Assembly (NCBI GenBank): GCA_024637115.1
Contig: JAGXFU010000005.1
Location: forward strand, 64,001-128,000
DNA: 64,000 nt
DNA from: Actinomycetes bacterium
Lineage (GTDB): Bacteria; Actinomycetota; Coriobacteriia; Anaerosomatales; JAGXFU01
Reading direction: 5' to 3'
Part shown: piece by piece, positions 1 to 64,000 of the stretch
How the letters are laid out: each line of letters begins with the position of its first letter
Position numbering within the stretch: position 1 is the first letter of the stretch
Notes under the pieces: model-generated
Database searches by the model: none
Told to the model about the DNA's origin: nothing
Seen by the model: only the letters and a program-made list of their open reading frames with translations
Program-made: the position numbers and the translations under genes

Positions 1-259
1 GACGTGCTTCATCCTCGAGGCGCTTGAGATCCTCACCATGGGCGATGTCACTGTCGGTCGCGATGCGAAGAACGGGCTTGAGAGCAGTAACGAGATCAGC
101 TTGCGCGACCTCGTGTGACGCCTCCACGACCTCCCCGATCTCGGAACCTCTCTCGGTCTCGACTATGACGATGTCACCCGGTTCGGGATCTTTGCCTGCG
201 GGATCGAAGGACAATACCTTCGATGAAAAGCGGAGCCTGACTCCCACTATCGTGGGCAA
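1..259 (-). CDS. ricT: PSP1-domain protein RicT/YaaT, 3' part outside the window
   Basis: This is the N-terminal ~86 residues of a PSP1-domain protein; the gene runs off the left edge of the window. I translated it by hand from a TTG start at 257-259. The protein opens MPTIVGVRLR and contains DIVIVETERGSEIGEVVEA, the beta-rich start typical of the PSP1/RicT family. RicT (YaaT) homologues take part in RNA-processing and developmental regulation complexes in Bacillus. The gene lies directly downstream of tmk and holB, a neighbourhood commonly seen for ricT in Gram-positive bacteria. The proposed start overlaps the holB stop by 13 bases. The exact start is uncertain, because GTG codons occur a few codons later. 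Confidence 0.8.
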   Translation of the reverse strand, partial: MPTIVGVRLRFSSKVLSFDPAGKDPEPGDIVIVETERGSEIGEVVEASHEVAQADLVTALKPVLRIATDSDIAHGEDLKRLEDEAR

Positions 260-1374
260 TTGAGAACCTCCTGAATATCGAACAGCATGGCCTCGACGGC
301 CAACTGGGGACTCACATTATACGAGATACGCTGTCGCGTCTGCGAAACAGCTTCAAGTGCACGTGTCGCTGCAGTCGGCGTAATGACCGCTCCGACCTCT
401 TCCATGGCATCGGCGACGTCTGCATTCGCGATCAAATCACCTACGCGCAAGCTTATCGTCAAGCAATCCCGCAGCCAACTCTCCGTGATGTTGAGAATCT
501 CGCCAACACCCTCGCGCTCGCGGGCCGTGAGTTCACGCTTGTGTCGGTCGGCAATATCCTTGCCTCCGGACTTGCCAAGGAACTCTTCTCGCTCTCGCAC
601 CTCTTCGGCCTGTACGACCTTGAGATCCTCGAGTGGGGCCTTGACCGCTTTGAGCAGATCGCGAGCCGCACGCAGCACATCATGCCCGTCCATGACCGTA
701 AGATCCTTGAGTACGCCAAGCATCCTGAGCCGCGCATCACGACGAGATGACGACTCCAGGAACTCGACGGCACGAGCCATCACACCTCCCGTAGCAGCCA
801 GCGCTGCGCGTGCCTCGGTGGCACTGGCACCGGTTCGCTCGACGAGCATGCCCTCGGCCAACTCCGGAGAGGCCCTTCTGAAGCGAACGACGCGACAGCG
901 TGATGAGACGGTTGGAATGACCGAATCAAATGAAGGAGCGAGCAGGATGATGATGACGTCGTCGGGCGGCTCCTCGAGCGTCTTGAGGAACGCATTGGCC
1001 GAACCATCGTTGAACATCTCGGCTGCTTCGATGATGTATATCTTGCGGTCTGCCTCAACAGGTCTCAGATTCACATCATGGATGACATCACGAATCTGTC
1101 CGACCATGTAGCTTGCCGCGCCCTCGGGACGCGTAATGTGAATATCGGGATGCAGGCCCTGCTTGACGCGCTGACACGCTCTACACGCGCCGCATCCATC
1201 ATCTCCACAGAACAGCGCACACGCGAGCGCTCGCGCGGTGCTCTTCTTGCCGGAACCCGGAGGACCCACGAATAGATACGCGTGGGCTACCGTGCCCGTC
1301 TCAACGGCAGTGCGCAGGTGATCCGCCACCTTGGCCTGGCCAACGAGTTCATCCCACACGCAGCGAGTCATCAT
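247..1374 (-). CDS. holB: DNA polymerase III delta' subunit
   Basis: Clamp-loader subunit of the replicative polymerase (375 aa). It belongs to the AAA+ family and works in the delta/delta'/tau complex that loads the sliding clamp. Visible features are a P-loop GPPGSGKKST near residue 38, a four-cysteine zinc module (CGDDGCGACRACQ) just after it, LKTLEEPPDDV in the central part and the SSRCRVVRF segment containing the SRC motif near residue 157. The C-terminal third is less conserved, as usual for this family. The start overlaps the tmk stop by 4 bases, so the two are translationally coupled, and the stop overlaps the start of ricT. Confidence 0.93.
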   Translation of the reverse strand: MMTRCVWDELVGQAKVADHLRTAVETGTVAHAYLFVGPPGSGKKSTARALACALFCGDDGCGACRACQRVKQGLHPDIHITRPEGAASYMVGQIRDVIHDVNLRPVEADRKIYIIEAAEMFNDGSANAFLKTLEEPPDDVIIILLAPSFDSVIPTVSSRCRVVRFRRASPELAEGMLVERTGASATEARAALAATGGVMARAVEFLESSSRRDARLRMLGVLKDLTVMDGHDVLRAARDLLKAVKAPLEDLKVVQAEEVREREEFLGKSGGKDIADRHKRELTAREREGVGEILNITESWLRDCLTISLRVGDLIANADVADAMEEVGAVITPTAATRALEAVSQTRQRISYNVSPQLAVEAMLFDIQEVLNCPR

Positions 1375-2009
1375 CGCCCACCAATGCGCTCAAGACCGGG
1401 GAGCCTTGCTGCGACGGTGATGATACGCTCCGCGACTTCATCAACAGTGCCGTGCGCGTCGACCACCACTACCCTCTCCGGTTCTGCGGCTGCAATCGCA
1501 AGATAGCCCTCACGCAGACGGGCATGAAAATCAATCTCCTCGGCCTCAAGCCGATCGGCGCCCAGGCGAGTGGCCCGCTCGAGCCCATACGCGGGATCGA
1601 GATCGAGCACGATGGTCAGGTTTGGCACGAGCCCCCCCGTCGCGAAACGGTTGAGCGCCTCGACCTCGGGAAGCGGCAGACCACGTCCGTATCCCTGATA
1701 GGCGGTCGAAGAGTCGTAGTGACGATCGCACACGACCACAACGCCTCTGGCAAGTGCGGGTTTGATGCGCTCCGCTACGAGTTGTGCGCGGCTGGCCTCG
1801 TAGAGCAGGAGCTCCGCCCGGGCATCCATCTCCACATGCGCCGGGTCCAAGAGCGCGTCTCGGACGACTTCGCCTACACGTGTGCCACCGGGCTCGCGAA
1901 GGAACAGCACTTCGTATCCCGCATTGGTCATGCGTTCGACAAAGCGCTCCAGTTGCGTGGACTTGCCTGAGCCCTCGCCGCCTTCGAATGTCACAAACAC
2001 GCCGGTCAC
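1371..2009 (-). CDS. tmk: Thymidylate kinase
   Basis: Phosphorylates dTMP to dTDP for DNA synthesis (212 aa, normal length). The N-terminal P-loop reads FEGGEGSGKSTQ, the DR(H/Y) region is CDRHYDSSTAYQGYGRG, and a LID segment with LGADRLEAEEIDFHARL lies near residue 150. The start overlaps the stop of the fumarase beta gene by 4 bases (ATGA), and the stop overlaps the holB start by 4 bases. It therefore belongs to the long operon that starts with mdh. Confidence 0.96.
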   Translation of the reverse strand: MTGVFVTFEGGEGSGKSTQLERFVERMTNAGYEVLFLREPGGTRVGEVVRDALLDPAHVEMDARAELLLYEASRAQLVAERIKPALARGVVVVCDRHYDSSTAYQGYGRGLPLPEVEALNRFATGGLVPNLTIVLDLDPAYGLERATRLGADRLEAEEIDFHARLREGYLAIAAAEPERVVVVDAHGTVDEVAERIITVAARLPGLERIGGR

Positions 2010-2578
2010 GACCGCTCCCCCTCTTCACGCCACGCGAGTGGAGCCTCACGATAGAGATCCGCACCGTGTACGTCGATAGCCACGAATGCCGGGAACTCAT
2101 CGAGCGTCAGACGCACGAGCGCCTCGGTCCCCAACTCGTTGTAGGCGACCGGTACCGCAGCGGTGACTTTGGTCGCCAGGAGCGCCGCCGCTCCCCCGAC
2201 TGCAGCGAAGTATACCGAACCCGTGTCCTGACATGCGGCACGTACCTCCTCGGCACGTACGCCTTTGCCGATCATGGCCACGATTCCCGCGTTGAGCAGT
2301 TCGGGTGTCCATGCATCCATGCGCGCTGCAGTCGTTGGGCCAACGGCTCCCGCAACGAGACCCGCGGCCGGCGGTGTGGGCCCCGCATAGAAGAGCGTCT
2401 GGCCTGCAAGACCGTGCGGCAGTTCACCCGTATCGCGCAGTTCAGAGACGATGCGTTCGTGCGTCGCGTCCCGCGCGGTGTAGACAGGGCCGGAAAGCAG
2501 CACGGCATCGCCGGCGCGCAACCCGGTAAGTGCATCGCGTGAGACAGGAAGGTGCAGATGAACGGGGGCGTCAGCCAT
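2006..2578 (-). CDS. fumB: Class I fumarate hydratase, beta (C-terminal) subunit
   Basis: C-terminal domain of the two-subunit iron-sulfur fumarase/L(+)-tartrate dehydratase family, which interconverts fumarate and malate with the alpha subunit encoded 1.5 kb upstream. Family signatures are LRAGDAVLLSGPVYTARDATH near the N-terminus, LFYAGPTPP, GPTTAARMD, GKGVRAEE, and LGTEAL.RLTLDEFPAFVAIDVHG near the end. I chose the ATG at 2578 (190 aa, protein begins MADAPVHL). The longer reading frame adds an unrelated arginine-rich extension. The ATG overlaps the stop of the MFS gene by 8 bases. Separation from the alpha gene by a transporter gene is unusual. Confidence 0.9.
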   Translation of the reverse strand: MADAPVHLHLPVSRDALTGLRAGDAVLLSGPVYTARDATHERIVSELRDTGELPHGLAGQTLFYAGPTPPAAGLVAGAVGPTTAARMDAWTPELLNAGIVAMIGKGVRAEEVRAACQDTGSVYFAAVGGAAALLATKVTAAVPVAYNELGTEALVRLTLDEFPAFVAIDVHGADLYREAPLAWREEGERS

Positions 2579-4121
2579 TCGATCGCTCCTCGGCAGGTGT
2601 GCGCCAGCTGAGTCGACGGAATGCGTAGACCGCGGCGCCGAGCACAATGAACGACGCGAGTTGCAGGGCCAGCTGTGAACCGGTGACGGTCACCTTGGCC
2701 AGTTCGCCGCCCTGGCTCTGAACGACGCGCTTGACGATACCCGCCGCAAAGTCGCCCAGAGGCGCCATGACGATCATCGAGATAAGCAGCGAGACGCGAA
2801 TGACCGATTCCAGCGCGGTGAACACGCGTCCGCGAATCTCATCTGCCACGGTGTAGATCACGTAGGTATTGCCAGCCACGGTCACGGTAGCGATTCCGAA
2901 TCCGGCGGTGGCGGCGAACACACCGGCCACGCCGTACGTGTTCGAACTCGCGAATCCGAACATAGCGAACCCGAATCCGGCAACACCCCCGAGAAAGAGC
3001 AGTTGAAGCGAGAGCTTCTCCGCGAGACGCGGGACGACCAACGCGCCAACCACCATACCGACAGCGAGAAACACCAGCATGAAGGTCTGCGGTGATGTCG
3101 CGAGGCTGTTGAGCAACTCGCTGCGGCCAAGGAAGGGGCCGAATCCTGACAACTCCTGCTGCACGAACACGAGACCGACGGGGATGATCGTGCCGCCCCC
3201 GAGTATCGCCGCACCGATCGTGACAAGAAAGCCTTTCAGTTCGGCATGGGATCCAAGGAATCGAAATGATTCAACGACGTCCTTGCCGATCAACGAGAGA
3301 TCGAACATCGCGCCATCGTGCCGTGCCTGCGCGTGAACCTTGATGCCCCAAAGAGCCAATGCTGAGGCGAGGAACGTGATCGAGTCGAGAAACACACCGG
3401 CGCGGGGGCCGAGCAATGCCGGGGCAAAGAAGTCGATGAGTGTGTTGATCAGATTGATGTCTACAGACTGAACCGTGCGTATGAGCGCCTCGAATGCCGC
3501 GAGGATGGCACCTGCTCCCGCGAGACCAACGATCATGCTCGCCTGCTGGGTAGTGTAGGACAAGCCGTTGGCTGCGGTGATGTCTTCTTCGTTAACGAGA
3601 TGCGGGATGAGCGCATTCTTGGAGGGGAAGAAGAATAGCGACGCAGTCTCCATGAGGAGCACGACTGTGTAGATGAGCGCCAGCTGAGGGCCGGGCGCGA
3701 GTCCGGCGATGCCAATGAGCCCAAGAGCGAGTGCTGCCCGTGTGAGGTCGCAGGTGATCATGGTGCGGCGCCGGTCGAACCGGTCAACGAACACGCCGAT
3801 CACCGAACTGAAGATGAGCGCGGGAATGATCTTGGCGATCATGATCCCGGCCACTGCGAACGATGACCCGCCTGACAATGTCGTGACGAGCGGCATGAGG
3901 AACCCGATGACAAGCCAGTCGCCGATCCCGCTCACGAACTGACTGATCCAGAGTCTGCGAAAGCCAGAGTTGCCTGCAAGCCTACGATAGGCCCCGCCCG
4001 ATGAGAAAGCAGCTCTGCCAGCCTCGGACTCCGTCACCGGCGTGGGGTCGAGATTCTCTTCTTCCGCAAACTCTCCAATATCATCAAATGTGTGATCGGG
4101 AGTGATCTCCTCACGCGACAT
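2571..4121 (-). CDS. MFS transporter, 12-TM type
   Basis: Major facilitator superfamily membrane protein (516 aa). A soluble acidic N-terminal tail of about 55 residues precedes roughly 12 hydrophobic helices. The loop between helices 2 and 3 carries the MFS motif A, here GVFVDRFDRRRTM. The overall pattern (SGIGDWLVIGFLMPL, NALIPHLV, AANGLSYTTQQ, GAALDFLTF-like positions) resembles the MFS_3/EntS-like drug and siderophore efflux group rather than known dicarboxylate carriers. The gene lies between the two fumarase subunit genes and overlaps both (11 bases with alpha, 8 with beta). Co-expression with malate and fumarate enzymes is therefore likely, but the substrate cannot be read from the sequence. 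Confidence 0.88.
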   Translation of the reverse strand: MSREEITPDHTFDDIGEFAEEENLDPTPVTESEAGRAAFSSGGAYRRLAGNSGFRRLWISQFVSGIGDWLVIGFLMPLVTTLSGGSSFAVAGIMIAKIIPALIFSSVIGVFVDRFDRRRTMITCDLTRAALALGLIGIAGLAPGPQLALIYTVVLLMETASLFFFPSKNALIPHLVNEEDITAANGLSYTTQQASMIVGLAGAGAILAAFEALIRTVQSVDINLINTLIDFFAPALLGPRAGVFLDSITFLASALALWGIKVHAQARHDGAMFDLSLIGKDVVESFRFLGSHAELKGFLVTIGAAILGGGTIIPVGLVFVQQELSGFGPFLGRSELLNSLATSPQTFMLVFLAVGMVVGALVVPRLAEKLSLQLLFLGGVAGFGFAMFGFASSNTYGVAGVFAATAGFGIATVTVAGNTYVIYTVADEIRGRVFTALESVIRVSLLISMIVMAPLGDFAAGIVKRVVQSQGGELAKVTVTGSQLALQLASFIVLGAAVYAFRRLSWRTPAEERSNG

Positions 4122-4950
4122 CGATGCTCACCGACCTCAATGCGCTGCAGCCCATGTTGAGAGCTACGGGAAGCGCAGCGATGTGGCAGGGAGCCGTCAC
4201 GAGGTTGACTGCAAGAGCAGTGGTATCGCCCCCGAGAGCCCCGGGTCCGATACCGAGCGCATTGACCTCAGTGAGCAGTCGGTGCTCGAAGTCGGCTGCA
4301 CGCGGATCCGGGTTCGGTTCATCCAGCCTCCGCAAAAGCGCCTTCTTGGCGAGTTTGGGGACACTGTCGAATGTAGCGCCAACGGCGAGGCCGATCACGA
4401 GGGGCGGACATGCACCACTGGCCTTGGCCGAAACATGTCCGAGTACGAAATCGATCACGCCGTGTTCACCGGCCGAGGGTTCAAGCATGACAAGAGCGGA
4501 CGCGTTGTCGGAGCCGCCCCCTTTGAGCATCACGTGCACCGTGGCCCCTGTTCCCGGTCGCGTGGAGACATCGATGAATGCCGGGGTGTTGTCACCGGTA
4601 TTGGAGCGGTCAAAGAGTGCGTCACGAGCCACGCTCATGCGTAGTCCGGCCGTCCGGTACACAGATGCAACGGCCTCGTTCACATGATGCTGAAGATCCT
4701 GTAGAGGCGGCTCCTCCTGGCCCACCTCGACCCAGACCCACACGGTTCCCGTGTCCTGACACAAAGGCACCTGTGTGCGTGCCGCAATATGTGCGTTGTC
4801 GACCAGCTGTGTGAGAATCGCCGCGCCACGCTCCGAACGCTCGCGAGCAAGAGAGTCGCTCATCGCAGCGAGCACGTCGGGTCGCAACTCGGTGGCAGCG
4901 CGAAGGATTCCCTCGGCTACCGTAGATGCGATGACCGCGGCATCAATCAC
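4111..4950 (-). CDS. fumA: Class I fumarate hydratase, alpha (N-terminal) subunit
   Basis: Catalytic [4Fe-4S] subunit of the two-subunit fumarase (279 aa). Three cysteines sit in family contexts and should ligate the cluster: C64 in VPLCQDTGTV, C181 in GACPPLVIGLAVG and C268 in MGCSALRS. The KGGGSDNAS segment near residue 143 is also diagnostic. With malate dehydrogenase just upstream (4-base gap), the pair would run malate to fumarate, either in the TCA cycle or as a reductive branch feeding fumarate respiration. The start codon at 4950 fits the spacing after mdh. The stop overlaps the MFS gene. Confidence 0.93.
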   Translation of the reverse strand: MIDAAVIASTVAEGILRAATELRPDVLAAMSDSLARERSERGAAILTQLVDNAHIAARTQVPLCQDTGTVWVWVEVGQEEPPLQDLQHHVNEAVASVYRTAGLRMSVARDALFDRSNTGDNTPAFIDVSTRPGTGATVHVMLKGGGSDNASALVMLEPSAGEHGVIDFVLGHVSAKASGACPPLVIGLAVGATFDSVPKLAKKALLRRLDEPNPDPRAADFEHRLLTEVNALGIGPGALGGDTTALAVNLVTAPCHIAALPVALNMGCSALRSVSIDVA

Positions 4951-4954
4951 GCGT

Positions 4955-5890
4955 TCAGCCCCTCAGGCCCATCGAGTCGAGGGCTTCTGCAATGGTAGCG
5001 GCCGATGCCTGCATTCGCCTGAGATCCGCATCATCCAGTTCTAGTTCGGGAATCGCCATGACCCCGTCTCGTCCGAGTGTCGCGGGAACCGACATATAGA
5101 GATCAGAGACACCGTACTCGCCGTCGAGATAGACACAGCTCGGTACCGTGGCACCCGTGTTGCCGAGAACCGCCTCGACCATGCTGACCACGGATGCGGC
5201 AGGGGCATAGAATGCGCTGCCTGTCTTGAGGAACGCCACGACTTCAGCGCCGCCAAAGACGGTCCGCTCCACGAGTGCCTCAACTTCATCAGCAGGCAGA
5301 GTGTCGGCCAGAACGGTCCCCGCAACCATTGAGTGACGCGGCAGTGGAACCATTGCGTCGCCGTGCGCACCACACGCGAGAGCCTCAACGGAATCGATCG
5401 GCACGTTGAGCGCCTTGGCGATGAAGTATGCGAAACGTGCTGAATCGAGCACGCCCCCCATACCAAAGATGCGCTCCTTGGGCAGCCCGGACTCCTTGAG
5501 CGCAAGGTAGGTCATGATGTCGAGCGGGTTGGTCACGCAGATGACGATCGCGTCCGGAGACGCAGACACGACCTGCGGAATCACGGAGCGCACGATTCCT
5601 GCATTCGCCGACAGAAGATCATCACGCGTCATGCCCGGCTTTCGCGGCAGTCCCGCGGTGACAACCACGAGATCGGATCCCGCGGTGTCCGCATAATCAT
5701 TGGTGCCCGAGACGCGTGGCCCGAACTGCAGCACCGATCGCGAGTGCATCATGTCGAGCGCTTTGCCCTGCGGCAAACCCTCTGCGACATCTACCAGTAC
5801 TACATCAGCGACCTGTCTGATTGCGAGCAAAAATGCGGCGGTAGCGCCAACCTGACCAGCGCCGACTACCGTCACCTTGGGATAACTCAT
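4955..5890 (-). CDS. mdh: Malate dehydrogenase (LDH-like type)
   Basis: NAD-dependent malate dehydrogenase (311 aa). The Rossmann motif is VVGAGQVGATAA (residues 8-19), and an acidic residue at 34 (LVDV) suits NAD. Substrate arginines are R83 and R89 in GLPRKPGMTRDDL, with N121 in VTNPLD, R152 in VLDSARF and catalytic H176 in GAHGDAM. Arg at position 83, where lactate dehydrogenases have Gln, supports malate specificity. A clear ribosome site (GGGAGG) precedes the ATG. This is the first gene of a seven-gene operon continuing to ricT, with a candidate extended -10 element about 100 bases upstream. Confidence 0.95.
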   Translation of the reverse strand: MSYPKVTVVGAGQVGATAAFLLAIRQVADVVLVDVAEGLPQGKALDMMHSRSVLQFGPRVSGTNDYADTAGSDLVVVTAGLPRKPGMTRDDLLSANAGIVRSVIPQVVSASPDAIVICVTNPLDIMTYLALKESGLPKERIFGMGGVLDSARFAYFIAKALNVPIDSVEALACGAHGDAMVPLPRHSMVAGTVLADTLPADEVEALVERTVFGGAEVVAFLKTGSAFYAPAASVVSMVEAVLGNTGATVPSCVYLDGEYGVSDLYMSVPATLGRDGVMAIPELELDDADLRRMQASAATIAEALDSMGLRG

Positions 5891-5993
5891 CTATTCATGC
5901 CTCCCGAATCTGTGCCTTTTGCGCGCGGGGGAACGGAATCGTTGGAGCCCCCGCAAACTCAACGGCCCGCGTCGGGGCCGCTGGTGATGCCCG

Positions 5994-6002
5994 ATTCTAC
6001 CA
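5994..6002 (-). promoter_or_regulatory. Candidate extended -10 promoter of the mdh operon
   Basis: On the minus strand the sequence reads TGGTAGAAT, an extended -10 (TGN plus TAGAAT, five of six matches to TATAAT). It lies about 104 bases upstream of the mdh ATG. No good -35 is visible at 17 bases, which is common for extended -10 promoters. It also lies just beyond the 3' end of the nitrilase-like gene. Confidence 0.4.
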
Positions 6003-6036
6003 TGCAACCAGCCGCCGAGTGCACCGGCAGCGGCGC

Positions 6037-6720
6037 TCAGGACAGGTCGGCGAGATAGCCGACCTCGGCCTTGCGTCCCTGGTGACGGGCAACGCGCTGT
6101 TCGAGGATCGGAGGCAGTGCCGGAAGGGCCTCGCGCGGCTCTGGTGCGGCCACAGGAACGACGACATCGGCAAGCAGTATCTCCTCGTCCGTTGACGCCT
6201 CTGCCAGGATCTCGCCAAGCATCACGATCGCGCTCCCACCATGACCGGGCTCGGCAAATTCCCCGCCCGAGGATTCACAGATCAATACGAGCCCCGTGAC
6301 CGCCCGGCTCAGTCCGATCCCGTATTCGAGAACCGCTTCGGCCTGTAGTTCCGAATGCGCCAGCGGACGCATCACGACTGCCTCGGGGAGCGAGCGCGCG
6401 AGAGTGCTGGCGATATCGGACAGCAGGCATTCATCGGACACGAGGAGTGCCGTCTCGCCAAGGGGTGTTGCCCGCAACGCGACCTCTTCGGCGACATCCT
6501 CGCGAAATGGTAGCAGCAGCGCGGTTCCTTCGGCACAACCCTCCAACTTGGAGAGAATCGCGTCCCGCGCAGCGTCGGCGTTTGCAACAAGCGACGGAAC
6601 AACCGGACACACGACGACCTCGGCGCCCCGCTTGCATGCTTCGCTAATCGAAGAGGCGAGCGCATCCGCATCAGCGGTCATCTCACCACGAATACGATGC
6701 TGAACCAGCGCGATCTTCAT
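6037..6720 (-). CDS. Nitrilase-superfamily-like protein lacking the catalytic triad
   Basis: A 227-residue protein with the sandwich-fold outline of the carbon-nitrogen hydrolase (nitrilase) superfamily. It starts MKIALVQHRI, then has GAEVVVCPVVPSL, and near the end AVTGLVLICESSGG followed by HGGSAIVMLGEILAEAS and EEILLADV, the usual order of this fold. The catalytic Glu, Lys and Cys of active members are not recognisable. The position of the nucleophile (typically LICYD) reads LLVSDE. Length is shorter than the usual ~260-300. A GTG four codons upstream keeps the frame open, but GGAGG lies between the two starts, so the ATG at 6720 is chosen. Function unknown; a non-catalytic or binding role is inferred. 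Confidence 0.65.
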   Translation of the reverse strand: MKIALVQHRIRGEMTADADALASSISEACKRGAEVVVCPVVPSLVANADAARDAILSKLEGCAEGTALLLPFREDVAEEVALRATPLGETALLVSDECLLSDIASTLARSLPEAVVMRPLAHSELQAEAVLEYGIGLSRAVTGLVLICESSGGEFAEPGHGGSAIVMLGEILAEASTDEEILLADVVVPVAAPEPREALPALPPILEQRVARHQGRKAEVGYLADLS

Positions 6721-6819
6721 GCGGACCTCCACCTAGCGATACGGACTCTCGTTTGAGTTTGCCCCCCGCACGACTTCGTCACACACACCTGCCAAGGAAA
6801 CCCCGTCGGCACCGCATGG

Positions 6820-9204
6820 CTATTTGGCGCTTGATCGACCGCCGCCCTTGGGCTTCTTTGCGGCACTCTTGGGCTTGGCTTTGGGCTTCGCCTTGCCTTT
6901 GGCAGCAGGGGCCTTCTTCTCTTTTGTGGAGCAATCCGGGTCGATGCAGATCTTCCAGGGACCCTTCTTGGTGTGAACGATCACTCGAGGCGAGCCGCAC
7001 GGTTCACAGATCTCATCGGTTGCCTCAAGATCACCGTTCTGAGGTAGCGGGTATGACACCGCGTGTTCTTTGGAGTCGTAGTTGACGCAACGAACATAGC
7101 GGCTCCCCACGGGGGAGTAATGCACCTTGAGGTCGGCACCATCCACCGGGCACTTCCCGACGGTGAGCTCAGGACCCTTCTTGGTGATGCAATCCGGGCT
7201 TAGGCACATCACGCGAGCCCGAGATCGGAACTTCATGACCTTCACCTGAGGCGAACCGCACTCGGGGCACATCTCCTCGACAGCGGCGAACTTTGAGTTC
7301 TTTGGCAGCGGGTAGGTGACGCTGCAGTCCGGATAGCCGCTGCACCCGACAAAGTATGATTTGGTCTTGGGCGAGTACTTGATGAGGAGGTCATCGCCAG
7401 ATGTGGGGCATTTGCCGACCTTCGCGTCCTCGTCGGCAGCGACCTTGAGCGTCTCTCCCACCTCGGGAACGCGCTCGAGCAGTGCGTTCATCACGTCGGC
7501 AAGCAGGTCACGGGAGTGAGTGACGACCGCCTCGCGGGTTGCTCGCGCACCAGCGATCTCATCCATCTCATGATCGAGTTCACGCGTCATCTCAGGGCTG
7601 GTAATGCGATCGGCGTGCGCCACGAGCGCGCTTACCACCGTCTCGCCTTTGCACGTTGGCTCGATCGGGTCGTTCACCGCATATTTGCGGTCATAGAGTG
7701 TCTGAATGATGTCGTGCCGCGTGGCCTTGGTTCCCAGACCAAGCTTCTCCATCTCCTGGATGAGCTTGCCCTGCGAGAAGCGCGCAGGCGGCTGCGTCTG
7801 CTTCTCGTCCATCTGCGGGCCGAGGAACGCCACATGCTCGTCCTGCGAAAGCGCGGGAAGATGCTCTTCCTTCTTGAGTCCATACGGATACACCGCACGG
7901 TACCCCGCAGCGATCACCACGTCCCCGCGTGCAACGAACGGCTGGCCACTCACATCGAACGAGACCTTGGTGCTCTCGAGCACGGCAGGGTCAGAGAGCG
8001 TTGCCAGAAAGCGACGGGCAACGAGGTTGTAGAGCTTGAACTGCTCAGGCTTGAGCTTCTCAGGATCCGCCGCACCTGTGGGATGGATCGGCGGATGGTC
8101 GGTCGCTTCCTTCTTGCCGCGCGTTGGGGTCAGTTTCCCCTTAGCCAGCAGGCGCTGCACATGCTCGTGATACGTGGGCACGTGATCGAGCGTCTTGAGA
8201 ATGGAGTGGATGTCGAGACTCGCGGGGTACACCGTGTTGTCCACGCGCGGGTACGACAGGAGACCGTCCATGTACAACGACTCGGCGATACGCATCGTGC
8301 GCGCCGGGGGAAGCCCTTCCGATGCCGCCGCCGCGAGAAGCGCGGTCGTGTTGAACGGAGCGGGCGGCTTGACGGTCCTACGATTCGTCTCGACACTGGT
8401 CACGACACCCTCGTCTGCCGAAGAGATCGCATCCATGGCAGCAGATGCGTCGGCTTCACTCGTGAAGCGTGCCGTTGCGTGCTGCGCAGGGAACTCGGTG
8501 GACTCTTTGGAAAACGTTCCTTTGACCGTCCAATAGGTCTCAGGCACGAAAGCTTTACGTTCGGTCTCGCGGTCGACGATGAGCTTGAGGGTCGGGGTCT
8601 GGACGCGACCAGCCGACAGCACATCACCCCATGCACGCTTGGAAGCCTTATTTGATGCGAGGGTGAGATAGCGGGTCATCACCGCGCCCCACACGAGATC
8701 GATGTCTTGCCGGGACGCGCCCGCCTGGGCCAGCTCCTCGGACAGGGTGCCCGGGCTCGTGAATGCTGACTCGATCTCGTCTTTTGTGATTGCGGAGAAG
8801 CGAGCACGCACGATCTCGGCAGTGGGATTCATCTCCCGAACGAGATCACGTGCATCAGCGCCAATGAGCTCACCCTCGCGGTCATAGTCAGTTGCGATGT
8901 AGACGTAGTCGGTCTTCTTGGCGAGGTTATGGAGTGAGCGAATAATGCCCTTCTCCGCGGGTTGCTTGACCACGTCGGCCTGGACCAGACCTTCGAGCTC
9001 GTCAAGGCGCCACTTGGACCAGCCCTCTTCGAAGTCCACCTTCATGATATGGCCCTTGAGCCCGATACTGACCCAGTCCTCACCGTCGCGGCGGAACTTG
9101 TAGACCGGCGTTGTATAGACCTTGTCGCTCTCGACCTTACCCACCGCGAGAATCTCGGCGATACGACGGGCGGCAATATTCTTCTCGGAAATGATAAGTC
9201 GCAT
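6820..9204 (-). CDS. topA: DNA topoisomerase I (type IA), archaeal-style core with zinc ribbons
   Basis: Relaxes negative supercoils by transient single-strand cleavage (794 aa). The Toprim domain opens with MRLIISEKNIAARRIA and carries TDYDREGE (residues 105-112). The active-site tyrosine is Y318 in GLLSYPRVDNTVYP, and SAGRVQTPTL lies at 197-206. About four C4 zinc-ribbon repeats (CPTSG...CSGYPDC, CPECG...CLSPDC, CPVDG..., CEPCG...CIDPDC) follow from about residue 605. A Lys/Ala-rich tail ends the protein. The EKNIAARRIA opening and PRVDNTVYP motif resemble archaeal TopA more than the usual bacterial enzyme (VIVESPAKAKTI, PRTDS). The ribosome site is GAAGGA. It looks monocistronic or leads the HD-domain gene. 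Confidence 0.92.
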   Translation of the reverse strand: MRLIISEKNIAARRIAEILAVGKVESDKVYTTPVYKFRRDGEDWVSIGLKGHIMKVDFEEGWSKWRLDELEGLVQADVVKQPAEKGIIRSLHNLAKKTDYVYIATDYDREGELIGADARDLVREMNPTAEIVRARFSAITKDEIESAFTSPGTLSEELAQAGASRQDIDLVWGAVMTRYLTLASNKASKRAWGDVLSAGRVQTPTLKLIVDRETERKAFVPETYWTVKGTFSKESTEFPAQHATARFTSEADASAAMDAISSADEGVVTSVETNRRTVKPPAPFNTTALLAAAASEGLPPARTMRIAESLYMDGLLSYPRVDNTVYPASLDIHSILKTLDHVPTYHEHVQRLLAKGKLTPTRGKKEATDHPPIHPTGAADPEKLKPEQFKLYNLVARRFLATLSDPAVLESTKVSFDVSGQPFVARGDVVIAAGYRAVYPYGLKKEEHLPALSQDEHVAFLGPQMDEKQTQPPARFSQGKLIQEMEKLGLGTKATRHDIIQTLYDRKYAVNDPIEPTCKGETVVSALVAHADRITSPEMTRELDHEMDEIAGARATREAVVTHSRDLLADVMNALLERVPEVGETLKVAADEDAKVGKCPTSGDDLLIKYSPKTKSYFVGCSGYPDCSVTYPLPKNSKFAAVEEMCPECGSPQVKVMKFRSRARVMCLSPDCITKKGPELTVGKCPVDGADLKVHYSPVGSRYVRCVNYDSKEHAVSYPLPQNGDLEATDEICEPCGSPRVIVHTKKGPWKICIDPDCSTKEKKAPAAKGKAKPKAKPKSAAKKPKGGGRSSAK

Positions 9205-9234
9205 TCAGCGTCCTTCTATATAGAGTGGCTGCGC

Positions 9235-9263
9235 ATCTTTGGAAGTATATACTCCTGCGTCAA
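9235..9263 (-). promoter_or_regulatory. Candidate promoter of topA
   Basis: On the minus strand TTGACG (9263-9258) is followed after 17 bases by AAAGAT (9240-9235), about 30 bases before the topA start. The -35 is close to consensus and the -10 is poor. AT-rich TATATA stretches around it make an alternative -10 possible. Confidence 0.3.
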
Positions 9264-9296
9264 GCCCTCAGGTGAACGCCCCCTGTCCGAGGGCCT

Positions 9297-9848
9297 CTAC
9301 AAACCGATATCGGCGGCGCGATCTCTCATGGAGTCAAGCGCGATCTGCAGGAACTCATCGCGTTCCAATCCCAGCTCTTCACACGCGGCCATCTGGTCTC
9401 TATTTGCCCCGCGCGCGAACGCCTTCTCTTTCCATCGTTTCTTGAGAGATTTCAGCTTCACCTCTGCAAGAGACTTGTCAGGGCGGACCAATGCCGTGGC
9501 AACCACGAACCCGGTGGTCGGATCAGCGCAGTAAAGCGCTTTGTCCATATCGGACTCGCGGGGCGCCTTGTCTGCATGAGCGAGAATCGCATGAATGATC
9601 TCATCGTCAACCTTGCCCTGCAGTTCCTGTGCACTCAACGTCGCGTGACGTTCCGGGTCATCTGCGGTCTCTGCATAGTCAAGATCATGCAACAGACCCG
9701 CCAGTCCCCACCGTGCGATATCTTCATCCGACTTGCCAAGGTGATGCGCGAGCGCCTCCATGATGATCTCAGCGGCAACACAGTGGTTAACCAGGTTGCG
9801 TTGGGGAATGCGTGCGACAACCAACTCATACGCCTGTTCGCGTTCCAT
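9297..9848 (-). CDS. HD-domain protein
   Basis: A 183-residue metal-dependent phosphohydrolase-like protein. It begins MEREQAYELV. The HD signature is LLHDLDYAETADDPERH near residue 60, preceded by VNHCVAAEIIMEALA, where the first histidine of the HD fold is expected. HAILAHADKAPR follows with further metal ligands. This subgroup is generally annotated as HDIG/hydrolase of unknown substrate. The start at 9848 was chosen because the longer frame adds an Arg/Pro-rich extension without protein character. hypB lies 28 bases upstream, so transcription from hypB may continue into it. Confidence 0.8.
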   Translation of the reverse strand: MEREQAYELVVARIPQRNLVNHCVAAEIIMEALAHHLGKSDEDIARWGLAGLLHDLDYAETADDPERHATLSAQELQGKVDDEIIHAILAHADKAPRESDMDKALYCADPTTGFVVATALVRPDKSLAEVKLKSLKKRWKEKAFARGANRDQMAACEELGLERDEFLQIALDSMRDRAADIGL

Positions 9849-9876
9849 CCTTGGTCTCTCCCTCAAATGAATCGTC

Positions 9877-10548
9877 CTACGCGCGGGTCGCCTGAGCCCG
9901 GGCGTCTTCGATGCGCCCGGAGAGCCAGTCAGTCCAGGCTTCAACACCTTCACCCTTGGTGGCACTGACGGCAAACACCGGTGCATGAGGATTGAGCGAC
10001 TTCACTACGGCGCGGAACTCATCTTCATTGAAATCGAACATTGATACCGTATCGTACTTGTTGAGGATGACGGCCTCGGCGAGGGCGAAGATGTTTGGAT
10101 ACTTGTATGGCTTGTCATGCCCCTCGGGCACTGACAGGATCATCACTTTCGCGTCTTCGCCAAGATAGAACTCTGTCGGACATACGAGATTGCCAACGTT
10201 CTCCACGATGATCAGATCGAGTTCGGCGAGGTCGAGTGTGTCAATTGCTCGCTGAATCATGTCGGACTCAAGGTGACAGGCACCGCCGGTATTGATCTGT
10301 ACTGCTGGAATGCCCTGGGCTGAGATCTTCTGAGCATCGACATCACTCGCGATGTCCCCTTCGATCACAGCGATGTTATAGCGGTCTCGCAATGCCTCGA
10401 TAGTCGCAAGAATCGTAGAGGTCTTGCCAGCCCCGGGGCTCGCCATGAGGTCAAGGACGTAGACACCGTTCTCATCAAAGCGAGATCTGTTCTCCGCAGC
10501 AAGCCGCTCGTTGCGGTCGAGAATGGGTTTCTTGATATCAATCTCCAT
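9877..10548 (-). CDS. hypB: Hydrogenase nickel-insertion GTPase HypB
   Basis: GTPase that helps load nickel into [NiFe]-hydrogenase (or urease) with HypA (223 aa). The P-loop is MASPGAGKTS, the metal-binding region is NTGGACHLESDM, switch-like motifs are GDIASD and ENVGNLVCP, and the guanine-specificity loop is NKYD. The N-terminal CXXCGC motif and His-rich stretch found in some HypB proteins are missing, so this is the short form without nickel storage. It follows hypA closely (18-base gap). No hydrogenase structural gene lies in this window. Confidence 0.94.
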   Translation of the reverse strand: MEIDIKKPILDRNERLAAENRSRFDENGVYVLDLMASPGAGKTSTILATIEALRDRYNIAVIEGDIASDVDAQKISAQGIPAVQINTGGACHLESDMIQRAIDTLDLAELDLIIVENVGNLVCPTEFYLGEDAKVMILSVPEGHDKPYKYPNIFALAEAVILNKYDTVSMFDFNEDEFRAVVKSLNPHAPVFAVSATKGEGVEAWTDWLSGRIEDARAQATRA

Positions 10549-10566
10549 GCGTGCCTCCTTGCGATC

Positions 10567-10947
10567 CTATTCGGGATTGGCGGACTCCTCGTCCGGGGAT
10601 TCATCCTCATCAATGTCTATCGCGTCGATAGTAAGTTCACGACCGGTCAGCGGGATTGTCGCGATACTTCCGCACTGAGGGCACTGGACCTCGAAACGCC
10701 CATGCTCGAACTCGGTGCTGCAATCAGCGCATCGAGCGGACGCACCCACATGATTTACGGTAAGGGTGCCTCCCTCAGCGATCGTCCCGGGGGAAAGCGC
10801 TTCAAAAGCAAACTGGAGCGCGAACTCGACGATTTCGGTGAGGTCACCCACGCTGATGCGAATCTCGTTGATCTTGGTGGCGCCTTCCTTCTCGGCAGCC
10901 TCAACCGACGCGCTCAGAATGCTCTGTACGATACCCATCTCATGCAT
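10567..10947 (-). CDS. hypA: Hydrogenase nickel metallochaperone HypA
   Basis: Delivers nickel to the hydrogenase large subunit with HypB (126 aa). The protein begins MHEMGIVQSI; His2 is the conserved nickel ligand. The zinc site is formed by CADC and CPQC, about 15 residues apart. The tail is unusually acidic (DIDEDESPDEES). The ATG at 10947 is chosen because the invariant MHE start must be N-terminal; the frame extends further upstream without homology. Confidence 0.93.
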   Translation of the reverse strand: MHEMGIVQSILSASVEAAEKEGATKINEIRISVGDLTEIVEFALQFAFEALSPGTIAEGGTLTVNHVGASARCADCSTEFEHGRFEVQCPQCGSIATIPLTGRELTIDAIDIDEDESPDEESANPE

Positions 10948-10972
10948 AGAGGATGCTTCCTCTCGATTCGGA

Positions 10973-11725
10973 TCAGTAGCCGAGCGCGTTCTGACGGGCA
11001 ATGCGCTTTGCCAGCAGCACCCGGGCCAGAAGCAGACTCAGTTCGTACAACGCGGCAAGAGCCGCGAACAGGGCTCCCATAGTCACGGGTGACCAGTCCG
11101 GCGTTGCAACCGAGGCAACGATCATCATGGAGACGTAGGCGATACGCCAGTTCTCACGCAGCTTCTTGTACGACACGATGTCGAACAGCACGAGGTAGAA
11201 CACTACCACCGGCAACTCGAATCCAATGCCAAAGCCGATCATAAGCAGGGTCGCACCCGAGAAGTACTTTCCTGCATCGGGAATCGTTGCTACCGCATCG
11301 CCCGCCTGACCGAGCATCCAGTCGAACGCGACTCCGAGAATCTGCGAGTAGCAGAAGAACACGCCGAGCGCGAAAAGGGCGACCATCACCAGGAATGTTG
11401 GCAGGACGTAGCGCCGCTCTTTCGGCTTGAGTGCCGGCAGAAAGAACGCCATGATCTGCCAGATGATGATCGGGCTGCCAAGGATCAGCGTGCCGTAGAG
11501 AGCAACTTTGAACTTGAGGGTGAACGCCTCAAACGGACCAAAGACTGTAGGAGACTGATCTCCGAGTGCAGAAAGCACAGGGGCCATGATAATCGCGTAG
11601 ATATCCCATCCCCAGTAGTACAGTCCTGTCGAGCCGACGATCACGAGGATTGCAATGATGAAGAGCCTCTTGCGAAGCTCGTCAAGGTGACTGAGAAAGG
11701 GCATACGCTTGGGTCCGATTGGCAT
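10973..11725 (-). CDS. tatC: Sec-independent translocase subunit TatC
   Basis: Polytopic core of the twin-arginine translocase, which recognises RR signal peptides and exports folded proteins (250 aa). The conserved N-terminal segment PFLSHLDELRKRL is present, as are PIIIWQIMAFFLPALKPKERR before TM3 and GIGFELPVVVFYL. Six hydrophobic segments are visible. It is 29 bases downstream of the tatA/B-type gene. Tat is relevant here because hydrogenase subunits matured by the adjacent hypAB genes are often Tat substrates; that link is inferred. Confidence 0.95.
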   Translation of the reverse strand: MPIGPKRMPFLSHLDELRKRLFIIAILVIVGSTGLYYWGWDIYAIIMAPVLSALGDQSPTVFGPFEAFTLKFKVALYGTLILGSPIIIWQIMAFFLPALKPKERRYVLPTFLVMVALFALGVFFCYSQILGVAFDWMLGQAGDAVATIPDAGKYFSGATLLMIGFGIGFELPVVVFYLVLFDIVSYKKLRENWRIAYVSMMIVASVATPDWSPVTMGALFAALAALYELSLLLARVLLAKRIARQNALGY

Positions 11726-11754
11726 GGGCCTTCAGAGGCTGCGGCGAACCGCTA

Positions 11755-12009
11755 CTACTCCTCCTCTTCCTCCTCTTCCTCATCGTCATCGGGTGAGATC
11801 GAGTGAGTTGCACTAACCGTCTGATCAACTGTCGGCCGCTCACCATACATCTCGGCGCGAATCACTGATTCCATGCTGTCCTGTGCGCGCTTGAACTCAC
11901 GCCAGAACTTGCCTGCGGTACGCCCAAACTCCGGCAGTTTGTCGGGGCCAAAGATTAGTAGTGCGAACACTACTACGATGAATAGTTCAGTTCCGCTGAT
12001 GCCAAACAC
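11755..12009 (-). CDS. TatA/TatB-family translocase protein with poly-Glu tail
   Basis: Small 84-residue Tat component. It has one N-terminal helix (FGISGTELFIVVVFALLIFGPDKLP), then an amphipathic helix starting EFGRTAGKFWREFKRAQ. Glu in GTELF, where TatA normally has Gln, makes it more TatB-like; it may serve both roles. The C-terminus ends in three Asp and eight consecutive Glu. The start is taken as GTG at 12009, just before FGISG. An upstream extension reads as non-protein, and a GGGAG ribosome site lies 11-15 bases before the GTG. Confidence 0.88.
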   Translation of the reverse strand: MFGISGTELFIVVVFALLIFGPDKLPEFGRTAGKFWREFKRAQDSMESVIRAEMYGERPTVDQTVSATHSISPDDDEEEEEEEE

Positions 12010-12114
12010 GTGGCAGACACACTCCCGATATTTGCCGGACCCAACTGGGAGCCGCGCGAGGCGGTGCATTCGATAGTAGGACGCAAAAAGCGTGCGAGCA
12101 AGAGCACGGAGGGA

Positions 12115-12450
12115 CTAGAAGTCCCGCGCCTCGTCGATACTCTCGAAAATCGGGAAGACCTTGTCGAGACCGGTAATCCTGAAAATCTTGAGAATGCTCT
12201 CTCGAGTACACACAAGACGAATCGAGCCGGAGCGTTCCTTCGCTCGGCGCAAACCGCCAACCAGAACTCCCAACCCGGAACTGTCTATGAAACCAACGCT
12301 GTCCAAATCTACAAGAATAGTGCCGCAGCCCGACTCAATCTGCTCGATCAGCTTCTGCTTGAGTGCAGGAGCCGTATACACATCCACCTCGCCCGAAAGG
12401 GACATGAGGCAGTAGTTCTCGGTCTGTTCTGATCGGATTTCAAGTTCCAT
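12115..12450 (-). CDS. STAS-domain protein (anti-sigma factor antagonist-like)
   Basis: A 111-residue single STAS domain of the SpoIIAA/RsbV type. These bind an anti-sigma kinase and are controlled by serine phosphorylation. It starts MELEIRSEQ and carries GEVDVYTAPALKQKL, then VDLDSVGFIDSSGLGVLVGG; the first Ser in DSSG is the usual phosphorylation site. No anti-sigma kinase or sigma gene is next to it. The ATG at 12450 was chosen over an upstream extension. It is divergent from a second STAS gene 178 bases away. Confidence 0.88.
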   Translation of the reverse strand: MELEIRSEQTENYCLMSLSGEVDVYTAPALKQKLIEQIESGCGTILVDLDSVGFIDSSGLGVLVGGLRRAKERSGSIRLVCTRESILKIFRITGLDKVFPIFESIDEARDF

Positions 12451-12628
12451 GCGGTATATCACTCCCGGATGGCGGTATAGGACGGCTCTGATTGTACCGT
12501 GAGCGTCCATCCGCGGCTACACTACACCTGTCCGGACGCACCTACCGACCTGACGCATAGTCCCGCAAGCCGTTCCCCGGCTTCACAAATGGGTAGGAAA
12601 GAGTTGAGTGTTGCGAGAAAGGAAACCG

Positions 12629-12979
12629 ATGACTCTTTCGATCGATCTCTCACAAGGCGAAGCACACTGGCTCTTGAGTCTCTCTGGTGACCTCGACTAC
12701 GGTGAATGCGCATCATTTCGCATGAGCATTGACCGAGTCTTGAAGTCTTCACCTCCGTCGACCGTGGTTGACCTCTCCGGTCTCGAGTATCTCGATAGTT
12801 CGGGCCTGGGTCTGTTGCTGAGCCTATCGAAGGAATACGGTGCACAGGGCGGGCGCTTGGTGCTTGTAACGAATGAGACTGTGGACAACATTCTGTCTTT
12901 GACGCGGCTGAATGGAATCTTCTCGACCGCCGGATCAATCGATGACGCAATGGCGGTGCTGGGAGAGCGCAGTATGTAA
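12629..12979 (+). CDS. STAS-domain protein (anti-sigma factor antagonist-like), second copy
   Basis: A 116-residue STAS domain, starting MTLSIDLSQG, with GDLDYGECASFRMSIDRVL and VVDLSGLEYLDSSGLGLLLSL. The phosphoacceptor Ser context (DSSGLG) matches the neighbour on the other strand, but the two are otherwise diverged. The ATG at 12629 follows an AAGGAAA ribosome site; a GTG seven codons upstream is less likely. A strong hairpin terminator lies 39 bases after the stop. It is the only plus-strand gene in the first 41 kb. Confidence 0.85.
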   Translation: MTLSIDLSQGEAHWLLSLSGDLDYGECASFRMSIDRVLKSSPPSTVVDLSGLEYLDSSGLGLLLSLSKEYGAQGGRLVLVTNETVDNILSLTRLNGIFSTAGSIDDAMAVLGERSM

Positions 12980-13017
12980 CGCGCTTCACAGAGCCGTTTG
13001 GACGCTCGGTACACGCA

Positions 13018-13055
13018 CAGGGAGCGCGACCCGCTTCTTCGGGTCGCGCTCCCTG
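13018..13055. terminator. Strong hairpin between convergent genes
   Basis: Perfect 16-base inverted repeat (CAGGGAGCGCGACCCG and its complement) with a 6-base loop CTTCTT. It lies between the plus-strand STAS gene and the minus-strand TPR gene, which converge here, so it can serve both. No long U-tract follows on either strand. Confidence 0.8.
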
Positions 13056-13080
13056 GTGTCTATCTCCACTGAGCAGACTA

Positions 13081-13740
13081 CTACGGTGTTGTCACCGGAG
13101 CCGCGCCTGCCTCATCTATGATGCTCTGGGCGGTCGCAACATCACCGAACTGCCCATTTGGATCAAGCACGAGATACGTGCTCATGGCTGATGCGGCGTC
13201 GGCAGGTCTCGCTGCATTGCTGTAGAAGATGCCTGCGTTGAAGAACGCCGGGGCAAAATCCGGATTCTCGACCATGACCGGCTCGATTACCTCAATCGCG
13301 CGATTGAGCTGACCGGAATAGAAGAGCGAGATCGCGTAGTCTGTCGAGACTTCGGGTGATCCCGGCTGAACGGCCAGAGCCTGGCCGTAGTACGTCGCAC
13401 TCGCCGACCATATCGGCTGGGAAGCAGGCTGTATCTTCTGCTGGATCTGATAGAGCTCCTGACCCCAGTTCGAATAGGTATTGCCAAGATTGACGAGTAC
13501 CGTATAGCTCGTGGGGTCGCTCTCCAGCTGCTGCTGAAAGGCCTCAACAGTACCTGAGTAGTTCGCGGCGACGGTATCGTAGTCTGACTGACCCGCAGTA
13601 CCAGTCGTATTGGTCGCAGTGCCACCGGTGAACAAAGTCGGGCTGATGAGCGGCAGGGTGAAGGCAAGCACCATCAGCGCCGCCACCACGATAATCCCCG
13701 CTTTGACAATCGGCGGTGTCTGCTTCTTGTTGATCGCCAC
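13081..13740 (-). CDS. Membrane-anchored TPR protein
   Basis: A 219-residue protein with a short basic N-terminus, one transmembrane helix (about residues 10-30) and an outside-facing region with tetratricopeptide-like repeats (YTVLVNLGNTYSNWG; YYGQALAVQPGSPEVSTDYA; AIEVIEPVMVENPDFAPAFFNAG). Such anchors usually act as scaffolds. The start is GTG at 13740, with GGAGGG six to seven bases upstream. An earlier in-frame codon adds an implausible sequence. A hairpin separates it from the preceding gene. It has the same anchor-plus-TPR plan as the two TPR genes in the cytochrome clusters, but I see no close sequence match. Confidence 0.75.
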   Translation of the reverse strand: MAINKKQTPPIVKAGIIVVAALMVLAFTLPLISPTLFTGGTATNTTGTAGQSDYDTVAANYSGTVEAFQQQLESDPTSYTVLVNLGNTYSNWGQELYQIQQKIQPASQPIWSASATYYGQALAVQPGSPEVSTDYAISLFYSGQLNRAIEVIEPVMVENPDFAPAFFNAGIFYSNAARPADAASAMSTYLVLDPNGQFGDVATAQSIIDEAGAAPVTTP

Positions 13741-13771
13741 GCGATCCCTCCAATCGGACGTGCACATTACG

Positions 13772-13803
13772 GCGGGCCCGGCACCTCGCGGCTCCGGGCC
13801 CGC
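13772..13803 (-). terminator. GC-rich hairpin downstream of the 132-aa membrane protein gene
   Basis: Ten-base inverted repeat (GCGGGCCCGG / CCGGGCCCGC) with a 12-base loop, 19 bases after the stop of the upstream gene and before the TPR gene. It may terminate or attenuate the radical SAM-to-RseC operon. There is no U-tract. Confidence 0.5.
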
Positions 13804-13821
13804 ATGGGTTACTACGGGATG

Positions 13822-14220
13822 TTACTCGGCAGGTGCTGTCGCATCAGTCGAACCTGCGTCAGGCACAGGCGCACCGGTGCCGGCGCCGGCGCCGAGATCA
13901 GGATGACCGGCGGGAAGCTCTCCGCCCTCAAGCTGCTCAGGCGTCAACTGCGGAGCGCTCACTGCGGACCCAGTGCCCGCCGTCGGGATCGTTGCGCTGG
14001 TTGAGGCACCAGCAGGAATCAGAATGCCGATGATGACACCAATGAGCAGTGCGACAACGCCAATCAGCGCAGCCACTGTCATCGTCACGCTCTGAATGCC
14101 GGCGGGGGCGGTTGCCTGACGCGTTGCGGGCTTCTTCTGGCCCTGCACGCGCGTCGGCTTCTCTTCGGCCGCCTCGATCGGCTTCTCGTCCTCGTCGAAG
14201 AAGAAGTCCTGGTCGCTCAC
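13822..14220 (-). CDS. Small single-pass membrane protein, unknown function
   Basis: 132 residues. An acidic cytoplasmic head (MSDQDFFFDEDEKP), then a Lys/Arg/Ala-rich linker, one transmembrane helix (about residues 46-70) and an Ala/Gly/Pro-rich low-complexity tail outside the membrane. No domain is recognised. AGGAGG sits just before the ATG. It overlaps the stop of the RseC-like gene by 4 bases, so the two are coupled. Confidence 0.65.
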   Translation of the reverse strand: MSDQDFFFDEDEKPIEAAEEKPTRVQGQKKPATRQATAPAGIQSVTMTVAALIGVVALLIGVIIGILIPAGASTSATIPTAGTGSAVSAPQLTPEQLEGGELPAGHPDLGAGAGTGAPVPDAGSTDATAPAE

Positions 14221-14708
14221 GAGTTGTTGCCTCCTCTGTAGGGGGGTGCCAGCCGATCCGGAGATGATTCACCGAAGCGGCGTGTCGAACCGCGGGAGAT
14301 TATATCACGCACCTGCGGCTCATATCTGTCATAGCTGGCGGAGCGCCCAATCACTCGCAGACTGACAAGGGACAGAACGCCTGCCGCTATCCCTATGACG
14401 GCCCCGCCAGTGTCCGGGTTCGCGCCTAGTTGCGAAAATAGCAAGAATCCCGCCAAATATCCCAGAACGAGAACAGTAACAGGAAGCACGAACACAAGCA
14501 CCTGCGCCCTCCAACGGCCGCGCTGCGGAATCTCAAGCTCCACGACATCGCCGACCGAGAGCGAAATTGAGGCGAACACGCCCTCAAGCAGGCGCTTCTC
14601 ACCTGAGGCGCTCGAGCAGGCTCCACATCCGGCACATGCCTCGGATGGCGCAATCTCAACGTCGACCCGCATGTCGTCCACGTGAACGACTGTGCCGCAC
14701 TCACGCAT
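14217..14708 (-). CDS. RseC/MucC-family membrane protein
   Basis: A 163-residue protein of the SoxR-reducing-system/RseC family. The N-terminal half has the cysteine cluster CAGCGAC, followed by VGDVVELEIPQRG. Two transmembrane helices follow (LVFVLPVTVLVLGYLAGFLL; GGAVIGIAAGVLSLVSL). Family members occur with Rnf complexes or envelope-stress sigma systems and may sense or relay redox state. Its stop overlaps the next gene and its start abuts the aminohydrolase stop. Confidence 0.8.
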   Translation of the reverse strand: MRECGTVVHVDDMRVDVEIAPSEACAGCGACSSASGEKRLLEGVFASISLSVGDVVELEIPQRGRWRAQVLVFVLPVTVLVLGYLAGFLLFSQLGANPDTGGAVIGIAAGVLSLVSLRVIGRSASYDRYEPQVRDIISRGSTRRFGESSPDRLAPPYRGGNNS

Positions 14709-16058
14709 CTAGGCCCGCAGCTTGTCGCGCATCTCCTCGGCGCGCGCAAGCAGATGCGTTGCGTCGAGGCTTCCCCACGAACCGGAGTCATAGAGCACGT
14801 CGCCTGCAACCATCGTGAACAGCACGTTCTCCTGGTTGGCCGTGTGCACGAGAGTACTGTACGGATACGCGGTCGGAGCCTGATGTCCGTGCGAGAGATC
14901 CACCGCGATGATGTCCGCCTGCTTGCCTACCTCCAGCGAGCCCACCCGGTCGTCGATCTGCAGCGCACGCGCTGCATCGAGCGTCGCGAGCTTCACAAAC
15001 TTGCGTGCGATGTGGAATTGCTCGTGCGCGTCGACCGCCCGCTGGATCAGCAGACCGATCCGCATCTCATCGAACATATCGAGGGTATTGTTCGAGGCCG
15101 GTGAGTCAGTCCCGATGCCTATTCTGATTCCCTTCTGCAGCATCTCACGCACCGGCAGCACGCCCATCCCGAGCTTGGCGTTGCAACGCGGGCAGAAGGC
15201 GACCGCAACGTCATTGGAGGCAAGAACCTCGATGTCGCTTTCATCGACCTGGGTGCAGTGGACCGCCAGCAGGTTCGGTACATCGAACAGTCCCCACTGC
15301 AGGACGTATTGCACCGGACTCACACCGGTCGGTAGCCAGCCGAGCTGGTCACCGCCGTAGAGGTCGCGAAAGTCGACGGCGAGCCGAGAGCTACCGTACT
15401 TGACGAAGTCATACTCCTCGCGCGAACCGGCCAGGTGCATAGAGACCGGCAACCCTTCCTGCACGGCAAGTTGGGCAACACGGGTGTAGAGCTCCGGATG
15501 GCATGCGTACGTCGAGTGAGGAGCAATACCCACGGTAACGCGATCCGGGTCGCACAGTTCACGCCATTCCGCCATATCGCTGAGGGCGCGCTCCATCACC
15601 GAATCGATCTCCCGCTTGTCCATGGTTGCGACTTCGCGATACACGAACGCGCGAAGCCCCGAGACGGCGACTGCGCGGGCGCTTGCTCCGGTGTCGGTGA
15701 TATCGGCAACGGTCGTGATGCCGGACTGAAGGGCTTCGAGTGCGCCCAACAGTGCCGAATCTTCCCAATCACGGTCATCAAACTTCTGCTCACGCTCCAT
15801 GAGCTGCAGCTTCCACTGCGAGTAGGGCAGGTCATCAACGAGTCCACGCATCGTGGCGAACTCGAGATGCGTGTGCAGATCCACGAATCCGGGCATCAGC
15901 GCCGCAAGTCCAAAATCACGGACTTCCTCGTTGGGATGCGCCTCGCGCAGTTTGTCGAATTCGCCTATCTCGATGATTTCGTCATTGCGAACGAGAACCG
16001 CGCCGTGCTCGATGTGCGGTGATGACACGGGGAGAACGTACCTGGCAGCGAGGAGCAT
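14709..16058 (-). CDS. Amidohydrolase-superfamily deaminase, possibly aminofutalosine deaminase
   Basis: A 449-residue metal-dependent deaminase of the MtaD/SAH-deaminase group. Metal ligands are HTHLE at about residue 62, PHSTYACHPELY, AVHCTQVDESD and the GTDSPASNN motif near residue 319. The group covers 5-methylthioadenosine, S-adenosylhomocysteine and 6-amino-6-deoxyfutalosine deaminases. ubiE/menG lies 79 bases upstream, which favours a menaquinone (futalosine pathway) role. That is inference: no mqnA, mqnC, mqnD or mqnE gene is in the window. Confidence 0.8.
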   Translation of the reverse strand: MLLAARYVLPVSSPHIEHGAVLVRNDEIIEIGEFDKLREAHPNEEVRDFGLAALMPGFVDLHTHLEFATMRGLVDDLPYSQWKLQLMEREQKFDDRDWEDSALLGALEALQSGITTVADITDTGASARAVAVSGLRAFVYREVATMDKREIDSVMERALSDMAEWRELCDPDRVTVGIAPHSTYACHPELYTRVAQLAVQEGLPVSMHLAGSREEYDFVKYGSSRLAVDFRDLYGGDQLGWLPTGVSPVQYVLQWGLFDVPNLLAVHCTQVDESDIEVLASNDVAVAFCPRCNAKLGMGVLPVREMLQKGIRIGIGTDSPASNNTLDMFDEMRIGLLIQRAVDAHEQFHIARKFVKLATLDAARALQIDDRVGSLEVGKQADIIAVDLSHGHQAPTAYPYSTLVHTANQENVLFTMVAGDVLYDSGSWGSLDATHLLARAEEMRDKLRA

Positions 16059-16137
16059 CTGGCCTCCTGTGGATTGCGTTGAATGTTCGCCTATCTTACC
16101 CCAGGTGCGCGATGTGCAACGCGAAGGACGTCTGCGC

Positions 16138-16881
16138 TCAGACTGTCGCTACGTGCACGGCCACGATCCCGAACGACACGTTGTTCCAGTCAACGACATC
16201 AAAACCCGCCGCCCGCAGTTCGGCAGCGAGCGCCGGCTGATTCGGGAACCTGAGAATCGAGTCGTTGAGATATTGGAAGGACGCACGATCCCCTCCCGAC
16301 AGCAATGACCCGAGCGTGGGTATCACGAGCCTGAGATACGCATGATAGAGCCACCTGAACGGCGGAAAGGGAGGACGCGAGAACTCGAGGATGACGTAGC
16401 GTCCGCCCGGTTTGAGAACGCGTCGAACCTCCCGGAAGTTCGCGGCCCGATCCGGTAGATTGCGCACTCCGAAGGCAACGCTCACCACGTCAAACGACCG
16501 ATCATCGAACGGCAGGTCCTGTGCATCGGCCTGGCTGAATCGAACAGGGACGCCGCTTGCGACCTTTCCAACCTTGCCTTCGGCAACTGCCAGCATCTCA
16601 GGTACGAAATCGGTACCCAGAACCTCGGAAGGAAGCCCTGTTTTTGCATACACCAGCGACAGGTCTCCCGTGCCGGCGCACAGGTCGAGGACGCGCTCGC
16701 CTTTTCGGAGTCGAGAAAGCCCGACGGCACGACGACGCCAGATTCTGTCGATGCCGAAGCTCGACAGAAGGTTGAACGCATCGTAATTGGTCGCAATACC
16801 GGAGAAGATGCCACGCACTCTCTCACTCGTTGCCTCGCCCGGAGCCGCTTCTCGCGGTTCCGGAGCGGTGGGTTCAGTCAC
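16138..16881 (-). CDS. ubiE: Demethylmenaquinone methyltransferase
   Basis: SAM-dependent C-methyltransferase that performs the last step of menaquinone synthesis (247 aa). Signatures are VRGIFSGIATNYDAFN near residue 23, VLDLCAGTGDLSLVYA for SAM binding, and DAQDLPFDDRSFDVVSVAFGVRN, followed by LKPGGRYVILEFSRP. The start is GTG at 16881, immediately after the radical SAM stop. Quinone supply is directly relevant to the membrane cytochromes at 21-24 kb. Confidence 0.94.
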   Translation of the reverse strand: MTEPTAPEPREAAPGEATSERVRGIFSGIATNYDAFNLLSSFGIDRIWRRRAVGLSRLRKGERVLDLCAGTGDLSLVYAKTGLPSEVLGTDFVPEMLAVAEGKVGKVASGVPVRFSQADAQDLPFDDRSFDVVSVAFGVRNLPDRAANFREVRRVLKPGGRYVILEFSRPPFPPFRWLYHAYLRLVIPTLGSLLSGGDRASFQYLNDSILRFPNQPALAAELRAAGFDVVDWNNVSFGIVAVHVATV

Positions 16882-18660
16882 CTAGACCTCCGTAGTCTCG
16901 CACACTGGATGCGGGGTCACGCGCCGCAGATTGAACAGGTTAGCGAGATTCTCCGTCACCCACAACACAAGGACGTGCCAGACGTGCCTATAGGAAGCGT
17001 ACGCAGGCCAGTTGAGCTCGGACTTCTGACACACGGTGGACTCACTCAGTCGATCCATATCGGCCTTGAGCGCGGCGAACTGCTTGGCGCGATCCTCCTG
17101 CGGACCCGCAACTATGGCATCGATGTGCGCCATCGCCTCACGTGCCTGCCCGATACGCGCTTCTGTCTGAGCCGCAGCCTCCGGCTCGACAACGCCGATT
17201 CGGCCCTTGAGACGATTGATCTGAAGCCCTACTTCATAGGTGGCATCAACGAGTTCGCTGCGGGTCATCGCATCGCTCTCGTAGTTCATGATGTACTTCC
17301 AGGAAGGCTGCACAAGCAGCTGGCGATGCTCCTCGAGCGTATCCGCCAGACGCGTGTATCCGTATTTCGAGGGGTCGTCATACACGCGAGAACCGGGGTC
17401 GAGGAACGGAGCCATCGGCGAAGAAAAGGCCAACAGCCGCTTGTCGTTGCCCACCCGGTCATACAGTCCCTCAAGATAGCCGGCGGTCTCCAGCACCGAC
17501 GCCGCGCTCTGGGTTGGAATACCGGTCATGAAGTACAGATCGAATCGACTGCACCCATGCTTGAGGGCCGCTTCGATCGAGGTCTCCACCTGATCCATCG
17601 TGTAGTGCTTCTTACCGAACGCGGCGCGCACGTCATCGTCGTGGCTCTCGACCGATATCTCAACGGAATAGTCGTTGAGGTGTTCATTCAGGAACTCATA
17701 GAACTCCTCGGCAGGCGGCTTGAAGAACTCGAAGCCGATGGGGTTGCGCAGATTGATCTTTGACAGGCCGCGAATGAACTCTCCCACGTAGTCGCGCCCT
17801 GCCTGAAGGAAGTCGTTGAGTACGAAGATCGGGCCCGGGATGTACTTCTGGATGTGCTCGATATCGCGAACGAGCAGCTGGGGGTCACGAAACGCGATGC
17901 GATCGCGACCGTAGTGCTCCCGAAATGCATATGCCGAGCCACCGCAAGTCACACAGTCATGGGTGCACCCGCGAGACGTGAGCGATGCGCACACCGGATA
18001 CTGCAGCCAGTCGCGAAACGGCACCGAACCCATCATGTCTCGATCGCGAATGACCGACCTCATTGAGAACGAGTAATCGAGCGAGATGTCGTTCATGTCC
18101 TTGGGAATCCACGAGAACGGCGTCGAGACGATGCTTCCGTCACGCGTCTTGTAGGTGAGGTTCGGAATGTCGTCGATGCGCCCTTTGCCCTTGAGGGCGA
18201 ACATGAGCCGCGTGATCGGATCCTCGGTGGAGTCACCTCGAACCACGTAGTCGACGCATTCGTAGCTCGCGAGCTCTTCGTGATAGTGACTCGCCGACAA
18301 GCCGCCAAAGATCACCGGCTTGTCCGGGTGATACTTCTTGCATATCTTGGCGATCTCAATCGAGCCATGGGCATGAGGCAGCCAGTGCAGATCGATCCCG
18401 AATGCGACCGGGTTCATATCGCGAATAGCCGCCTCGACATCAAAGCCGGGACGGTTGAGCATGAGCACGGCGAGGTTGACGATACGAACCCGAAGACCGT
18501 GACGCTCCATGTATTCGGCCATCGTGGTGAAACCGAGAGGATACATCTCGAAAGCGGGCGTTGAGGGCACCATGTCCGAGACCGGTCCGAACATGATCGA
18601 ATGCTCACGAAAATCGTACACACTCGGAGCGTGTAGCAAGACAAGGTCGACTCTCGACAT
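16882..18660 (-). CDS. B12-binding-type radical SAM protein
   Basis: 592 residues with an N-terminal cobalamin-binding-like Rossmann region (VFGIDLHWLPHAHGS, VIFGGLSASHYHEEL) and a radical SAM core. The [4Fe-4S] cysteines are C232, C236 and C239 in RGCTHDCVTCGG. Later motifs include EISVESHDDDVRAAFGKKH and the LYFMTGIPTQS barrel strand. A helical C-terminal region ends the protein. It resembles the uncharacterised Ta0216-like B12/SAM family. Substrate unknown; the coupled ubiE and deaminase genes suggest quinone or nucleoside chemistry, but this is weak. The start at 18660 (MSRVDLVLLHAP) is preferred; an ATG at 18696 is also open, and neither has a strong ribosome site. Confidence 0.85.
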   Translation of the reverse strand: MSRVDLVLLHAPSVYDFREHSIMFGPVSDMVPSTPAFEMYPLGFTTMAEYMERHGLRVRIVNLAVLMLNRPGFDVEAAIRDMNPVAFGIDLHWLPHAHGSIEIAKICKKYHPDKPVIFGGLSASHYHEELASYECVDYVVRGDSTEDPITRLMFALKGKGRIDDIPNLTYKTRDGSIVSTPFSWIPKDMNDISLDYSFSMRSVIRDRDMMGSVPFRDWLQYPVCASLTSRGCTHDCVTCGGSAYAFREHYGRDRIAFRDPQLLVRDIEHIQKYIPGPIFVLNDFLQAGRDYVGEFIRGLSKINLRNPIGFEFFKPPAEEFYEFLNEHLNDYSVEISVESHDDDVRAAFGKKHYTMDQVETSIEAALKHGCSRFDLYFMTGIPTQSAASVLETAGYLEGLYDRVGNDKRLLAFSSPMAPFLDPGSRVYDDPSKYGYTRLADTLEEHRQLLVQPSWKYIMNYESDAMTRSELVDATYEVGLQINRLKGRIGVVEPEAAAQTEARIGQAREAMAHIDAIVAGPQEDRAKQFAALKADMDRLSESTVCQKSELNWPAYASYRHVWHVLVLWVTENLANLFNLRRVTPHPVCETTEV

Positions 18661-19009
18661 ACGGACCCAGGCCTTCCAGTATCGCGTGCGTCCCATCTAG
18701 TGCCCGGCAGCACCATGAGCGGCACAGACGTGCCGTCGTACGCACAGTGGCGGCAAGTATAACATTCGCGGCAGGTGAACGGTTTCCTGCCATCGGGGAC
18801 TGAGCATGCGACCATCTCGGTGCTGCCATGCCGGGCGATGAAAATGGTTGCCGGCCTCGAGCCGGGGGGTGTACACCCAAAGACTTCGTGCAACCGTGAA
18901 CGCATCTAGCTACATTGATGAACCGACTCATGTCGATTCCACTATTCACAAACGCCGTCACCCGGTCACGCGCGCGCACGTTACGTGGCCTTGGCCACTC
19001 GCTGAACCT
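18661..19009. other. 349-base intergenic region
   Basis: Non-coding stretch between the Rex-like gene and the radical SAM gene, both on the minus strand. It holds the candidate promoter at 18756-18764 and a short perfect inverted repeat GTGGCC-TT-GGCCAC at 18985-18998, just after the Rex-like gene, too short to call a terminator. I see no protein-like frame and no recognisable RNA gene. Confidence 0.6.
18756..18764 (-). promoter_or_regulatory. Candidate extended -10 promoter of the radical SAM operon
   Basis: The minus strand reads TGTTATACT: TGN plus TATACT, five of six matches to TATAAT. It lies about 95 bases before the chosen start codon. No clear -35 is seen. It would drive radical SAM, ubiE, the deaminase, RseC-like and the 132-aa membrane protein. 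Confidence 0.4.
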
Positions 19010-19645
19010 CTACAGTGACTGACAGCGGCATGCAAGCGACTTGATGTCGCATGGCATGCGCACGTGACTGACTTCCATGCCTTCGGGCTTGTTGATGCGA
19101 ATCGCGGGAGTGAGCAACAGCACGCCCGATACTCCGGATTCGCCGAGCAGGTCGATCGTCATCTGAACCCAGCCCGGCGAACACGCTACGAGCGCCACGG
19201 TGACGCCCAGTTCGCGGTCAATCTTGGGCAAGTCAGTGATGTGGCGAATCTCAATCCCGTCGATCTCCTTGCCCACGTCATCGGGCAGTTCCGAGTAGTA
19301 CGCGACAGGACGTACGCCGTAACTGTGTGACGGGAAGACCACCTGCAGGGCTGAGAGCATCTGAGCTGAACCGATCTTGATGATCGGATACTCATCGGAG
19401 AGTCCGAGGAATTCTGTGAGCGATGCAAACAGCTCATGTGTGTCATATCCAGCGCCGGGACGCCCGACTCCGCCAATGAACGACATGTCACGACGAACCG
19501 TCTCCTCTTTCACGCTGAGTTCCTCGGCGAGATGCCGTGAGGTGATTCTGCCCTGGCTCCCCTTGCGGATGAGTTCGCCAAGATAGCAGTGGTAGAGCGA
19601 GAGACGATACACCGATGCCTCAGGTACGTGGGTGTGGGTCGCCAC
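19010..19645 (-). CDS. Rex paralogue with degenerate nucleotide-binding loop
   Basis: A 211-residue homologue of the redox repressor Rex. The winged-helix half is intact in outline: VYRLSLYHCYLGELIRKG, then ITSRHLAEELSVKEETVRRDMSFIG and GRPGAGYDTHELFASL. In true Rex the Rossmann loop is GxGxxG; here the same place reads IKIGSAQMLSAL (residues 89-100), so tight NAD(H) binding is doubtful. The C-terminal half is also diverged but keeps the order of a Rex fold. GTG at 19645 is chosen because GGAAGGA lies seven bases upstream. It may sense another ligand or act constitutively. A canonical Rex is encoded at 29.9 kb. Confidence 0.8.
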   Translation of the reverse strand: MATHTHVPEASVYRLSLYHCYLGELIRKGSQGRITSRHLAEELSVKEETVRRDMSFIGGVGRPGAGYDTHELFASLTEFLGLSDEYPIIKIGSAQMLSALQVVFPSHSYGVRPVAYYSELPDDVGKEIDGIEIRHITDLPKIDRELGVTVALVACSPGWVQMTIDLLGESGVSGVLLLTPAIRINKPEGMEVSHVRMPCDIKSLACRCQSL

Positions 19646-19769
19646 GGGCAGTCCTTCCGGTCGCAGGACGCGCAAAGTTCGTTACTTCATGCACGTAGTG
19701 TAGCGCGACTTCGTGATAGTTGCACGGACTCCCGGTGCGATGATGCGAGCGCCAAATAGCGGCGAATCG

Positions 19770-20234
19770 CTAGTTGAGCGGCGGCGGGATGGCCCCTGTG
19801 CCCTCGACCGCATTCGCATCTCCGGCCACCCAGCGCCCATCGATCAGACTCATGTCGAACACCGTTGCGATGGGCCAGTCGGGATGGGCATCATCGGCAA
19901 TCCAGACGACAACGACATCCGCTGCGCTGTCTTCTTCTGCAGATATGTACGGCTGCTCCCAGTCCGGCGTGGGAGCGATGGCTGAATCGGCTTGCGCCTC
20001 ACTTTGTGATGCGCTCGCAAGCTCCTGGGCAAGGGCTGGCTCCAGGAGGAACTCCGCATAAGCCGACGCGTCCACGGAGCGCTCCGCTCTCAGTTCCAGC
20101 AACTGCTGAACAGACTGCTCAGGAGCGGCCAACTCACGCGACTGTCCGCCACACGCGGCAAGAAGAGCCACGAGGGTCAGGCCGACGGCCACACCGATCA
20201 CACGTGATCCCATTGTGCGAACCCGCGATTCCAT
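19770..20234 (-). CDS. Lipoprotein of unknown function
   Basis: 154 residues with a lipoprotein signal: hydrophobic stretch ending LVALLAAC, lipid-anchored Cys at residue 28. The mature part is acidic and Ala/Glu-rich and ends in a small beta-type region (DVVVVWIADDAHPDWPIAT, MSLIDGRWVAGDA) that resembles NTF2-like or DUF-type stress domains. It overlaps the stop of the NHL gene. Its position at the end of the cytochrome operon suggests an extracytoplasmic accessory role. Confidence 0.7.
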   Translation of the reverse strand: MESRVRTMGSRVIGVAVGLTLVALLAACGGQSRELAAPEQSVQQLLELRAERSVDASAYAEFLLEPALAQELASASQSEAQADSAIAPTPDWEQPYISAEEDSAADVVVVWIADDAHPDWPIATVFDMSLIDGRWVAGDANAVEGTGAIPPPLN

Positions 20235-21250
20235 TACTGTGTCTCCTCGCGTACGTTGTACACTTTGACCTGCCCTGCGGCTGCATCAGTCACATACAGC
20301 CGCAGCTCCCGGGCATCCCAGAAGACTCCTTCGGGTGCGGACAGGATACCACCCTCCGATACGCGATCCGTATGCTCGTCTCCCACCGTGTCATCACGAG
20401 TCGCTCCTGTCGAGTCGAATATCGACACCACGCGCGCGAACGTCTCGACAACAACAATGCGCCCATCGCTGAGTGCGGTGAGGTCCCTGGGTAGCTCGAG
20501 TCGACTCTCAATGAACCCCACAAGCTCTCCGGTGGCGGCCTCGAACCTCAAGACCCGCCCGGCATTCGAATCGGCAACGAGCAGCGTCCTGTCTTCCCAC
20601 GCGAGACCGCCGGCGAAAGCAAGCGGTGGGTCAAGGGAGTCGCCAATGCGCCGAGGACGAGATTGACTATCGAGTGAGAAGGCGACAACGGTAGCGGACA
20701 CCGCATCCGCGACGAAGACTTCGTCATCAGAGGCGGTGATAGCGGTTGGCTGTACAGCCTCGGCAGCTCCCGCGAGAACCCCTGAGCTTCCCGGCTCATC
20801 CGGATCCACCCAGACAACACGACTTCCCGCCGTGTCAACGATTCCCAGTGTCCCGTCAGGCAGCAGAGCAACATCCACGGGATAGAACGCCGCAGCACCC
20901 GGTGCAGGGAGCACGGTGAGGGTCTCTATGAGCGCGCCGGCGTAGGATCGAACCGACACGAGTCCGGCGTCCGCCTCCGCGATGAACAATCGCTCCCCGT
21001 CGCCCGCAATACCCAGCGGGCGCCCAAGAGCAGGACGATCCGACGGCGGGAACGCGCCGGCAAACGAAACCGTGGCTGTTGAATCGGGCGTGAAGTATGC
21101 GAAGTCGATCGCATCGACCTCGCCCGGGTCCGAGCCGGTAACGAGCCACCCAATGAACGAACCGATTCCCAACGCAATGAGAAACAGCATGAGGGCGACA
21201 AGCCGACCAGTTGAGACTCCGCCCGCGAGCCGGTCAGAGAGCGCACGCAT
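20234..21250 (-). CDS. Membrane-anchored six-bladed NHL propeller protein
   Basis: 338 residues. One N-terminal transmembrane helix (about 15-36) is followed by six NHL-type blades, each with a D/A-[VI]-x-D or A-D-x-x-x-x-x-V pattern, e.g. GTLGIVDTAGSRVVWVD, DEVFVADAVSATVVAF, RTLLVADSNAGRVLRF, LRLYVTDAAAGQVKVY. NHL propellers bind proteins or glycans outside the cell. It follows the 12-heme cytochrome (15-base gap), the same pairing of propeller and cytochrome seen twice more in this window. The ATG at 21250 is chosen because the longer frame overlaps the cytochrome gene. Confidence 0.82.
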   Translation of the reverse strand: MRALSDRLAGGVSTGRLVALMLFLIALGIGSFIGWLVTGSDPGEVDAIDFAYFTPDSTATVSFAGAFPPSDRPALGRPLGIAGDGERLFIAEADAGLVSVRSYAGALIETLTVLPAPGAAAFYPVDVALLPDGTLGIVDTAGSRVVWVDPDEPGSSGVLAGAAEAVQPTAITASDDEVFVADAVSATVVAFSLDSQSRPRRIGDSLDPPLAFAGGLAWEDRTLLVADSNAGRVLRFEAATGELVGFIESRLELPRDLTALSDGRIVVVETFARVVSIFDSTGATRDDTVGDEHTDRVSEGGILSAPEGVFWDARELRLYVTDAAAGQVKVYNVREETQ

Positions 21251-21264
21251 TCCGTGCCCTTGGC

Positions 21265-22440
21265 TCACCTCGTGCCGCGAACGTGGCACTCCGCACAGAA
21301 TGTCGGGTTGTGGCAGTCAAAGCACTGCTGAGCTCCGGACTGGCGCACGGCGACAAAGTGCTGAGGAATCCACGGCTTGGTCGCATCACCCTGCGGGTGA
21401 TGGCACGAGTTGCAGAACTCCGTTCCGGTGCTCCCGGCAGCCGCTCCCTTGGCGTGGCAGTTGGCACATACCGCGGAGTTGGTCTTTCCAAGCTCACCAT
21501 GTCCCTGGGTGAAGTCGGCCGGGTGCGGCATTGGCACACCGTGGCAATCCGTACAGAACGACTCCGCGTGGCAGGTACCACAATAGAAGATGTCATCGAG
21601 GGGCATCATATCGAGTTCGGAGCCATCAGAGCCTTCCTCGGCAGATTCATTTGAGGCTGCTGATGCCTCGGCGGTGGCAGTGGTCTCACCCCACGCCTCC
21701 TGAGCGAGTTCCGCATGAAGGTAAGAGTCTCCGCCGAACTCATAGAAGCCAGGCTCAACGTGATTCGCGGGCTTGAGCTCAAAACCAGGAGTGTGACACG
21801 CCCCGCACGCACCCGGCGCCAAGCCGTCGCTCTCCTGGCTGTGGCATCGGAAACACGAGGTCATCAGCATGAAGTCATCATGGCCGGTGTTCGTGGTCTC
21901 AGTGGCCGGGTCGACGTTGACGAACTCCATCCCATCCTCGTTGTGCGCCACCCGGTTATGACACACCGTACACGTCACATCATTCTCTGCATGAATCGCG
22001 TGATCTATCACGATTCCCTGCGAGGGAGTGGCCTGGCGATTATCAGAATGGCACTGTTCACACTGCTCGGAGGGCATCTCAAGAGCGAGGTGCGACTCAC
22101 CGTTCAGAGGAATCTCATACTTGTTGGTCGCCGTCAGATACAGTTCGCCCAGAGCTTCGGCTTTGTGAAAGAGAAAGGTGACAGGATCCGAGTTCACGGG
22201 CATATGGCATGCCATGCATGACACCTTGTTGTGAGCCGAGGCCTGATACGCCGTGATGGTGTCGTCCTGAACCTTGTGGCACCCATTGGCGCAAAACCAA
22301 TACGTGGACGTGATGCCAAGAGCGGCGATCACGAACACAGCGAGTCCAAGAACCGCAACTCCGGTCCAGATGATGAACCGCGGGCGGCGGGCGGGATCCT
22401 TGAAGCCAGATATCAGGGAGAGCTTAGCCATCGATGGCAT
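21265..22440 (-). CDS. Membrane-anchored dodecaheme NapC/NrfH-like cytochrome c
   Basis: 391 residues: a transmembrane helix (about residues 23-45) then 11 CXXCH sites (CMACH, CEQCH, CTVCH, CFRCH, CGACH, CGTCH, CTDCH, CANCH, CNSCH, CFDCH, CAECH) and one CX3CH site (FCANGCHK) right after the helix. The helix plus CANGCH...SCMACHMPVN arrangement is that of NapC/NrfH-type menaquinol dehydrogenases, extended by extra hemes. A Ser/Glu-rich insert splits the heme regions near residue 255. It probably takes electrons from menaquinol. ATG at 22440 (GAAGGA upstream) is preferred; ATG at 22431 is possible. Confidence 0.88.
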   Translation of the reverse strand: MPSMAKLSLISGFKDPARRPRFIIWTGVAVLGLAVFVIAALGITSTYWFCANGCHKVQDDTITAYQASAHNKVSCMACHMPVNSDPVTFLFHKAEALGELYLTATNKYEIPLNGESHLALEMPSEQCEQCHSDNRQATPSQGIVIDHAIHAENDVTCTVCHNRVAHNEDGMEFVNVDPATETTNTGHDDFMLMTSCFRCHSQESDGLAPGACGACHTPGFELKPANHVEPGFYEFGGDSYLHAELAQEAWGETTATAEASAASNESAEEGSDGSELDMMPLDDIFYCGTCHAESFCTDCHGVPMPHPADFTQGHGELGKTNSAVCANCHAKGAAAGSTGTEFCNSCHHPQGDATKPWIPQHFVAVRQSGAQQCFDCHNPTFCAECHVRGTR

Positions 22441-22456
22441 CCTTCACAGTCAATAA

Positions 22457-23947
22457 CTAGTAGTCCACGCCGACCTTTACGCCAGGAACAACTCCGTGGC
22501 AGATCAAGCACGTTCCATCCCGTGGGAAGTCGTAGTACCGCAACATATAGTTGTTCGACGTCCCATGAGGATCATGGCATGAAGATGAGCAGGTCAACGG
22601 TGCATCCTTGTTCACATCATAGTGTACGGGACGAACGGGGTGATTGCGCCCGATCCCATCGGTATTGCGTGGATTCTCATCGAAATCCATCCGTTCGTGA
22701 CAGTCGAAGCAGATGATCGGGTTGCTGTCCTTCAGCATTGGCGTGAAGTTCGAACCGTGCGGCGTGTGACAGCCGGTACACAGCACGTTCTCCTTGCCGT
22801 GGGCTGAGTTGTTGTAGGTTGCCGCCGTTGGATACGTAGAGTGACAGGTGAGGCACAACGTGTTGCCCCGGGCAAAGAGCAGTCCTGCGTAGTCTGACGC
22901 ATGCGGGTCATGGCATCCCGCACACTCCAACTCGACCGTATCGACCGGATGATGGCTCGGCCGCATGAAATCCTTCTCGATCGACGGATGGCATGAGTAG
23001 CACAGCATAGGCGTCTCTCGGATCAGCAATGGCTCATAGTTCGATCCGTGCGGCTCATGACAGCCCGTGCAGTTGTCGTACTGGAACGGCTGATGCTGCA
23101 CGCCCTTGAGACTCAGCGGTGCAACCGAAGGATGGCAGGAGAAACAGAGGTCGCGCTGATTATCAACGAGAATACCCCGCCACTCTGAAGCATGCGGGTC
23201 ATGGCAGTTCGTGCAGTAGCGACCTTCATACGGTGGATGCAGCTGGTCGCGGCCCATCTCCTCGGCAACCGGGTGACACGTGACGCACAGGTCCCGCTCA
23301 TCCTGAACGAGCAGCACACGGAAGTCAGACGAATGTGGGTCGTGGCAGTTCGTACAATAGCCGCCAAAGAACGGTGCATGGGGGTAGGCCTCCATGCGCT
23401 TTGCGCCGAGGTCTCCATGACAGATCCAACAGATCTCGTCGAGCGGCGCAACGAGATACGATTCTTCGCCCTTGACCTGCTGGGTCGATGAACTGATGAT
23501 CTCCCCGCCTGTATCTGAATCAGTCACGCCAGCGACACTGTCATACGCCGAGAAGACCCACTTGAGTGGCAGCCACTCTACGAGCGTACGAACCCGTTTC
23601 CAGGTGCGAGAGACACCGGCATATGTGGTGCGCTCGACCTCCTGACCATGTGGCGTATGGCAGACGGTGCATTCCTTGAGCAAGAAGGGATTGTGGACAG
23701 CGGCCTGGGACATATCAGGGATGAGTTCGGTGTGGCACTGCAGGCACTCAATGTTGCGGGTAACGAACCGAGCCTCGTCGGGTCCGCGGTTCACCCACAC
23801 ATCAACGATGCTGGTGATGGCGCACAGTAGCAGCAGGAGCAGGAGAACGAGAAGCAATGCGCGCTTTGAGCGCCGCTTCTGCTCGCCCTCTTCCGCACTA
23901 TCCTGAATGGCTTCGATGTCGCCAGAGACGACGTCCGAGTCGCTCAA
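22457..23947 (-). CDS. Membrane-anchored multiheme cytochrome c with paired CXXCH repeats (14 + 1 hemes)
   Basis: 496 residues. Acidic cytoplasmic tail, one leucine-rich transmembrane helix (ALLLVLLLLLLLCAI), then 14 CXXCH sites plus one CX3CH (TCSSSCHDPHG). The sites come in repeating pairs, CxxCHDPHxSxF...LCxxCHP, e.g. YCTNCHDPHSSDF and LCVTCHPV, then YCTNCHDPHASEW and LCFSCHPSV. This is the doubled-CXXCH (paired_CXXCH) architecture of wall-spanning electron conduits. The start is taken as TTG at 23947 because GGAGGA sits five bases upstream; that ribosome site lies inside the longer frame. The 12-heme gene follows 16 bases later, so both are co-transcribed. Confidence 0.88.
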   Translation of the reverse strand: MSDSDVVSGDIEAIQDSAEEGEQKRRSKRALLLVLLLLLLLCAITSIVDVWVNRGPDEARFVTRNIECLQCHTELIPDMSQAAVHNPFLLKECTVCHTPHGQEVERTTYAGVSRTWKRVRTLVEWLPLKWVFSAYDSVAGVTDSDTGGEIISSSTQQVKGEESYLVAPLDEICWICHGDLGAKRMEAYPHAPFFGGYCTNCHDPHSSDFRVLLVQDERDLCVTCHPVAEEMGRDQLHPPYEGRYCTNCHDPHASEWRGILVDNQRDLCFSCHPSVAPLSLKGVQHQPFQYDNCTGCHEPHGSNYEPLLIRETPMLCYSCHPSIEKDFMRPSHHPVDTVELECAGCHDPHASDYAGLLFARGNTLCLTCHSTYPTAATYNNSAHGKENVLCTGCHTPHGSNFTPMLKDSNPIICFDCHERMDFDENPRNTDGIGRNHPVRPVHYDVNKDAPLTCSSSCHDPHGTSNNYMLRYYDFPRDGTCLICHGVVPGVKVGVDY

Positions 23948-24184
23948 ATATCCTCCCGAGGCCAACCGTTTCCGGTGACCATGATGTCTGCGCGCGCTTC
24001 ATTGGACGCAATCGGGAGCGCCTTGCTCAGTTTAGCATGGTCCGTCGTTGTTTGAAGCAAAGTTAACACTCGTCTTGAGCTCACGGTCTGATTTGAGCGA
24101 TGCAGCTCCAGGGCAACGATTCGTGGAGGATGAGATGGTCGCTTCTGCGGTGCCTAGTCGTGTCCGGCAACGACCTCGATCGCC

Positions 24185-25015
24185 CTAGTAGCCAGTGAGG
24201 TAAGCGCCGTGTATCGAGTTGTATACGAGCGGCACTCCAACAAACGCGAATAGGACTATCGGCAAGGCAAGCACGGCGAACCAGGCTGACTTGCGTCCGC
24301 GCCATCCAAGGGTGAGACGCGAGTGCAGGTACAACGCATACACAATCCAGGAGATCAGAGACCAGGTCTCGATCGGATCCCATGCCCAGTAGCGACCCCA
24401 GGCCTCGTTCGCCCAAATCGCGCCTGCGGCAATCATGATTCCAAGAAACACGAATCCGATCCCAATGAATCGAGAACCAAGGTCATCAAGCTCTTCTTGC
24501 GATGGCAACTTGGCGAGTGCCTCGCCAAGCATCCCTGCGGCGCGATCCCGAAACAGATACACGAGCGCAATGGCAAACGAGGCGGCAAATGCCCCATACG
24601 AGAGCTTCGCGAAGGTCACATGTATCGTGAGCCACCAGCTTGCAAGCGTACTCGTGATCTCCAGCTCCGCCTTGGGGGTGAACATCGCGGCCCCAACCAA
24701 CAGAAAGGAGACCGGCATGATGAATACGCCCAGCAGTTTGAGATCAGATCTCCTCCAGACCAGGAGACCAAGAACGGCGACTGACACAAATGCATACGAG
24801 GAGACCACTTCATAGAACCCAAGGTAAGGTCCGTGCCCAACGCGCACCCAACGGACTCCAATTGCCGCCAGGTGCGGAGTAAGTCCGACCAGACCGACCC
24901 ACAACGCGATTGCGACCGTCTTGGGCATACGAAACACGAGGCCCACCACGTACAGAATAGTTGAGGCGGCGTAGCAGGTGACTGCTGTCCACATGAGCAC
25001 AATCTCTAGCGTCAT
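24185..25015 (-). CDS. resC: Cytochrome c maturation protein CcsA/ResC
   Basis: Heme-handling membrane subunit of system II cytochrome c synthetase (276 aa). Seven to eight hydrophobic segments and the WWD signature (WGRYWAWDPIETWS, about residues 203-216) are present, plus the conserved HVTFAKLSYGAF and IHGAYL histidine positions. With ResB it transports heme and attaches it to CXXCH sites, so it is required for every cytochrome in this window. It overlaps resB by 4 bases. A 237-base gap follows before the 15-heme gene. Confidence 0.93.
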   Translation of the reverse strand: MTLEIVLMWTAVTCYAASTILYVVGLVFRMPKTVAIALWVGLVGLTPHLAAIGVRWVRVGHGPYLGFYEVVSSYAFVSVAVLGLLVWRRSDLKLLGVFIMPVSFLLVGAAMFTPKAELEITSTLASWWLTIHVTFAKLSYGAFAASFAIALVYLFRDRAAGMLGEALAKLPSQEELDDLGSRFIGIGFVFLGIMIAAGAIWANEAWGRYWAWDPIETWSLISWIVYALYLHSRLTLGWRGRKSAWFAVLALPIVLFAFVGVPLVYNSIHGAYLTGY

Positions 25016-26388
25016 CGAGACACCCTTTCTGTGGCACGGAGAGCGACAGAGAGTCGATCGCCGAGACGTGAGACGAACGCTGCTTCCCTATGGAAGTGCG
25101 CGACGCGGACATGAAGTGCTCGCCCATTCTCGCCGGTCACGACAAGCATGTGAACCACACGATACGGAGCCGCAATCGCAAGAGTGATACCAATGATCGC
25201 GAGGCCAAGTAGCACGTAGATCACGTAGAGTGCGGAGTTGTCTACGACCGATAGGCGTGCGTAGTAGCCAATGCGCTCGATCGAGATGGTTGTGCCCTCG
25301 ACCTCGAAGCGATCGCCTTCGGCCAAGACAACGCTCCACTCCGAACCACCGGAAGCAGTCACTCGCATCTCCCGGGGCTCGTAGAGCGCAATCATCCCGT
25401 CTGCGTTTGTCTCAAGATGCGGAATGACAACCACCGTAGTAGGAGTGGTTTCAGAGCTCATTTGGAACTCCGTCGATGCCACCGCACCTGCATCAGCCGC
25501 GAAGTCGATGAGAAAGCCTTCTCTCCCGCCAACATCATCGGCAAGCACAATTCCAACACCATAGTCATCCTGATGCACCAGCATCGCTCCATAGCGCAGC
25601 GGTCTGTTGGCGTGAACCCTGCCCTGAGCAACCACCCGGTCACCATCGCGTAGTGTCACCACGGGTGCCACACCGCGCTCGACACCGTCGGTCACATATG
25701 ACAACTCGACTGGAGTAGCGACACCAATTTCAAGCCCGCTCAGCGATCCGTGCAGTGGCCCGACATCAAGCACGCCGTAGGACTCGGGTGCATCAATCAC
25801 TGACTCGCCCTCAACGACACCGAGCAATCCCTCCGAGCGCACGAGCCACCCGAGAGGCACGGCAAGCAGTAGCCCAACGAGCGCCCAGTGAAAGATCGGA
25901 CTTCCCAGAAGCCCCAGCCGGGGGGTGCGAGCAAGCAGGAGTGAAGGTCCACGTCGTGTGCGCAATCGCATCGCGCGCAGGATGCGCTCAGCATCAACAA
26001 GTACGTCGGATGAGCGCCCTTCGTGCGCAGGCAGCTCGATGATGAAGTGCGGGCGGGATCTGAGCGCTGCTACATCAGACTCGAGAACGCTCTCTGAGTG
26101 ACGCCACGAACGCACCGAGCGTCGGGTTCGATCCCATGCGCACACGGCCGTCGATGCTGCGAGCAGGCCGACAAGCGCGAACAGCACCGGGTGTGAATAC
26201 GCCGCCTGAAGCCCAATCGCTCCCGTAATCTGAGCCCACACGGGATGCGCAACGCGCCACGCCTCAGCGGCGACAAGGTCTGTTGCATCCTGCGGAACAA
26301 ACGTACCCAGGAAGATCCACACACCTGCAAGCGAAATCAGCCACATTGCCGTGCGAGGAGACCTGAGAAAGCGGCGGAGTCGCTGCAC
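25012..26388 (-). CDS. resB: Cytochrome c maturation protein ResB
   Basis: System II partner of CcsA (458 aa). The ResB outline is visible: SPRTAMWLISLAGVWIFLGTFVPQ in TM1, a second helix, a long extracytoplasmic domain with GVEIG-like strands (DVGPLHGSLSGLEIG; RPLRYGAMLVHQDDYGVGIVL) and a last helix (LYVIYVLLGLAIIGITLAIAAP). The GTG at 26388 is chosen because AGGAG lies five bases upstream; another GTG is two codons earlier. resB begins 8 bases after the stop of the lipoprotein gene and ends overlapping resC. Confidence 0.9.
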   Translation of the reverse strand: MQRLRRFLRSPRTAMWLISLAGVWIFLGTFVPQDATDLVAAEAWRVAHPVWAQITGAIGLQAAYSHPVLFALVGLLAASTAVCAWDRTRRSVRSWRHSESVLESDVAALRSRPHFIIELPAHEGRSSDVLVDAERILRAMRLRTRRGPSLLLARTPRLGLLGSPIFHWALVGLLLAVPLGWLVRSEGLLGVVEGESVIDAPESYGVLDVGPLHGSLSGLEIGVATPVELSYVTDGVERGVAPVVTLRDGDRVVAQGRVHANRPLRYGAMLVHQDDYGVGIVLADDVGGREGFLIDFAADAGAVASTEFQMSSETTPTTVVVIPHLETNADGMIALYEPREMRVTASGGSEWSVVLAEGDRFEVEGTTISIERIGYYARLSVVDNSALYVIYVLLGLAIIGITLAIAAPYRVVHMLVVTGENGRALHVRVAHFHREAAFVSRLGDRLSVALRATERVSR

Positions 26389-26396
26389 GAGCACTC

Positions 26397-26924
26397 CTAC
26401 TCGACCGGAGTCAGGGGTCGAGCCTCCACGTCGTGGACAAACCACTCGCTGCCCACGAGAACCACGGTGTAAGTCGTCTCATATGAAGCCGCTAGCGAAT
26501 CGCTTACGTAGCCAAGCGTATCAAGACTGAAGTAGCGATACTCCCACTCTTCTCGCGCAGCGATCGTGGCGGTCGACTCCTGTGTCGTGTTCGAGCGAAT
26601 CTCAAGTGATGTGAGGTACTGCTCGATGGCTTTGCCCTCCTGGCGATTCTTCTCGACATACGAATCCACCCCGACCCATTCCTCGGCCGTCATCGCCGGG
26701 GTCGCAACCTCGGAGTTGGCCATCCGATAGGCGAATGACGTCCATGCGAGATACGTGCTGACACTCGCCTCGGGAGTCGTGAGATCAAGGCCGGTCGGTA
26801 TCTGCGGCTCGCCAACAAGGTCGGTTGGTGCGGGCGCGGAGCACCCGGCAACTGCGAACATGGCAGCGAGCAGCACAACCACTATCGCATGTATCAGTGG
26901 GGAGCGAGGTCTCATACCCGTCAT
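26397..26924 (-). CDS. Lipoprotein of unknown function
   Basis: 175 residues. Lipobox FAVAGC places the anchored Cys at residue 28. The mature domain has a helix-rich first half (TPEASVSTYLAWTSFAYRMAN) and a beta-rich end (YETTYTVVLVGSEWFVHDVEA), the outline of an NTF2/SnoaL-like fold. Same operon as resB. It resembles in plan, not in sequence, the lipoprotein at 19770. It may help cytochrome maturation outside the membrane, but that is inferred only from position. Confidence 0.7.
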   Translation of the reverse strand: MTGMRPRSPLIHAIVVVLLAAMFAVAGCSAPAPTDLVGEPQIPTGLDLTTPEASVSTYLAWTSFAYRMANSEVATPAMTAEEWVGVDSYVEKNRQEGKAIEQYLTSLEIRSNTTQESTATIAAREEWEYRYFSLDTLGYVSDSLAASYETTYTVVLVGSEWFVHDVEARPLTPVE

Positions 26925-26969
26925 GTTACTCCAACGCGTTGAGCAGGCGACATCGAGTGCCGGAGTAGC

Positions 26970-28034
26970 CTAGCCCCCAGGCGGGACATGACAGTTGAGA
27001 CACAGATCGTCATTCTCCTCTATCAAGAAGCTGTCGTTCACAGATTCGTGAGGAAATACCTGGAATCTTGGATTGTCGGTTGTCGTCGTTCCGTCTGCTG
27101 TGGTGACGGTGAATGCCTCGGACGCGTCAATCGTGCCCTGCGTTACGTCTCCAACGCTCCGCGCATCTTCGTGGCACTGCTGACAGATCGGCTTGTGGCC
27201 GGCCTGCTCCACGGTGCGGGTAGCCGGCATGGTGTAGCCGCGGTTCGTTCCGCCCAAGGATCCCAACGATGTTGTGATTTGATCGATACCGTCCACCAGA
27301 GGAACATTGTCATATGCGAACCCGGCAGTCTCGGTCTCAACCGGGTGATTCACGACACCGGCCGAGCCTGACAGGCGGCCCTTGTGACAACCGCCGCACC
27401 AACTCGAACCGTACACGGTGACAGCACTATCCGCACCCGTAGGGCGCTGACGCAATAGCCTGTTCGTGGCCGGAGTGAGGGTTGTCGCCTCTGACTGCGC
27501 GGCCTCGGAGGCATCACGCACTCGATCACCGGTGAAGGGATCAACCGTCTGCCCGTCATGCGGGCTGTGGCAATCGCTACACGTCATGAGACCGCCAGCT
27601 GCGGAGAAGACTCGCGAAGTATCGCTTCCGTCAGTCGCTCCACCGGGGACAATGTTGGTCGCTTCGATGCGGTGTGCCGAATTCGGGGTGAGACCGCGAG
27701 CTGCCAGAACACCGTACACTCCCTGACCACCCGTGCCATCGTGACAGCTATTGCAGGTGTCTTTGATTGTCGCCGCAGGCAACAGCATCGTTGAGCCAAG
27801 TGGCGCCACGTGAACGGTATGGCACGTCTCGCATTTCTGAGTACCGGTGCTGTAGCCGCCGTGCGGCCCTTTGCGCGTGACGGTCGGAGTCGGGACAGCC
27901 GACTCCCCCAGCTCAAGACCGTGACACTCTATGCACGTCCGGCCAGAGCCCGCCTCATCATAGGCAAGCGCAGGCGACGCGAAAGCCAGCACGCCAATCA
28001 TGATGAGCGCCGAAATCCCAGCGAACCATCGCAA
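26970..28034 (-). CDS. Secreted heptaheme c-type cytochrome, OmcS-like heme order
   Basis: 354 residues with a cleavable signal peptide (about 1-24, ASPALA). Seven CXXCH sites: CIECH, CETCH, CNSCH, CSDCH, CGGCH, CQQCH, CLNCH. From the second heme on, the order CETCHTVH, MLLP...CNSCH, CSDCHSPHD, WCGGCH, ICQQCH, LCLNCH runs parallel to the hexaheme protein at 41721 and, from memory, to Geobacter OmcS (MLL before heme 2, CHDPH at heme 3, WCANCH at heme 4). The start is TTG at 28034 with AGGA ten bases upstream. Preceded by TPR and NHL genes. Confidence 0.85.
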   Translation of the reverse strand: MRWFAGISALIMIGVLAFASPALAYDEAGSGRTCIECHGLELGESAVPTPTVTRKGPHGGYSTGTQKCETCHTVHVAPLGSTMLLPAATIKDTCNSCHDGTGGQGVYGVLAARGLTPNSAHRIEATNIVPGGATDGSDTSRVFSAAGGLMTCSDCHSPHDGQTVDPFTGDRVRDASEAAQSEATTLTPATNRLLRQRPTGADSAVTVYGSSWCGGCHKGRLSGSAGVVNHPVETETAGFAYDNVPLVDGIDQITTSLGSLGGTNRGYTMPATRTVEQAGHKPICQQCHEDARSVGDVTQGTIDASEAFTVTTADGTTTTDNPRFQVFPHESVNDSFLIEENDDLCLNCHVPPGG

Positions 28035-28132
28035 AGGTGTTCATCCTGTTCAGGTCACGAACGGCCTCCGCCAGTGGGAGTCCGTTCTTCATTCGTATTA
28101 ACCATCATGAGTACAGCAAGTCCCGAGCCATG

Positions 28133-29203
28133 CTAGCGAATCAGCTCGAGCACTTGAACGCGATCATTTTCCTTGTCCGCAATCACCACGTCCGACCCGC
28201 GAACATCGACACTGTTCGCGAAGTTGAACTGACCCGGCTCAACACCCCTGGCACCGTAACGAGCGATGATGCCCGTCTCATCAATCTCAGCGACGTCAAA
28301 CTCGAACGCATCAACGACCAGGAGTGTCTCATCCTCGGAAAGGGCAACGTCACGCGGAAGTCCGAATGTGTACTCAGCTTCACGCGCCATCTCAGTCACG
28401 CGCTCCCCGACCTGCCAGAGCACCTCACCGTCCGGGTCGAACGCCGTTACGCGATTGTGATTGGAATCTGCGACATAGATGACGCCGTTCTCGTCAACGT
28501 CGATGCCGTTCGGGTGGTCGAGATCGCCCTCTTCAAGGCCCGGTTTGCCAAACTGGCCAAGCAGCTCGCCTTCCGTTGTGAAGATCACAACCTGATACGT
28601 ATCCGTCGCGTACACCTTGCCGTCGCGAACAGCAACGTCGGTCACCGCGATCCCGGTACCGTCTTGTCCGGAGGCGCCAAACCCGACACGGGTCGCCGGA
28701 TCAGGAAAACGCCGAAGAAATGCCCCTTCGGCGTCAAACACCGAAATCGAATCATTGCGGAAATCAGCAACATACACTGTTCCATCATCATCGATGTCGA
28801 TGCCGAGCGGAGAGTTCAGCTTGCCCTCTTCCCACGATGCCTCGGCTCCGGGAGCCGGCTTGGCTACCCCGAACCCACCGAATTCAAAGAGAAACCTTCC
28901 GTTGTCATCAAACACGCACACTCTGTTATTCCCCGTATCGACGGTGTAGATCCGGCCATCCGGACCAAAGGCGGCGCCCATCGGCCGACTGAAAGACGGA
29001 TTCTCTCCCGTGCCGGGTCCGCTGATCACCATGATCGGACGAAGCCCGCCCTCGCCGGGATCCACCACGAGCTCAGTGAATCCCGTCGGAGCCATGTAGA
29101 ACAACAGATAAAGCACGAGCGCGATGAGTGCGACAGCAAGCACGACCGCAATCAGCGTGAATGCCTGCCGAGGAGTGAGTTGCCGGCGAGTAGAGGCCAT
29201 CAC
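28133..29203 (-). CDS. Membrane-anchored six-bladed NHL propeller protein (cassette A)
   Basis: 356 residues. N-terminal transmembrane helix (about 15-36) then six blades, e.g. GRIYTVDTGNNRVCVFD, GTVYVADFRNDSISVFD, KVYATDTYQVVIFT, GVIYVADSNHNRVTAFD, TLLVVDAFEFDVAEID, DVVIADKENDRVQVLE. Blade 5 (VVDAFEFDVAEID) matches blade 5 of the propeller at 42764 (VVDAFRFELVVVD), so the two are paralogues. Start GTG/ATG overlaps the TPR stop. The secreted heptaheme cytochrome is the next gene. Likely role: binding or assembling the cytochrome at the cell surface. Confidence 0.85.
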   Translation of the reverse strand: MMASTRRQLTPRQAFTLIAVVLAVALIALVLYLLFYMAPTGFTELVVDPGEGGLRPIMVISGPGTGENPSFSRPMGAAFGPDGRIYTVDTGNNRVCVFDDNGRFLFEFGGFGVAKPAPGAEASWEEGKLNSPLGIDIDDDGTVYVADFRNDSISVFDAEGAFLRRFPDPATRVGFGASGQDGTGIAVTDVAVRDGKVYATDTYQVVIFTTEGELLGQFGKPGLEEGDLDHPNGIDVDENGVIYVADSNHNRVTAFDPDGEVLWQVGERVTEMAREAEYTFGLPRDVALSEDETLLVVDAFEFDVAEIDETGIIARYGARGVEPGQFNFANSVDVRGSDVVIADKENDRVQVLELIR

Positions 29204-29901
29204 TCGCTCACCCCGAGCCGCTCGAGTCCCTCATGCGCCTCAGCCATGTCCGGGTAGTACGTCAACGCAAGTCGGTACCTCGCTTCGGCCCAATCCTCAC
29301 GCCCGAGATTCTCGTAGCCAAGTCCCATCAAGTACTGCAAGTCAGCCGCCGATTCATTCGCTTCAACCACAGGACGCACCGCCGTAACGAGGGATCTGTA
29401 TTCTTTGCGCTCCGCATAGTACTCGCCGAGTGCTTTCGCAGCGAGTACGTGCTGCGGGTCGGATTCCAAGACATCCCACAGGGCTTCTTCCCCAGCAGCA
29501 TCTTCATCCAACTCAAGGAGTACAACACCTTTGTTGTATGAAGCAGCCGGATCGCCCGGAAGGAGTTTGAGTACCAGATCATACTCAAACAAAGCCTCCT
29601 CGTAGCGCTCAGCCTGTTGATACGCGAACCCAAGAGACAGGTGAGCCTGCGCATCGTTGGGAGTCGCATCGATAGTCCGCTCCCATTGTGCGATTTCGCG
29701 TGCCTCAGGCGTGCTGCTCGCGGAGTCTCCGGCCAATACGCCCCGCAGGATGAATCCACCCACACCCATCACGGCGAGAAGCAGCACGAGTACGACTGCA
29801 GCGAGCCAGACCGGCACGAGCTGTTCGCTGGGGTGCTCGTCCGATAGCTCTGCCGAGTCCGCCGGTACGGCGTCGTCGAATGACTGGTCGTCATGGCTCA
29901 C
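29200..29901 (-). CDS. Membrane-anchored TPR protein (cassette A)
   Basis: 233 residues. Acidic cytoplasmic N-terminus, one transmembrane helix (about 32-54), then TPR-like repeats: DAQAHLSLGFAYQQAERYEEAL, DPAASYNKGVVLLELDED, HVLAAKALGEYYAERKEY, DLQYLMGLGYENLGRED. GTG start overlaps the rex stop by 4 bases and its stop overlaps the NHL start, so rex, TPR and NHL are translationally coupled. A paralogue with the same layout sits at 43963. Confidence 0.82.
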   Translation of the reverse strand: MSHDDQSFDDAVPADSAELSDEHPSEQLVPVWLAAVVLVLLLAVMGVGGFILRGVLAGDSASSTPEAREIAQWERTIDATPNDAQAHLSLGFAYQQAERYEEALFEYDLVLKLLPGDPAASYNKGVVLLELDEDAAGEEALWDVLESDPQHVLAAKALGEYYAERKEYRSLVTAVRPVVEANESAADLQYLMGLGYENLGREDWAEARYRLALTYYPDMAEAHEGLERLGVSE

Positions 29902-30542
29902 GTTCGCGCACGCTCCGCTTCGCTGAGGTGGAAGGATAGTATCTGCAAGTCAGCCGCGAGGTCTGCCTGGCGCACCACCACGCCGTCCGGCACCTCGAGG
30001 TGCACCGGAGCGAAATTCAGAATGGCCTTCACTCCCCCGGCAATGACCTCGGCTGAGACCTCTTCTGCGACGGAAGCAGGGACGGTAAGCATGGCGATCT
30101 CCACGTTCTCACGCGCAATCGCCTCACTGAGATGCTCCGTGGATTCTATAGTCACGTCGCCCGTCTTCGATCCGATCTTGTCGGGATCGGCATCGAACAC
30201 AGCGACGACCGATATGCCCCGATCCTGGAAGCCGCCGTAGTTGCGCAGAGCGCTGCCCAGCCTGCCAAACCCGACGATTGCAGCGCGTCTCGTCTTCTCG
30301 AGACCGAGCCATCGCACGAGGTGCGCGACCAGGCTGTCAACGTCATAACCCAGTCCACGTACCCCGTACTCACCCAGGTATGAGAGATCCTTGCGAACCT
30401 GAGCGCCGTTGGTTCCGGCCATGTCCGCGATCTGGGCCGAGTTGAGGACCTCACGGCGCTGGCTTTGGGCAAGGATCAGGCACCTGAGGTACACAGGAAG
30501 TCGCTGCACCGTAGTGGGCGGAACGTACCCTATCTGACTCAT
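29898..30542 (-). CDS. rex: Redox-sensing repressor Rex
   Basis: NADH-responsive DNA-binding repressor (214 aa). Winged helix: TVQRLPVYLRCLILAQ, LNSAQIADMAGTNGAQVRKDLSYLGEYGVRG. Nucleotide loop AIVGFGRLGSALR (residues 88-100) keeps GxGxxG. Late motifs NFAPVHLEVPDGVVVRQADLA match the family. Rex represses fermentative and respiratory genes until NADH rises. Here it is the first gene coupled to the TPR-NHL-cytochrome cassette, so these respiratory genes are probably under NADH control. I did not find a convincing Rex operator just upstream, where only 30 bases separate it from the polysaccharide gene. Confidence 0.94.
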   Translation of the reverse strand: MSQIGYVPPTTVQRLPVYLRCLILAQSQRREVLNSAQIADMAGTNGAQVRKDLSYLGEYGVRGLGYDVDSLVAHLVRWLGLEKTRRAAIVGFGRLGSALRNYGGFQDRGISVVAVFDADPDKIGSKTGDVTIESTEHLSEAIARENVEIAMLTVPASVAEEVSAEVIAGGVKAILNFAPVHLEVPDGVVVRQADLAADLQILSFHLSEAERART

Positions 30543-30572
30543 TGCGCCGACCTCATGCTTCTATGTTGAATA

Positions 30573-32711
30573 CTAGGGAGTAGACGAACTCGACTCGAGC
30601 GCGTCAAGCTCAGCCTGCACGCCCGGATAGTCAGGCCGCCGCCTCAAGACGAGCTCGTAGGCCTCGCGCGCCTTCTCGATCCGCCCCGTCTCTTTGTAGA
30701 GATTCGCCATGAGGAGCACCGCCTCGGCATACTTGGGATCCATCTCAACCGCGAACTCGATATGCTCAAGCGCCTCGTCTGTTCTGCCAGCACGCTGCAG
30801 AGCCCGGGCAAGTTGGAATCGAATCGCGGGACCGTACTCCTCGACCTCGACCCCTCGCTCGGCAATCGCGATGGCCTTCTCCCCGTACGCCGGATCAAGG
30901 AAGTCGGCTCCCAGGTTGTAGAGATTGGCGAGGAACACATAGTTGTCGTATTCCCATGGCACGAAGGCGATTGCCTCTTTCAGTGCGGCCTCCGCCTTTG
31001 TGAATGACACGAGTGCCTGCTGTTTGAGGGCGTCCGTATTCTGTCCCTGCGCCGAGAGCTCACGCCCCTGCGTCACAAGCGACACGGTGATATCGACGTG
31101 CGCCACGCCGAGCTCGGTCCGATACATGTCGTTATACGGGTTGAGCGCGATCGCTCGTTCAATCTCAGCGACGCGCGCGGCGCCCTGCGAGTACACCCGC
31201 GCCTTGAGGTAGTGGTTGTCCGCAGTGATGTAGACCACGTTGCCAACCGACAGAACAGCCACAAGCACCAGACATGTCACTGCAACAGGCGTTCCCCACC
31301 TGGGTGCCCTGATCTCGACGCTCTTGGCCAGTGGCGAGAGCACAACGGCCATCGCAACCCACAACAGGAACGAGGAGCCGGTCACAGATATCCCGAACAT
31401 GAGATGCGCCAGGTAGCCCGCGGCTGCCGCCCAGAATCCGGCAAGCACCATTCGCTCGGCACCTTCATGCTTGCGAAAGACAAGAGGTGCGGAGAACCAC
31501 GCGGCGGCTGCGAATGTTCCGTACAGCAGCAAGAATCCGGGAATGCCCAATGCCGAGGCGATCTGGAGTGGATAGTTGTGAACGTTGTCCGCAACAGACA
31601 GATATCCCACCTGCTGAACATATTCAATCGACTTGTACTGCGGGAAGATCAGCCGGAACGTATCCGCCCCAAAGCCAAACACGGGGCGATCCTTGATCGC
31701 GTCGATCGCGGCCTGCCAGATCCTGAAGCGAGAGGCCGCGGATGCGTCGCCGAAATCAAAGATCGAAACCACTCGAGCAACGACATTCATGACTTGCGAC
31801 GCCGCACTCAGCGACACGATCACGAGTCCGGTCGCAACTGCACCTATCGCACCCACAAAAGAGTAGTCAACCACATTCAACTTGATCCGATGACGCACCG
31901 CCACAATGATGATCAGGATGATGGCGAGCGTTCCGCCAATCCATGCGCCTCGAGTGAACGCTATGATCCAACAGGCGACGGTGATCAGAAAGCCCATCCA
32001 GTACGTTGCGCGCCACTTGATGTTCTCCTCGGAGAGCGCAAGCGCGAGACTGATGGCGAGAGGAAAGACGAGGTACCCGCCCAGAAGGTCAGGGTTGCCG
32101 TATGTGGAGAATGCCCGATTCGCCTCGAAGGGGAGATTGCCCCACTTCACCGGATCGATACCGATGTATTGCATCATCCCGTAGAGAGATACGAGTGTTC
32201 CGCCAAAGAAGAGGGTTCGCGCCAGAGAACGAATACGAGATGCGCGGTCTGCGAACTGAGTAACCATGAAGAAGATCGCGGCATAGTTCACAAATGAGAT
32301 AAAGCCCTCGAAGCGCCGATACTTACCAAAGAATGCTATTGAAGGCTGGATAGACAGAATGCTCGTGAGCAGTACCCATGCGAGTAGCGCCAGGACCACA
32401 TAGTCGATCTTGGTGCGGCGAAGGCGACCACCCTTGGTCAGCATGTGCCAGGACCATGCGCCGAGCGCGATGAGCGTGAGTCCCCGCTGCACGAACACCT
32501 TGATGATGTCGAACTGATCATAGGTAAGCGGGAGACTGAAACCAAGCCACGTCCAGTTGCTCATGATGAGCGGCACGATCAAGACAAGTCCGTGAATGCA
32601 CCACCAGGCAATCGTTTGTGCCGGACTCATCACATCCGGTCCGGCTCCTGTCGCGCCTGTCTTGGCAGCGACTGCGGGCTGATTCTTGTGCTGGTTCTTA
32701 CGCTTGGCCAA
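30573..32711 (-). CDS. O-antigen ligase/polymerase-family protein with C-terminal TPRs
   Basis: 712 residues. About 11-12 transmembrane helices form a Wzy/WaaL-type region, with the family signature around PVFGFGADTFRLIFPQYKS and HNYPLQIASALGIPG near residue 370. After about residue 500 the protein is soluble and carries TPR repeats (AIALNPYNDMYRTELG, AIRFQLARALQRAGRTDEAL, EAVLLMANLYKETGRIEKA). This fusion is typical of Gram-positive polysaccharide or glycan ligases/polymerases. It belongs with the initiating transferase upstream. It ends 30 bases before rex. Confidence 0.85.
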   Translation of the reverse strand: MAKRKNQHKNQPAVAAKTGATGAGPDVMSPAQTIAWWCIHGLVLIVPLIMSNWTWLGFSLPLTYDQFDIIKVFVQRGLTLIALGAWSWHMLTKGGRLRRTKIDYVVLALLAWVLLTSILSIQPSIAFFGKYRRFEGFISFVNYAAIFFMVTQFADRASRIRSLARTLFFGGTLVSLYGMMQYIGIDPVKWGNLPFEANRAFSTYGNPDLLGGYLVFPLAISLALALSEENIKWRATYWMGFLITVACWIIAFTRGAWIGGTLAIILIIIVAVRHRIKLNVVDYSFVGAIGAVATGLVIVSLSAASQVMNVVARVVSIFDFGDASAASRFRIWQAAIDAIKDRPVFGFGADTFRLIFPQYKSIEYVQQVGYLSVADNVHNYPLQIASALGIPGFLLLYGTFAAAAWFSAPLVFRKHEGAERMVLAGFWAAAAGYLAHLMFGISVTGSSFLLWVAMAVVLSPLAKSVEIRAPRWGTPVAVTCLVLVAVLSVGNVVYITADNHYLKARVYSQGAARVAEIERAIALNPYNDMYRTELGVAHVDITVSLVTQGRELSAQGQNTDALKQQALVSFTKAEAALKEAIAFVPWEYDNYVFLANLYNLGADFLDPAYGEKAIAIAERGVEVEEYGPAIRFQLARALQRAGRTDEALEHIEFAVEMDPKYAEAVLLMANLYKETGRIEKAREAYELVLRRRPDYPGVQAELDALESSSSTP

Positions 32712-32720
32712 CGAGCTCTC

Positions 32721-34094
32721 CTATCGTGCGCCTCGACCGGTGAGTACTACTCGCATAGTCTCGACCATGATCTGAGCATCCATGGGCAGGTTCTGATGAT
32801 ACATGTATATGAGGTCGTACTTGAGTTTGCGTTCCGGAGTCGTTGCGTAGCTTCCACTCACCTGGGCAAGACCGGTCACGCCGGGCTTGATCCTGAATCG
32901 CTCTCTGTACCCCGGAATGTCCCGAATGAACCGGTCTACGAAGAACGCTCGTTCCGGACGGGGACCCACAAAGCTCATCTCGCCTTTGAGGATGTTAACA
33001 AGTTGCGGCAGTTCATCGACCCGATACGTGCGCAAAACCCGGCCCACAACCGTGATTCGTGCGTCATCCTCGGTAGCGAGAACCGGACCAGTCTCCTTCT
33101 CGGCATCGTTCACCATTGTGCGGAACTTGTAGAGATTGAACGGTCGCAGATCCTGCCCCACCCTCTCCTGAACGAACAGGGTCGGCGACCCCGCGCTCAG
33201 GAGCACCGCGAGCGCTGCAACAAGCAGCACCGGACTCAATACCACAAGCAGTACGAGTGAACCGACGATATCCACGGCTCGCTTTGCAGCAACGAACCAC
33301 GGAGGCACCGTGGAGCGAGTGATCTCCATGAGCGGGATATCGGCCACCATGCTATCGACGGTTCCGATGAATATCTCGTAGAGTTCGGGAACGACATCCA
33401 CGCGCACGCGACTCTCGTCTGCCAGCGCGAGACGCTCGATAAGCTCTCGCACCGCAATGGGAGAAACGACCACAACACGGTCGATATGACGCTCCGCAAC
33501 AATGGACGTCAGATCCTCGAGTGCCCCGAGCATCGGGAAGACCGAATCTTCAGTGCCGACCGCTTCGAGCGCCGCAGCATTGGGAGCGATGAGTCCTTCA
33601 ACCCGGTATCCCCACTTTGAGCGCCTGCTGAACTCCTCGGCAACTTCGTAGGCGATCGCGTCGGCGCCCACCACCACGAGGCGCTGCTCCGGCCAGGTAA
33701 TACTGCTGATGCGGAGGAATACCATGCGCCAGAGTGAGAGGGTGACCATCAACACGAAGTACGAGATCACGATCACAAGACGGGAGAACGAGAAGAAGTC
33801 GGGGCCCGCGAAGAAGAGCAGAGCGGTGGTGAGCGCAGTGCCCAATGAAACCGAGGCGACCACAGCACGCGCGACAGCCCACGGATGCTCGGTTCTCTCA
33901 GGCTCATAGAGGCCGTAGACATAGCCGCCCGCAAGATAGATGACGGTGATCGTGGGCGCAAGACCCAGGTAGGGGTCGAAGTTGAACGCCGGTAAGTTGC
34001 CGCCAAAGCGCAGGTAGAACGAGGCCACGATTCCCACGTTCACGAACAGCGCATCGAGCACGACTGACAGGGCTATGAATCTGCTGCGCTTCAT
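32721..34094 (-). CDS. Polyprenyl-phosphate sugar phosphotransferase (WbaP/WcaJ type)
   Basis: Starts a surface polysaccharide by moving a sugar-1-phosphate to undecaprenyl phosphate (457 aa). Four to five N-terminal helices, a Rossmann-like CoA_binding_3 region (RLVVVGADAIAYEVAEEF) and the catalytic domain from about residue 265: KRAVDIVGSLVLL, FNLYKFRTM, RTYRVDELPQLVNILKGEMS, FVGPRPE and PGVTGLAQVSGSY. These are the full set of bacterial sugar transferase motifs. Overlaps the glycosyltransferase upstream by 4 bases. Confidence 0.93.
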   Translation of the reverse strand: MKRSRFIALSVVLDALFVNVGIVASFYLRFGGNLPAFNFDPYLGLAPTITVIYLAGGYVYGLYEPERTEHPWAVARAVVASVSLGTALTTALLFFAGPDFFSFSRLVIVISYFVLMVTLSLWRMVFLRISSITWPEQRLVVVGADAIAYEVAEEFSRRSKWGYRVEGLIAPNAAALEAVGTEDSVFPMLGALEDLTSIVAERHIDRVVVVSPIAVRELIERLALADESRVRVDVVPELYEIFIGTVDSMVADIPLMEITRSTVPPWFVAAKRAVDIVGSLVLLVVLSPVLLVAALAVLLSAGSPTLFVQERVGQDLRPFNLYKFRTMVNDAEKETGPVLATEDDARITVVGRVLRTYRVDELPQLVNILKGEMSFVGPRPERAFFVDRFIRDIPGYRERFRIKPGVTGLAQVSGSYATTPERKLKYDLIYMYHQNLPMDAQIMVETMRVVLTGRGAR

Positions 34095-35224
34095 GCGCGA
34101 CTCTCCACCGCCTCGGCGTACACCGCAGCGGTCTCTGAGGCCATGCGTGGAATCGTGAAGTCACGACGCGCACGCTCTCGGGCCCCCGCAGACAAGCGGG
34201 CATACAGTTCGCCGTCGGTCAGCAGCCTGTTGAGGGCCGCAGCCAATGCATCGCTGTCCCCGACAGGAACGGTCAATCCGGTGACATCGTGCAGATTCGC
34301 GAAAGGAACGCCCGTGGGCAGATCGGTCGAAACCACGGGAGTGCCCGAGGCGTGCGCTTCGATCTGCACGAGCCCGAATGCCTCCGAGCGCGCAACGCTG
34401 GGGAGAGCGAAAACATCCGCAGCGTGATACCACGCGGCCAGCTCGGCATCATCACACGGTGGCAGGAACGTCACTCGATTGGAGATGCCGTGCGCGACAG
34501 CGTACTCACGCAACTGCGCTTCCATGGGACCTCGACCAATGAGCACCACATCCGCGTTCACCTGCTTCATAGCCCGCAGGAGCACATCCGCTCCTTTGTA
34601 GTACACGAGGCGCCCCACGAACAGTACGACGGGACGTTCGTGATCGGCACGCAGCTTCTCGGCGCGTGCTGTGGTCTGGGGCGTATCGTCAAAGAGAGAG
34701 ACGTCAATCCCAAATGGGACCACGCGGCACTTGTCGGCACGAGGTGCGAGCAACTCGCTGTGCTCGACTAGGTTGGGCGAGGCGGCAATGATCACGTCGA
34801 CTCGATCCAGCACACGCTCGAGTATCGGCCGGTACGCGCTGCCAAGAAGGCGCTGGCGAACGATGTCGCTGTGGTATGTGAGCACGGTAGGCAGCTCGGT
34901 GCGTGACCTGAGCCACGCGACCTCTCCCCAGGGGTACGGCGAGTGCAGATGCAGGACATCCGGTGCATCCTCGCGGGTTGCTTCGGCGAGGATCGCCCGA
35001 CGCATCGAGGGTGCAACCGGCGTTGATGAATACGCGAGCGTGCGCGACAGACGCTCGACAGCGAGTCCATCGACGGTGTCGAGAGCGTGCTGTCTTGATT
35101 CGTTCGATACCAGGATACGTACGTCCTCGCCCTGGGCGGAGAGCCCACGAGCCAGGTCGCGCATATGATGCTCGATACCACCCAGGTGGGGATGGTAGTA
35201 CTTGTTGATCATCGTGATACGCAT
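34091..35224 (-). CDS. Glycosyltransferase family 4
   Basis: 377-residue GT-B enzyme. N-terminal acceptor side: MRITMINKYYHPHLGGIEHHMRDLARGL; donor side: VVLFVGRLVYYKGADVLLRAM, VLIGRGPMEAQL, and the EX7E motif SEAFGLVQIEAHASGTPVV. Uses a nucleotide sugar, probably for the polysaccharide made by the neighbouring transferase and ligase. The gap to the phosphohexomutase upstream is 9 bases. Confidence 0.9.
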   Translation of the reverse strand: MRITMINKYYHPHLGGIEHHMRDLARGLSAQGEDVRILVSNESRQHALDTVDGLAVERLSRTLAYSSTPVAPSMRRAILAEATREDAPDVLHLHSPYPWGEVAWLRSRTELPTVLTYHSDIVRQRLLGSAYRPILERVLDRVDVIIAASPNLVEHSELLAPRADKCRVVPFGIDVSLFDDTPQTTARAEKLRADHERPVVLFVGRLVYYKGADVLLRAMKQVNADVVLIGRGPMEAQLREYAVAHGISNRVTFLPPCDDAELAAWYHAADVFALPSVARSEAFGLVQIEAHASGTPVVSTDLPTGVPFANLHDVTGLTVPVGDSDALAAALNRLLTDGELYARLSAGARERARRDFTIPRMASETAAVYAEAVESRA

Positions 35225-35233
35225 CGAGGTTGT

Positions 35234-36625
35234 CTACGCCTCCTGCACGAGGGTCTTGCCGACAGCGATAAGCTCGTCAACAACTCCCATGTTGAGCGCC
35301 TCGGCATACACACGCACGAGTGGCTCAGTGCCGCTCGGGCGCAACAGGAGCCAGGCATCATCAGGAAGCAAGAACTTGATCCCGTCGGCACGCACGATAT
35401 CGTGAACGTCGAACCCGGCGATCTGCGTCGGGGCCATATTCGGTATGGCGGCCAGGAACGCGTCCTTGACCTCGGGTGTGAGCTTGAGATCGGCTCTCGT
35501 GTACTCCATAGGCCCGGTCACGGCCAGTAGATCCTCCACGAGCTCACCAAGCCCCTTGCCCTTCTGCGCCATCATCTCCGCAAGCAGGAGCGCCATGAGA
35601 AGCCCGTCGCGCTCGCGAACGTGAGAGGGAATCCCAATGCCGCCGCTCTCCTCGCCGCCGATCATGACGTCGCCTTTGACCATCTCTTCGTAGATCCACT
35701 TGAATCCCACGGGTGTGGTGGTGACCTCGACGCCCAGGTGCCGGGCGAGCCGGTCAACAAGCACGGAAGTTGAAAGCGTCTTTACGATTCTGCCGGTCTT
35801 GCCTTTGTCTTCGGACAGATGACGCGCGACCAGACAGATGATGCGATGCGGGTTCACGAATTCGCCGTGCGTATCGCAGGCGCCGATGCGGTCGGCGTCT
35901 CCGTCGGTGATGAAGCCTGCGTCGAGACCCTGCGTGCGAACGAGTTCGCGTACTTCATCGATGTGTGGGGGAATCGGCTCCGGGTGAAGGCCGCCGAATC
36001 CGGGGTTGAGCTGGTCGTGGATCTCGGTGACCTCAACGCCGAATGAGCGCATTATCTCTGCAAGGTAGTGTTGGCCCGCGCCGTAGAGCGGATCGACTGC
36101 GACCTTGAGTCCTGCCGCTCGGATCGAATCTCCATCGACCATGCCGCGGAGTGCCTCCAGGTAGGGATCGACGAGATCGACAAGTTCGAATTCTCCGCGA
36201 CCACCCGGGGCGGAGCCGGCAAGCTCGGCTTCGATGCGATCGGTGAATGACACCGGAGACGCGCCGCCATCCGACATGCGAACCTTGAATCCCAGGTAGC
36301 GCGACGGGTTGTGGCTCGCAGTGAGCATCACACCGCCAATCGCGTCGTCGTCTTGCGCAACCGACCAACAGAGCGCGGGAGTCGGCAGATAGCGGTCGGA
36401 GACCTGCACCCGCAGGCCGTGGTTCGCAAGCACCTCAGCTGCGGCGCGGGCAAAATTGCCCGCCTCAAAACGCGTGTCATAGCCGACAATCACCAACCCG
36501 CCCGGATGCTCGTCGGCCCATACGCGACCAGCGGCATCTGCGACTCGTCGCAAGCTCTCGTACGTGAAGTCCTCGGCAATGACGGCGCGCCAGCCATCTG
36601 TACCAAAGCGGATATCAGCGCTCAT
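35234..36625 (-). CDS. Phosphoglucomutase/phosphomannomutase
   Basis: Alpha-D-phosphohexomutase (463 aa). All four family loops are present: catalytic phosphoserine loop MLTASHNPSRYLG, metal loop TDGDADRIGA, sugar loop GGEESGGIG and phosphate loop LLRPSGTEPLVRVY. Supplies hexose-1-phosphate for nucleotide sugars; with manC at 52.8 kb it could make GDP-mannose, but glucose specificity is equally possible. First gene of the polysaccharide operon that runs into rex. Confidence 0.92.
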   Translation of the reverse strand: MSADIRFGTDGWRAVIAEDFTYESLRRVADAAGRVWADEHPGGLVIVGYDTRFEAGNFARAAAEVLANHGLRVQVSDRYLPTPALCWSVAQDDDAIGGVMLTASHNPSRYLGFKVRMSDGGASPVSFTDRIEAELAGSAPGGRGEFELVDLVDPYLEALRGMVDGDSIRAAGLKVAVDPLYGAGQHYLAEIMRSFGVEVTEIHDQLNPGFGGLHPEPIPPHIDEVRELVRTQGLDAGFITDGDADRIGACDTHGEFVNPHRIICLVARHLSEDKGKTGRIVKTLSTSVLVDRLARHLGVEVTTTPVGFKWIYEEMVKGDVMIGGEESGGIGIPSHVRERDGLLMALLLAEMMAQKGKGLGELVEDLLAVTGPMEYTRADLKLTPEVKDAFLAAIPNMAPTQIAGFDVHDIVRADGIKFLLPDDAWLLLRPSGTEPLVRVYAEALNMGVVDELIAVGKTLVQEA

Positions 36626-36744
36626 CGGTGCCCCTCATCTCCCTCGAAAGCCAGACGTACCCACCTATTGTGCCGCATGCGGGCGTCCGTATGAACCATC
36701 GACTGTCAATGCGCGCTCTGGCAGGCCCGTGGCTCCGACGTGAA

Positions 36745-39700
36745 TCACGATGTGTGCCGCTCGAACCACACCGTGGCAGCACCATGGAGCGTGGGCCACC
36801 AGGGCGCAGCTATCTCCGGTGCGGTCGCCGACTGCGACTGACTTGAGACACCTGGCGTCGCGTCACGTTCTGAAGCGACAAGAGCCAGCGCACCGATACC
36901 GGCACCGGCCACTCCCGCCCCGATCGACGGACGCATCAGCGGACGACCGGTTCTCGCAACAAGGGTAGGGTCGCGCTGCGGCTGCAGCGAGCGCAGTGGC
37001 GCAACGAGGCTCACTTTCACGTGACTGACCGTGCTCCACAAGCCGGCGGAATCACACGCGCGTACGTGGACATACCATACTCCGGGTGTCCGCCCGTCAA
37101 CTCTGATCGAGTCATTGGTACCCTCAAGCACCGTGTCCGGAGTGGTGAGGGGCGCGCGATCTATCACCCATGAGTAGCCCGCGATGCCATTTGTGTCCGT
37201 TGCGGACCAGCTCACCGTTGCCCGCGTGCCCTGGAAGCGGGGCTGCCACGATTGGGCAGTCTCAAGCTGAAGCGCGCCCATGAGCGGAGAGGTCATGTCC
37301 ACCGTGACGGTACCGCTCGTTTCGTAGGTGAGTCCCGCCTCGTCGACGTACTCAACTCGAACAACGTGCTGACCCTCTCCTGGGAGCACCAGTGTGGACG
37401 TGGTCTCAAACGGTTGCCACGACCCATAACCGGATCCGGTGTCAAAGCGCATGTCCTGCGCTCCCGTAATGGCCGGAACCGCCTCGATGATCGGCGTGGT
37501 CGCATACGCAGCACCAGCCGCAAGCGTGAAGGTCCCGAACGGCGCCACCGAGTCGAGCCGTACGAGCACCGTCCGTGTCTCCTCGGCATTGCCGAGGAGG
37601 TCGAGGGCCCGATAGGCGACCGTTGTGGTGCCCTCATCTGAGATGAACAGCGAGGTACGTGCGGTCTCGGGAGCGCCGTTCACGCTCACGAGGATGCGGT
37701 CGACGCCAACGAGATCATCGATCGCCGAGAAGTTGAGCGTCACGGGGGTGTTCGTCCAGCCGGTTGGCACGCCGGTGACCGTGGTGACCGGCGCCGTGTA
37801 GTCAACAAGGATGCTGTCGGAGGTGGTCAGAACAAGTCCGGCCTGGTCGCGATATTGCGCAGTAACCGTGCGGGCTCCGTCGCCCGGAAGCGTGAGCGTC
37901 GCATCTGCCGAAAATGGCTGCCATGCGCCGTAGCCGCTGCCCAGGTCAAAGCGCATCTCGAGCGCACCCGTCACGGCGGAGGTGGCAGCGACCGTGGTGG
38001 TTGCACTGCTCGCGGCTCCCCCACCAAGCGAGAGCGAGCCCGCGGGCGCGATCGTGTCGAGGAGGACTGTCGCTGTCCGTGTCTCCTCGGCATTTCCTGC
38101 AAGATCGATCGCGCGATAGGTGATGGTGCTTGTGCCTTCAGTCGAGACTGAGAGGGAGGTTCGAGCGACCTCAGGCCCTCCGTTGTGGCTCACGAGGATC
38201 TGTGCAATGCCGGAGACATCGTCGAGTGCCGAGAAGCCGAGGTTGACCGTTGCTGTCGCCCACGTGCTGGGAACGCCGGTGATCGTGGTTGTGGGGGGCG
38301 CGAGATCGACCGAGATCGAGTCGTCATATGAGGCTACATTGCCGATTCCATCCTGGAACTGAGCGCGTACGGTCTGCAGGCCGCTGCCGGGAAGCGTCAC
38401 TTGAGTCGAGGCGCCGTAGGCGATCCATGAACCATACGTCCCCGTGCCGGGATCGATGCGCATCGCGACCGCATCAGTGAACGCGGCGGTCGCCTGGACG
38501 GTGGTCGACGTTGCGTATGCAGCCCCGCCATTGAGCACGAACGAACCGCTCGGTGGCACGGAGTCGATGCGCACGTAGAACGTGTTCGACGCATTAACCG
38601 TCTCGGCATTTCCCACGCGATCGACTGACCAGTAGCGCACCTGTGTCTGCCCCTGGGCTGAGATAGTGAACGGAGCGGTGTAGGTGGTAGGCGTACCCGA
38701 GCCGATGCGGTAGTAGGTCGCCGCGACACCGCTGCCAGCATCGGAGGGAGTCAATGTGATAGTGGCCGCGCTGTTCACCCAGAAGGAGTCATAGCCAACA
38801 GGCGTGCCGCTACGGATGGTCGTCGGAGCGGTTCCGTCGTATCCAAACAGCTGCACGCGATGATTGTCCCTCTCAGCGACAAGAATCCGTCCTGCGTCGT
38901 CGATGTCGATTCCAAGGGGCCAGTTCACGCTACCGAGCGCTGCGCCGGCAGTCGCGAACGCGGCCACGAATGTGCCATCCGGCTCAAAGCGCTGAATTCG
39001 GGAGTTGCCCGGGTCACTCACATAGACCTGACCGACGCTGTCGACCGAGACTCCCACGGGCGACTTGAACTGCCCATCACCGATTCCCCATCCACCCCAG
39101 GAAGTGACGAACGCGCCCGCCGAATCGAACTTCTGTACGCGGTTGTTGCCGGTGTCGACCACATAGAACGAGCCGTCCGGTGCGGCTCCGACAGCACTGG
39201 GGTCATTGAACTGACCGTTGCCGGACCCTGCGCTTCCGAACGTCGCAATCGCGGTGCCGTTTGTCGCGAGCCGCTGGATACGACTGTTGCCGGTATCAGC
39301 GACTAGCACAGTCCCCGCGGCCTCAAGCGCAATACCCTCTGGCGCAGTAAACTGTCCCGGTCCCGTTCCGACTGATCCGTACACGGCAAGCGGTGTGCCC
39401 GTGGTGCTGAACGTCTGGATGCGATGATTGCCGGTATCGGCGATCCACGCGACTCCCGAGCCCACGGCAATGCCGCGCGGTGCATTCAACTGCCCAACGC
39501 CCGAACCTACCGATCCAAAGCCTCCAACTGTGACACCGCTTGCATTGATGATCTGAATTCGATTGTTGCCGGTGTCGGCAACGAATGTCTGACCCGCTGC
39601 ACCCGCAACATCCGCAGGACTGTTGAGCTGACCCACGCCCGACCCGCGACCTGACCACGAGGCCAGCCATGCGCCTGCGCTGGAAAGCGTCTCAACGCGG

Positions 39701-40632
39701 TTGTTGCCGCTGTCGGCGACATAGATGCCTCCGCCCGGCTTGGCGACAACCCCGGACGGTGCCGAGAACTGCCCCTGCCCGGTGCCCAGGGAACCCCACA
39801 CGACCGCAGAACCGCCGGTATTCGTGCACCGCTCGATGATGTTGCCGCTCGCATCGGCGACGTACACGTATCCCGACGAGTCGACCGCTACTCCCACCGG
39901 TGCCACATAGCGCGATCCCGTGGGTTGCCCGTTCGGCGCCAGCACCGGACCCCATTGCGTGACGTACGCACCCGCCGAGGAGAACTTCTGTATCCGCCGG
40001 TTGTTCATGTCAGCCGAATAGATGAACCCCAACGAATCGACCGCCACGCCCCGAGCGCCATTGAGCCGCCCGTTGGCCACCCCGGCAGACCCAACAGACA
40101 TAAGGTAGGTACCTGCCGAGGAGAACTTCTGAATCCTGCCGTTTGCCGTATCACTCACATAGATGTTGCCGGCTGCATCCGACGCGATTCCCGTGGGCGT
40201 CTGAAACAATCCCGGCGCGCTGCCCGGTCCACCCCAGGTCGCCACATACGCGCCAGAAGAATCGAACACCTGAACACGCTGATTGTCGGTGTCGGTCACA
40301 AACACCCGGCCGTCAGGAGCGACCGTGACGCCCTCGGGATAGCGGAACTGGCCGGCAGCTGTCCCACGAGAACCCCAGAGTGCCAGCACCGTCCCCGCGG
40401 GCGAGAGCTTCTTGATCCTGTGGTTCTGGGTGTCAGCAACATACACGTTGCCCGCTGCGTCCACCGCAGCACCAACCGGCGACGCGAAAGCCCCCGCGCC
40501 ATCCGGCCATGCCGCAATCCCGTAGTAGCTGCCAGCGATATCGGCACTCGCCGAGGAAGGTGCAATCAACCCCGCAGGCTGCATAGAGAACAGCAAGGCA
40601 GCTATGAGCAGGGTAGTCCCCCAACGGCGCAT
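36745..40632 (-). CDS. Very large secreted NHL/Ig-like protein
   Basis: 1295 residues. Signal peptide (about 1-30), then 12 NHL repeats (about 35-625), e.g. GNVYVADTQNHRIKKLSPAG, GRVFVTDTDNQRVQVFDSSG, QVYVSDPGNSRIQRFEPDG, enough for two six-bladed propellers. Five to six OmpL47/Ig-like repeats follow (about 630-1180), each with DLAGNAEETRT or similar and LPGxGxxTVxxQ. A hydrophobic Gly/Ala segment near 1236-1253 and a short tail end the protein. No LPXTG is visible. Probably a surface or extracellular adhesion/scaffold protein. It follows the small secreted protein gene (12-base gap; GGGAG ribosome site). Confidence 0.82.
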   Translation of the reverse strand: MRRWGTTLLIAALLFSMQPAGLIAPSSASADIAGSYYGIAAWPDGAGAFASPVGAAVDAAGNVYVADTQNHRIKKLSPAGTVLALWGSRGTAAGQFRYPEGVTVAPDGRVFVTDTDNQRVQVFDSSGAYVATWGGPGSAPGLFQTPTGIASDAAGNIYVSDTANGRIQKFSSAGTYLMSVGSAGVANGRLNGARGVAVDSLGFIYSADMNNRRIQKFSSAGAYVTQWGPVLAPNGQPTGSRYVAPVGVAVDSSGYVYVADASGNIIERCTNTGGSAVVWGSLGTGQGQFSAPSGVVAKPGGGIYVADSGNNRVETLSSAGAWLASWSGRGSGVGQLNSPADVAGAAGQTFVADTGNNRIQIINASGVTVGGFGSVGSGVGQLNAPRGIAVGSGVAWIADTGNHRIQTFSTTGTPLAVYGSVGTGPGQFTAPEGIALEAAGTVLVADTGNSRIQRLATNGTAIATFGSAGSGNGQFNDPSAVGAAPDGSFYVVDTGNNRVQKFDSAGAFVTSWGGWGIGDGQFKSPVGVSVDSVGQVYVSDPGNSRIQRFEPDGTFVAAFATAGAALGSVNWPLGIDIDDAGRILVAERDNHRVQLFGYDGTAPTTIRSGTPVGYDSFWVNSAATITLTPSDAGSGVAATYYRIGSGTPTTYTAPFTISAQGQTQVRYWSVDRVGNAETVNASNTFYVRIDSVPPSGSFVLNGGAAYATSTTVQATAAFTDAVAMRIDPGTGTYGSWIAYGASTQVTLPGSGLQTVRAQFQDGIGNVASYDDSISVDLAPPTTTITGVPSTWATATVNLGFSALDDVSGIAQILVSHNGGPEVARTSLSVSTEGTSTITYRAIDLAGNAEETRTATVLLDTIAPAGSLSLGGGAASSATTTVAATSAVTGALEMRFDLGSGYGAWQPFSADATLTLPGDGARTVTAQYRDQAGLVLTTSDSILVDYTAPVTTVTGVPTGWTNTPVTLNFSAIDDLVGVDRILVSVNGAPETARTSLFISDEGTTTVAYRALDLLGNAEETRTVLVRLDSVAPFGTFTLAAGAAYATTPIIEAVPAITGAQDMRFDTGSGYGSWQPFETTSTLVLPGEGQHVVRVEYVDEAGLTYETSGTVTVDMTSPLMGALQLETAQSWQPRFQGTRATVSWSATDTNGIAGYSWVIDRAPLTTPDTVLEGTNDSIRVDGRTPGVWYVHVRACDSAGLWSTVSHVKVSLVAPLRSLQPQRDPTLVARTGRPLMRPSIGAGVAGAGIGALALVASERDATPGVSSQSQSATAPEIAAPWWPTLHGAATVWFERHTS

Positions 40633-40644
40633 ACGGTCTCCCTG

Positions 40645-41310
40645 CTAGAAGCGATCGAATGTCTGGTCGACGTTCTCCACCGGATTGCCAAGCACGCGTA
40701 TGCGTGCGTCACTCACCTCGACGATGATCGCATCCTGCTCCGAGTCATCCTTCATCATCTTCTCGAACAAGATGGGAACCTCAATGCGAGAACCCCCTGG
40801 TCCGTCGGGGTAGATCACAACCACCGATGGTTTGTCGACTGTCACGGACAGAGCGCCCGTGTCCGAATCGGCAGTCTCATCCGGGCTCCACGACGAGGCC
40901 CCGATCGAAATCAGGAATCCCTCGACGGGCACATCTTCCGCATCGTTCCACCACATGACTCGAACACGCTTCACCAGGCCATCAGGACTCGCTGCGGACT
41001 CATCATTGCCGTCCGAGGTACTCTCTCCAGGGCTTGAGGGCGAAGATAGCGTACCCGCGGGTGCGCCGGACGCTGTCCCGTCATCGACGGCAGGCGCAGC
41101 CGTGCGTGTGGATGCGGAGTCCAGGCCATTGCTCCCAGAAATCATTGCGACATCCCCAGTCGTGTCGCCCGCGACCAATGGATCGGGTGCGCCACGGCCA
41201 CCGCCGGGACTCGCGCTCATCACAGCCAGTGACACGGCGACAGCGAGAAAGACCGCAGCAGCAGCACCGACCTGGACACCGCGCTTGCGTATGATTGAAT
41301 TCAGATTCAT
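40645..41310 (-). CDS. Secreted or single-pass protein of unknown function
   Basis: 221 residues. N-terminal hydrophobic helix (about 13-32) acting as signal or anchor, a long Ser/Gly/Asp-rich linker and a beta-rich C-terminal domain of about 100 residues (VKRVRVMWWNDAEDVPVEGFL, GALSVTVDKPSVVVIYPDG, AIIVEVSDARIRVLGNP). The domain resembles a carboxypeptidase-regulatory or Ig-like fold but I cannot name it. GGAGG precedes the ATG. Co-transcribed with the large NHL protein, so possibly a partner on the cell surface. Confidence 0.7.
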   Translation of the reverse strand: MNLNSIIRKRGVQVGAAAAVFLAVAVSLAVMSASPGGGRGAPDPLVAGDTTGDVAMISGSNGLDSASTRTAAPAVDDGTASGAPAGTLSSPSSPGESTSDGNDESAASPDGLVKRVRVMWWNDAEDVPVEGFLISIGASSWSPDETADSDTGALSVTVDKPSVVVIYPDGPGGSRIEVPILFEKMMKDDSEQDAIIVEVSDARIRVLGNPVENVDQTFDRF

Positions 41311-41496
41311 CGAGCCTCCAGAAAGCTACGTCCCGACAAGGACAAAACCCAACCGAATGCACACGCACCAGGTAGCAAAGACGGTACCGTTCTCACATTG
41401 CGCACAGCCCATCGCGTGATACCATCGACGAGATCGGCCCACCGAACGCAGCCACCAGTGATCAAGGACGCCTCGAAGGACATCAGGGAGACCGCC

Positions 41497-41706
41497 ATGG
41501 AGACGATTGATCGCTTGATCCGCGCGTTGCAGTTCCCGCTAGACGACCCTTCGCGCACACTGATCGCGGTGCTCGTGGTGGTTGCTGCGGGGCTGCTCGT
41601 CGCAGTGGTGCTCATCGCAATAGCATCTCCCGAGGGGACGAAGGACACGTCTCCTAGCGCCGAACCCAACGACGACGATGAAACCGATTCCGCCGTTGGC
41701 ATGTAG
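41497..41706 (+). CDS. Small single-pass membrane protein
   Basis: 69 residues: short amphipathic N-terminus (METIDRLIRALQFPLDDPSR), one transmembrane helix (TLIAVLVVVAAGLLVAVVLIA) and an acidic tail ending DDDETDSAVGM. GGGAG lies six to seven bases before the ATG at 41497. The hydrophobic and charged pattern supports this frame over the opposite-strand frame, which looks random. It converges on the hexaheme cytochrome gene with a 14-base gap. Function unknown. Confidence 0.6.
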   Translation: METIDRLIRALQFPLDDPSRTLIAVLVVVAAGLLVAVVLIAIASPEGTKDTSPSAEPNDDDETDSAVGM

Positions 41707-41720
41707 GGCGCGCAGGACTC

Positions 41721-42635
41721 CTAGAAGTCCAAACCGATTCCGCTCCCGCTCCCATCACGGTGACAACGTAGACACACGCCATCCTCGCTGTTGGTGACCG
41801 TCGCCTGAGTTGCATCGACAGACGTTGGAGCCGATACCAGGAACTGATCGCCTGCGGTGAAGTGAGGCCACGCACCGGGTGTCACACCAAAGTCGCTCGC
41901 ATGGCACGAAGTGCAGTATGTCGAGTTCTTCCAGGCAACCTGACCAGCGAACGAAGCGTTCGGATTCGAGTAGCTGGCTGTCGCTGTCGTCATGATGTGT
42001 GATTCCATGTCGTAGGCATCGGCAAAGTGCGGGCCGCCCACGTCGGAGGTCAGCCAGAAGTGACAACCGGCGCACCATTTAGTGAGCGCAGTGTAGTAGT
42101 CGTCTGTAGAGAGCGGTGCACCCGCGACAACGTCGTACTTGGGATCAAAGAAGTCCTGCGTCTTTGCGCCCTTGAGCAGTCGCTGAGTGAGATACATGTT
42201 GTCCGTCATTGAGACATCCGCAGCATGCACTTGGTGACATCTCGTGCACTGAACGCCCTGCTCAACGCCAAGCCCGTTGTCGAAACTGTTGTGGGCGTTG
42301 CTGTAGTCGGTGCCACGGTAGTTGTCGGGATCACCCTCATACACTTGCGTGTATCCGCCGGCTCCACCCATATGACAGTACGTGCAGGCGTTTGCAGCGG
42401 TATCCGGAAGGAGCATCTCGCCACCAAACCCAGCAGAGTGCACTGCATGACACACGGCGCATTTCTGAGTGGCAGTGGCATATCCACCATGCGGAGAGGT
42501 TCCCTGTCCGGGCAGACCCGAGACGTCGGCCCACGACAAGTAGCCCGCGGCAATCGCAGGCGAAGCGCACACCAAAACAAATGAGAACGCAAGAACCAGA
42601 ACCGCTCCGCGCACCCATCTACGTGTGTCTGTCAT
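41721..42635 (-). CDS. Secreted hexaheme c-type cytochrome, OmcS-like heme order
   Basis: 304 residues. Signal peptide (about 1-29, SPAIAAG). Six CXXCH sites: CAVCH, CTYCH, CTRCH, CAGCH, CTSCH, CLRCH. Landmarks are HGGYATATQKCAVCHAVH, EMLLPDTAANACTYCH, VQCTRCHQVHA, KWCAGCH, YCTSCHASDFG and VCLRCHRDG, the order found in OmcS-type filament cytochromes (CEGCHTMH, MLL...CLNCH, CSSCHDPH, WCANCH, CLSCHRAH, CNKCH; recalled, not aligned by software). The ATG at 42635 has AGGAGGG upstream. Partner of the NHL and TPR genes upstream. Confidence 0.86.
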   Translation of the reverse strand: MTDTRRWVRGAVLVLAFSFVLVCASPAIAAGYLSWADVSGLPGQGTSPHGGYATATQKCAVCHAVHSAGFGGEMLLPDTAANACTYCHMGGAGGYTQVYEGDPDNYRGTDYSNAHNSFDNGLGVEQGVQCTRCHQVHAADVSMTDNMYLTQRLLKGAKTQDFFDPKYDVVAGAPLSTDDYYTALTKWCAGCHFWLTSDVGGPHFADAYDMESHIMTTATASYSNPNASFAGQVAWKNSTYCTSCHASDFGVTPGAWPHFTAGDQFLVSAPTSVDATQATVTNSEDGVCLRCHRDGSGSGIGLDF

Positions 42636-42763
42636 CGGCCCTCCTGGTCGAGCGTGGCACAATGTTCGATATTGACTAGCATAGTTGGAGCCACATTAAG
42701 GATACTATAGAAACTCGCGGCCTTAGTGAAGAGGAAACGGGTGTTCTGCCAGGTTATTCTGGC

Positions 42764-43963
42764 CTATTCCTCGATTTCCTCGTCAATCTCGATGGCCGCT
42801 CCGGTCCAACGCTTCATTTTGACATATGAGACCACCGCAAGCACGGCTGCTCCCAACATCAACGAACCCGGTAACAGCGCATATCGCCAGGGCGAAGATG
42901 CGACTCGTCTGACAGGGGCAAGAACTGACCCCTTCGAGCCGGGAATGCGAACGATCTGAGCACGGTTGTTCTGCGTATCAGCTACCACAAACCAATCATG
43001 GAGTTCATCGTAGGCCACCGACGTCGGATAATGGAACTGCCCGTCGTAGCGACCGAATCCTCCGTATGATTCCAGTGCTTCTCCGGTGCTCGGATCGACA
43101 ACGACAAGCTCGAATCTGAACGCATCCACCACGATAAGGCGACCGGCACCGTCGAAACAGAGATCCTGAGGCAGGTCCCACACACTGCCGCTCGTCTCAC
43201 TCGACGTCATGGTTGCTTCCATTGAAGGATCTGGCGCAGGAGGCGTCTCTGGGTTGGCCCAGATCAACGATCCGTCGCCGTCAAAGCACTGCAGGCGCTT
43301 ATTGAACGCATCGGCGATGTAGATACGCCCCGCCTCATCGGTCGTAATCCCGAGGTACGCATCGATCTGCCCGGGCCGTACTCCCCGAGTCCCAAAGTCC
43401 AGCAATCGATCCCCATTGTGGGTGTAGATGATGATCTTGCCCTGATCGAGCACATAGACGCGCGAATCATCGACCCATACACCACGCGCCTGAACATCGA
43501 CCTGCATTTCCCGAATGAACGTACCTGCGGCGTCGAAGACGATGACCTTCTTTGCCCAGGAATCCGCGATGAAGACCTCTCCGTTCTCCTGATCGACTGC
43601 CACCGCCTCCGGCCGGATGAACTGACCCTCGAGGTAGCCGCCCGCCCCTGTGTGAAGCAGCGAGTCAAAACCTCCCGATGAATTGAACACCATGACCCGC
43701 GCCCGAATCGGATCGGTGACATACACCCGGCCATCCGGAGCAACCGCGACCGATGAAGGGCTGGCCAGTTGCTCGTCTTCGGCAGGTCCGAATCCGTAGA
43801 GGGAGCGAACCCACGTCATGTCATCCGCAGTACGCGGAACGAGCAATGGGTTCTCGGCCTGAACGTGCAGAAAGATGGTCAGCAGCCACACGAGAACTGC
43901 CAGCAGAATCGCAATAGCAAGGGTGAGTAGCGAACGGGTGAGTGAGCGGCGATGATATCCCAT
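42764..43963 (-). CDS. Membrane-anchored six-bladed NHL propeller protein (cassette B)
   Basis: 399 residues. N-terminal transmembrane helix (about 10-32), six blades (GRVYVTDPIRARVMVFN, GEVFIADSWAKKVIVFD, SRVYVLDQGKIIIYT, GRIYIADAFNKRLQCFD, RLIVVDAFRFELVVVD, WFVVADTQNNRAQIV), then a second hydrophobic helix near the C-terminus (LLPGSLMLGAAVLAVVSYV) and an acidic end (EIDEEIEE). The second helix is absent from the cassette A paralogue and would pin the propeller to the membrane at both ends. The start overlaps the TPR stop by one base. Confidence 0.85.
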   Translation of the reverse strand: MGYHRRSLTRSLLTLAIAILLAVLVWLLTIFLHVQAENPLLVPRTADDMTWVRSLYGFGPAEDEQLASPSSVAVAPDGRVYVTDPIRARVMVFNSSGGFDSLLHTGAGGYLEGQFIRPEAVAVDQENGEVFIADSWAKKVIVFDAAGTFIREMQVDVQARGVWVDDSRVYVLDQGKIIIYTHNGDRLLDFGTRGVRPGQIDAYLGITTDEAGRIYIADAFNKRLQCFDGDGSLIWANPETPPAPDPSMEATMTSSETSGSVWDLPQDLCFDGAGRLIVVDAFRFELVVVDPSTGEALESYGGFGRYDGQFHYPTSVAYDELHDWFVVADTQNNRAQIVRIPGSKGSVLAPVRRVASSPWRYALLPGSLMLGAAVLAVVSYVKMKRWTGAAIEIDEEIEE

Positions 43964-44727
43964 CAGGGTGTCTCTCCAAGCGCGCGCAGTCCGTCCACCG
44001 CAGCCGGAAGGTCCGCCACAAAACGAAGTGCCTCACGGTAGGCCGCACTGGCGGCCTGAGTGTCGCCTGCCTCGGCATAGATGTCACCGAGTGCTGCCAA
44101 CAGCGAGGCATCGTTAGGTGAAATCACACGAGCGGCCTCAAAGTCAGCGATTGCCGCGTTAGAGTCGCCAAGCTCACGATGCGTGATACCCCGTCCCAGA
44201 AGAATCAACGCGAGTTGAGAGTTGGGCGAAGCGGTGACCACGCCCTGCTTCTCGAGTTCGCGTAGCGTGGACTCGTATGCTGCGGTCGACTCTGCGACTG
44301 CAGCATCGTAGCTGAGAATCGCATCCGCGTAGCGCCCTGAGACCCGCAAGACTTCGGCCTGCGCATAAAGATAGTCCGCAGTCTCCCCCAACTGACGCGC
44401 GCGCTCTATGGTGCTTTGGGCCAGGTCGAAACGATCTGCCTGCGCGTATGCGAACGCAAGTCGAAGATAGCCCTCTTGCTCGAGCGGCTGCTCAATTGTG
44501 GCTGCCTTATATCGCTCGATATCGCGCTCAAGTGACGTACGAGGTGCATCGACGGTACGAAGGTACAGAGTGAAGGCGAGCGCGGAGGCGAGAATGACCA
44601 CGATCAGAAGGCCCGCAACGAGCGCGAGCCAACGAGAGAGCGGATCCGCGGTCGGCACACGTGCCTCTGGGCGGGGCGTCTCCACCTCAGGCGGGCCTTC
44701 AGGTGATGTGCGGACATCCTGGTTCAT
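43963..44727 (-). CDS. Membrane-anchored TPR protein (cassette B)
   Basis: 254 residues. Soluble Pro-rich N-terminus, one transmembrane helix (about 33-57), then TPR-like repeats (EQEGYLRLAFAYAQADRFDLAQ, TADYLYAQAEVLRVSGRYADAI, SQLALILLGRGITHRELGDSNAA, DASLLAALGDIYAEAGDTQAA). Start ATG at 44727 with AAGGAA six bases upstream. Paralogue of the TPR gene at 29200. A strong hairpin lies between it and the giant cytochrome gene upstream. Confidence 0.82.
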   Translation of the reverse strand: MNQDVRTSPEGPPEVETPRPEARVPTADPLSRWLALVAGLLIVVILASALAFTLYLRTVDAPRTSLERDIERYKAATIEQPLEQEGYLRLAFAYAQADRFDLAQSTIERARQLGETADYLYAQAEVLRVSGRYADAILSYDAAVAESTAAYESTLRELEKQGVVTASPNSQLALILLGRGITHRELGDSNAAIADFEAARVISPNDASLLAALGDIYAEAGDTQAASAAYREALRFVADLPAAVDGLRALGETP

Positions 44728-44824
44728 TGGGTTCCTTGACTGTATGGCGGCGCATCTGCGCACCTCACCGATGCTATCAGTACAGCAAGCGGCATGCGAG
44801 AGCTCACACGCATTGCACCGAATC

Positions 44825-44858
44825 GAAGCGGGTCCGGGGGATCCCCCGGACCCGCTTC
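44825..44858. terminator. Perfect 34-base palindrome downstream of the giant cytochrome
   Basis: Starting GAAGCGGGTCCGGGGG, a 17-base arm and its exact complement meet with no spacer (in RNA the inner GAUC would form the loop). It lies 23 bases past the stop of the giant cytochrome and about 100 bases before the TPR start. No U-tract follows on the minus strand. It may terminate, or only partly attenuate, transcription into the TPR-NHL-cytochrome genes. Confidence 0.7.
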
Positions 44859-44880
44859 TCTGTTCAGATTCAATCGATCC

Positions 44881-47800
44881 CTAGGGGAACTTGTTCCCGT
44901 TGCTGGGCGTACCGCTCGTGCTGTGTGTATCGCAACCGCTCGTCGAGCAGTCGCCGGCGGACCAACTCGCACCATCGTTGTGCGAACGGTTAGATACGCC
45001 AGTGAGACGAGTCGATGCATACGGAGCCGGATCCGTGGTGTATCCAAGCAGACGTGGACGCTTCCACGCGTGAGGTATCTTCACGTGGCAGCCGGTGCAC
45101 GCGCCGTAGTTGGTGCCCCAGTGGTCGCTACCCCGGTTGTGCACCTGCGAGTTGTAGGCCCCCACGTTGGGCTTGTGGCACTTTTCGCAGATGGGGACAC
45201 CGGCTGCTCCACTATCGTTCCACGTACCGTTGTTGTTGTAGAGGGCTCCGGTCGTATACGTGTTGTTGTAGCCCGACTCAAGCGAGATCGTCATTGCCGC
45301 GCCGTGCGGTCCAAGAGCGCCGCTGTAGTCGTGACAATCGTTGCAGTAGATCATGGTTGTCGAGTTCAGGGTTCGATTGCCAGGCTGCAATGTCGTCGTC
45401 TGGAACACACGGTTGTCCATCGTGCTCGTCCAGTTCCAGCTCACGTTGCTGGCCCCACCCGCGGTCCATGTCTTGACTACTCCAGTCATGCTGCTGTAAA
45501 CGCGATGGCCAGACCAGGAGTTGTCGAACTGAGTGCTTCCGAGGGTGGACGTCGTTCCCTGACGCTGCCTGTGCGGTGCGCTCTTGGTCGACGTCGTGTG
45601 GCAATCGTCGCATTCTGCGCCCGCACCAGCATCGATGACCGAGTCAACGATCGCCGTTGTGGGGGAGTACGTGCCAGGCGTGTAGTTCGTCTTGTGGCAC
45701 ACAGAGCACTGCCTGGCCGTGTTCGCGGTGAGGACGAAGTGATCGTTTGCCATGTCGTCATCGTGACAGCCGGTGCACTGGGAGAAGCTCACTGTGCCGC
45801 CAAAGACGTTAACCGTCTCGTGATGATTCTCGGCGTCCGAACCGGTGTCGATATGCTCATCGATGTTCACGCCCACGTGACAACCGGCGTTCTGGCAGTT
45901 CTTGATCGTCGGGTGCGCCGTGTTGCTCGTGTGACAGATCGGACAGCCACTGTTCGCTGTACGAGCGTGGATGTTCGCTACATCAGCCACGTTGTGGCAC
46001 TCGGTACCGTTCGGGTTGTTCTGACAGCTTGCAGCCGTTGCACCAGAACCTGATGCGGACTGCGGCGTGACCGTGACTGCATCGATGTAGAGCAGGTCAC
46101 CTGTGCTGTTGTCAGCGTACAGGCGGAAGCGAACGCCATTGACCGTGGCAGGTAGACCCGTGAAGGTCTCTGTGGTCCACGCCTTGCTACCCGCAGGTGC
46201 GTAGTTCTTGATGTCAGTCCAGGCTCCACCGTTGTTGGTGGTGTACTGCACCACGACATCGTCTGCAGCCTCAAGGTTGTCCCAGCGAATCGCGTAGCTC
46301 ACGTTGACCGAGTCGGCGTTGCTGTTGTCGATTCCGGTCTTGGTCAGGTTGTACCACTGCGGACCAGTTCCGACCGCACGCGCGGCGTAGGTGCCAGCGC
46401 TCTTGACCGCCGATTGCACACTCCATCCACCAGTACCGCTCGTCTGGCCCTCCACGAGGATATCGTCAACGTACATGTACTCGGCAAACGAAGCGTCGGA
46501 GACATCGGCGACGAGCCTGATGCTCGTACTCGTAAGATTCGGCAACCAAGCGGCCGGAATGGTCATTTGTAGCTGCTGGAGGCTTTCCGTCGATTGACCC
46601 CACGCATCGAGATCGACGACGGACCCGGCCTCAGATGCTCCAGGCGCACTCGAGAGCAGATACGTATTCGCGCCAGATCGGAACTCCACATCGAATCGGT
46701 CACCGCTCCCCGTGCCGCCAGCCCAGACCTCGTGGTCAATCTGCGCACCGAGCTGAAGCGTAATTCTCGCCGTGGAGAAGCTCGACAGGTTGAAGAGATT
46801 CGTGGAGTCCATTCGCATGTCGGTGTTAGCTGTACCGTTCGTGCGCACCGCTTGGCTTGGCAGGTTGATCCCGCTGCCACCGGTATTGGTCGTTCCCGGA
46901 CCCGCGGTCGTCCAGTCGGTACCGTTGATGGTCCAACCGGTCAGATTCGAGAAGCTATGGGAGTACACGGTCGTCCAGCTACCAGCGCCGGTGTCTGCAC
47001 TCGTCCAGTTGTTGAAGTTGTTGGTCTCGAATCCGTCGGAGAAGCCAGCACCGAGTACCGGTCCGCCCCCGGCAAAGAAGGCCGTGCCCGGAGTCGTGAG
47101 TGACCAGCTGCTCGCATTGTGCTTCTCGGTCCAACCTGAGCCTGCGGTGCGGTGCAGGCCACCAGCACCCGAGGCCACGCTATGGCAGGAGCTGCTCTCG
47201 CCAGCGCAACCCCCGCTCCATGGATTCACGAAGTTGTCGACCTTGAGCTCATGGCAGGCCACGCACACGTCAGCGTCCGGCACCGGAACCGTTGAGAAGC
47301 CGACGGTATTCTTGGTGTGCTCGGTCATCAGATCAGTCGTATGGCACCCGGCACACGGACGCTCGTAGGAGTTGCCCGTCGTGTCCGGATAGTAGTAGTT
47401 CAGCGTGACGCCAAAGTCTGTGGTGCCCCAGTCCGACCCGGAGATATCAGCTGTCTCCGTGTGCGTCGTAACGTTGGAGTCGTAGTGGAACTGATAGGCC
47501 GGTGTATCCAAGGGGTTGTAGTAGACATCGCCGTTGGCTGTATAGCCGTCGTGACATGTCACGCAATCAGCCGTCATCCCAGCGGTACCGCCCAGGTTCG
47601 AGCCCATGTTGTGACACGTTCCACAGTTGTCACTATGAATGGTCTTGATGTTCGTGGACTCATGGCAACGAGTGCAACCGCCTGTGTCACCAGCAACGCT
47701 CGTATCGTGCGCATTGGGATCATGCGCATCGGTCGTGTGACAGTCGCCGCCTGTACCACAGCTGGTGGCCGTAGGCTTCCAGCCCTGTTTGGCGTAGTCA

Positions 47801-50800
47801 TGGCACCCTGAGAGGTTGCAGCCGGCAAAACTGCTGCCTCCGTCACCCTTGTGGAGCTCGTGCAGGTTGAGACTCGTATGACAACCGCTCGTCTGACAGG
47901 AGCCAGCACCCCCTGCTTCGGTCGCAGTGACGACCGGAGCGGTCGTGCCATGCTCCGACTTGCCGGGCATGTCGGTCCCGTTGTGGCAGTCCGCGCATGC
48001 ATTGTTGGTCCAGTTGGCGGCGACCTGCGCGGTCACACCAGCGCTGTAGTTGTGACAATCTGCGCACGTGGTCGCACCGAGCGTCTGAAGGCCCTGATGC
48101 TGATTGTACAGACCGACCGTTCCGCTTCCGAGTGCGTGACAATCCTTACACGTTGCACTCGCAGTTCCACCAACAAACCCGCGCGCCGTGTTCGTGATGC
48201 CAGTCGGCATGTGCAGCGTGACGCTGTAGTGACCGCTCGTGTCGACAAGGCCGACCGCGTCGGGAGCGTTGGTGTAGGTGCCGTCATGACAGTCCTGGCA
48301 CGTGTTCGGGTTCACGTGGGTGGCCTTGCTCGGGTTGACAACCCCGCCCAATGTCGCCACGTGGCAGAGGCCATCAGTACATCCACTGGCCGGGTGATAG
48401 ACCTGATAGTCCGTACCCGCGCTCGTATCGTGACAGCCGCTGCCGGAGTTCGTGCAACCGGAGATGGTCGCGTTGTCGTAGTCAGAGCCGGTGAGATCCA
48501 GCTCGTGTCCATGGCCACCAGCGTGGCAGCCAGCCGTATCACAGTTGACGCTTGCGGGAACCGCGGTGTTCGTGTCGTGACAGGTGTTGAGACACGTGGT
48601 CACGGTAGCGTTGCCCGTGACAGAGTTCTTGTGGATGAGATCTACGTTGTCGGTGTCATGGCATCCGCCACCGCCGCACGACGTGTCGTATGACGCGGGT
48701 GCGTTGTGTACGGTGTTGAATCCGGTATGGCTCGAGCCGGTCGTGTGACATGCAACGCAGCGATCAGTCCACGCACCGGCAAAGCCGTCGACGTTGACTT
48801 CGTGACATGCGACGCACTTGTCGCCATACGTGCCAGGCACGCCGGAGAACGCCGAGGTCGCCTTGAAGTGCTCGGGCTTCATCTCGAGCAGGTGACAGCT
48901 CACGCATGAGTTGCCATCAGTGTTCGCATAACCCGTGTCCGCACCGTCGGCGGTATGGATCGCCTCGGTACCGTTGTAGTGGTTCGCATCGTACGGGCTG
49001 TAGTTGCCGTTGGGGTCGTTGTGCGGCTCAGCGACCAGGCCCGCTGCGTGACACTCCACGCAGTCGCTCGTCTTGCCGGCCGTGATGCCGGGATACGATC
49101 CGTTGTTGTGGCAGGTATCGCACGTGGGGTGCAATCCGCGAAGATCGGCCGCCGGTGCGCCTTCATCGTGGCAGTTCAGGCAGTTGCCGGTATCGGTGCT
49201 GACCTCGTGAACGGTGAGGTCGTGACCCGTGTGGCAGTCATCGCAGCCGCTGATGGCTGAGAGGTCGGTGTCAGCATTGGTGTGACACACGTTGCAGCTC
49301 GTGTTCGAGCCGCCATCGACCGCGGCAAGGTGCAACGTGGCGATGTCATCGGTGTTCGCGCTGTGACAGCCGCCGGCAGAACAGCCAAGGCTCGTCGCAG
49401 ACGCGCTCAGGTCATGCGTGGCCAGGCCTGCGGCGCCATGGTTGGATCCGTGGCAGTCAGCGCATGCGTCATTGGTCCAGCTGGCCGCAACCTCGGCGGC
49501 TGCATCAATCGGCGCACTCGACGTGTGACACTCGAAGCACTCAACAGCTCCGCTTGAGAGCGTGAATGTGTGCTCTGCCTTGAGCGAGGTGGCGTGGCAG
49601 CTCGAGCACGTCTTGTTGGCGATCGCTGTGCCCATGCCTGTCGCTGTATGCTCGGCCAGGTACGGGTCGTAGTGGTTCGGATCGTAGGGCTGGTAGTCGT
49701 AGGTGCCGAGCACGGTGGAGTTGTGACAGTCCGTGCAGCGCGCCTCGTAGTTGTCCTGGAGATAGTGAGTCAGATCGTTTGTCGGCAGGTGGTTGTGACA
49801 TGTGTAGCACATGCCTCCGTGGAAGATCAGTCCAGCTGCCTTGTCGAACTTCGTGTGACAGGTCAGGCAGTCGGCGTTGGCCGCTGTGAGCGCGGGTGTG
49901 GCGTTGGGGTCGTGTGCGGTGTCCGTGTCGTGGTTGCCATGACAATCCGAACATGTCGTGACCGTGGGCACTGCGTTTGGCGTGGTGTGGCACGACTGGC
50001 AACTCGACCCGCGTGGATCCGAGACCGTGGCGTTGAACGGGTCGGTGTGGATCAGGTCGATCTTATCGGTGTCGTGGCACAGCGCGCCGTCGCAGCCGCC
50101 TTCCGTGGCAGACCAGTCGTGTTTGCTCGTGTACTCCGCGCTCTCGTGAGGCAGGCCTGCATCGACAGCGCCGGCCGGGTCGTGACAGGCGTTGCATGTG
50201 TTGGTGGTGTTGGGTGTGTCGAGCCAACCAGCCGGGAAGAAGCTCGCGTTATGGCAGTCAGCACAGCCGATCGCGGCGTCGCCGGGATCCGTGAGCGAGC
50301 TCGACTTGCCGTGCTCGGAGGTCAACTCGAGGATATGGCACGTCGAGCAGAGCTCGCCGCCGGTCCGCGGCACGCCGGCGTTGGCGTTCGAGCCGTTGTG
50401 AGGCGGTGCCGGGTGGCTGACCATGTCAACGACGCCGGAGCCTGTGTGGCATCCGGAGTCGGTGCAGTCCCTGGTCGAGGGGAACACGTCCGGGCCGTGA
50501 CAGGTCAGACAGTCGGTGGCCCAGCCGTTTGAAACGAGCGAGGAATGCTGGCCTCGGCTCGCGTTGGTGTCGTCGTGAATGACCGAGAGGTCATCTCCGT
50601 GGCACGCGCGACAGTCAGCCGTAGCAGCAACGCCGCTCGCGTCGTGATCTGAGTCGATGAAGTTGTGGGGCTGCTCTGAGTTCGCGAGCTGGTGACAACC
50701 GGTCACCGAGCCGTCGCCGGCCCACGTGCACGAACCATAGCCGGGGCTTGCGGGGTTTGAGAACTCATCGAGGGTGTAGTCCGCATAGACCGGGTGGCAC

Positions 50801-52074
50801 GCCGAGCAGCCCGCCGCCTCGGTCTTGGAGCTGGTGCGGCCGTGTTCAGCCCACATCCCGAGCGAGTGGCAGTCCGTGCAGTCGAATCGACCGGCCGGGT
50901 AGAGCCCGGCGGTCTGGGTCGCCTCGTGATCGAAACTGCCGCCGTGATCGGAGGCCTTGTCTGCGTGACAACCCGCTGCGAGACACGCGGGCGCGATCGA
51001 ATCCGGAAGTGCCGCGTAGACCTTGAGACAGTCCATCGTCACATAGCCGTAGCGCGAAGCGGGATTCTTGGTTCCTGTCACTTTGATAGAGACAGTGTGA
51101 GCCCCAGCCGAGAGCGTGTCTGATTCGTACTCGACCACCTGGTTGGTGGTGGTAGGCGCATACAGGTCAACTGTTGCGACCAGTACACCGTCGAGCCACA
51201 CCTCGGCTATTCCGCGATACGGATCCTTGTCAGCAATGAGCTGGAACTTCTGTCCCTCGAAGGTGGTGGTATGTGTCGCATTAGCCACATTCGAATACGA
51301 CATCCGACCAAGACTGTAGAGCGGGCCATAGCGCTCACGCCAAGAACTCGCGCTCGGAGACAGCGCAACGACGTTGGCGGGCATTTGGCTAGCAGCAGGA
51401 TGTGAGAAATTCTCACGATTGGTCGGACGATTGGTTTTCGTGGTGTCGATATGGTGGCAGCCGGCCGTGGAACACAGGTTCGCGTCCGGGCCAGCCGAGT
51501 AGATCGTCTGATCACCGGCAACAACGCCGTGACCGGTCGTACCGGTCCATTCGGACTGAGTCGTGGAACTATGGTCGGCGTGACGAACAGTGGGAGCGTC
51601 AACGTGGCACGCCGAACATGCAGCAACAGAATGGCAGCTCGCGCAGCGGCTGTCCGCTGTATCGACATTCTTTGGCCAGCGGGCTTCTGAGTGGATGATG
51701 TGGATCACCGACGAGGGGGAGCTCTTTGACGTGGCCGAGGCGAAGGTCGCGCCTGACGGGTCGGTGTAGTTCGGCGTGGCGGTCAGGAGCGACTCGCCCC
51801 AACCGGGATGGCAGTACGCGCCGCAGTTGGCACCTGCCTGGTGATATGGGTGCGTACCGAGCATGCCCGGGGCATGGCATGCAGCACATACGGTGTCACG
51901 ATCAACCGCGCCGACATCGAAGGCCTGAGCAGGCACACTCCCAGCCGGTCCTTCATGGCAACCGAGACAACTCGAGTTGTCTGCTGCGAAAACGACAGAA
52001 GGACCAGCTAGCGCCGCGATACATACTGCTATCGCGACCAGCGTGGCCCAAGCGAAACTCGAACGCTTGCCCAT
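44881..52074 (-). CDS. Giant secreted multiheme c-type cytochrome (about 43 CXXCH plus about 13 expanded sites)
   Basis: 2397 residues after a signal peptide (about 1-31). By hand count there are about 43 CXXCH sites, about 11 CX4CH, two CX3CH and a few longer ones. Most CX4CH sites read CxxxGCH (CSTAGCH, CQTSGCH, CQNAGCH). A carbohydrate-binding-like beta domain without hemes spans about residues 240-355 (positions 51010-51357). Two nested beta-sandwich domains span about 1660-2010. The last cysteine pair (CSTSGCD) lacks the heme histidine. There is no C-terminal anchor. ATG at 52074 is chosen because it starts a good signal peptide with GGGAG upstream. Probably spans or coats the wall as an electron conduit. 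Confidence 0.88.
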   Translation of the reverse strand: MGKRSSFAWATLVAIAVCIAALAGPSVVFAADNSSCLGCHEGPAGSVPAQAFDVGAVDRDTVCAACHAPGMLGTHPYHQAGANCGAYCHPGWGESLLTATPNYTDPSGATFASATSKSSPSSVIHIIHSEARWPKNVDTADSRCASCHSVAACSACHVDAPTVRHADHSSTTQSEWTGTTGHGVVAGDQTIYSAGPDANLCSTAGCHHIDTTKTNRPTNRENFSHPAASQMPANVVALSPSASSWRERYGPLYSLGRMSYSNVANATHTTTFEGQKFQLIADKDPYRGIAEVWLDGVLVATVDLYAPTTTNQVVEYESDTLSAGAHTVSIKVTGTKNPASRYGYVTMDCLKVYAALPDSIAPACLAAGCHADKASDHGGSFDHEATQTAGLYPAGRFDCTDCHSLGMWAEHGRTSSKTEAAGCSACHPVYADYTLDEFSNPASPGYGSCTWAGDGSVTGCHQLANSEQPHNFIDSDHDASGVAATADCRACHGDDLSVIHDDTNASRGQHSSLVSNGWATDCLTCHGPDVFPSTRDCTDSGCHTGSGVVDMVSHPAPPHNGSNANAGVPRTGGELCSTCHILELTSEHGKSSSLTDPGDAAIGCADCHNASFFPAGWLDTPNTTNTCNACHDPAGAVDAGLPHESAEYTSKHDWSATEGGCDGALCHDTDKIDLIHTDPFNATVSDPRGSSCQSCHTTPNAVPTVTTCSDCHGNHDTDTAHDPNATPALTAANADCLTCHTKFDKAAGLIFHGGMCYTCHNHLPTNDLTHYLQDNYEARCTDCHNSTVLGTYDYQPYDPNHYDPYLAEHTATGMGTAIANKTCSSCHATSLKAEHTFTLSSGAVECFECHTSSAPIDAAAEVAASWTNDACADCHGSNHGAAGLATHDLSASATSLGCSAGGCHSANTDDIATLHLAAVDGGSNTSCNVCHTNADTDLSAISGCDDCHTGHDLTVHEVSTDTGNCLNCHDEGAPAADLRGLHPTCDTCHNNGSYPGITAGKTSDCVECHAAGLVAEPHNDPNGNYSPYDANHYNGTEAIHTADGADTGYANTDGNSCVSCHLLEMKPEHFKATSAFSGVPGTYGDKCVACHEVNVDGFAGAWTDRCVACHTTGSSHTGFNTVHNAPASYDTSCGGGGCHDTDNVDLIHKNSVTGNATVTTCLNTCHDTNTAVPASVNCDTAGCHAGGHGHELDLTGSDYDNATISGCTNSGSGCHDTSAGTDYQVYHPASGCTDGLCHVATLGGVVNPSKATHVNPNTCQDCHDGTYTNAPDAVGLVDTSGHYSVTLHMPTGITNTARGFVGGTASATCKDCHALGSGTVGLYNQHQGLQTLGATTCADCHNYSAGVTAQVAANWTNNACADCHNGTDMPGKSEHGTTAPVVTATEAGGAGSCQTSGCHTSLNLHELHKGDGGSSFAGCNLSGCHDYAKQGWKPTATSCGTGGDCHTTDAHDPNAHDTSVAGDTGGCTRCHESTNIKTIHSDNCGTCHNMGSNLGGTAGMTADCVTCHDGYTANGDVYYNPLDTPAYQFHYDSNVTTHTETADISGSDWGTTDFGVTLNYYYPDTTGNSYERPCAGCHTTDLMTEHTKNTVGFSTVPVPDADVCVACHELKVDNFVNPWSGGCAGESSSCHSVASGAGGLHRTAGSGWTEKHNASSWSLTTPGTAFFAGGGPVLGAGFSDGFETNNFNNWTSADTGAGSWTTVYSHSFSNLTGWTINGTDWTTAGPGTTNTGGSGINLPSQAVRTNGTANTDMRMDSTNLFNLSSFSTARITLQLGAQIDHEVWAGGTGSGDRFDVEFRSGANTYLLSSAPGASEAGSVVDLDAWGQSTESLQQLQMTIPAAWLPNLTSTSIRLVADVSDASFAEYMYVDDILVEGQTSGTGGWSVQSAVKSAGTYAARAVGTGPQWYNLTKTGIDNSNADSVNVSYAIRWDNLEAADDVVVQYTTNNGGAWTDIKNYAPAGSKAWTTETFTGLPATVNGVRFRLYADNSTGDLLYIDAVTVTPQSASGSGATAASCQNNPNGTECHNVADVANIHARTANSGCPICHTSNTAHPTIKNCQNAGCHVGVNIDEHIDTGSDAENHHETVNVFGGTVSFSQCTGCHDDDMANDHFVLTANTARQCSVCHKTNYTPGTYSPTTAIVDSVIDAGAGAECDDCHTTSTKSAPHRQRQGTTSTLGSTQFDNSWSGHRVYSSMTGVVKTWTAGGASNVSWNWTSTMDNRVFQTTTLQPGNRTLNSTTMIYCNDCHDYSGALGPHGAAMTISLESGYNNTYTTGALYNNNGTWNDSGAAGVPICEKCHKPNVGAYNSQVHNRGSDHWGTNYGACTGCHVKIPHAWKRPRLLGYTTDPAPYASTRLTGVSNRSHNDGASWSAGDCSTSGCDTHSTSGTPSNGNKFP

Positions 52075-52168
52075 ATGGATGCACTCCCAGTCCGTGTCGC
52101 GTTCCCCCGCGTTTACCCCAACGCCGAGAAACACACTCGAAAACGCACGCGTCCGCACGCCTCCCCAA

Positions 52169-52226
52169 CTCAACGAGCTTTGCCCCAACCCTCCAGTATC
52201 GAAGGGCTCACATCACGAGAATCAAT
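52169..52226. repeat. Direct repeat copy A in the giant cytochrome leader
   Basis: The first 23 bases (plus strand CTCAACGAGCTTTGCCCCAA and following) match copy B at 20 of 23 positions; similarity continues more weakly to a shared ...CATC.CGAG block. The copy lies inside the presumed 5' leader of the giant cytochrome, about 95 bases before its start. I recognise no known riboswitch. Confidence 0.5.
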
Positions 52227-52265
52227 CTGACTCAAGCTTCATTGACCTAATTCAACCATCGGCTA

Positions 52266-52271
52266 AATATA
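52266..52271 (-). promoter_or_regulatory. Weak -10 candidate for the giant cytochrome
   Basis: The minus strand reads TATATT in the only AT-rich patch of the region, about 190 bases before the start codon. No -35 is convincing. Kept only because a gene of this size needs a promoter here. Confidence 0.22.
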
Positions 52272-52502
52272 CAGGATAGGATGAGGGAAACCGCCGAAGA
52301 GTGTGACGAGAGGCACTATGCGCAGACGAGCGGAACCCGAATCACATCTGGTAAACAATGTTAGTGACGTCGGTCACAGCCCAAAGGACCAGTTCTCTTT
52401 CCCGATGAACGGTTGGATACCCAATACAAAAGGGCGCGTGAATGACTGCATACGCAAAACATCACCTCTGGGTGATCGCCCCCCCGACCGGCAGTGCCTC
52501 GG

Positions 52503-52560
52503 CTCAATGAGCCTTGCCCCAATCCGGGACTCGCCCGCGAGGTCACTCATCGAGTTAAGC
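52503..52560. repeat. Direct repeat copy B upstream of manC
   Basis: Second copy of the element (CTCAATGAGCCTTGCCCCAA and following), same orientation, 334 bases from copy A and about 190 bases before the manC start. The first bases form a small inverted repeat GGCTC-AAT-GAGCC (52501-52513). Confidence 0.5.
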
Positions 52561-52753
52561 CCTCTTCCTCTACCACTAGCGGACTACACAGGATTGATAG
52601 AGGGGAATCACTCGAACGCACAACGCATGGTGCGCAGTGCCCATCTCGCGAACCCTCTTCTCGCGACCAAAATCAGCTTTGCTCTGTCATACTTGGCCGC
52701 AGACAAAGTCGAACGTCGCGAGCTCGTTTGTGCTCGTGCGCGAACGGAGATAC

Positions 52754-54238
52754 ATGCCGATTGAACGCTCTATACCCGAGCTACATGCAATGATCCTCGC
52801 CGGCGGCAGCGGTGCACGATTCTGGCCGCTCTCGCGTGAGATGAGCCCCAAGCAGATGCTCTCCATCTTTGGAGGAGCGAGCCTCATCACCCAAGCGATC
52901 GAGCGGATCCGTCCGCTGGCCGGTGGCGGGCTTCACGTACTCACCAATGAGCGTCTGCGCGACGAGATCGGCAACCACCTGTCGGCGCAGCCCTCACTGG
53001 AGGGCGTGCACGTTGAGGTTCTGGCTGAGCCGACACCCCGCAACACGGCGCCCGCGATGGCGCTGGCCGCGGCCTACCTCTGTGCCGCCGACCCCGAGGC
53101 AATCATGATTGTGCTCCCTTCGGACCATCTGCTTGAATGTGGGCCCGCGTGGGACGCCACCGTCCAGCTGGCCGTCGAAGCAGCCGGAGGCGGGGCACTC
53201 GTGACTATCGGTCTCAAGCCCCGCGCCCCGGAAACCGGATACGGGTACATCCGCGCCGGACGTCCTCTTGCGGGCCTGTCGCTAGACGGACTTGCAGTGC
53301 ACGCGGTACATGAATTCGTCGAGAAACCCGATGCCGCCACCGCCGAAGCTTATGTCGCAAGCGGCGACTACCTCTGGAACTCCGGCATGCTCGTGGCTCG
53401 CGCCGCAACCGTACTCTCTCAGTTCCGCTCGGTGGGCCGCCGAGACGCTACCGAAGACTCGCGCCACGGAGAGCTGATTGCCAACACCGCCGAGGAGATC
53501 GCAGCCCTCGATCCGACACTCTGGCCGATCGGCGCATCCCATGAAGCGTTCGCTGCCTTGCCGGCGGTCCCGTTCGACAAAGCGGTACTCGAGGTATCCG
53601 AGCGAGTGGTCGTGGTGCCGACCGATCTGGCCTGGTCCGACGTTGGCTCGTTGCTCGCACTCGAGACTCTCGCTGAGCCCGACGAGCGCGGCAACGTGCT
53701 CGTGGGACGGGTTCACGACATCGACTCAACCGGGGTAATCGCATATTCAGCAGATCGACTCGTTGCCACCCTGGGTCTCTCTGACCTGATGGTTGTAGAC
53801 ACCGCCGATGCCACGCTCATTGCCAGCAAGTCCCGTGCGCAGGATGTTCGCTTGATCGTAGAGGCTCTCAAGGCCACCGACACCCCCGAGCTCTCAACCT
53901 CGCGTGTCTCGCTCAGGCCCTGGGGCTCATGGACGTTGCTCCTCAAGTCCTCCGGTTTTCAGATCAAGTCGATCGATGTCTCCCCCGGCAAGCGTCTGTC
54001 GCTACAGAGCCATACCAGGCGCAGTGAGCACTGGGTGGTCGTCCAGGGGACGGCACGTGTGAGTCGGGATGATGAGACCATCGATTTGTGCGCGAACGAA
54101 TCGGTCTACCTCCCCGCTGGATCGGTCCACCGACTTGAGAACACCGGAACTGACTGTCTGCGTGTCATCGAAGTCGCCGTCGGAGAGTATCTCGAAGAGG
54201 ACGATATCGTGCGGCACGAGGATGACTGGGACCGATAG
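52754..54238 (+). CDS. manC: Mannose-1-phosphate guanylyltransferase / mannose-6-phosphate isomerase
   Basis: Bifunctional enzyme for GDP-mannose (494 aa). The pyrophosphorylase domain opens MILAGGSGARFWPLSREMSPKQ, with VLPSDHLLE and a catalytic-site segment EKPDAATAEAY...YLWNSGM. The C-terminal cupin (type II isomerase) has RPWGSWTLLLKS and KRLSLQSHTRRSEHWVVVQGTA, with YLPAGSVHRLENTG. The ATG at 52754 has GGAG four bases upstream; the frame runs further up without family similarity. GDP-mannose would feed the glycosyltransferases downstream on the other strand. Confidence 0.93.
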   Translation: MPIERSIPELHAMILAGGSGARFWPLSREMSPKQMLSIFGGASLITQAIERIRPLAGGGLHVLTNERLRDEIGNHLSAQPSLEGVHVEVLAEPTPRNTAPAMALAAAYLCAADPEAIMIVLPSDHLLECGPAWDATVQLAVEAAGGGALVTIGLKPRAPETGYGYIRAGRPLAGLSLDGLAVHAVHEFVEKPDAATAEAYVASGDYLWNSGMLVARAATVLSQFRSVGRRDATEDSRHGELIANTAEEIAALDPTLWPIGASHEAFAALPAVPFDKAVLEVSERVVVVPTDLAWSDVGSLLALETLAEPDERGNVLVGRVHDIDSTGVIAYSADRLVATLGLSDLMVVDTADATLIASKSRAQDVRLIVEALKATDTPELSTSRVSLRPWGSWTLLLKSSGFQIKSIDVSPGKRLSLQSHTRRSEHWVVVQGTARVSRDDETIDLCANESVYLPAGSVHRLENTGTDCLRVIEVAVGEYLEEDDIVRHEDDWDR

Positions 54239-54297
54239 TCCGCCGTTACGCCAGAAAGGCGGAGGGTTTGATGCGCCTGTAGGAGAGCCGCGCATCA
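54239..54297. terminator. Paired hairpins between convergent manC and glycosyltransferase genes
   Basis: Two inverted repeats in the 84-base gap: TCCGCC/GGCGGA (54239-54244 with 54258-54263) and TGATGCGC/GCGCATCA (54269-54276 with 54290-54297), each with a 13-base loop. Position between convergent genes suggests termination. Neither has a U-tract. Confidence 0.4.
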
Positions 54298-54322
54298 GGG
54301 GCCCATACACATCCTCATCTTG

Positions 54323-55444
54323 CTACCGCTTGCTCAGGTCCCGATAGAGTTTGAGGTGGCGGTCAACCGAAGCCGTGCTCGAGAACTCGTCGATTGCTCG
54401 AGTTCTCGCACGCTCCGCCATCTCGGCTGCCCCATCAGGGTCTCCGAGAACCTCGGCGATCGCTACGGCCAGGGCCTTTGGGTCACCCGGCTCAACGAGC
54501 TTGATCTCGGATCCCTCGACAAAGAGCTCCTCGATTCCTTCGACTCTCGAAGCGATGATCGGCCTGCCCAGGACCGCGGCCTCGAGCAAGGATGTGGGTA
54601 CACCCGGAGCAACCGAGGGAAACACGGCAATCGACAGGCGGGCGAGTACCGCCGGCACGCTCTCAACGTAGCCCAGGTAGCGAACCCTCGACGATCGATT
54701 GTTCGAGCGCAACGCCCGAAGCAACGGGCCCTCTCCTGCAATGACGACCTCAGCGAGCGCTCCACGTGCGTCGAGTATCGCCGAAGCGGCAACCAGGACC
54801 TCAAGGCCCCGCGATTCTTCGATCCGACCGCCGTAGCCAACCAGTGGTCCCGCAGGCCGATCCGGTGGCCGCCAGGCCTCCTCGGCTTGCGCAAAGACTT
54901 CGGGGATATCGATGCTCGGAGGATCGAGAAGGATCCGGTCACGCTCAACGCCGGCGTCGATAAGACGTCGGCCGAGCGCTGCAGCATCGATGATGAGCGC
55001 GTCGGCGTTACCGATCGTGCTCGAATCCAGGTAGCGTCGCACGTAGCGCGAGAGCGGTGTGGGGCCGGATCGAGGCCACCCGACACAGGTGATCGAATTG
55101 ACCGCAGCCGTGGGAACTCCTTTGGCTGCCCAACGAGCAACGAGGTCCGCTTCCAGTCCGGTTGAGTGCACGATAGCCGCGCCCTGTCGCTGCAGGTATT
55201 TGCGAACGCGGGAACGGGTGCGGAAGTAGTTGAACGCGTCGAGATGGTACGGCAGGACCTCGACCCCCATGTCGCGTGCCGCCGACTCGATCGGCGCGCG
55301 AGGCGTGCAGATCAGCGACACGTGTGCGTGCCCATCAACGAGCGCCTGCATGACACGCAGGATACGTCGCTCAACGCGACCCATCGAGGAGTTGCGTCGG
55401 CTCGAGACGAACACGTATGACGCTGGTCGACTATCTGGGACCAC
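54323..55444 (-). CDS. Glycosyltransferase family 4
   Basis: 373-residue GT-B enzyme. It has PLVGYGGRIEESRGLEVLV at the start of the donor domain, VVIAGEGPLLRAL, then a modified EX7E region (APGVPTSLLEAAVLGRPIIA). The N-terminal domain contains HSTGLEADLVARW. GTG start overlaps the previous stop (TAGTGG). Last of four glycosyltransferase genes in a row. Confidence 0.88.
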   Translation of the reverse strand: MVPDSRPASYVFVSSRRNSSMGRVERRILRVMQALVDGHAHVSLICTPRAPIESAARDMGVEVLPYHLDAFNYFRTRSRVRKYLQRQGAAIVHSTGLEADLVARWAAKGVPTAAVNSITCVGWPRSGPTPLSRYVRRYLDSSTIGNADALIIDAAALGRRLIDAGVERDRILLDPPSIDIPEVFAQAEEAWRPPDRPAGPLVGYGGRIEESRGLEVLVAASAILDARGALAEVVIAGEGPLLRALRSNNRSSRVRYLGYVESVPAVLARLSIAVFPSVAPGVPTSLLEAAVLGRPIIASRVEGIEELFVEGSEIKLVEPGDPKALAVAIAEVLGDPDGAAEMAERARTRAIDEFSSTASVDRHLKLYRDLSKR

Positions 55445-56550
55445 TAGGGTGCAACCTCTCTGTAGACAGTCGCAGTCTTTGCCACCATCGTTTCGATATT
55501 GAATCGCGAACGAACGGTCTCCCTGCCCGACGCACCCAGGCGCGCCGCGAGTTTACCGTCTGCCAATAGTTCAAGGATACCGCCTGCGAGAGCTTCTGGG
55601 TCACCCGGGTTACTCAACAAGCCCGAGACTCCCTGCTCCACCGCCTCAGGAATACCGTCGACGTTGGTCGAAACGACAGGAAGGCCGTATCCCATCGCCT
55701 CGAGTACCACATACGGCAAGCCTTCCCACAGCGAGGAGAGAACAAAACAGGTCGCAGCGGAATAGACGGGTTCCAGATCCGCCCGCGGTGTCACGAACCG
55801 CATGGAGTCACCGAGACCCAGTGCAACCGCTTGCTCCCTGAGAGCCGCCTCCAGGGGGCCGGAACCCACTAGAGCGAGTACCGCGCCAGGTAGATGAGCG
55901 TGTAACTGTGACCATGCTTTCAAGAGCGAGCGCTGGTCCTTCTGCTGGTGGAAACGGCCGATTGAGAGAACGAGCGGGGTCACGAGATCAAGGTCAAGCT
56001 CCCGCCTGAATACGTCCGGCGAGCCGACCTCAGGCACATCGATCCCATTATGGACGCACACCGTCTTGGCGGCTGTGAGAATGCGGAGCTCCACGCCTTT
56101 GGAAATATCAGACTCGCACACGGTAACGAACCGGGCTGTGCGCGACTTGAGCCGTCGCTCCAGAGCGAGAAAGGCGGCCTGTCGCATCGCCGAACCTGCT
56201 TGATCCATGTGGATACCGTGAACCGTATAGACGAGACGCGTGCTGGCCCGCCGGTCGGCAATGCGCGCGAACATGGCTGCGCGCGACCCATGGGCGTGGA
56301 CAAGAACCGGGGCCGTTCGGTTCATGGCAGCCCGAACCTGGCGGACCATAGATGGGGAAAAGCCCTCAGCGATCTCCGCGTTGAGAACCCCAATGCCGAG
56401 ATTGCGTGCAAGGTCCCCGAGATCTCCGCCATCGGGACACAGGAGCACGGGCTCGATTCCGTGCTCTGGCAATCCTCGCAACAGATCAACCACGTGACGC
56501 TCGGCGCCACCGGTAGTGCGATTCGCAGCTGCTATCAGAAGAACCTTCAT
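55444..56550 (-). CDS. Glycosyltransferase family 4
   Basis: 368 residues. Begins MKVLLIAAANRTTGGAERHV; central VLVHAHGSRAAMFARI and VYTVHGIH; donor domain VLSIGRFHQQKDQRSLLKAW, ALVGSGPLEAAL and EX7E motif WEGLPYVVLEAMGYGLPVV. The ATG at 56550 has AGGAAAG upstream and follows the previous stop by one base; a longer frame reads into the upstream gene. Confidence 0.92.
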   Translation of the reverse strand: MKVLLIAAANRTTGGAERHVVDLLRGLPEHGIEPVLLCPDGGDLGDLARNLGIGVLNAEIAEGFSPSMVRQVRAAMNRTAPVLVHAHGSRAAMFARIADRRASTRLVYTVHGIHMDQAGSAMRQAAFLALERRLKSRTARFVTVCESDISKGVELRILTAAKTVCVHNGIDVPEVGSPDVFRRELDLDLVTPLVLSIGRFHQQKDQRSLLKAWSQLHAHLPGAVLALVGSGPLEAALREQAVALGLGDSMRFVTPRADLEPVYSAATCFVLSSLWEGLPYVVLEAMGYGLPVVSTNVDGIPEAVEQGVSGLLSNPGDPEALAGGILELLADGKLAARLGASGRETVRSRFNIETMVAKTATVYREVAP

Positions 56551-56551
56551 A

Positions 56552-57847
56552 TCAGTCTTTCCTGGCGAATTCGTCGAGTAGGGCTGCAAACTGCGCCGCC
56601 TGGAACTCCCGACTGAACGGACGCACGTCCTCCGGGCCAGGCCCAGTGAGTTCGCCCGCACTCCACTGCCGCACATACTCATTGATTGCGCCGGCGATCT
56701 CGTCCGGGTGGTCCGAATCAGCTACGACAGCGTAATCCTTATCGGCGAGGAAGTTGGCAACAGCCCCCGTGCCCACAGCGGCAAGGATCGGCAATCTCAT
56801 TCCCATGTACTCGAATACCTTCCCGGTGAGACTGACTTCACTCTCGCGACCCGGCGAGAGCAGTACCAGAGCAACATCGGCACGCGCAAGCCGCTTGATG
56901 CTCGCAGCATGATCCATGTACCCGAGACCTCGAACTGCCGACAATATCCCGTACGAACGAGCCATCTCCTCGACTTCGATCCCCGCTCCAACGAAATCTA
57001 CACGCAGTCGCTGCGCAAGACTCGGGTTGCTCTCCTCGGCCCGCGCGAGACCGTGAAGAAAGGGCTCGGGGCTACGGGGAGGTGTGAAGACGCCCGTATG
57101 TACGAAACGGCAGTGCTCGGGGTCCGGCTCTCGTGTTTCAGGAAGATCTGCAGGGTCGAAACCGTTTGTGATCAGCGCTGTCCTGAACTGGCGTTTGGGG
57201 TAGCGCGATTCGAGTATCTCAAGCATCGACGGCGTCACGACAGTTGCCACGGCGGCGTGCTCGAGCACCGTCCGCTCGGCACGCTCGTTCAGCAGTGAAT
57301 GAAATTCAGTGGCGGCACGGTAGTTGAAGTAGCCGATCCATGGATCGCGAAAATCCACAACGTGCGGCAGACTCAGGCGCTCGGCCACCGTAGATCCGAT
57401 CAGGTGGGCGGTGTGCGGGGGTCCCGTGGATAGCACTGCATCGAACGGGGTCACGCGAGCAGCCCGCAGTGCCGCGCGAACCGCCCAGGGCTTCCAGAAT
57501 CTCTTCTCGTCGGGAACGAACCACGACTGGATGCGCTTGATGAGGGCAGGCGATGCGCCACCCGAAGCCGATCCGCGGGTATTGGCGCCGCGTGCCCGTG
57601 TAGGGCGCAGCCGTCTGAACAGCGAGACCAGGCGCATCGGCTCCAGGGACCATGCCCTCAGGACTTGTGTCGATTCAGGGAGTTCATTGAGCAGCGTGGC
57701 ATCTACGATGGCAGTCACGGGATTTTTGACGGTCAGAACCGTGACATCCCAACCAAGAGGCTCGAGATACTTGACGAGCTTCACCGGTCGCTGAACACCA
57801 GGTCCTCCGCGTGGAGGAAACTCGTATGTTACGAGGAGTAGTCTCAC
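56552..57847 (-). CDS. Glycosyltransferase family 4
   Basis: 431 residues. Starts MRLLLVTYEFPPRGGPGVQRPVKLVKYL, the PPxxGGxGxxR opening of many GT4 enzymes; VLSTGPPHTAHLIG and VVDFRDPWIGYF; donor-side SLTGKVFEYMGMRLPILA. It shares this layout with the plus-strand glycosyltransferase at 60944 (both have DYRDPW/DFRDPW), suggesting a shared origin. Overlaps the next gene upstream by 4 bases. Confidence 0.9.
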   Translation of the reverse strand: MRLLLVTYEFPPRGGPGVQRPVKLVKYLEPLGWDVTVLTVKNPVTAIVDATLLNELPESTQVLRAWSLEPMRLVSLFRRLRPTRARGANTRGSASGGASPALIKRIQSWFVPDEKRFWKPWAVRAALRAARVTPFDAVLSTGPPHTAHLIGSTVAERLSLPHVVDFRDPWIGYFNYRAATEFHSLLNERAERTVLEHAAVATVVTPSMLEILESRYPKRQFRTALITNGFDPADLPETREPDPEHCRFVHTGVFTPPRSPEPFLHGLARAEESNPSLAQRLRVDFVGAGIEVEEMARSYGILSAVRGLGYMDHAASIKRLARADVALVLLSPGRESEVSLTGKVFEYMGMRLPILAAVGTGAVANFLADKDYAVVADSDHPDEIAGAINEYVRQWSAGELTGPGPEDVRPFSREFQAAQFAALLDEFARKD

Positions 57848-58983
57848 ATGTTCAGTTTCGCATAGAGTTCGACCAGGTGGGCAGCTTGAATCGGCCAGTT
57901 GTACTTGTCTTCGGCGAGTGCACGAGCCCTGAGACCCATCTCTGTGCGTCGCTGTTCGGACGAAGCCAAAGCCCTAAGGGTTGCCTCGATCGAATCGACA
58001 TCGGCCGGATCGAACACCTCCCCGACCCTCTCACCCACAACCACGTCTGCGAGGCCAGGGAAATCACTCGTTGCCACCGGCAGCCCCGCCATCATGTAGG
58101 AGTACATCTTGTTGGGCGCTGCCAGGTAGTTGTTCAGGCCAGTGTTCTCGTAGATGACAATGCCGATATCAGCCGCCGAGGCGTACTCATGTAGCTCAGT
58201 GGGCCGGGCCTTGCCAAGGAACCGTACGGAGCCGCCAGAGTCGTTCGCAACCGCCCGCAGATGCTCCTCGAGCGGGCCGAATCCCTGGAAAACCAGCGTG
58301 AGACCGTCCACGCGAGTGGCCGCCTGGGCGAGTCGTTCGAGCGCTCTTCCCGGAGCAAGACCTCCCTGGTAGAGCGCGACAATGGCCGAGTCAGCAAGAC
58401 CAAGCTCTGTCCGGAGTCGATTCGAGTTACTCAGAGGCTCAAATTCGGGCGCATTCTCAATCACTTCGAAGTGTGTGCCATAGCGCTGCTCCAACTCGGC
58501 CGCGCGCGCATGATTGACGGTGATCGCAAGCGAGACTTCTGGAACAAGCGAGGCCTCGAGCCGCTTCCAGTAGCGGCGCGCAAGATAGGGACGCTCTGCA
58601 AAGCCCGTCATCTCGGTGAACAGTTCGTGCGCGTCATAGACGACCAGGCAGCCAAGCTCAGCTCGCGCGGCGAATCCGGTGGACAGCGTGTCGAGGTCGT
58701 GGCAGTGGACAACTTCCGGGCCGAACGAGGCGAGAGCAGCCAGCATGGCGGCCCTGCGCTTCCTCAGCTCAGCGAACTTGCGTAGGGGTCGGCTCCATGA
58801 AGCGCGCGAACGCGCGGCAACACGTCGTATCTCAAAGCCAGCACGGAGCTCGTGTTCCGGCACGCCCGCTGCCTGGAGCGCGAACACGCAGAGGTCATGG
58901 CCAGCTGCAACGAGTGCTGCCGCCTCATGATCGACCCGGGCATCCGACAGCATGTCGTTGTGCAAGATCATTGCGATTCTCAT
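57844..58983 (-). CDS. Glycosyltransferase family 4
   Basis: 379 residues. MRIAMILHNDMLSDARVDHEAAAL, VVHCHDLDTLSTGFAAR, VVYDAHELFTEM; donor-side IVALYQGGLAPGRALERLAQA, VFQGFGPLEEHLR and PNKMYSYMMAGLPVATSD. The HDxDTL and DAHEL motifs are typical of GT4 enzymes in surface polysaccharide clusters. 27 bases after the ABC transporter gene. Confidence 0.9.
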   Translation of the reverse strand: MRIAMILHNDMLSDARVDHEAAALVAAGHDLCVFALQAAGVPEHELRAGFEIRRVAARSRASWSRPLRKFAELRKRRAAMLAALASFGPEVVHCHDLDTLSTGFAARAELGCLVVYDAHELFTEMTGFAERPYLARRYWKRLEASLVPEVSLAITVNHARAAELEQRYGTHFEVIENAPEFEPLSNSNRLRTELGLADSAIVALYQGGLAPGRALERLAQAATRVDGLTLVFQGFGPLEEHLRAVANDSGGSVRFLGKARPTELHEYASAADIGIVIYENTGLNNYLAAPNKMYSYMMAGLPVATSDFPGLADVVVGERVGEVFDPADVDSIEATLRALASSEQRRTEMGLRARALAEDKYNWPIQAAHLVELYAKLNM

Positions 58984-59010
58984 GCGAGAGTTCAGCCTCT
59001 CCGAGCCAGA

Positions 59011-60825
59011 TCAGGCGTGTATCTGGAGTTCAAACAGCTTGGCATAGGCACCCTTGTGGGCAAGAAGTTCCTCATGCGTACCCCGCTCGACGATCTCTCC
59101 GTCTTCGAGCACAAGGATCTCGTCGGCACGCTGAACCGTTGAGAGACGGTGCGCAATGACCAACATCGTGGTCTCCCCGCGCAAGTCCTCAAGCGCTTTC
59201 TGGATGTAGAGTTCGGACTCCGAGTCGAGCGCACTTGTAGGTTCATCGAGAATCAGGATATCGGGCTTCTGGAGCAGGACACGGGCAAGCCCGAGGCGCT
59301 GGCGCTGTCCGCCGGAGAGGCGTACGCCGCGGTCTCCCACCTTAGTGAGGAGACCCTCAGGTGTCTCACGAACGAAATCCTCGCTGTAAGCCGAGCGAAG
59401 CGCGTCCCACACTGCTTCCTCGGACACCTCGTCATCCAGGCCATAAGTCATGTTTCCAAGAACGGTATCGTTGAAGAGGGTTGCCTCTTGGGTCATGAAT
59501 CCGACCTTGCGGCGAAGACTGCGAAGGTCGTACTCATCTATTGGAGTGCCATCGAGCAAGACTCGACCCCCGGTTGCCTGGCGCAAACGCGGAACCAGGT
59601 CGGCCAGGGTGGACTTGCCCGCGCCCGAGCGACCGACAAAAGCGACCATACCGCCCTTGGGCACTTCGAAGGAAACTCCCTTGAGAACCTCGACGGGATC
59701 CTCGCCGGACTCATACGTGAAGCGAACGTCCTCGAAGGTGATGCGATCGTGTAGACCATCGAAGTGGGTATCCCCACCAATGATTTGCTCAGATGCCTCT
59801 GCCTGCTCAATCGTTCGGTATACGAAGTCGAGACTCTCAATCAGCGCGGATATTGTCTGTCGTGTGATGTTGAACTCACGCGCCTTCGCGTTCAGCCGCA
59901 ACAAGATGAACATGAACAGACCCAGGCTCGCGAGCGTAACGCCAAACTTCTCGACCCCAACCCAGATGATGATGAACACGGCGAGCATCATTGCCGGATC
60001 GATAATGACCTCTAGCATTCCGCGTAGACGACTCACGCGCACCTGGGTCATCTCCATGAGACGGACCGCCTCGGTGACCGCTTCGGTTTCCCGGCGCTCT
60101 TGACCACGCATCTTTATCAGGCGCAGCGCCCCCACACGTTCGCTAATCAACGCAAATACCTCGTTGTAGCGGCGTGCAGCCTCTTTGCCAATTTGCTTGG
60201 AGCGCTTGAGATTGCCCCGAACGACCCATGTAATGAACGCAAGAATTACAACTGCAATGAGTGTCAGGCGCCAGTCCACAACCATGAGGAGCGTGACGTA
60301 GGCAACAATCAAGATTCCCTGCGAAACCAAGTTCACGAAACCGAGTACCGCCAGACCTGCGCGGGTCGTCTGCTGGGTGAGCCAGCTGACCATGTGACCG
60401 TGGTCCTGGGCCGCGGCAAATGACAAATCGCCGTGAACGAGGGCTGAGAATCCCCTACTTCGCAGACGTGTCACCGCCCGCGATTGCACGAGCGACGTGT
60501 ACCAGACATTCGCGAACTGCACGAACTGCCTAAGAAGGATCGGGAGGAAGGCAAGCAGCAACAAGGTAACCAAATTCAACGGGATGTGAAGCGCTTCGCT
60601 CACCTTGAGCAAGACTGCCCAAAGAGCGCCACCCTGGCCCTCCGCGAATATGGCCTCCCCCTGCTCAACGTAGTCAAGAATCGGCATGAGCAGGCCAAGA
60701 CCAAAGCTCTCAAAGACGGCGTAGAGAAGGGCAAGAAGCACAAGGAGACCAACCTCGTGCGGGCGCATGGAAAGACGGCTCACCATGCGCCGAATCGCTT
60801 GTATGCGGAGTGGATCCTTCTGCAT
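59011..60825 (-). CDS. ABC exporter, fused membrane and ATPase domains (MsbA-like)
   Basis: 604 residues. About six transmembrane helices, then an ATPase domain: Walker A FVGRSGAGKSTL (near residue 394), Q-loop FMTQEATLFNDTV, signature VRLSGGQRQRLGLARVLL, Walker B ILILDEPTSALDS, H-loop IAHRLSTV. Such exporters in glycan clusters often flip lipid-linked oligosaccharides (PglK type) or export lipids. Wedged between glycosyltransferases, a flippase role is likely. Divergent from the glycosyltransferase at 60944. Confidence 0.93.
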   Translation of the reverse strand: MQKDPLRIQAIRRMVSRLSMRPHEVGLLVLLALLYAVFESFGLGLLMPILDYVEQGEAIFAEGQGGALWAVLLKVSEALHIPLNLVTLLLLAFLPILLRQFVQFANVWYTSLVQSRAVTRLRSRGFSALVHGDLSFAAAQDHGHMVSWLTQQTTRAGLAVLGFVNLVSQGILIVAYVTLLMVVDWRLTLIAVVILAFITWVVRGNLKRSKQIGKEAARRYNEVFALISERVGALRLIKMRGQERRETEAVTEAVRLMEMTQVRVSRLRGMLEVIIDPAMMLAVFIIIWVGVEKFGVTLASLGLFMFILLRLNAKAREFNITRQTISALIESLDFVYRTIEQAEASEQIIGGDTHFDGLHDRITFEDVRFTYESGEDPVEVLKGVSFEVPKGGMVAFVGRSGAGKSTLADLVPRLRQATGGRVLLDGTPIDEYDLRSLRRKVGFMTQEATLFNDTVLGNMTYGLDDEVSEEAVWDALRSAYSEDFVRETPEGLLTKVGDRGVRLSGGQRQRLGLARVLLQKPDILILDEPTSALDSESELYIQKALEDLRGETTMLVIAHRLSTVQRADEILVLEDGEIVERGTHEELLAHKGAYAKLFELQIHA

Positions 60826-60943
60826 CTCTATGACTGCCTTTCTTGGTCATGCCGTGCGTCTCTCGGTACTATCGCATAGAAGCAGCATTCGAAACGACTT
60901 CACCGAGCGTTGTGACCCACCCGTAACCCTTGGAGAAAACCGC

Positions 60944-62197
60944 ATGCCCCAGCGAATCGCTCTGATTGCATTCAAGTTCCCGCCCTACGCACAGGTAGGA
61001 GCTCGACGATGGACAAAACTTGCAAAGTACCTCGCACGACAGGGAGTTGAGATCGACGTCTTTGCTGCCAACTGGGGCGATGGCGAACAAGGCTTGGCTG
61101 ATGTCGACCATCCGAACATCCATATTCACCGGGTGCCCTGCCCGGGTCTTCACCGGCTGTGGTACGCCAGATTCGACAGACATACCATCCGCGGGAGAAT
61201 CGGGTGGTTTGTCGAACGGGTGCTCAACCGATTTGTCCAGTCCTGGCCGGTCTTCGAAGAGGCTAGGCTGTGGAGGCGAGTAGTCGGTTCGACCAGCCGG
61301 GTCATCGTCGACAGGCAGATCACCACCCTCGTAGTCACCGGCGCGCCTTTCTGGGCCGTGCATTGGGCCTCACGCGTGAAGGCAAGACACCCAGACGTGC
61401 GTCTAATCGTTGACTATCGTGATCCCTGGACCGACCTGCCTGGACTATCATCTCTGGCGGCTCGCCGCCGCCAGAGAATGATCGACATGGAGTTAGCTGC
61501 ACTCAGATCCGCCGACACCGTCGTCGCGGTATCCCAGGGTCTCGGGGAAATCGTGAACGCCAAGCTGCCAGGCCTAGATGTTCGAACCATCCGCAATGGC
61601 TGCGATCCCGAAGAGATCCCGGAGTCTGTAGGCACTGTCGGCGTCCCCCGCTCTCCCATCCTGATTCACGCCGGAAACATCTTCGCTGGCCGCGAGCGAC
61701 CATTTGCTGCCCTACTTGGCACGATATCCGAGCATCAGAATGACTTCCCGGAACTGCGCTTCGTGTTCTACGGAGGCGTTCCGAACGATCTCGTTCGCCA
61801 ACACGCAGCTCTCGTCGAGGCGGGCACTATTCAATTCCGAGAGCGCATCACGGCCAGCCAACTAATGATCGAATATCAACATGCCTTTGCGTGCCTGCAC
61901 TTCAACGCGGAAGCGTTCCCCTTCGCTCTATCAACGAAGGTGTTCGAGCATGCATGCATGCGACGCCCGACTCTGAGCGTCAACTACGGCGGAGAGCTAT
62001 CGCGCCTCATTGAAGTCGACGGGCTTGGATGGAATGCGCGAGCCGATGATCCAGAGGATATTCGACGCTCCCTGCGACGGGTGCGTGACGCCTGGCTTGA
62101 GTCACCCGGCCAGCAACTGGACGACGTGAATACATCGTATGGATACCCCGCCATCGCCGAGCAATGGCGGGAGCTTATTGGAGATGTTGAGAGCTAG
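60944..62197 (+). CDS. Glycosyltransferase family 4
   Basis: 417 residues. MPQRIALIAFKFPPYAQVGARRWTKLAKYLARQG; VTGAPFWAVHWASRVKARHP; LIVDYRDPWTDLPG; donor-side ILIHAGNIFAGRERPF and FALSTKVFEHACMRRPTLSV. Start ATG at 60944 has TTGGAG upstream; a longer frame overlaps the divergent ABC gene. The final 4 bases overlap the convergent SGNH-like gene. Confidence 0.9.
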   Translation: MPQRIALIAFKFPPYAQVGARRWTKLAKYLARQGVEIDVFAANWGDGEQGLADVDHPNIHIHRVPCPGLHRLWYARFDRHTIRGRIGWFVERVLNRFVQSWPVFEEARLWRRVVGSTSRVIVDRQITTLVVTGAPFWAVHWASRVKARHPDVRLIVDYRDPWTDLPGLSSLAARRRQRMIDMELAALRSADTVVAVSQGLGEIVNAKLPGLDVRTIRNGCDPEEIPESVGTVGVPRSPILIHAGNIFAGRERPFAALLGTISEHQNDFPELRFVFYGGVPNDLVRQHAALVEAGTIQFRERITASQLMIEYQHAFACLHFNAEAFPFALSTKVFEHACMRRPTLSVNYGGELSRLIEVDGLGWNARADDPEDIRRSLRRVRDAWLESPGQQLDDVNTSYGYPAIAEQWRELIGDVES

Positions 62198-62940
62198 ATC
62201 TCACGTTCACTGCAAGCCATCGGCCCAGGCAGCGCATCCTTCGGGACGCCAAGCTCACGATCGATACGTCCGGCGAGTCGCTCTTCAAGCGCTGTGTGAG
62301 CGGCCTTCGTGAGGTGGAATCCGTCAGAGATGAACATCTGCTCTCTTGCGACGAGATCGTCGGAATCCACGAAACCGTCGGCGAAGATCGACTGCAATAT
62401 GCCGTTGTATGTGCGAATCTTGTCGTGATAGCCCCAACTACGCTGATCAAGTCGATCAGCAACCAGCACTATGCCAATCGCGCAGAAGCTGACGTCTGGA
62501 CAGTGTGATCGAATCCGATCTCGAACCATCTGCATGTTCTGCGCAAACGCCTGCGGTCGGACATAGACAATAGGACGTACCCGTGTCACCTGACGACGAT
62601 AGTGCGAGAGAAACCTCATCCCCAGATCCCGGGTAATACGAGAGAACCATGGCTGAAGGAACAGATGCTTGCTTCCCTTGCGATACAGTCTGGGAGCGCA
62701 GTCCGTGAGCCCGATGTGGAGTATCACGAGGTCTGGTTCGCGATATGCCACCATCCGTTCACAGATCTTCGCCGCGTCTTCACTGTCAAGGCCGCCGACA
62801 TACACCAGCTCTACGTCATGAATGCCTCGATAGCGCTCCTTGAGCAGTGAGCCGTATACATCCCAAATATGCGTCTGGTCCGTCCCAAGGAGATTGGGGC
62901 GGGGCATGCCCATGGAGTCGCTGAATATCACAATTCTCAT
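62194..62940 (-). CDS. SGNH-hydrolase-like protein
   Basis: 248 residues. Block I is degenerate: MRIVIFSDSMGMPR (GDS-like, with SDS). LVILHIGLTDCAPR occupies the place of the GxND block, with Thr-Asp instead of Asn-Asp. The C-terminal block is ISDGFHLTKAAH, keeping the Asp and His. Such proteins deacetylate or acetylate glycans in polysaccharide clusters, often as catalytic partners. Activity is plausible but not assured. The upstream gene stop lies 6 bases before its start. Confidence 0.7.
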   Translation of the reverse strand: MRIVIFSDSMGMPRPNLLGTDQTHIWDVYGSLLKERYRGIHDVELVYVGGLDSEDAAKICERMVAYREPDLVILHIGLTDCAPRLYRKGSKHLFLQPWFSRITRDLGMRFLSHYRRQVTRVRPIVYVRPQAFAQNMQMVRDRIRSHCPDVSFCAIGIVLVADRLDQRSWGYHDKIRTYNGILQSIFADGFVDSDDLVAREQMFISDGFHLTKAAHTALEERLAGRIDRELGVPKDALPGPMACSEREI

Positions 62941-62946
62941 GCGAAC

Positions 62947-64000
62947 CTACGCTTCTCTCCCAGAATCACTCGCACCGTACTCAGGCGAGAACTCGGCCAT
63001 CTGCCTGAGCATACCGTCATCAGGTCGCCACTCACGCAGACTTCCGCCGAAATGGCATGTCTCAAACTCCACAGCTGTTTGGGATCTTGCCGTGTCAATT
63101 GCCTCCAAGAAGCCCTGCCTGTCCCGAAAGAACAGCTCACCAAAAGGTGAAACAACTTCGTCGTCTTCGACCTGAACATCCCCTCGGTAGAAGAGGGTTC
63201 TGAATCCAGCGTACAGTCGATCGTACCCAATCGTTGAAAAGGTCGTAAGGCCAACTCCCGCGCGCTGGAAACTTGTATTCGAGGGCTGACTCAAGTCAGT
63301 GACAACCTCTGCGCTGGGGTGAGCCAACAGCGGCCAAGGCCCGAGTTCTCCGGTTGCCTTGAAGTGTCGCCTCTCCATTGGATGCATGAATATGAGCGCT
63401 GTCACATCTTCACGCGTGGTTACATACTCAAGAATGATATCCATGAACTCCGACTCACGGGCAACTGCCTGGGCGGCAGCATCTCCCTGAATGGAGCCGA
63501 CACTCTGCCGCAGCCAGAAGCCCTGGGTGTAGACTCCGATCACTCCCCTGTCGCCGTCTCGATCGACGCCGCGGTAGGCCTGCTCCATCTCGACAGTCTC
63601 AAAAGGCCCCCAGAGTGCCAAATGCTCAATGGCACGCGGGCCGGTCGCCTGCAGCGCGCAGTAAAGCTGATACGGATGAGTAAGCTTCATCGAATTGGCA
63701 GGAATCGCCAACTCCGCCATCACCAGCCGCCCGGTGCTTGTGATCAAGTGAGATGTGACGCCCTGCTCCATGAGGAACGCGGACATCACCGGTGTATGCG
63801 CGTGGTACATCCGGAGCAGGTACGCCGCCTTCTGCCGCGATCGAGCGGCGTGGGTCAGTCCGACCAAACAGTACTCAGCAACCCGGACGTACCTGCCGGC
63901 AAACACGCTCCGAGCCTGACTGTCGGCTCGAAGTAGTAGCGGCAGGAGACCGAAAAGAACTCGGAAGAATGGGATGCCCCGCGTGGGAGACGCCAATCTA
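62947..64000 (-). CDS. Surface polysaccharide protein of unknown type, 5' end beyond the window
   Basis: At least 349 residues; the frame stays open to the right edge. The C-terminal half has VIGVYTQGFWLRQ, LIFMHPMERRHF and a GLTTFSTIGYDRLYAGFRTLFYRGDV-like stretch (positions about 63180-63255). The last motif resembles the TSxVGF...GKxVxFY pattern of GT-B proteins that build capsule or teichoic polymers. No firm family assignment. A TTG at 63996 is an artefact-prone start; the real start is probably outside. Confidence 0.5.
   Translation of the reverse strand, partial: RLASPTRGIPFFRVLFGLLPLLLRADSQARSVFAGRYVRVAEYCLVGLTHAARSRQKAAYLLRMYHAHTPVMSAFLMEQGVTSHLITSTGRLVMAELAIPANSMKLTHPYQLYCALQATGPRAIEHLALWGPFETVEMEQAYRGVDRDGDRGVIGVYTQGFWLRQSVGSIQGDAAAQAVARESEFMDIILEYVTTREDVTALIFMHPMERRHFKATGELGPWPLLAHPSAEVVTDLSQPSNTSFQRAGVGLTTFSTIGYDRLYAGFRTLFYRGDVQVEDDEVVSPFGELFFRDRQGFLEAIDTARSQTAVEFETCHFGGSLREWRPDDGMLRQMAEFSPEYGASDSGREA

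Follow-up and report, generated by a model that had tools for sequence, protein, structure and literature searches.

A secreted hexaheme cytochrome conserved in Anaerosomatales and its relation to the filament cytochrome OmcS

The hexaheme gene, its family and its neighbours

The window analysed here is a stretch of 64,000 nucleotides (contig JAGXFU010000005.1, positions 64,001 to 128,000) from an Actinomycetes bacterium genome (G000) of 2.3 Mb in 17 contigs, 92% complete. It belongs to the Anaerosomatales (OPB41 lineage, Coriobacteriia), and its relatives are Coriobacteriia and Anaerosomatales MAGs, in agreement with the Gram-positive-type genome of the original prediction. At 41721-42635 on the minus strand, as for all window features described below, an open reading frame of 304 aa begins with ATG at 42635, AGGAGG lying just 5', and encodes a secreted hexaheme c-type cytochrome according to its six CXXCH, its Paired_CXXCH_1 match and its order-wide family. 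Its closest orthologues are up to 61-62% identical and the frame is therefore a real gene; over the window, 87 CXXCH DNA patterns were observed for 5.7 expected by chance. Residues 1-30 (42546-42635; ...SPAIAA) form a Sec signal peptide without lipobox, supported by a common hydrophobic stretch ending in AxA in the homologues. Both the predicted signal peptide, ending ...SPAIA, and the predicted six CXXCH sites with their listed neighbours are indeed present, and the protein reads as small, secreted and without membrane anchor.

Pfam and NCBIfam assigned the hexaheme to the generic doubled-CXXCH class only: the cut-offs of Paired_CXXCH_1 (PF09699/TIGR01905) were passed (38.5 bits vs 20.6; 39.7 vs 25.2), and with 26.7 bits (cut-off 192) and 26.8 bits (cut-off 325) it is a member of neither the curated DmsE nor the curated GSU2203 decaheme family. 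An AlphaFold model of the monomer, hemes not included, was obtained with moderate confidence (pLDDT 71.4, pTM 0.74), an earlier run with 21 sequences (pLDDT 39.6) being set aside, and a Foldseek search of this model against the PDB returned chance matches alone and no fold relative. Foldseek-type searches with OmcS and OmcE are also reported to retrieve just themselves and close homologues, relations among folds of this kind being missed (PMC9473688).

Within the order, the window protein is matched to some degree in 60 of 69 genomes, and its family profile at E<=1e-15 in 58 of 69, counting partial matches to the wider superfamily. In a sample of the phylum, 32 of 397 genomes match the family, and none of these is among the listed genomes of the same class from outside Anaerosomatales. 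A first scan of the genome contigs with the single protein as query gave no match. G000 encodes many multihemes together with cytochrome c maturation (CcsB), the first OPB41 isolates, each with 17-18 multihemes, are described as having pili-like appendages and a wall of Gram-positive type, and Anaerosomatales isolates include Fe(III)-, sulfur- and thiosulfate-respiring strains (PMC9686372). At three loci (L019, L034, L063) the hexaheme gene occurs in tandem, in two or more adjacent copies, which recalls the omcS/omcT pair. At three others (L047, L066, L065) the hexaheme module makes up the C-terminal part of longer frames of 657-878 aa, which points to fusion with further extracytoplasmic domains.

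Propeller and TPR genes had been predicted beside the hexaheme, and both adjoin it. The NHL beta-propeller protein (42764-43963; Pfam and gene order in relatives) has a hydrophobic stretch at either end and is probably membrane-anchored; the TPR gene (43963-44763; gene order in relatives) overlaps the NHL start and its product has an N-terminal hydrophobic stretch. Of the 34 homologous loci where 2.5 kb or more of upstream sequence was available, 25 have an NHL gene on the same strand directly before the hexaheme, and in 19 a TPR gene precedes the NHL gene in turn. The loci without the TPR-NHL unit are mostly distant paralogues, about 27-31% identical; a closer one, L145 (61% identity), also lacks it. 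The gap of 129 bp between hexaheme and NHL contains no recognisable promoter or terminator, and the hexaheme could be regulated separately from its neighbours. Its immediate operon contains no enzyme gene.

Upstream of this unit, at 44881-52188, lies a giant multiheme cytochrome with 43 CXXCH in up to 2435 aa, for which no curated family reached its cut-off, related giants being found 5' of the unit in some relatives. A Ser/Asp-rich secreted or anchored protein (40645-41310) is kept beside the unit in the closest relatives, as is, next to the hexaheme, a large protein of 1295 aa (36745-40632) combining an N-terminal NHL propeller with OmpL47-type/Ig-like domains. A second cytochrome cluster at 20234-28034 encodes NrfH-like 11-heme and DmsE-like 14-heme proteins, CcsB, a maturation protein that is probably of ResB type, and a 7-heme protein. 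In several relatives the hexaheme unit stands in one cluster with the giant, 11-heme and 14-heme cytochromes, which lie apart from one another in the window.

Heme ligands and comparison with OmcS

Placed from the sequence and its alignment, the hemes follow one another from heme 1 (CAVCH, 42447-42461) through heme 2 (CTYCH, 42372-42386), heme 3 (CTRCH, 42234-42248, with His137 at +3), heme 4 (WCAGCH, 42060-42074) and heme 5 (CTSCH, 41901-41915) to heme 6 (CLRCH, 41760-41774). The +3 His of heme 1, His66, is a candidate distal ligand conserved at the position of OmcS His16, presumably the donor of the inter-subunit ligand of heme 5 in that protein. Heme 5 itself is without the +3 His of OmcS, and an invariant PH258 follows 13 residues downstream. 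The remaining distal candidates in the alignment are the invariant His49 (SPHGGY, 42489-42491), His115 (42291-42293) and His258 (PHFT, 41862-41864), and His213 (SHIM, 41997-41999), which is invariant in the 21-sequence ortholog alignment (A1) and present at 88% in the 73-sequence alignment of the wider family (A2).

In A1 exactly 12 His are invariant, namely the six CXXCH His and H49, H66, H115, H137, H213 and H258. With six proximal and six distal His, all six hemes are therefore probably bis-His. The same 12 are kept at 88-100% in A2, and six of the 25 listed hexaheme family members have only 12 His in the compared chain. OmcS likewise has 12 His ligands, all of its hemes being bis-His, with 11 of the 12 intra-chain and one, on heme 5, provided by the neighbouring subunit (PMC6584659). 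This ligand count is found by conservation in the window hexaheme, and the six distal His of OmcS come in the matching order; a monomer would equally need six of them.

Further likenesses to OmcS (6EF8/6NEF; its PDB sequence, an exact match, served as reference) are the six c-type hemes, the secretion, CxxCHxxH at hemes 1 and 3 and WCxxCH at heme 4. The OmcS-like heme order of the original prediction holds over hemes 1-4 (CxxCHxxH, LL, CxxCH, CxxCHxxH, WCxxCH) and breaks down at heme 5: the CxxCHxxH form is found in OmcS at hemes 1, 3 and 5 (pattern DSDSDS), whereas 58 of 61 window-family members, counted among 341 multiheme ORFs in loci around matches, a set enriched for relatives, have it at hemes 1 and 3 only (DSDSSS). 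Moreover, the agreement at hemes 1-4 is largely generic, since both proteins match the Paired_CXXCH unit in Pfam. The mature window hexaheme has about 274 aa, compared with 407 aa for OmcS of Geobacter sulfurreducens, and its model has no fold match.

Four comparisons speak against the homology to OmcS proposed for this frame, and no significant full-length sequence or profile similarity was found. With phmmer, the window protein had no PDB match at E<=1; the A1 profile left OmcS undetected at E<=10 and reached OmcE (7TFS), a multiheme bis-His filament cytochrome with four hemes, at 5.6; hhalign of A1 against OmcS gave 17.5%; in BLASTP against OmcS the heme motifs alone aligned. The best PDB match of A1, which also matched reaction-centre cytochromes, was 6I5B of Gram-positive source (E 2e-4), which we take to be OcwA, a nonaheme terminal reductase; it differs in its nine hemes, and the match is confined to some 90 residues that surround a CXXCH pair. 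A hit of the A2 profile to OmcS (2.4e-8) was rejected as homology and attributed to heme-motif noise, because unrelated photosynthetic reaction-centre cytochromes score equally (2.2e-8).

Despite similar motifs at hemes 1-4 and 6, six hemes and secretion, it is very improbable that the window hexaheme is a true OmcS orthologue, given these search failures, the different heme-5 motif and a genuine OmcS-type gene at a separate locus of G000. That gene belongs to the other hexaheme family of the order, whose profile reaches OmcS at 7e-13 whereas A1 misses it. The window hexaheme stands outside the OmcS family proper and is at most a superfamily relative.

An OmcS-like hexaheme family in the same order

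With OmcS as query against the genomes of the order, a full-length match was obtained in G048 (E 4.5e-7), from which a family alignment (A3) was built. At E<=1e-6, A3 is matched in 49 of the 69 Anaerosomatales genomes; as a few matches are partial, about 45 of 69 hold a substantial copy. Searched against the PDB, the A3 profile places OmcS on top and over its full length (7.2e-13), followed by OmcE (6.8e-4) with no other match below 0.01, and 44 of 46 members have the DSDSDS pattern, as in OmcS. The copy of G000 (contig C1:56656-57966, E 3e-105; L230:9654-10973, L192) lies immediately 3' of a NiFe hydrogenase large subunit gene, in an operon running from a 20-heme cytochrome through TPR, NHL, hydrogenase and OmcS-like genes to a 13-heme giant. 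The idea that a Gram-positive genome encodes an OmcS-type cytochrome thereby holds, though for this gene rather than the window gene. In the literature searched, to which a 2023 nanowire survey in Cell did not belong, no report of OmcS homologues in Anaerosomatales was found.

The gene directly upstream of the A3 hexaheme encodes an enzyme in 20 of 20 loci examined, a NiFe hydrogenase in 13 and a molybdopterin oxidoreductase with FeS subunit in 7. On contigs that reach far enough, the usual order is 20-heme cytochrome, TPR, NHL, enzyme and OmcS-like hexaheme, often with a 13-heme giant next. A3 thus differs from the window family in this adjoining enzyme, in its DSDSDS pattern, in being roughly 100-140 residues longer and in its detection by the OmcS search. 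On the other hand, both are present in the same genome with a PHGGY-like start and TPR/NHL neighbours, and they share the six-distal-His scheme and the TPR > NHL > hexaheme slot.

The distal His of the two families pair in order (window/A3: H49/H9, H66/H26, H115/H135, H137/H168, H213/H292, H258/H359). In hhalign, A2 against A3 gave 99.4%, the register being kept over hemes 1-5; of three multiheme controls, two scored lower (14-heme 97.9%, 11-heme 95.1%). The alignment across A2, A3 and OmcS rests on the heme motifs, and with CXXCH masked the A2-A3 value drops to 14%. Masking also removes the A3-OmcS profile match (1.4%) and is therefore a conservative control that does not disprove remote homology. 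The 7-heme family (26970-28034), the best profile match to the hexaheme, retains 97% under masking (99.8% unmasked) and differs by an extra N-terminal heme and another gene context. We conclude that the window family is closest, by profile comparison, to this 7-heme family of the same window.

This one-to-one His correspondence and preserved register, together with the similar gene slot, the lack of an anchor and the pili-like appendages on isolates of the order (PMC9686372), would suit polymerisation of the window hexaheme into its own conductive filament, in which His66 would bind heme 5 of the adjacent chain, the arrangement known from OmcS. We regard such a filament as unlikely, as the ortholog profile has no significant OmcS match, the hhalign signal largely disappears on masking, the heme-5 motif is unlike that of OmcS and the 12 His are equally required by a monomer. 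The distribution of both genes also argues against it: the window family is present in G004 and G008, and the OmcS-like gene in G008 only. We infer that these genomes are Anaerosoma tenue and Parvivirga hydrogeniphila respectively. The former does not reduce Fe(III), and the latter reduces it obligately and bears appendages induced by ferrihydrite (PMC9686372). The OmcS-like gene, rather than the window gene, is therefore favoured as the Fe(III)-linked one, a hint only, coming from two strains of presumed identity. The OmcS-like gene is the better Gram-positive nanowire candidate.

Proposed role and significance

The window hexaheme is probably a compact extracytoplasmic relay cytochrome, Anaerosomatales-wide and belonging to the paired-CXXCH superfamily rather than to OmcS proper. 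The mature chain would consist of three modules with two hemes each (His, CxxCHxxH or CxxCH...PH, LL/FL, CxxCH), holding six bis-His low-spin hemes, the ligand set being supported by conservation and the heme packing presumed. The protein probably relays electrons outside the membrane, within a conduit of the Gram-positive wall for extracellular electron transfer. To judge from the conserved gene order, its tethering or assembly probably falls to the membrane-anchored TPR and NHL proteins encoded with it, and electrons may pass between it and the giant neighbouring cytochromes.

A protein so small, secreted and unanchored might instead act outside any extracellular conduit, as a soluble shuttle or donor to a terminal enzyme such as a sulfur, thiosulfate or Fe reductase. 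The absence of an enzyme from the immediate operon would fit this, as would sulfur and thiosulfate respiration by one isolate carrying the family, if G004 is that isolate; such a shuttle is rather doubtful considering the consistent partnership with membrane-anchored NHL/TPR proteins and giant multihemes. It is more speculative still, and decidedly unlikely, that Anaerosomatales build two hexaheme filaments, the compact family forming one and the OmcS-homologous family, wired to the hydrogenase or molybdoenzyme, the other, both tethered or assembled across the wall by TPR/NHL proteins.

In the literature searched, cytochrome nanowire structures come from Geobacter and two archaea only. For a first test, the choice of gene is corrected by these results, the OmcS-like gene at C1:56656-57966 coming ahead of the window hexaheme. 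Taken together, a conserved TPR-NHL-hexaheme unit and a true OmcS relative beside a hydrogenase occur in one Gram-positive order with cultured members, and the existence of OmcS-type filaments beyond Gram-negatives and archaea thereby becomes directly testable.
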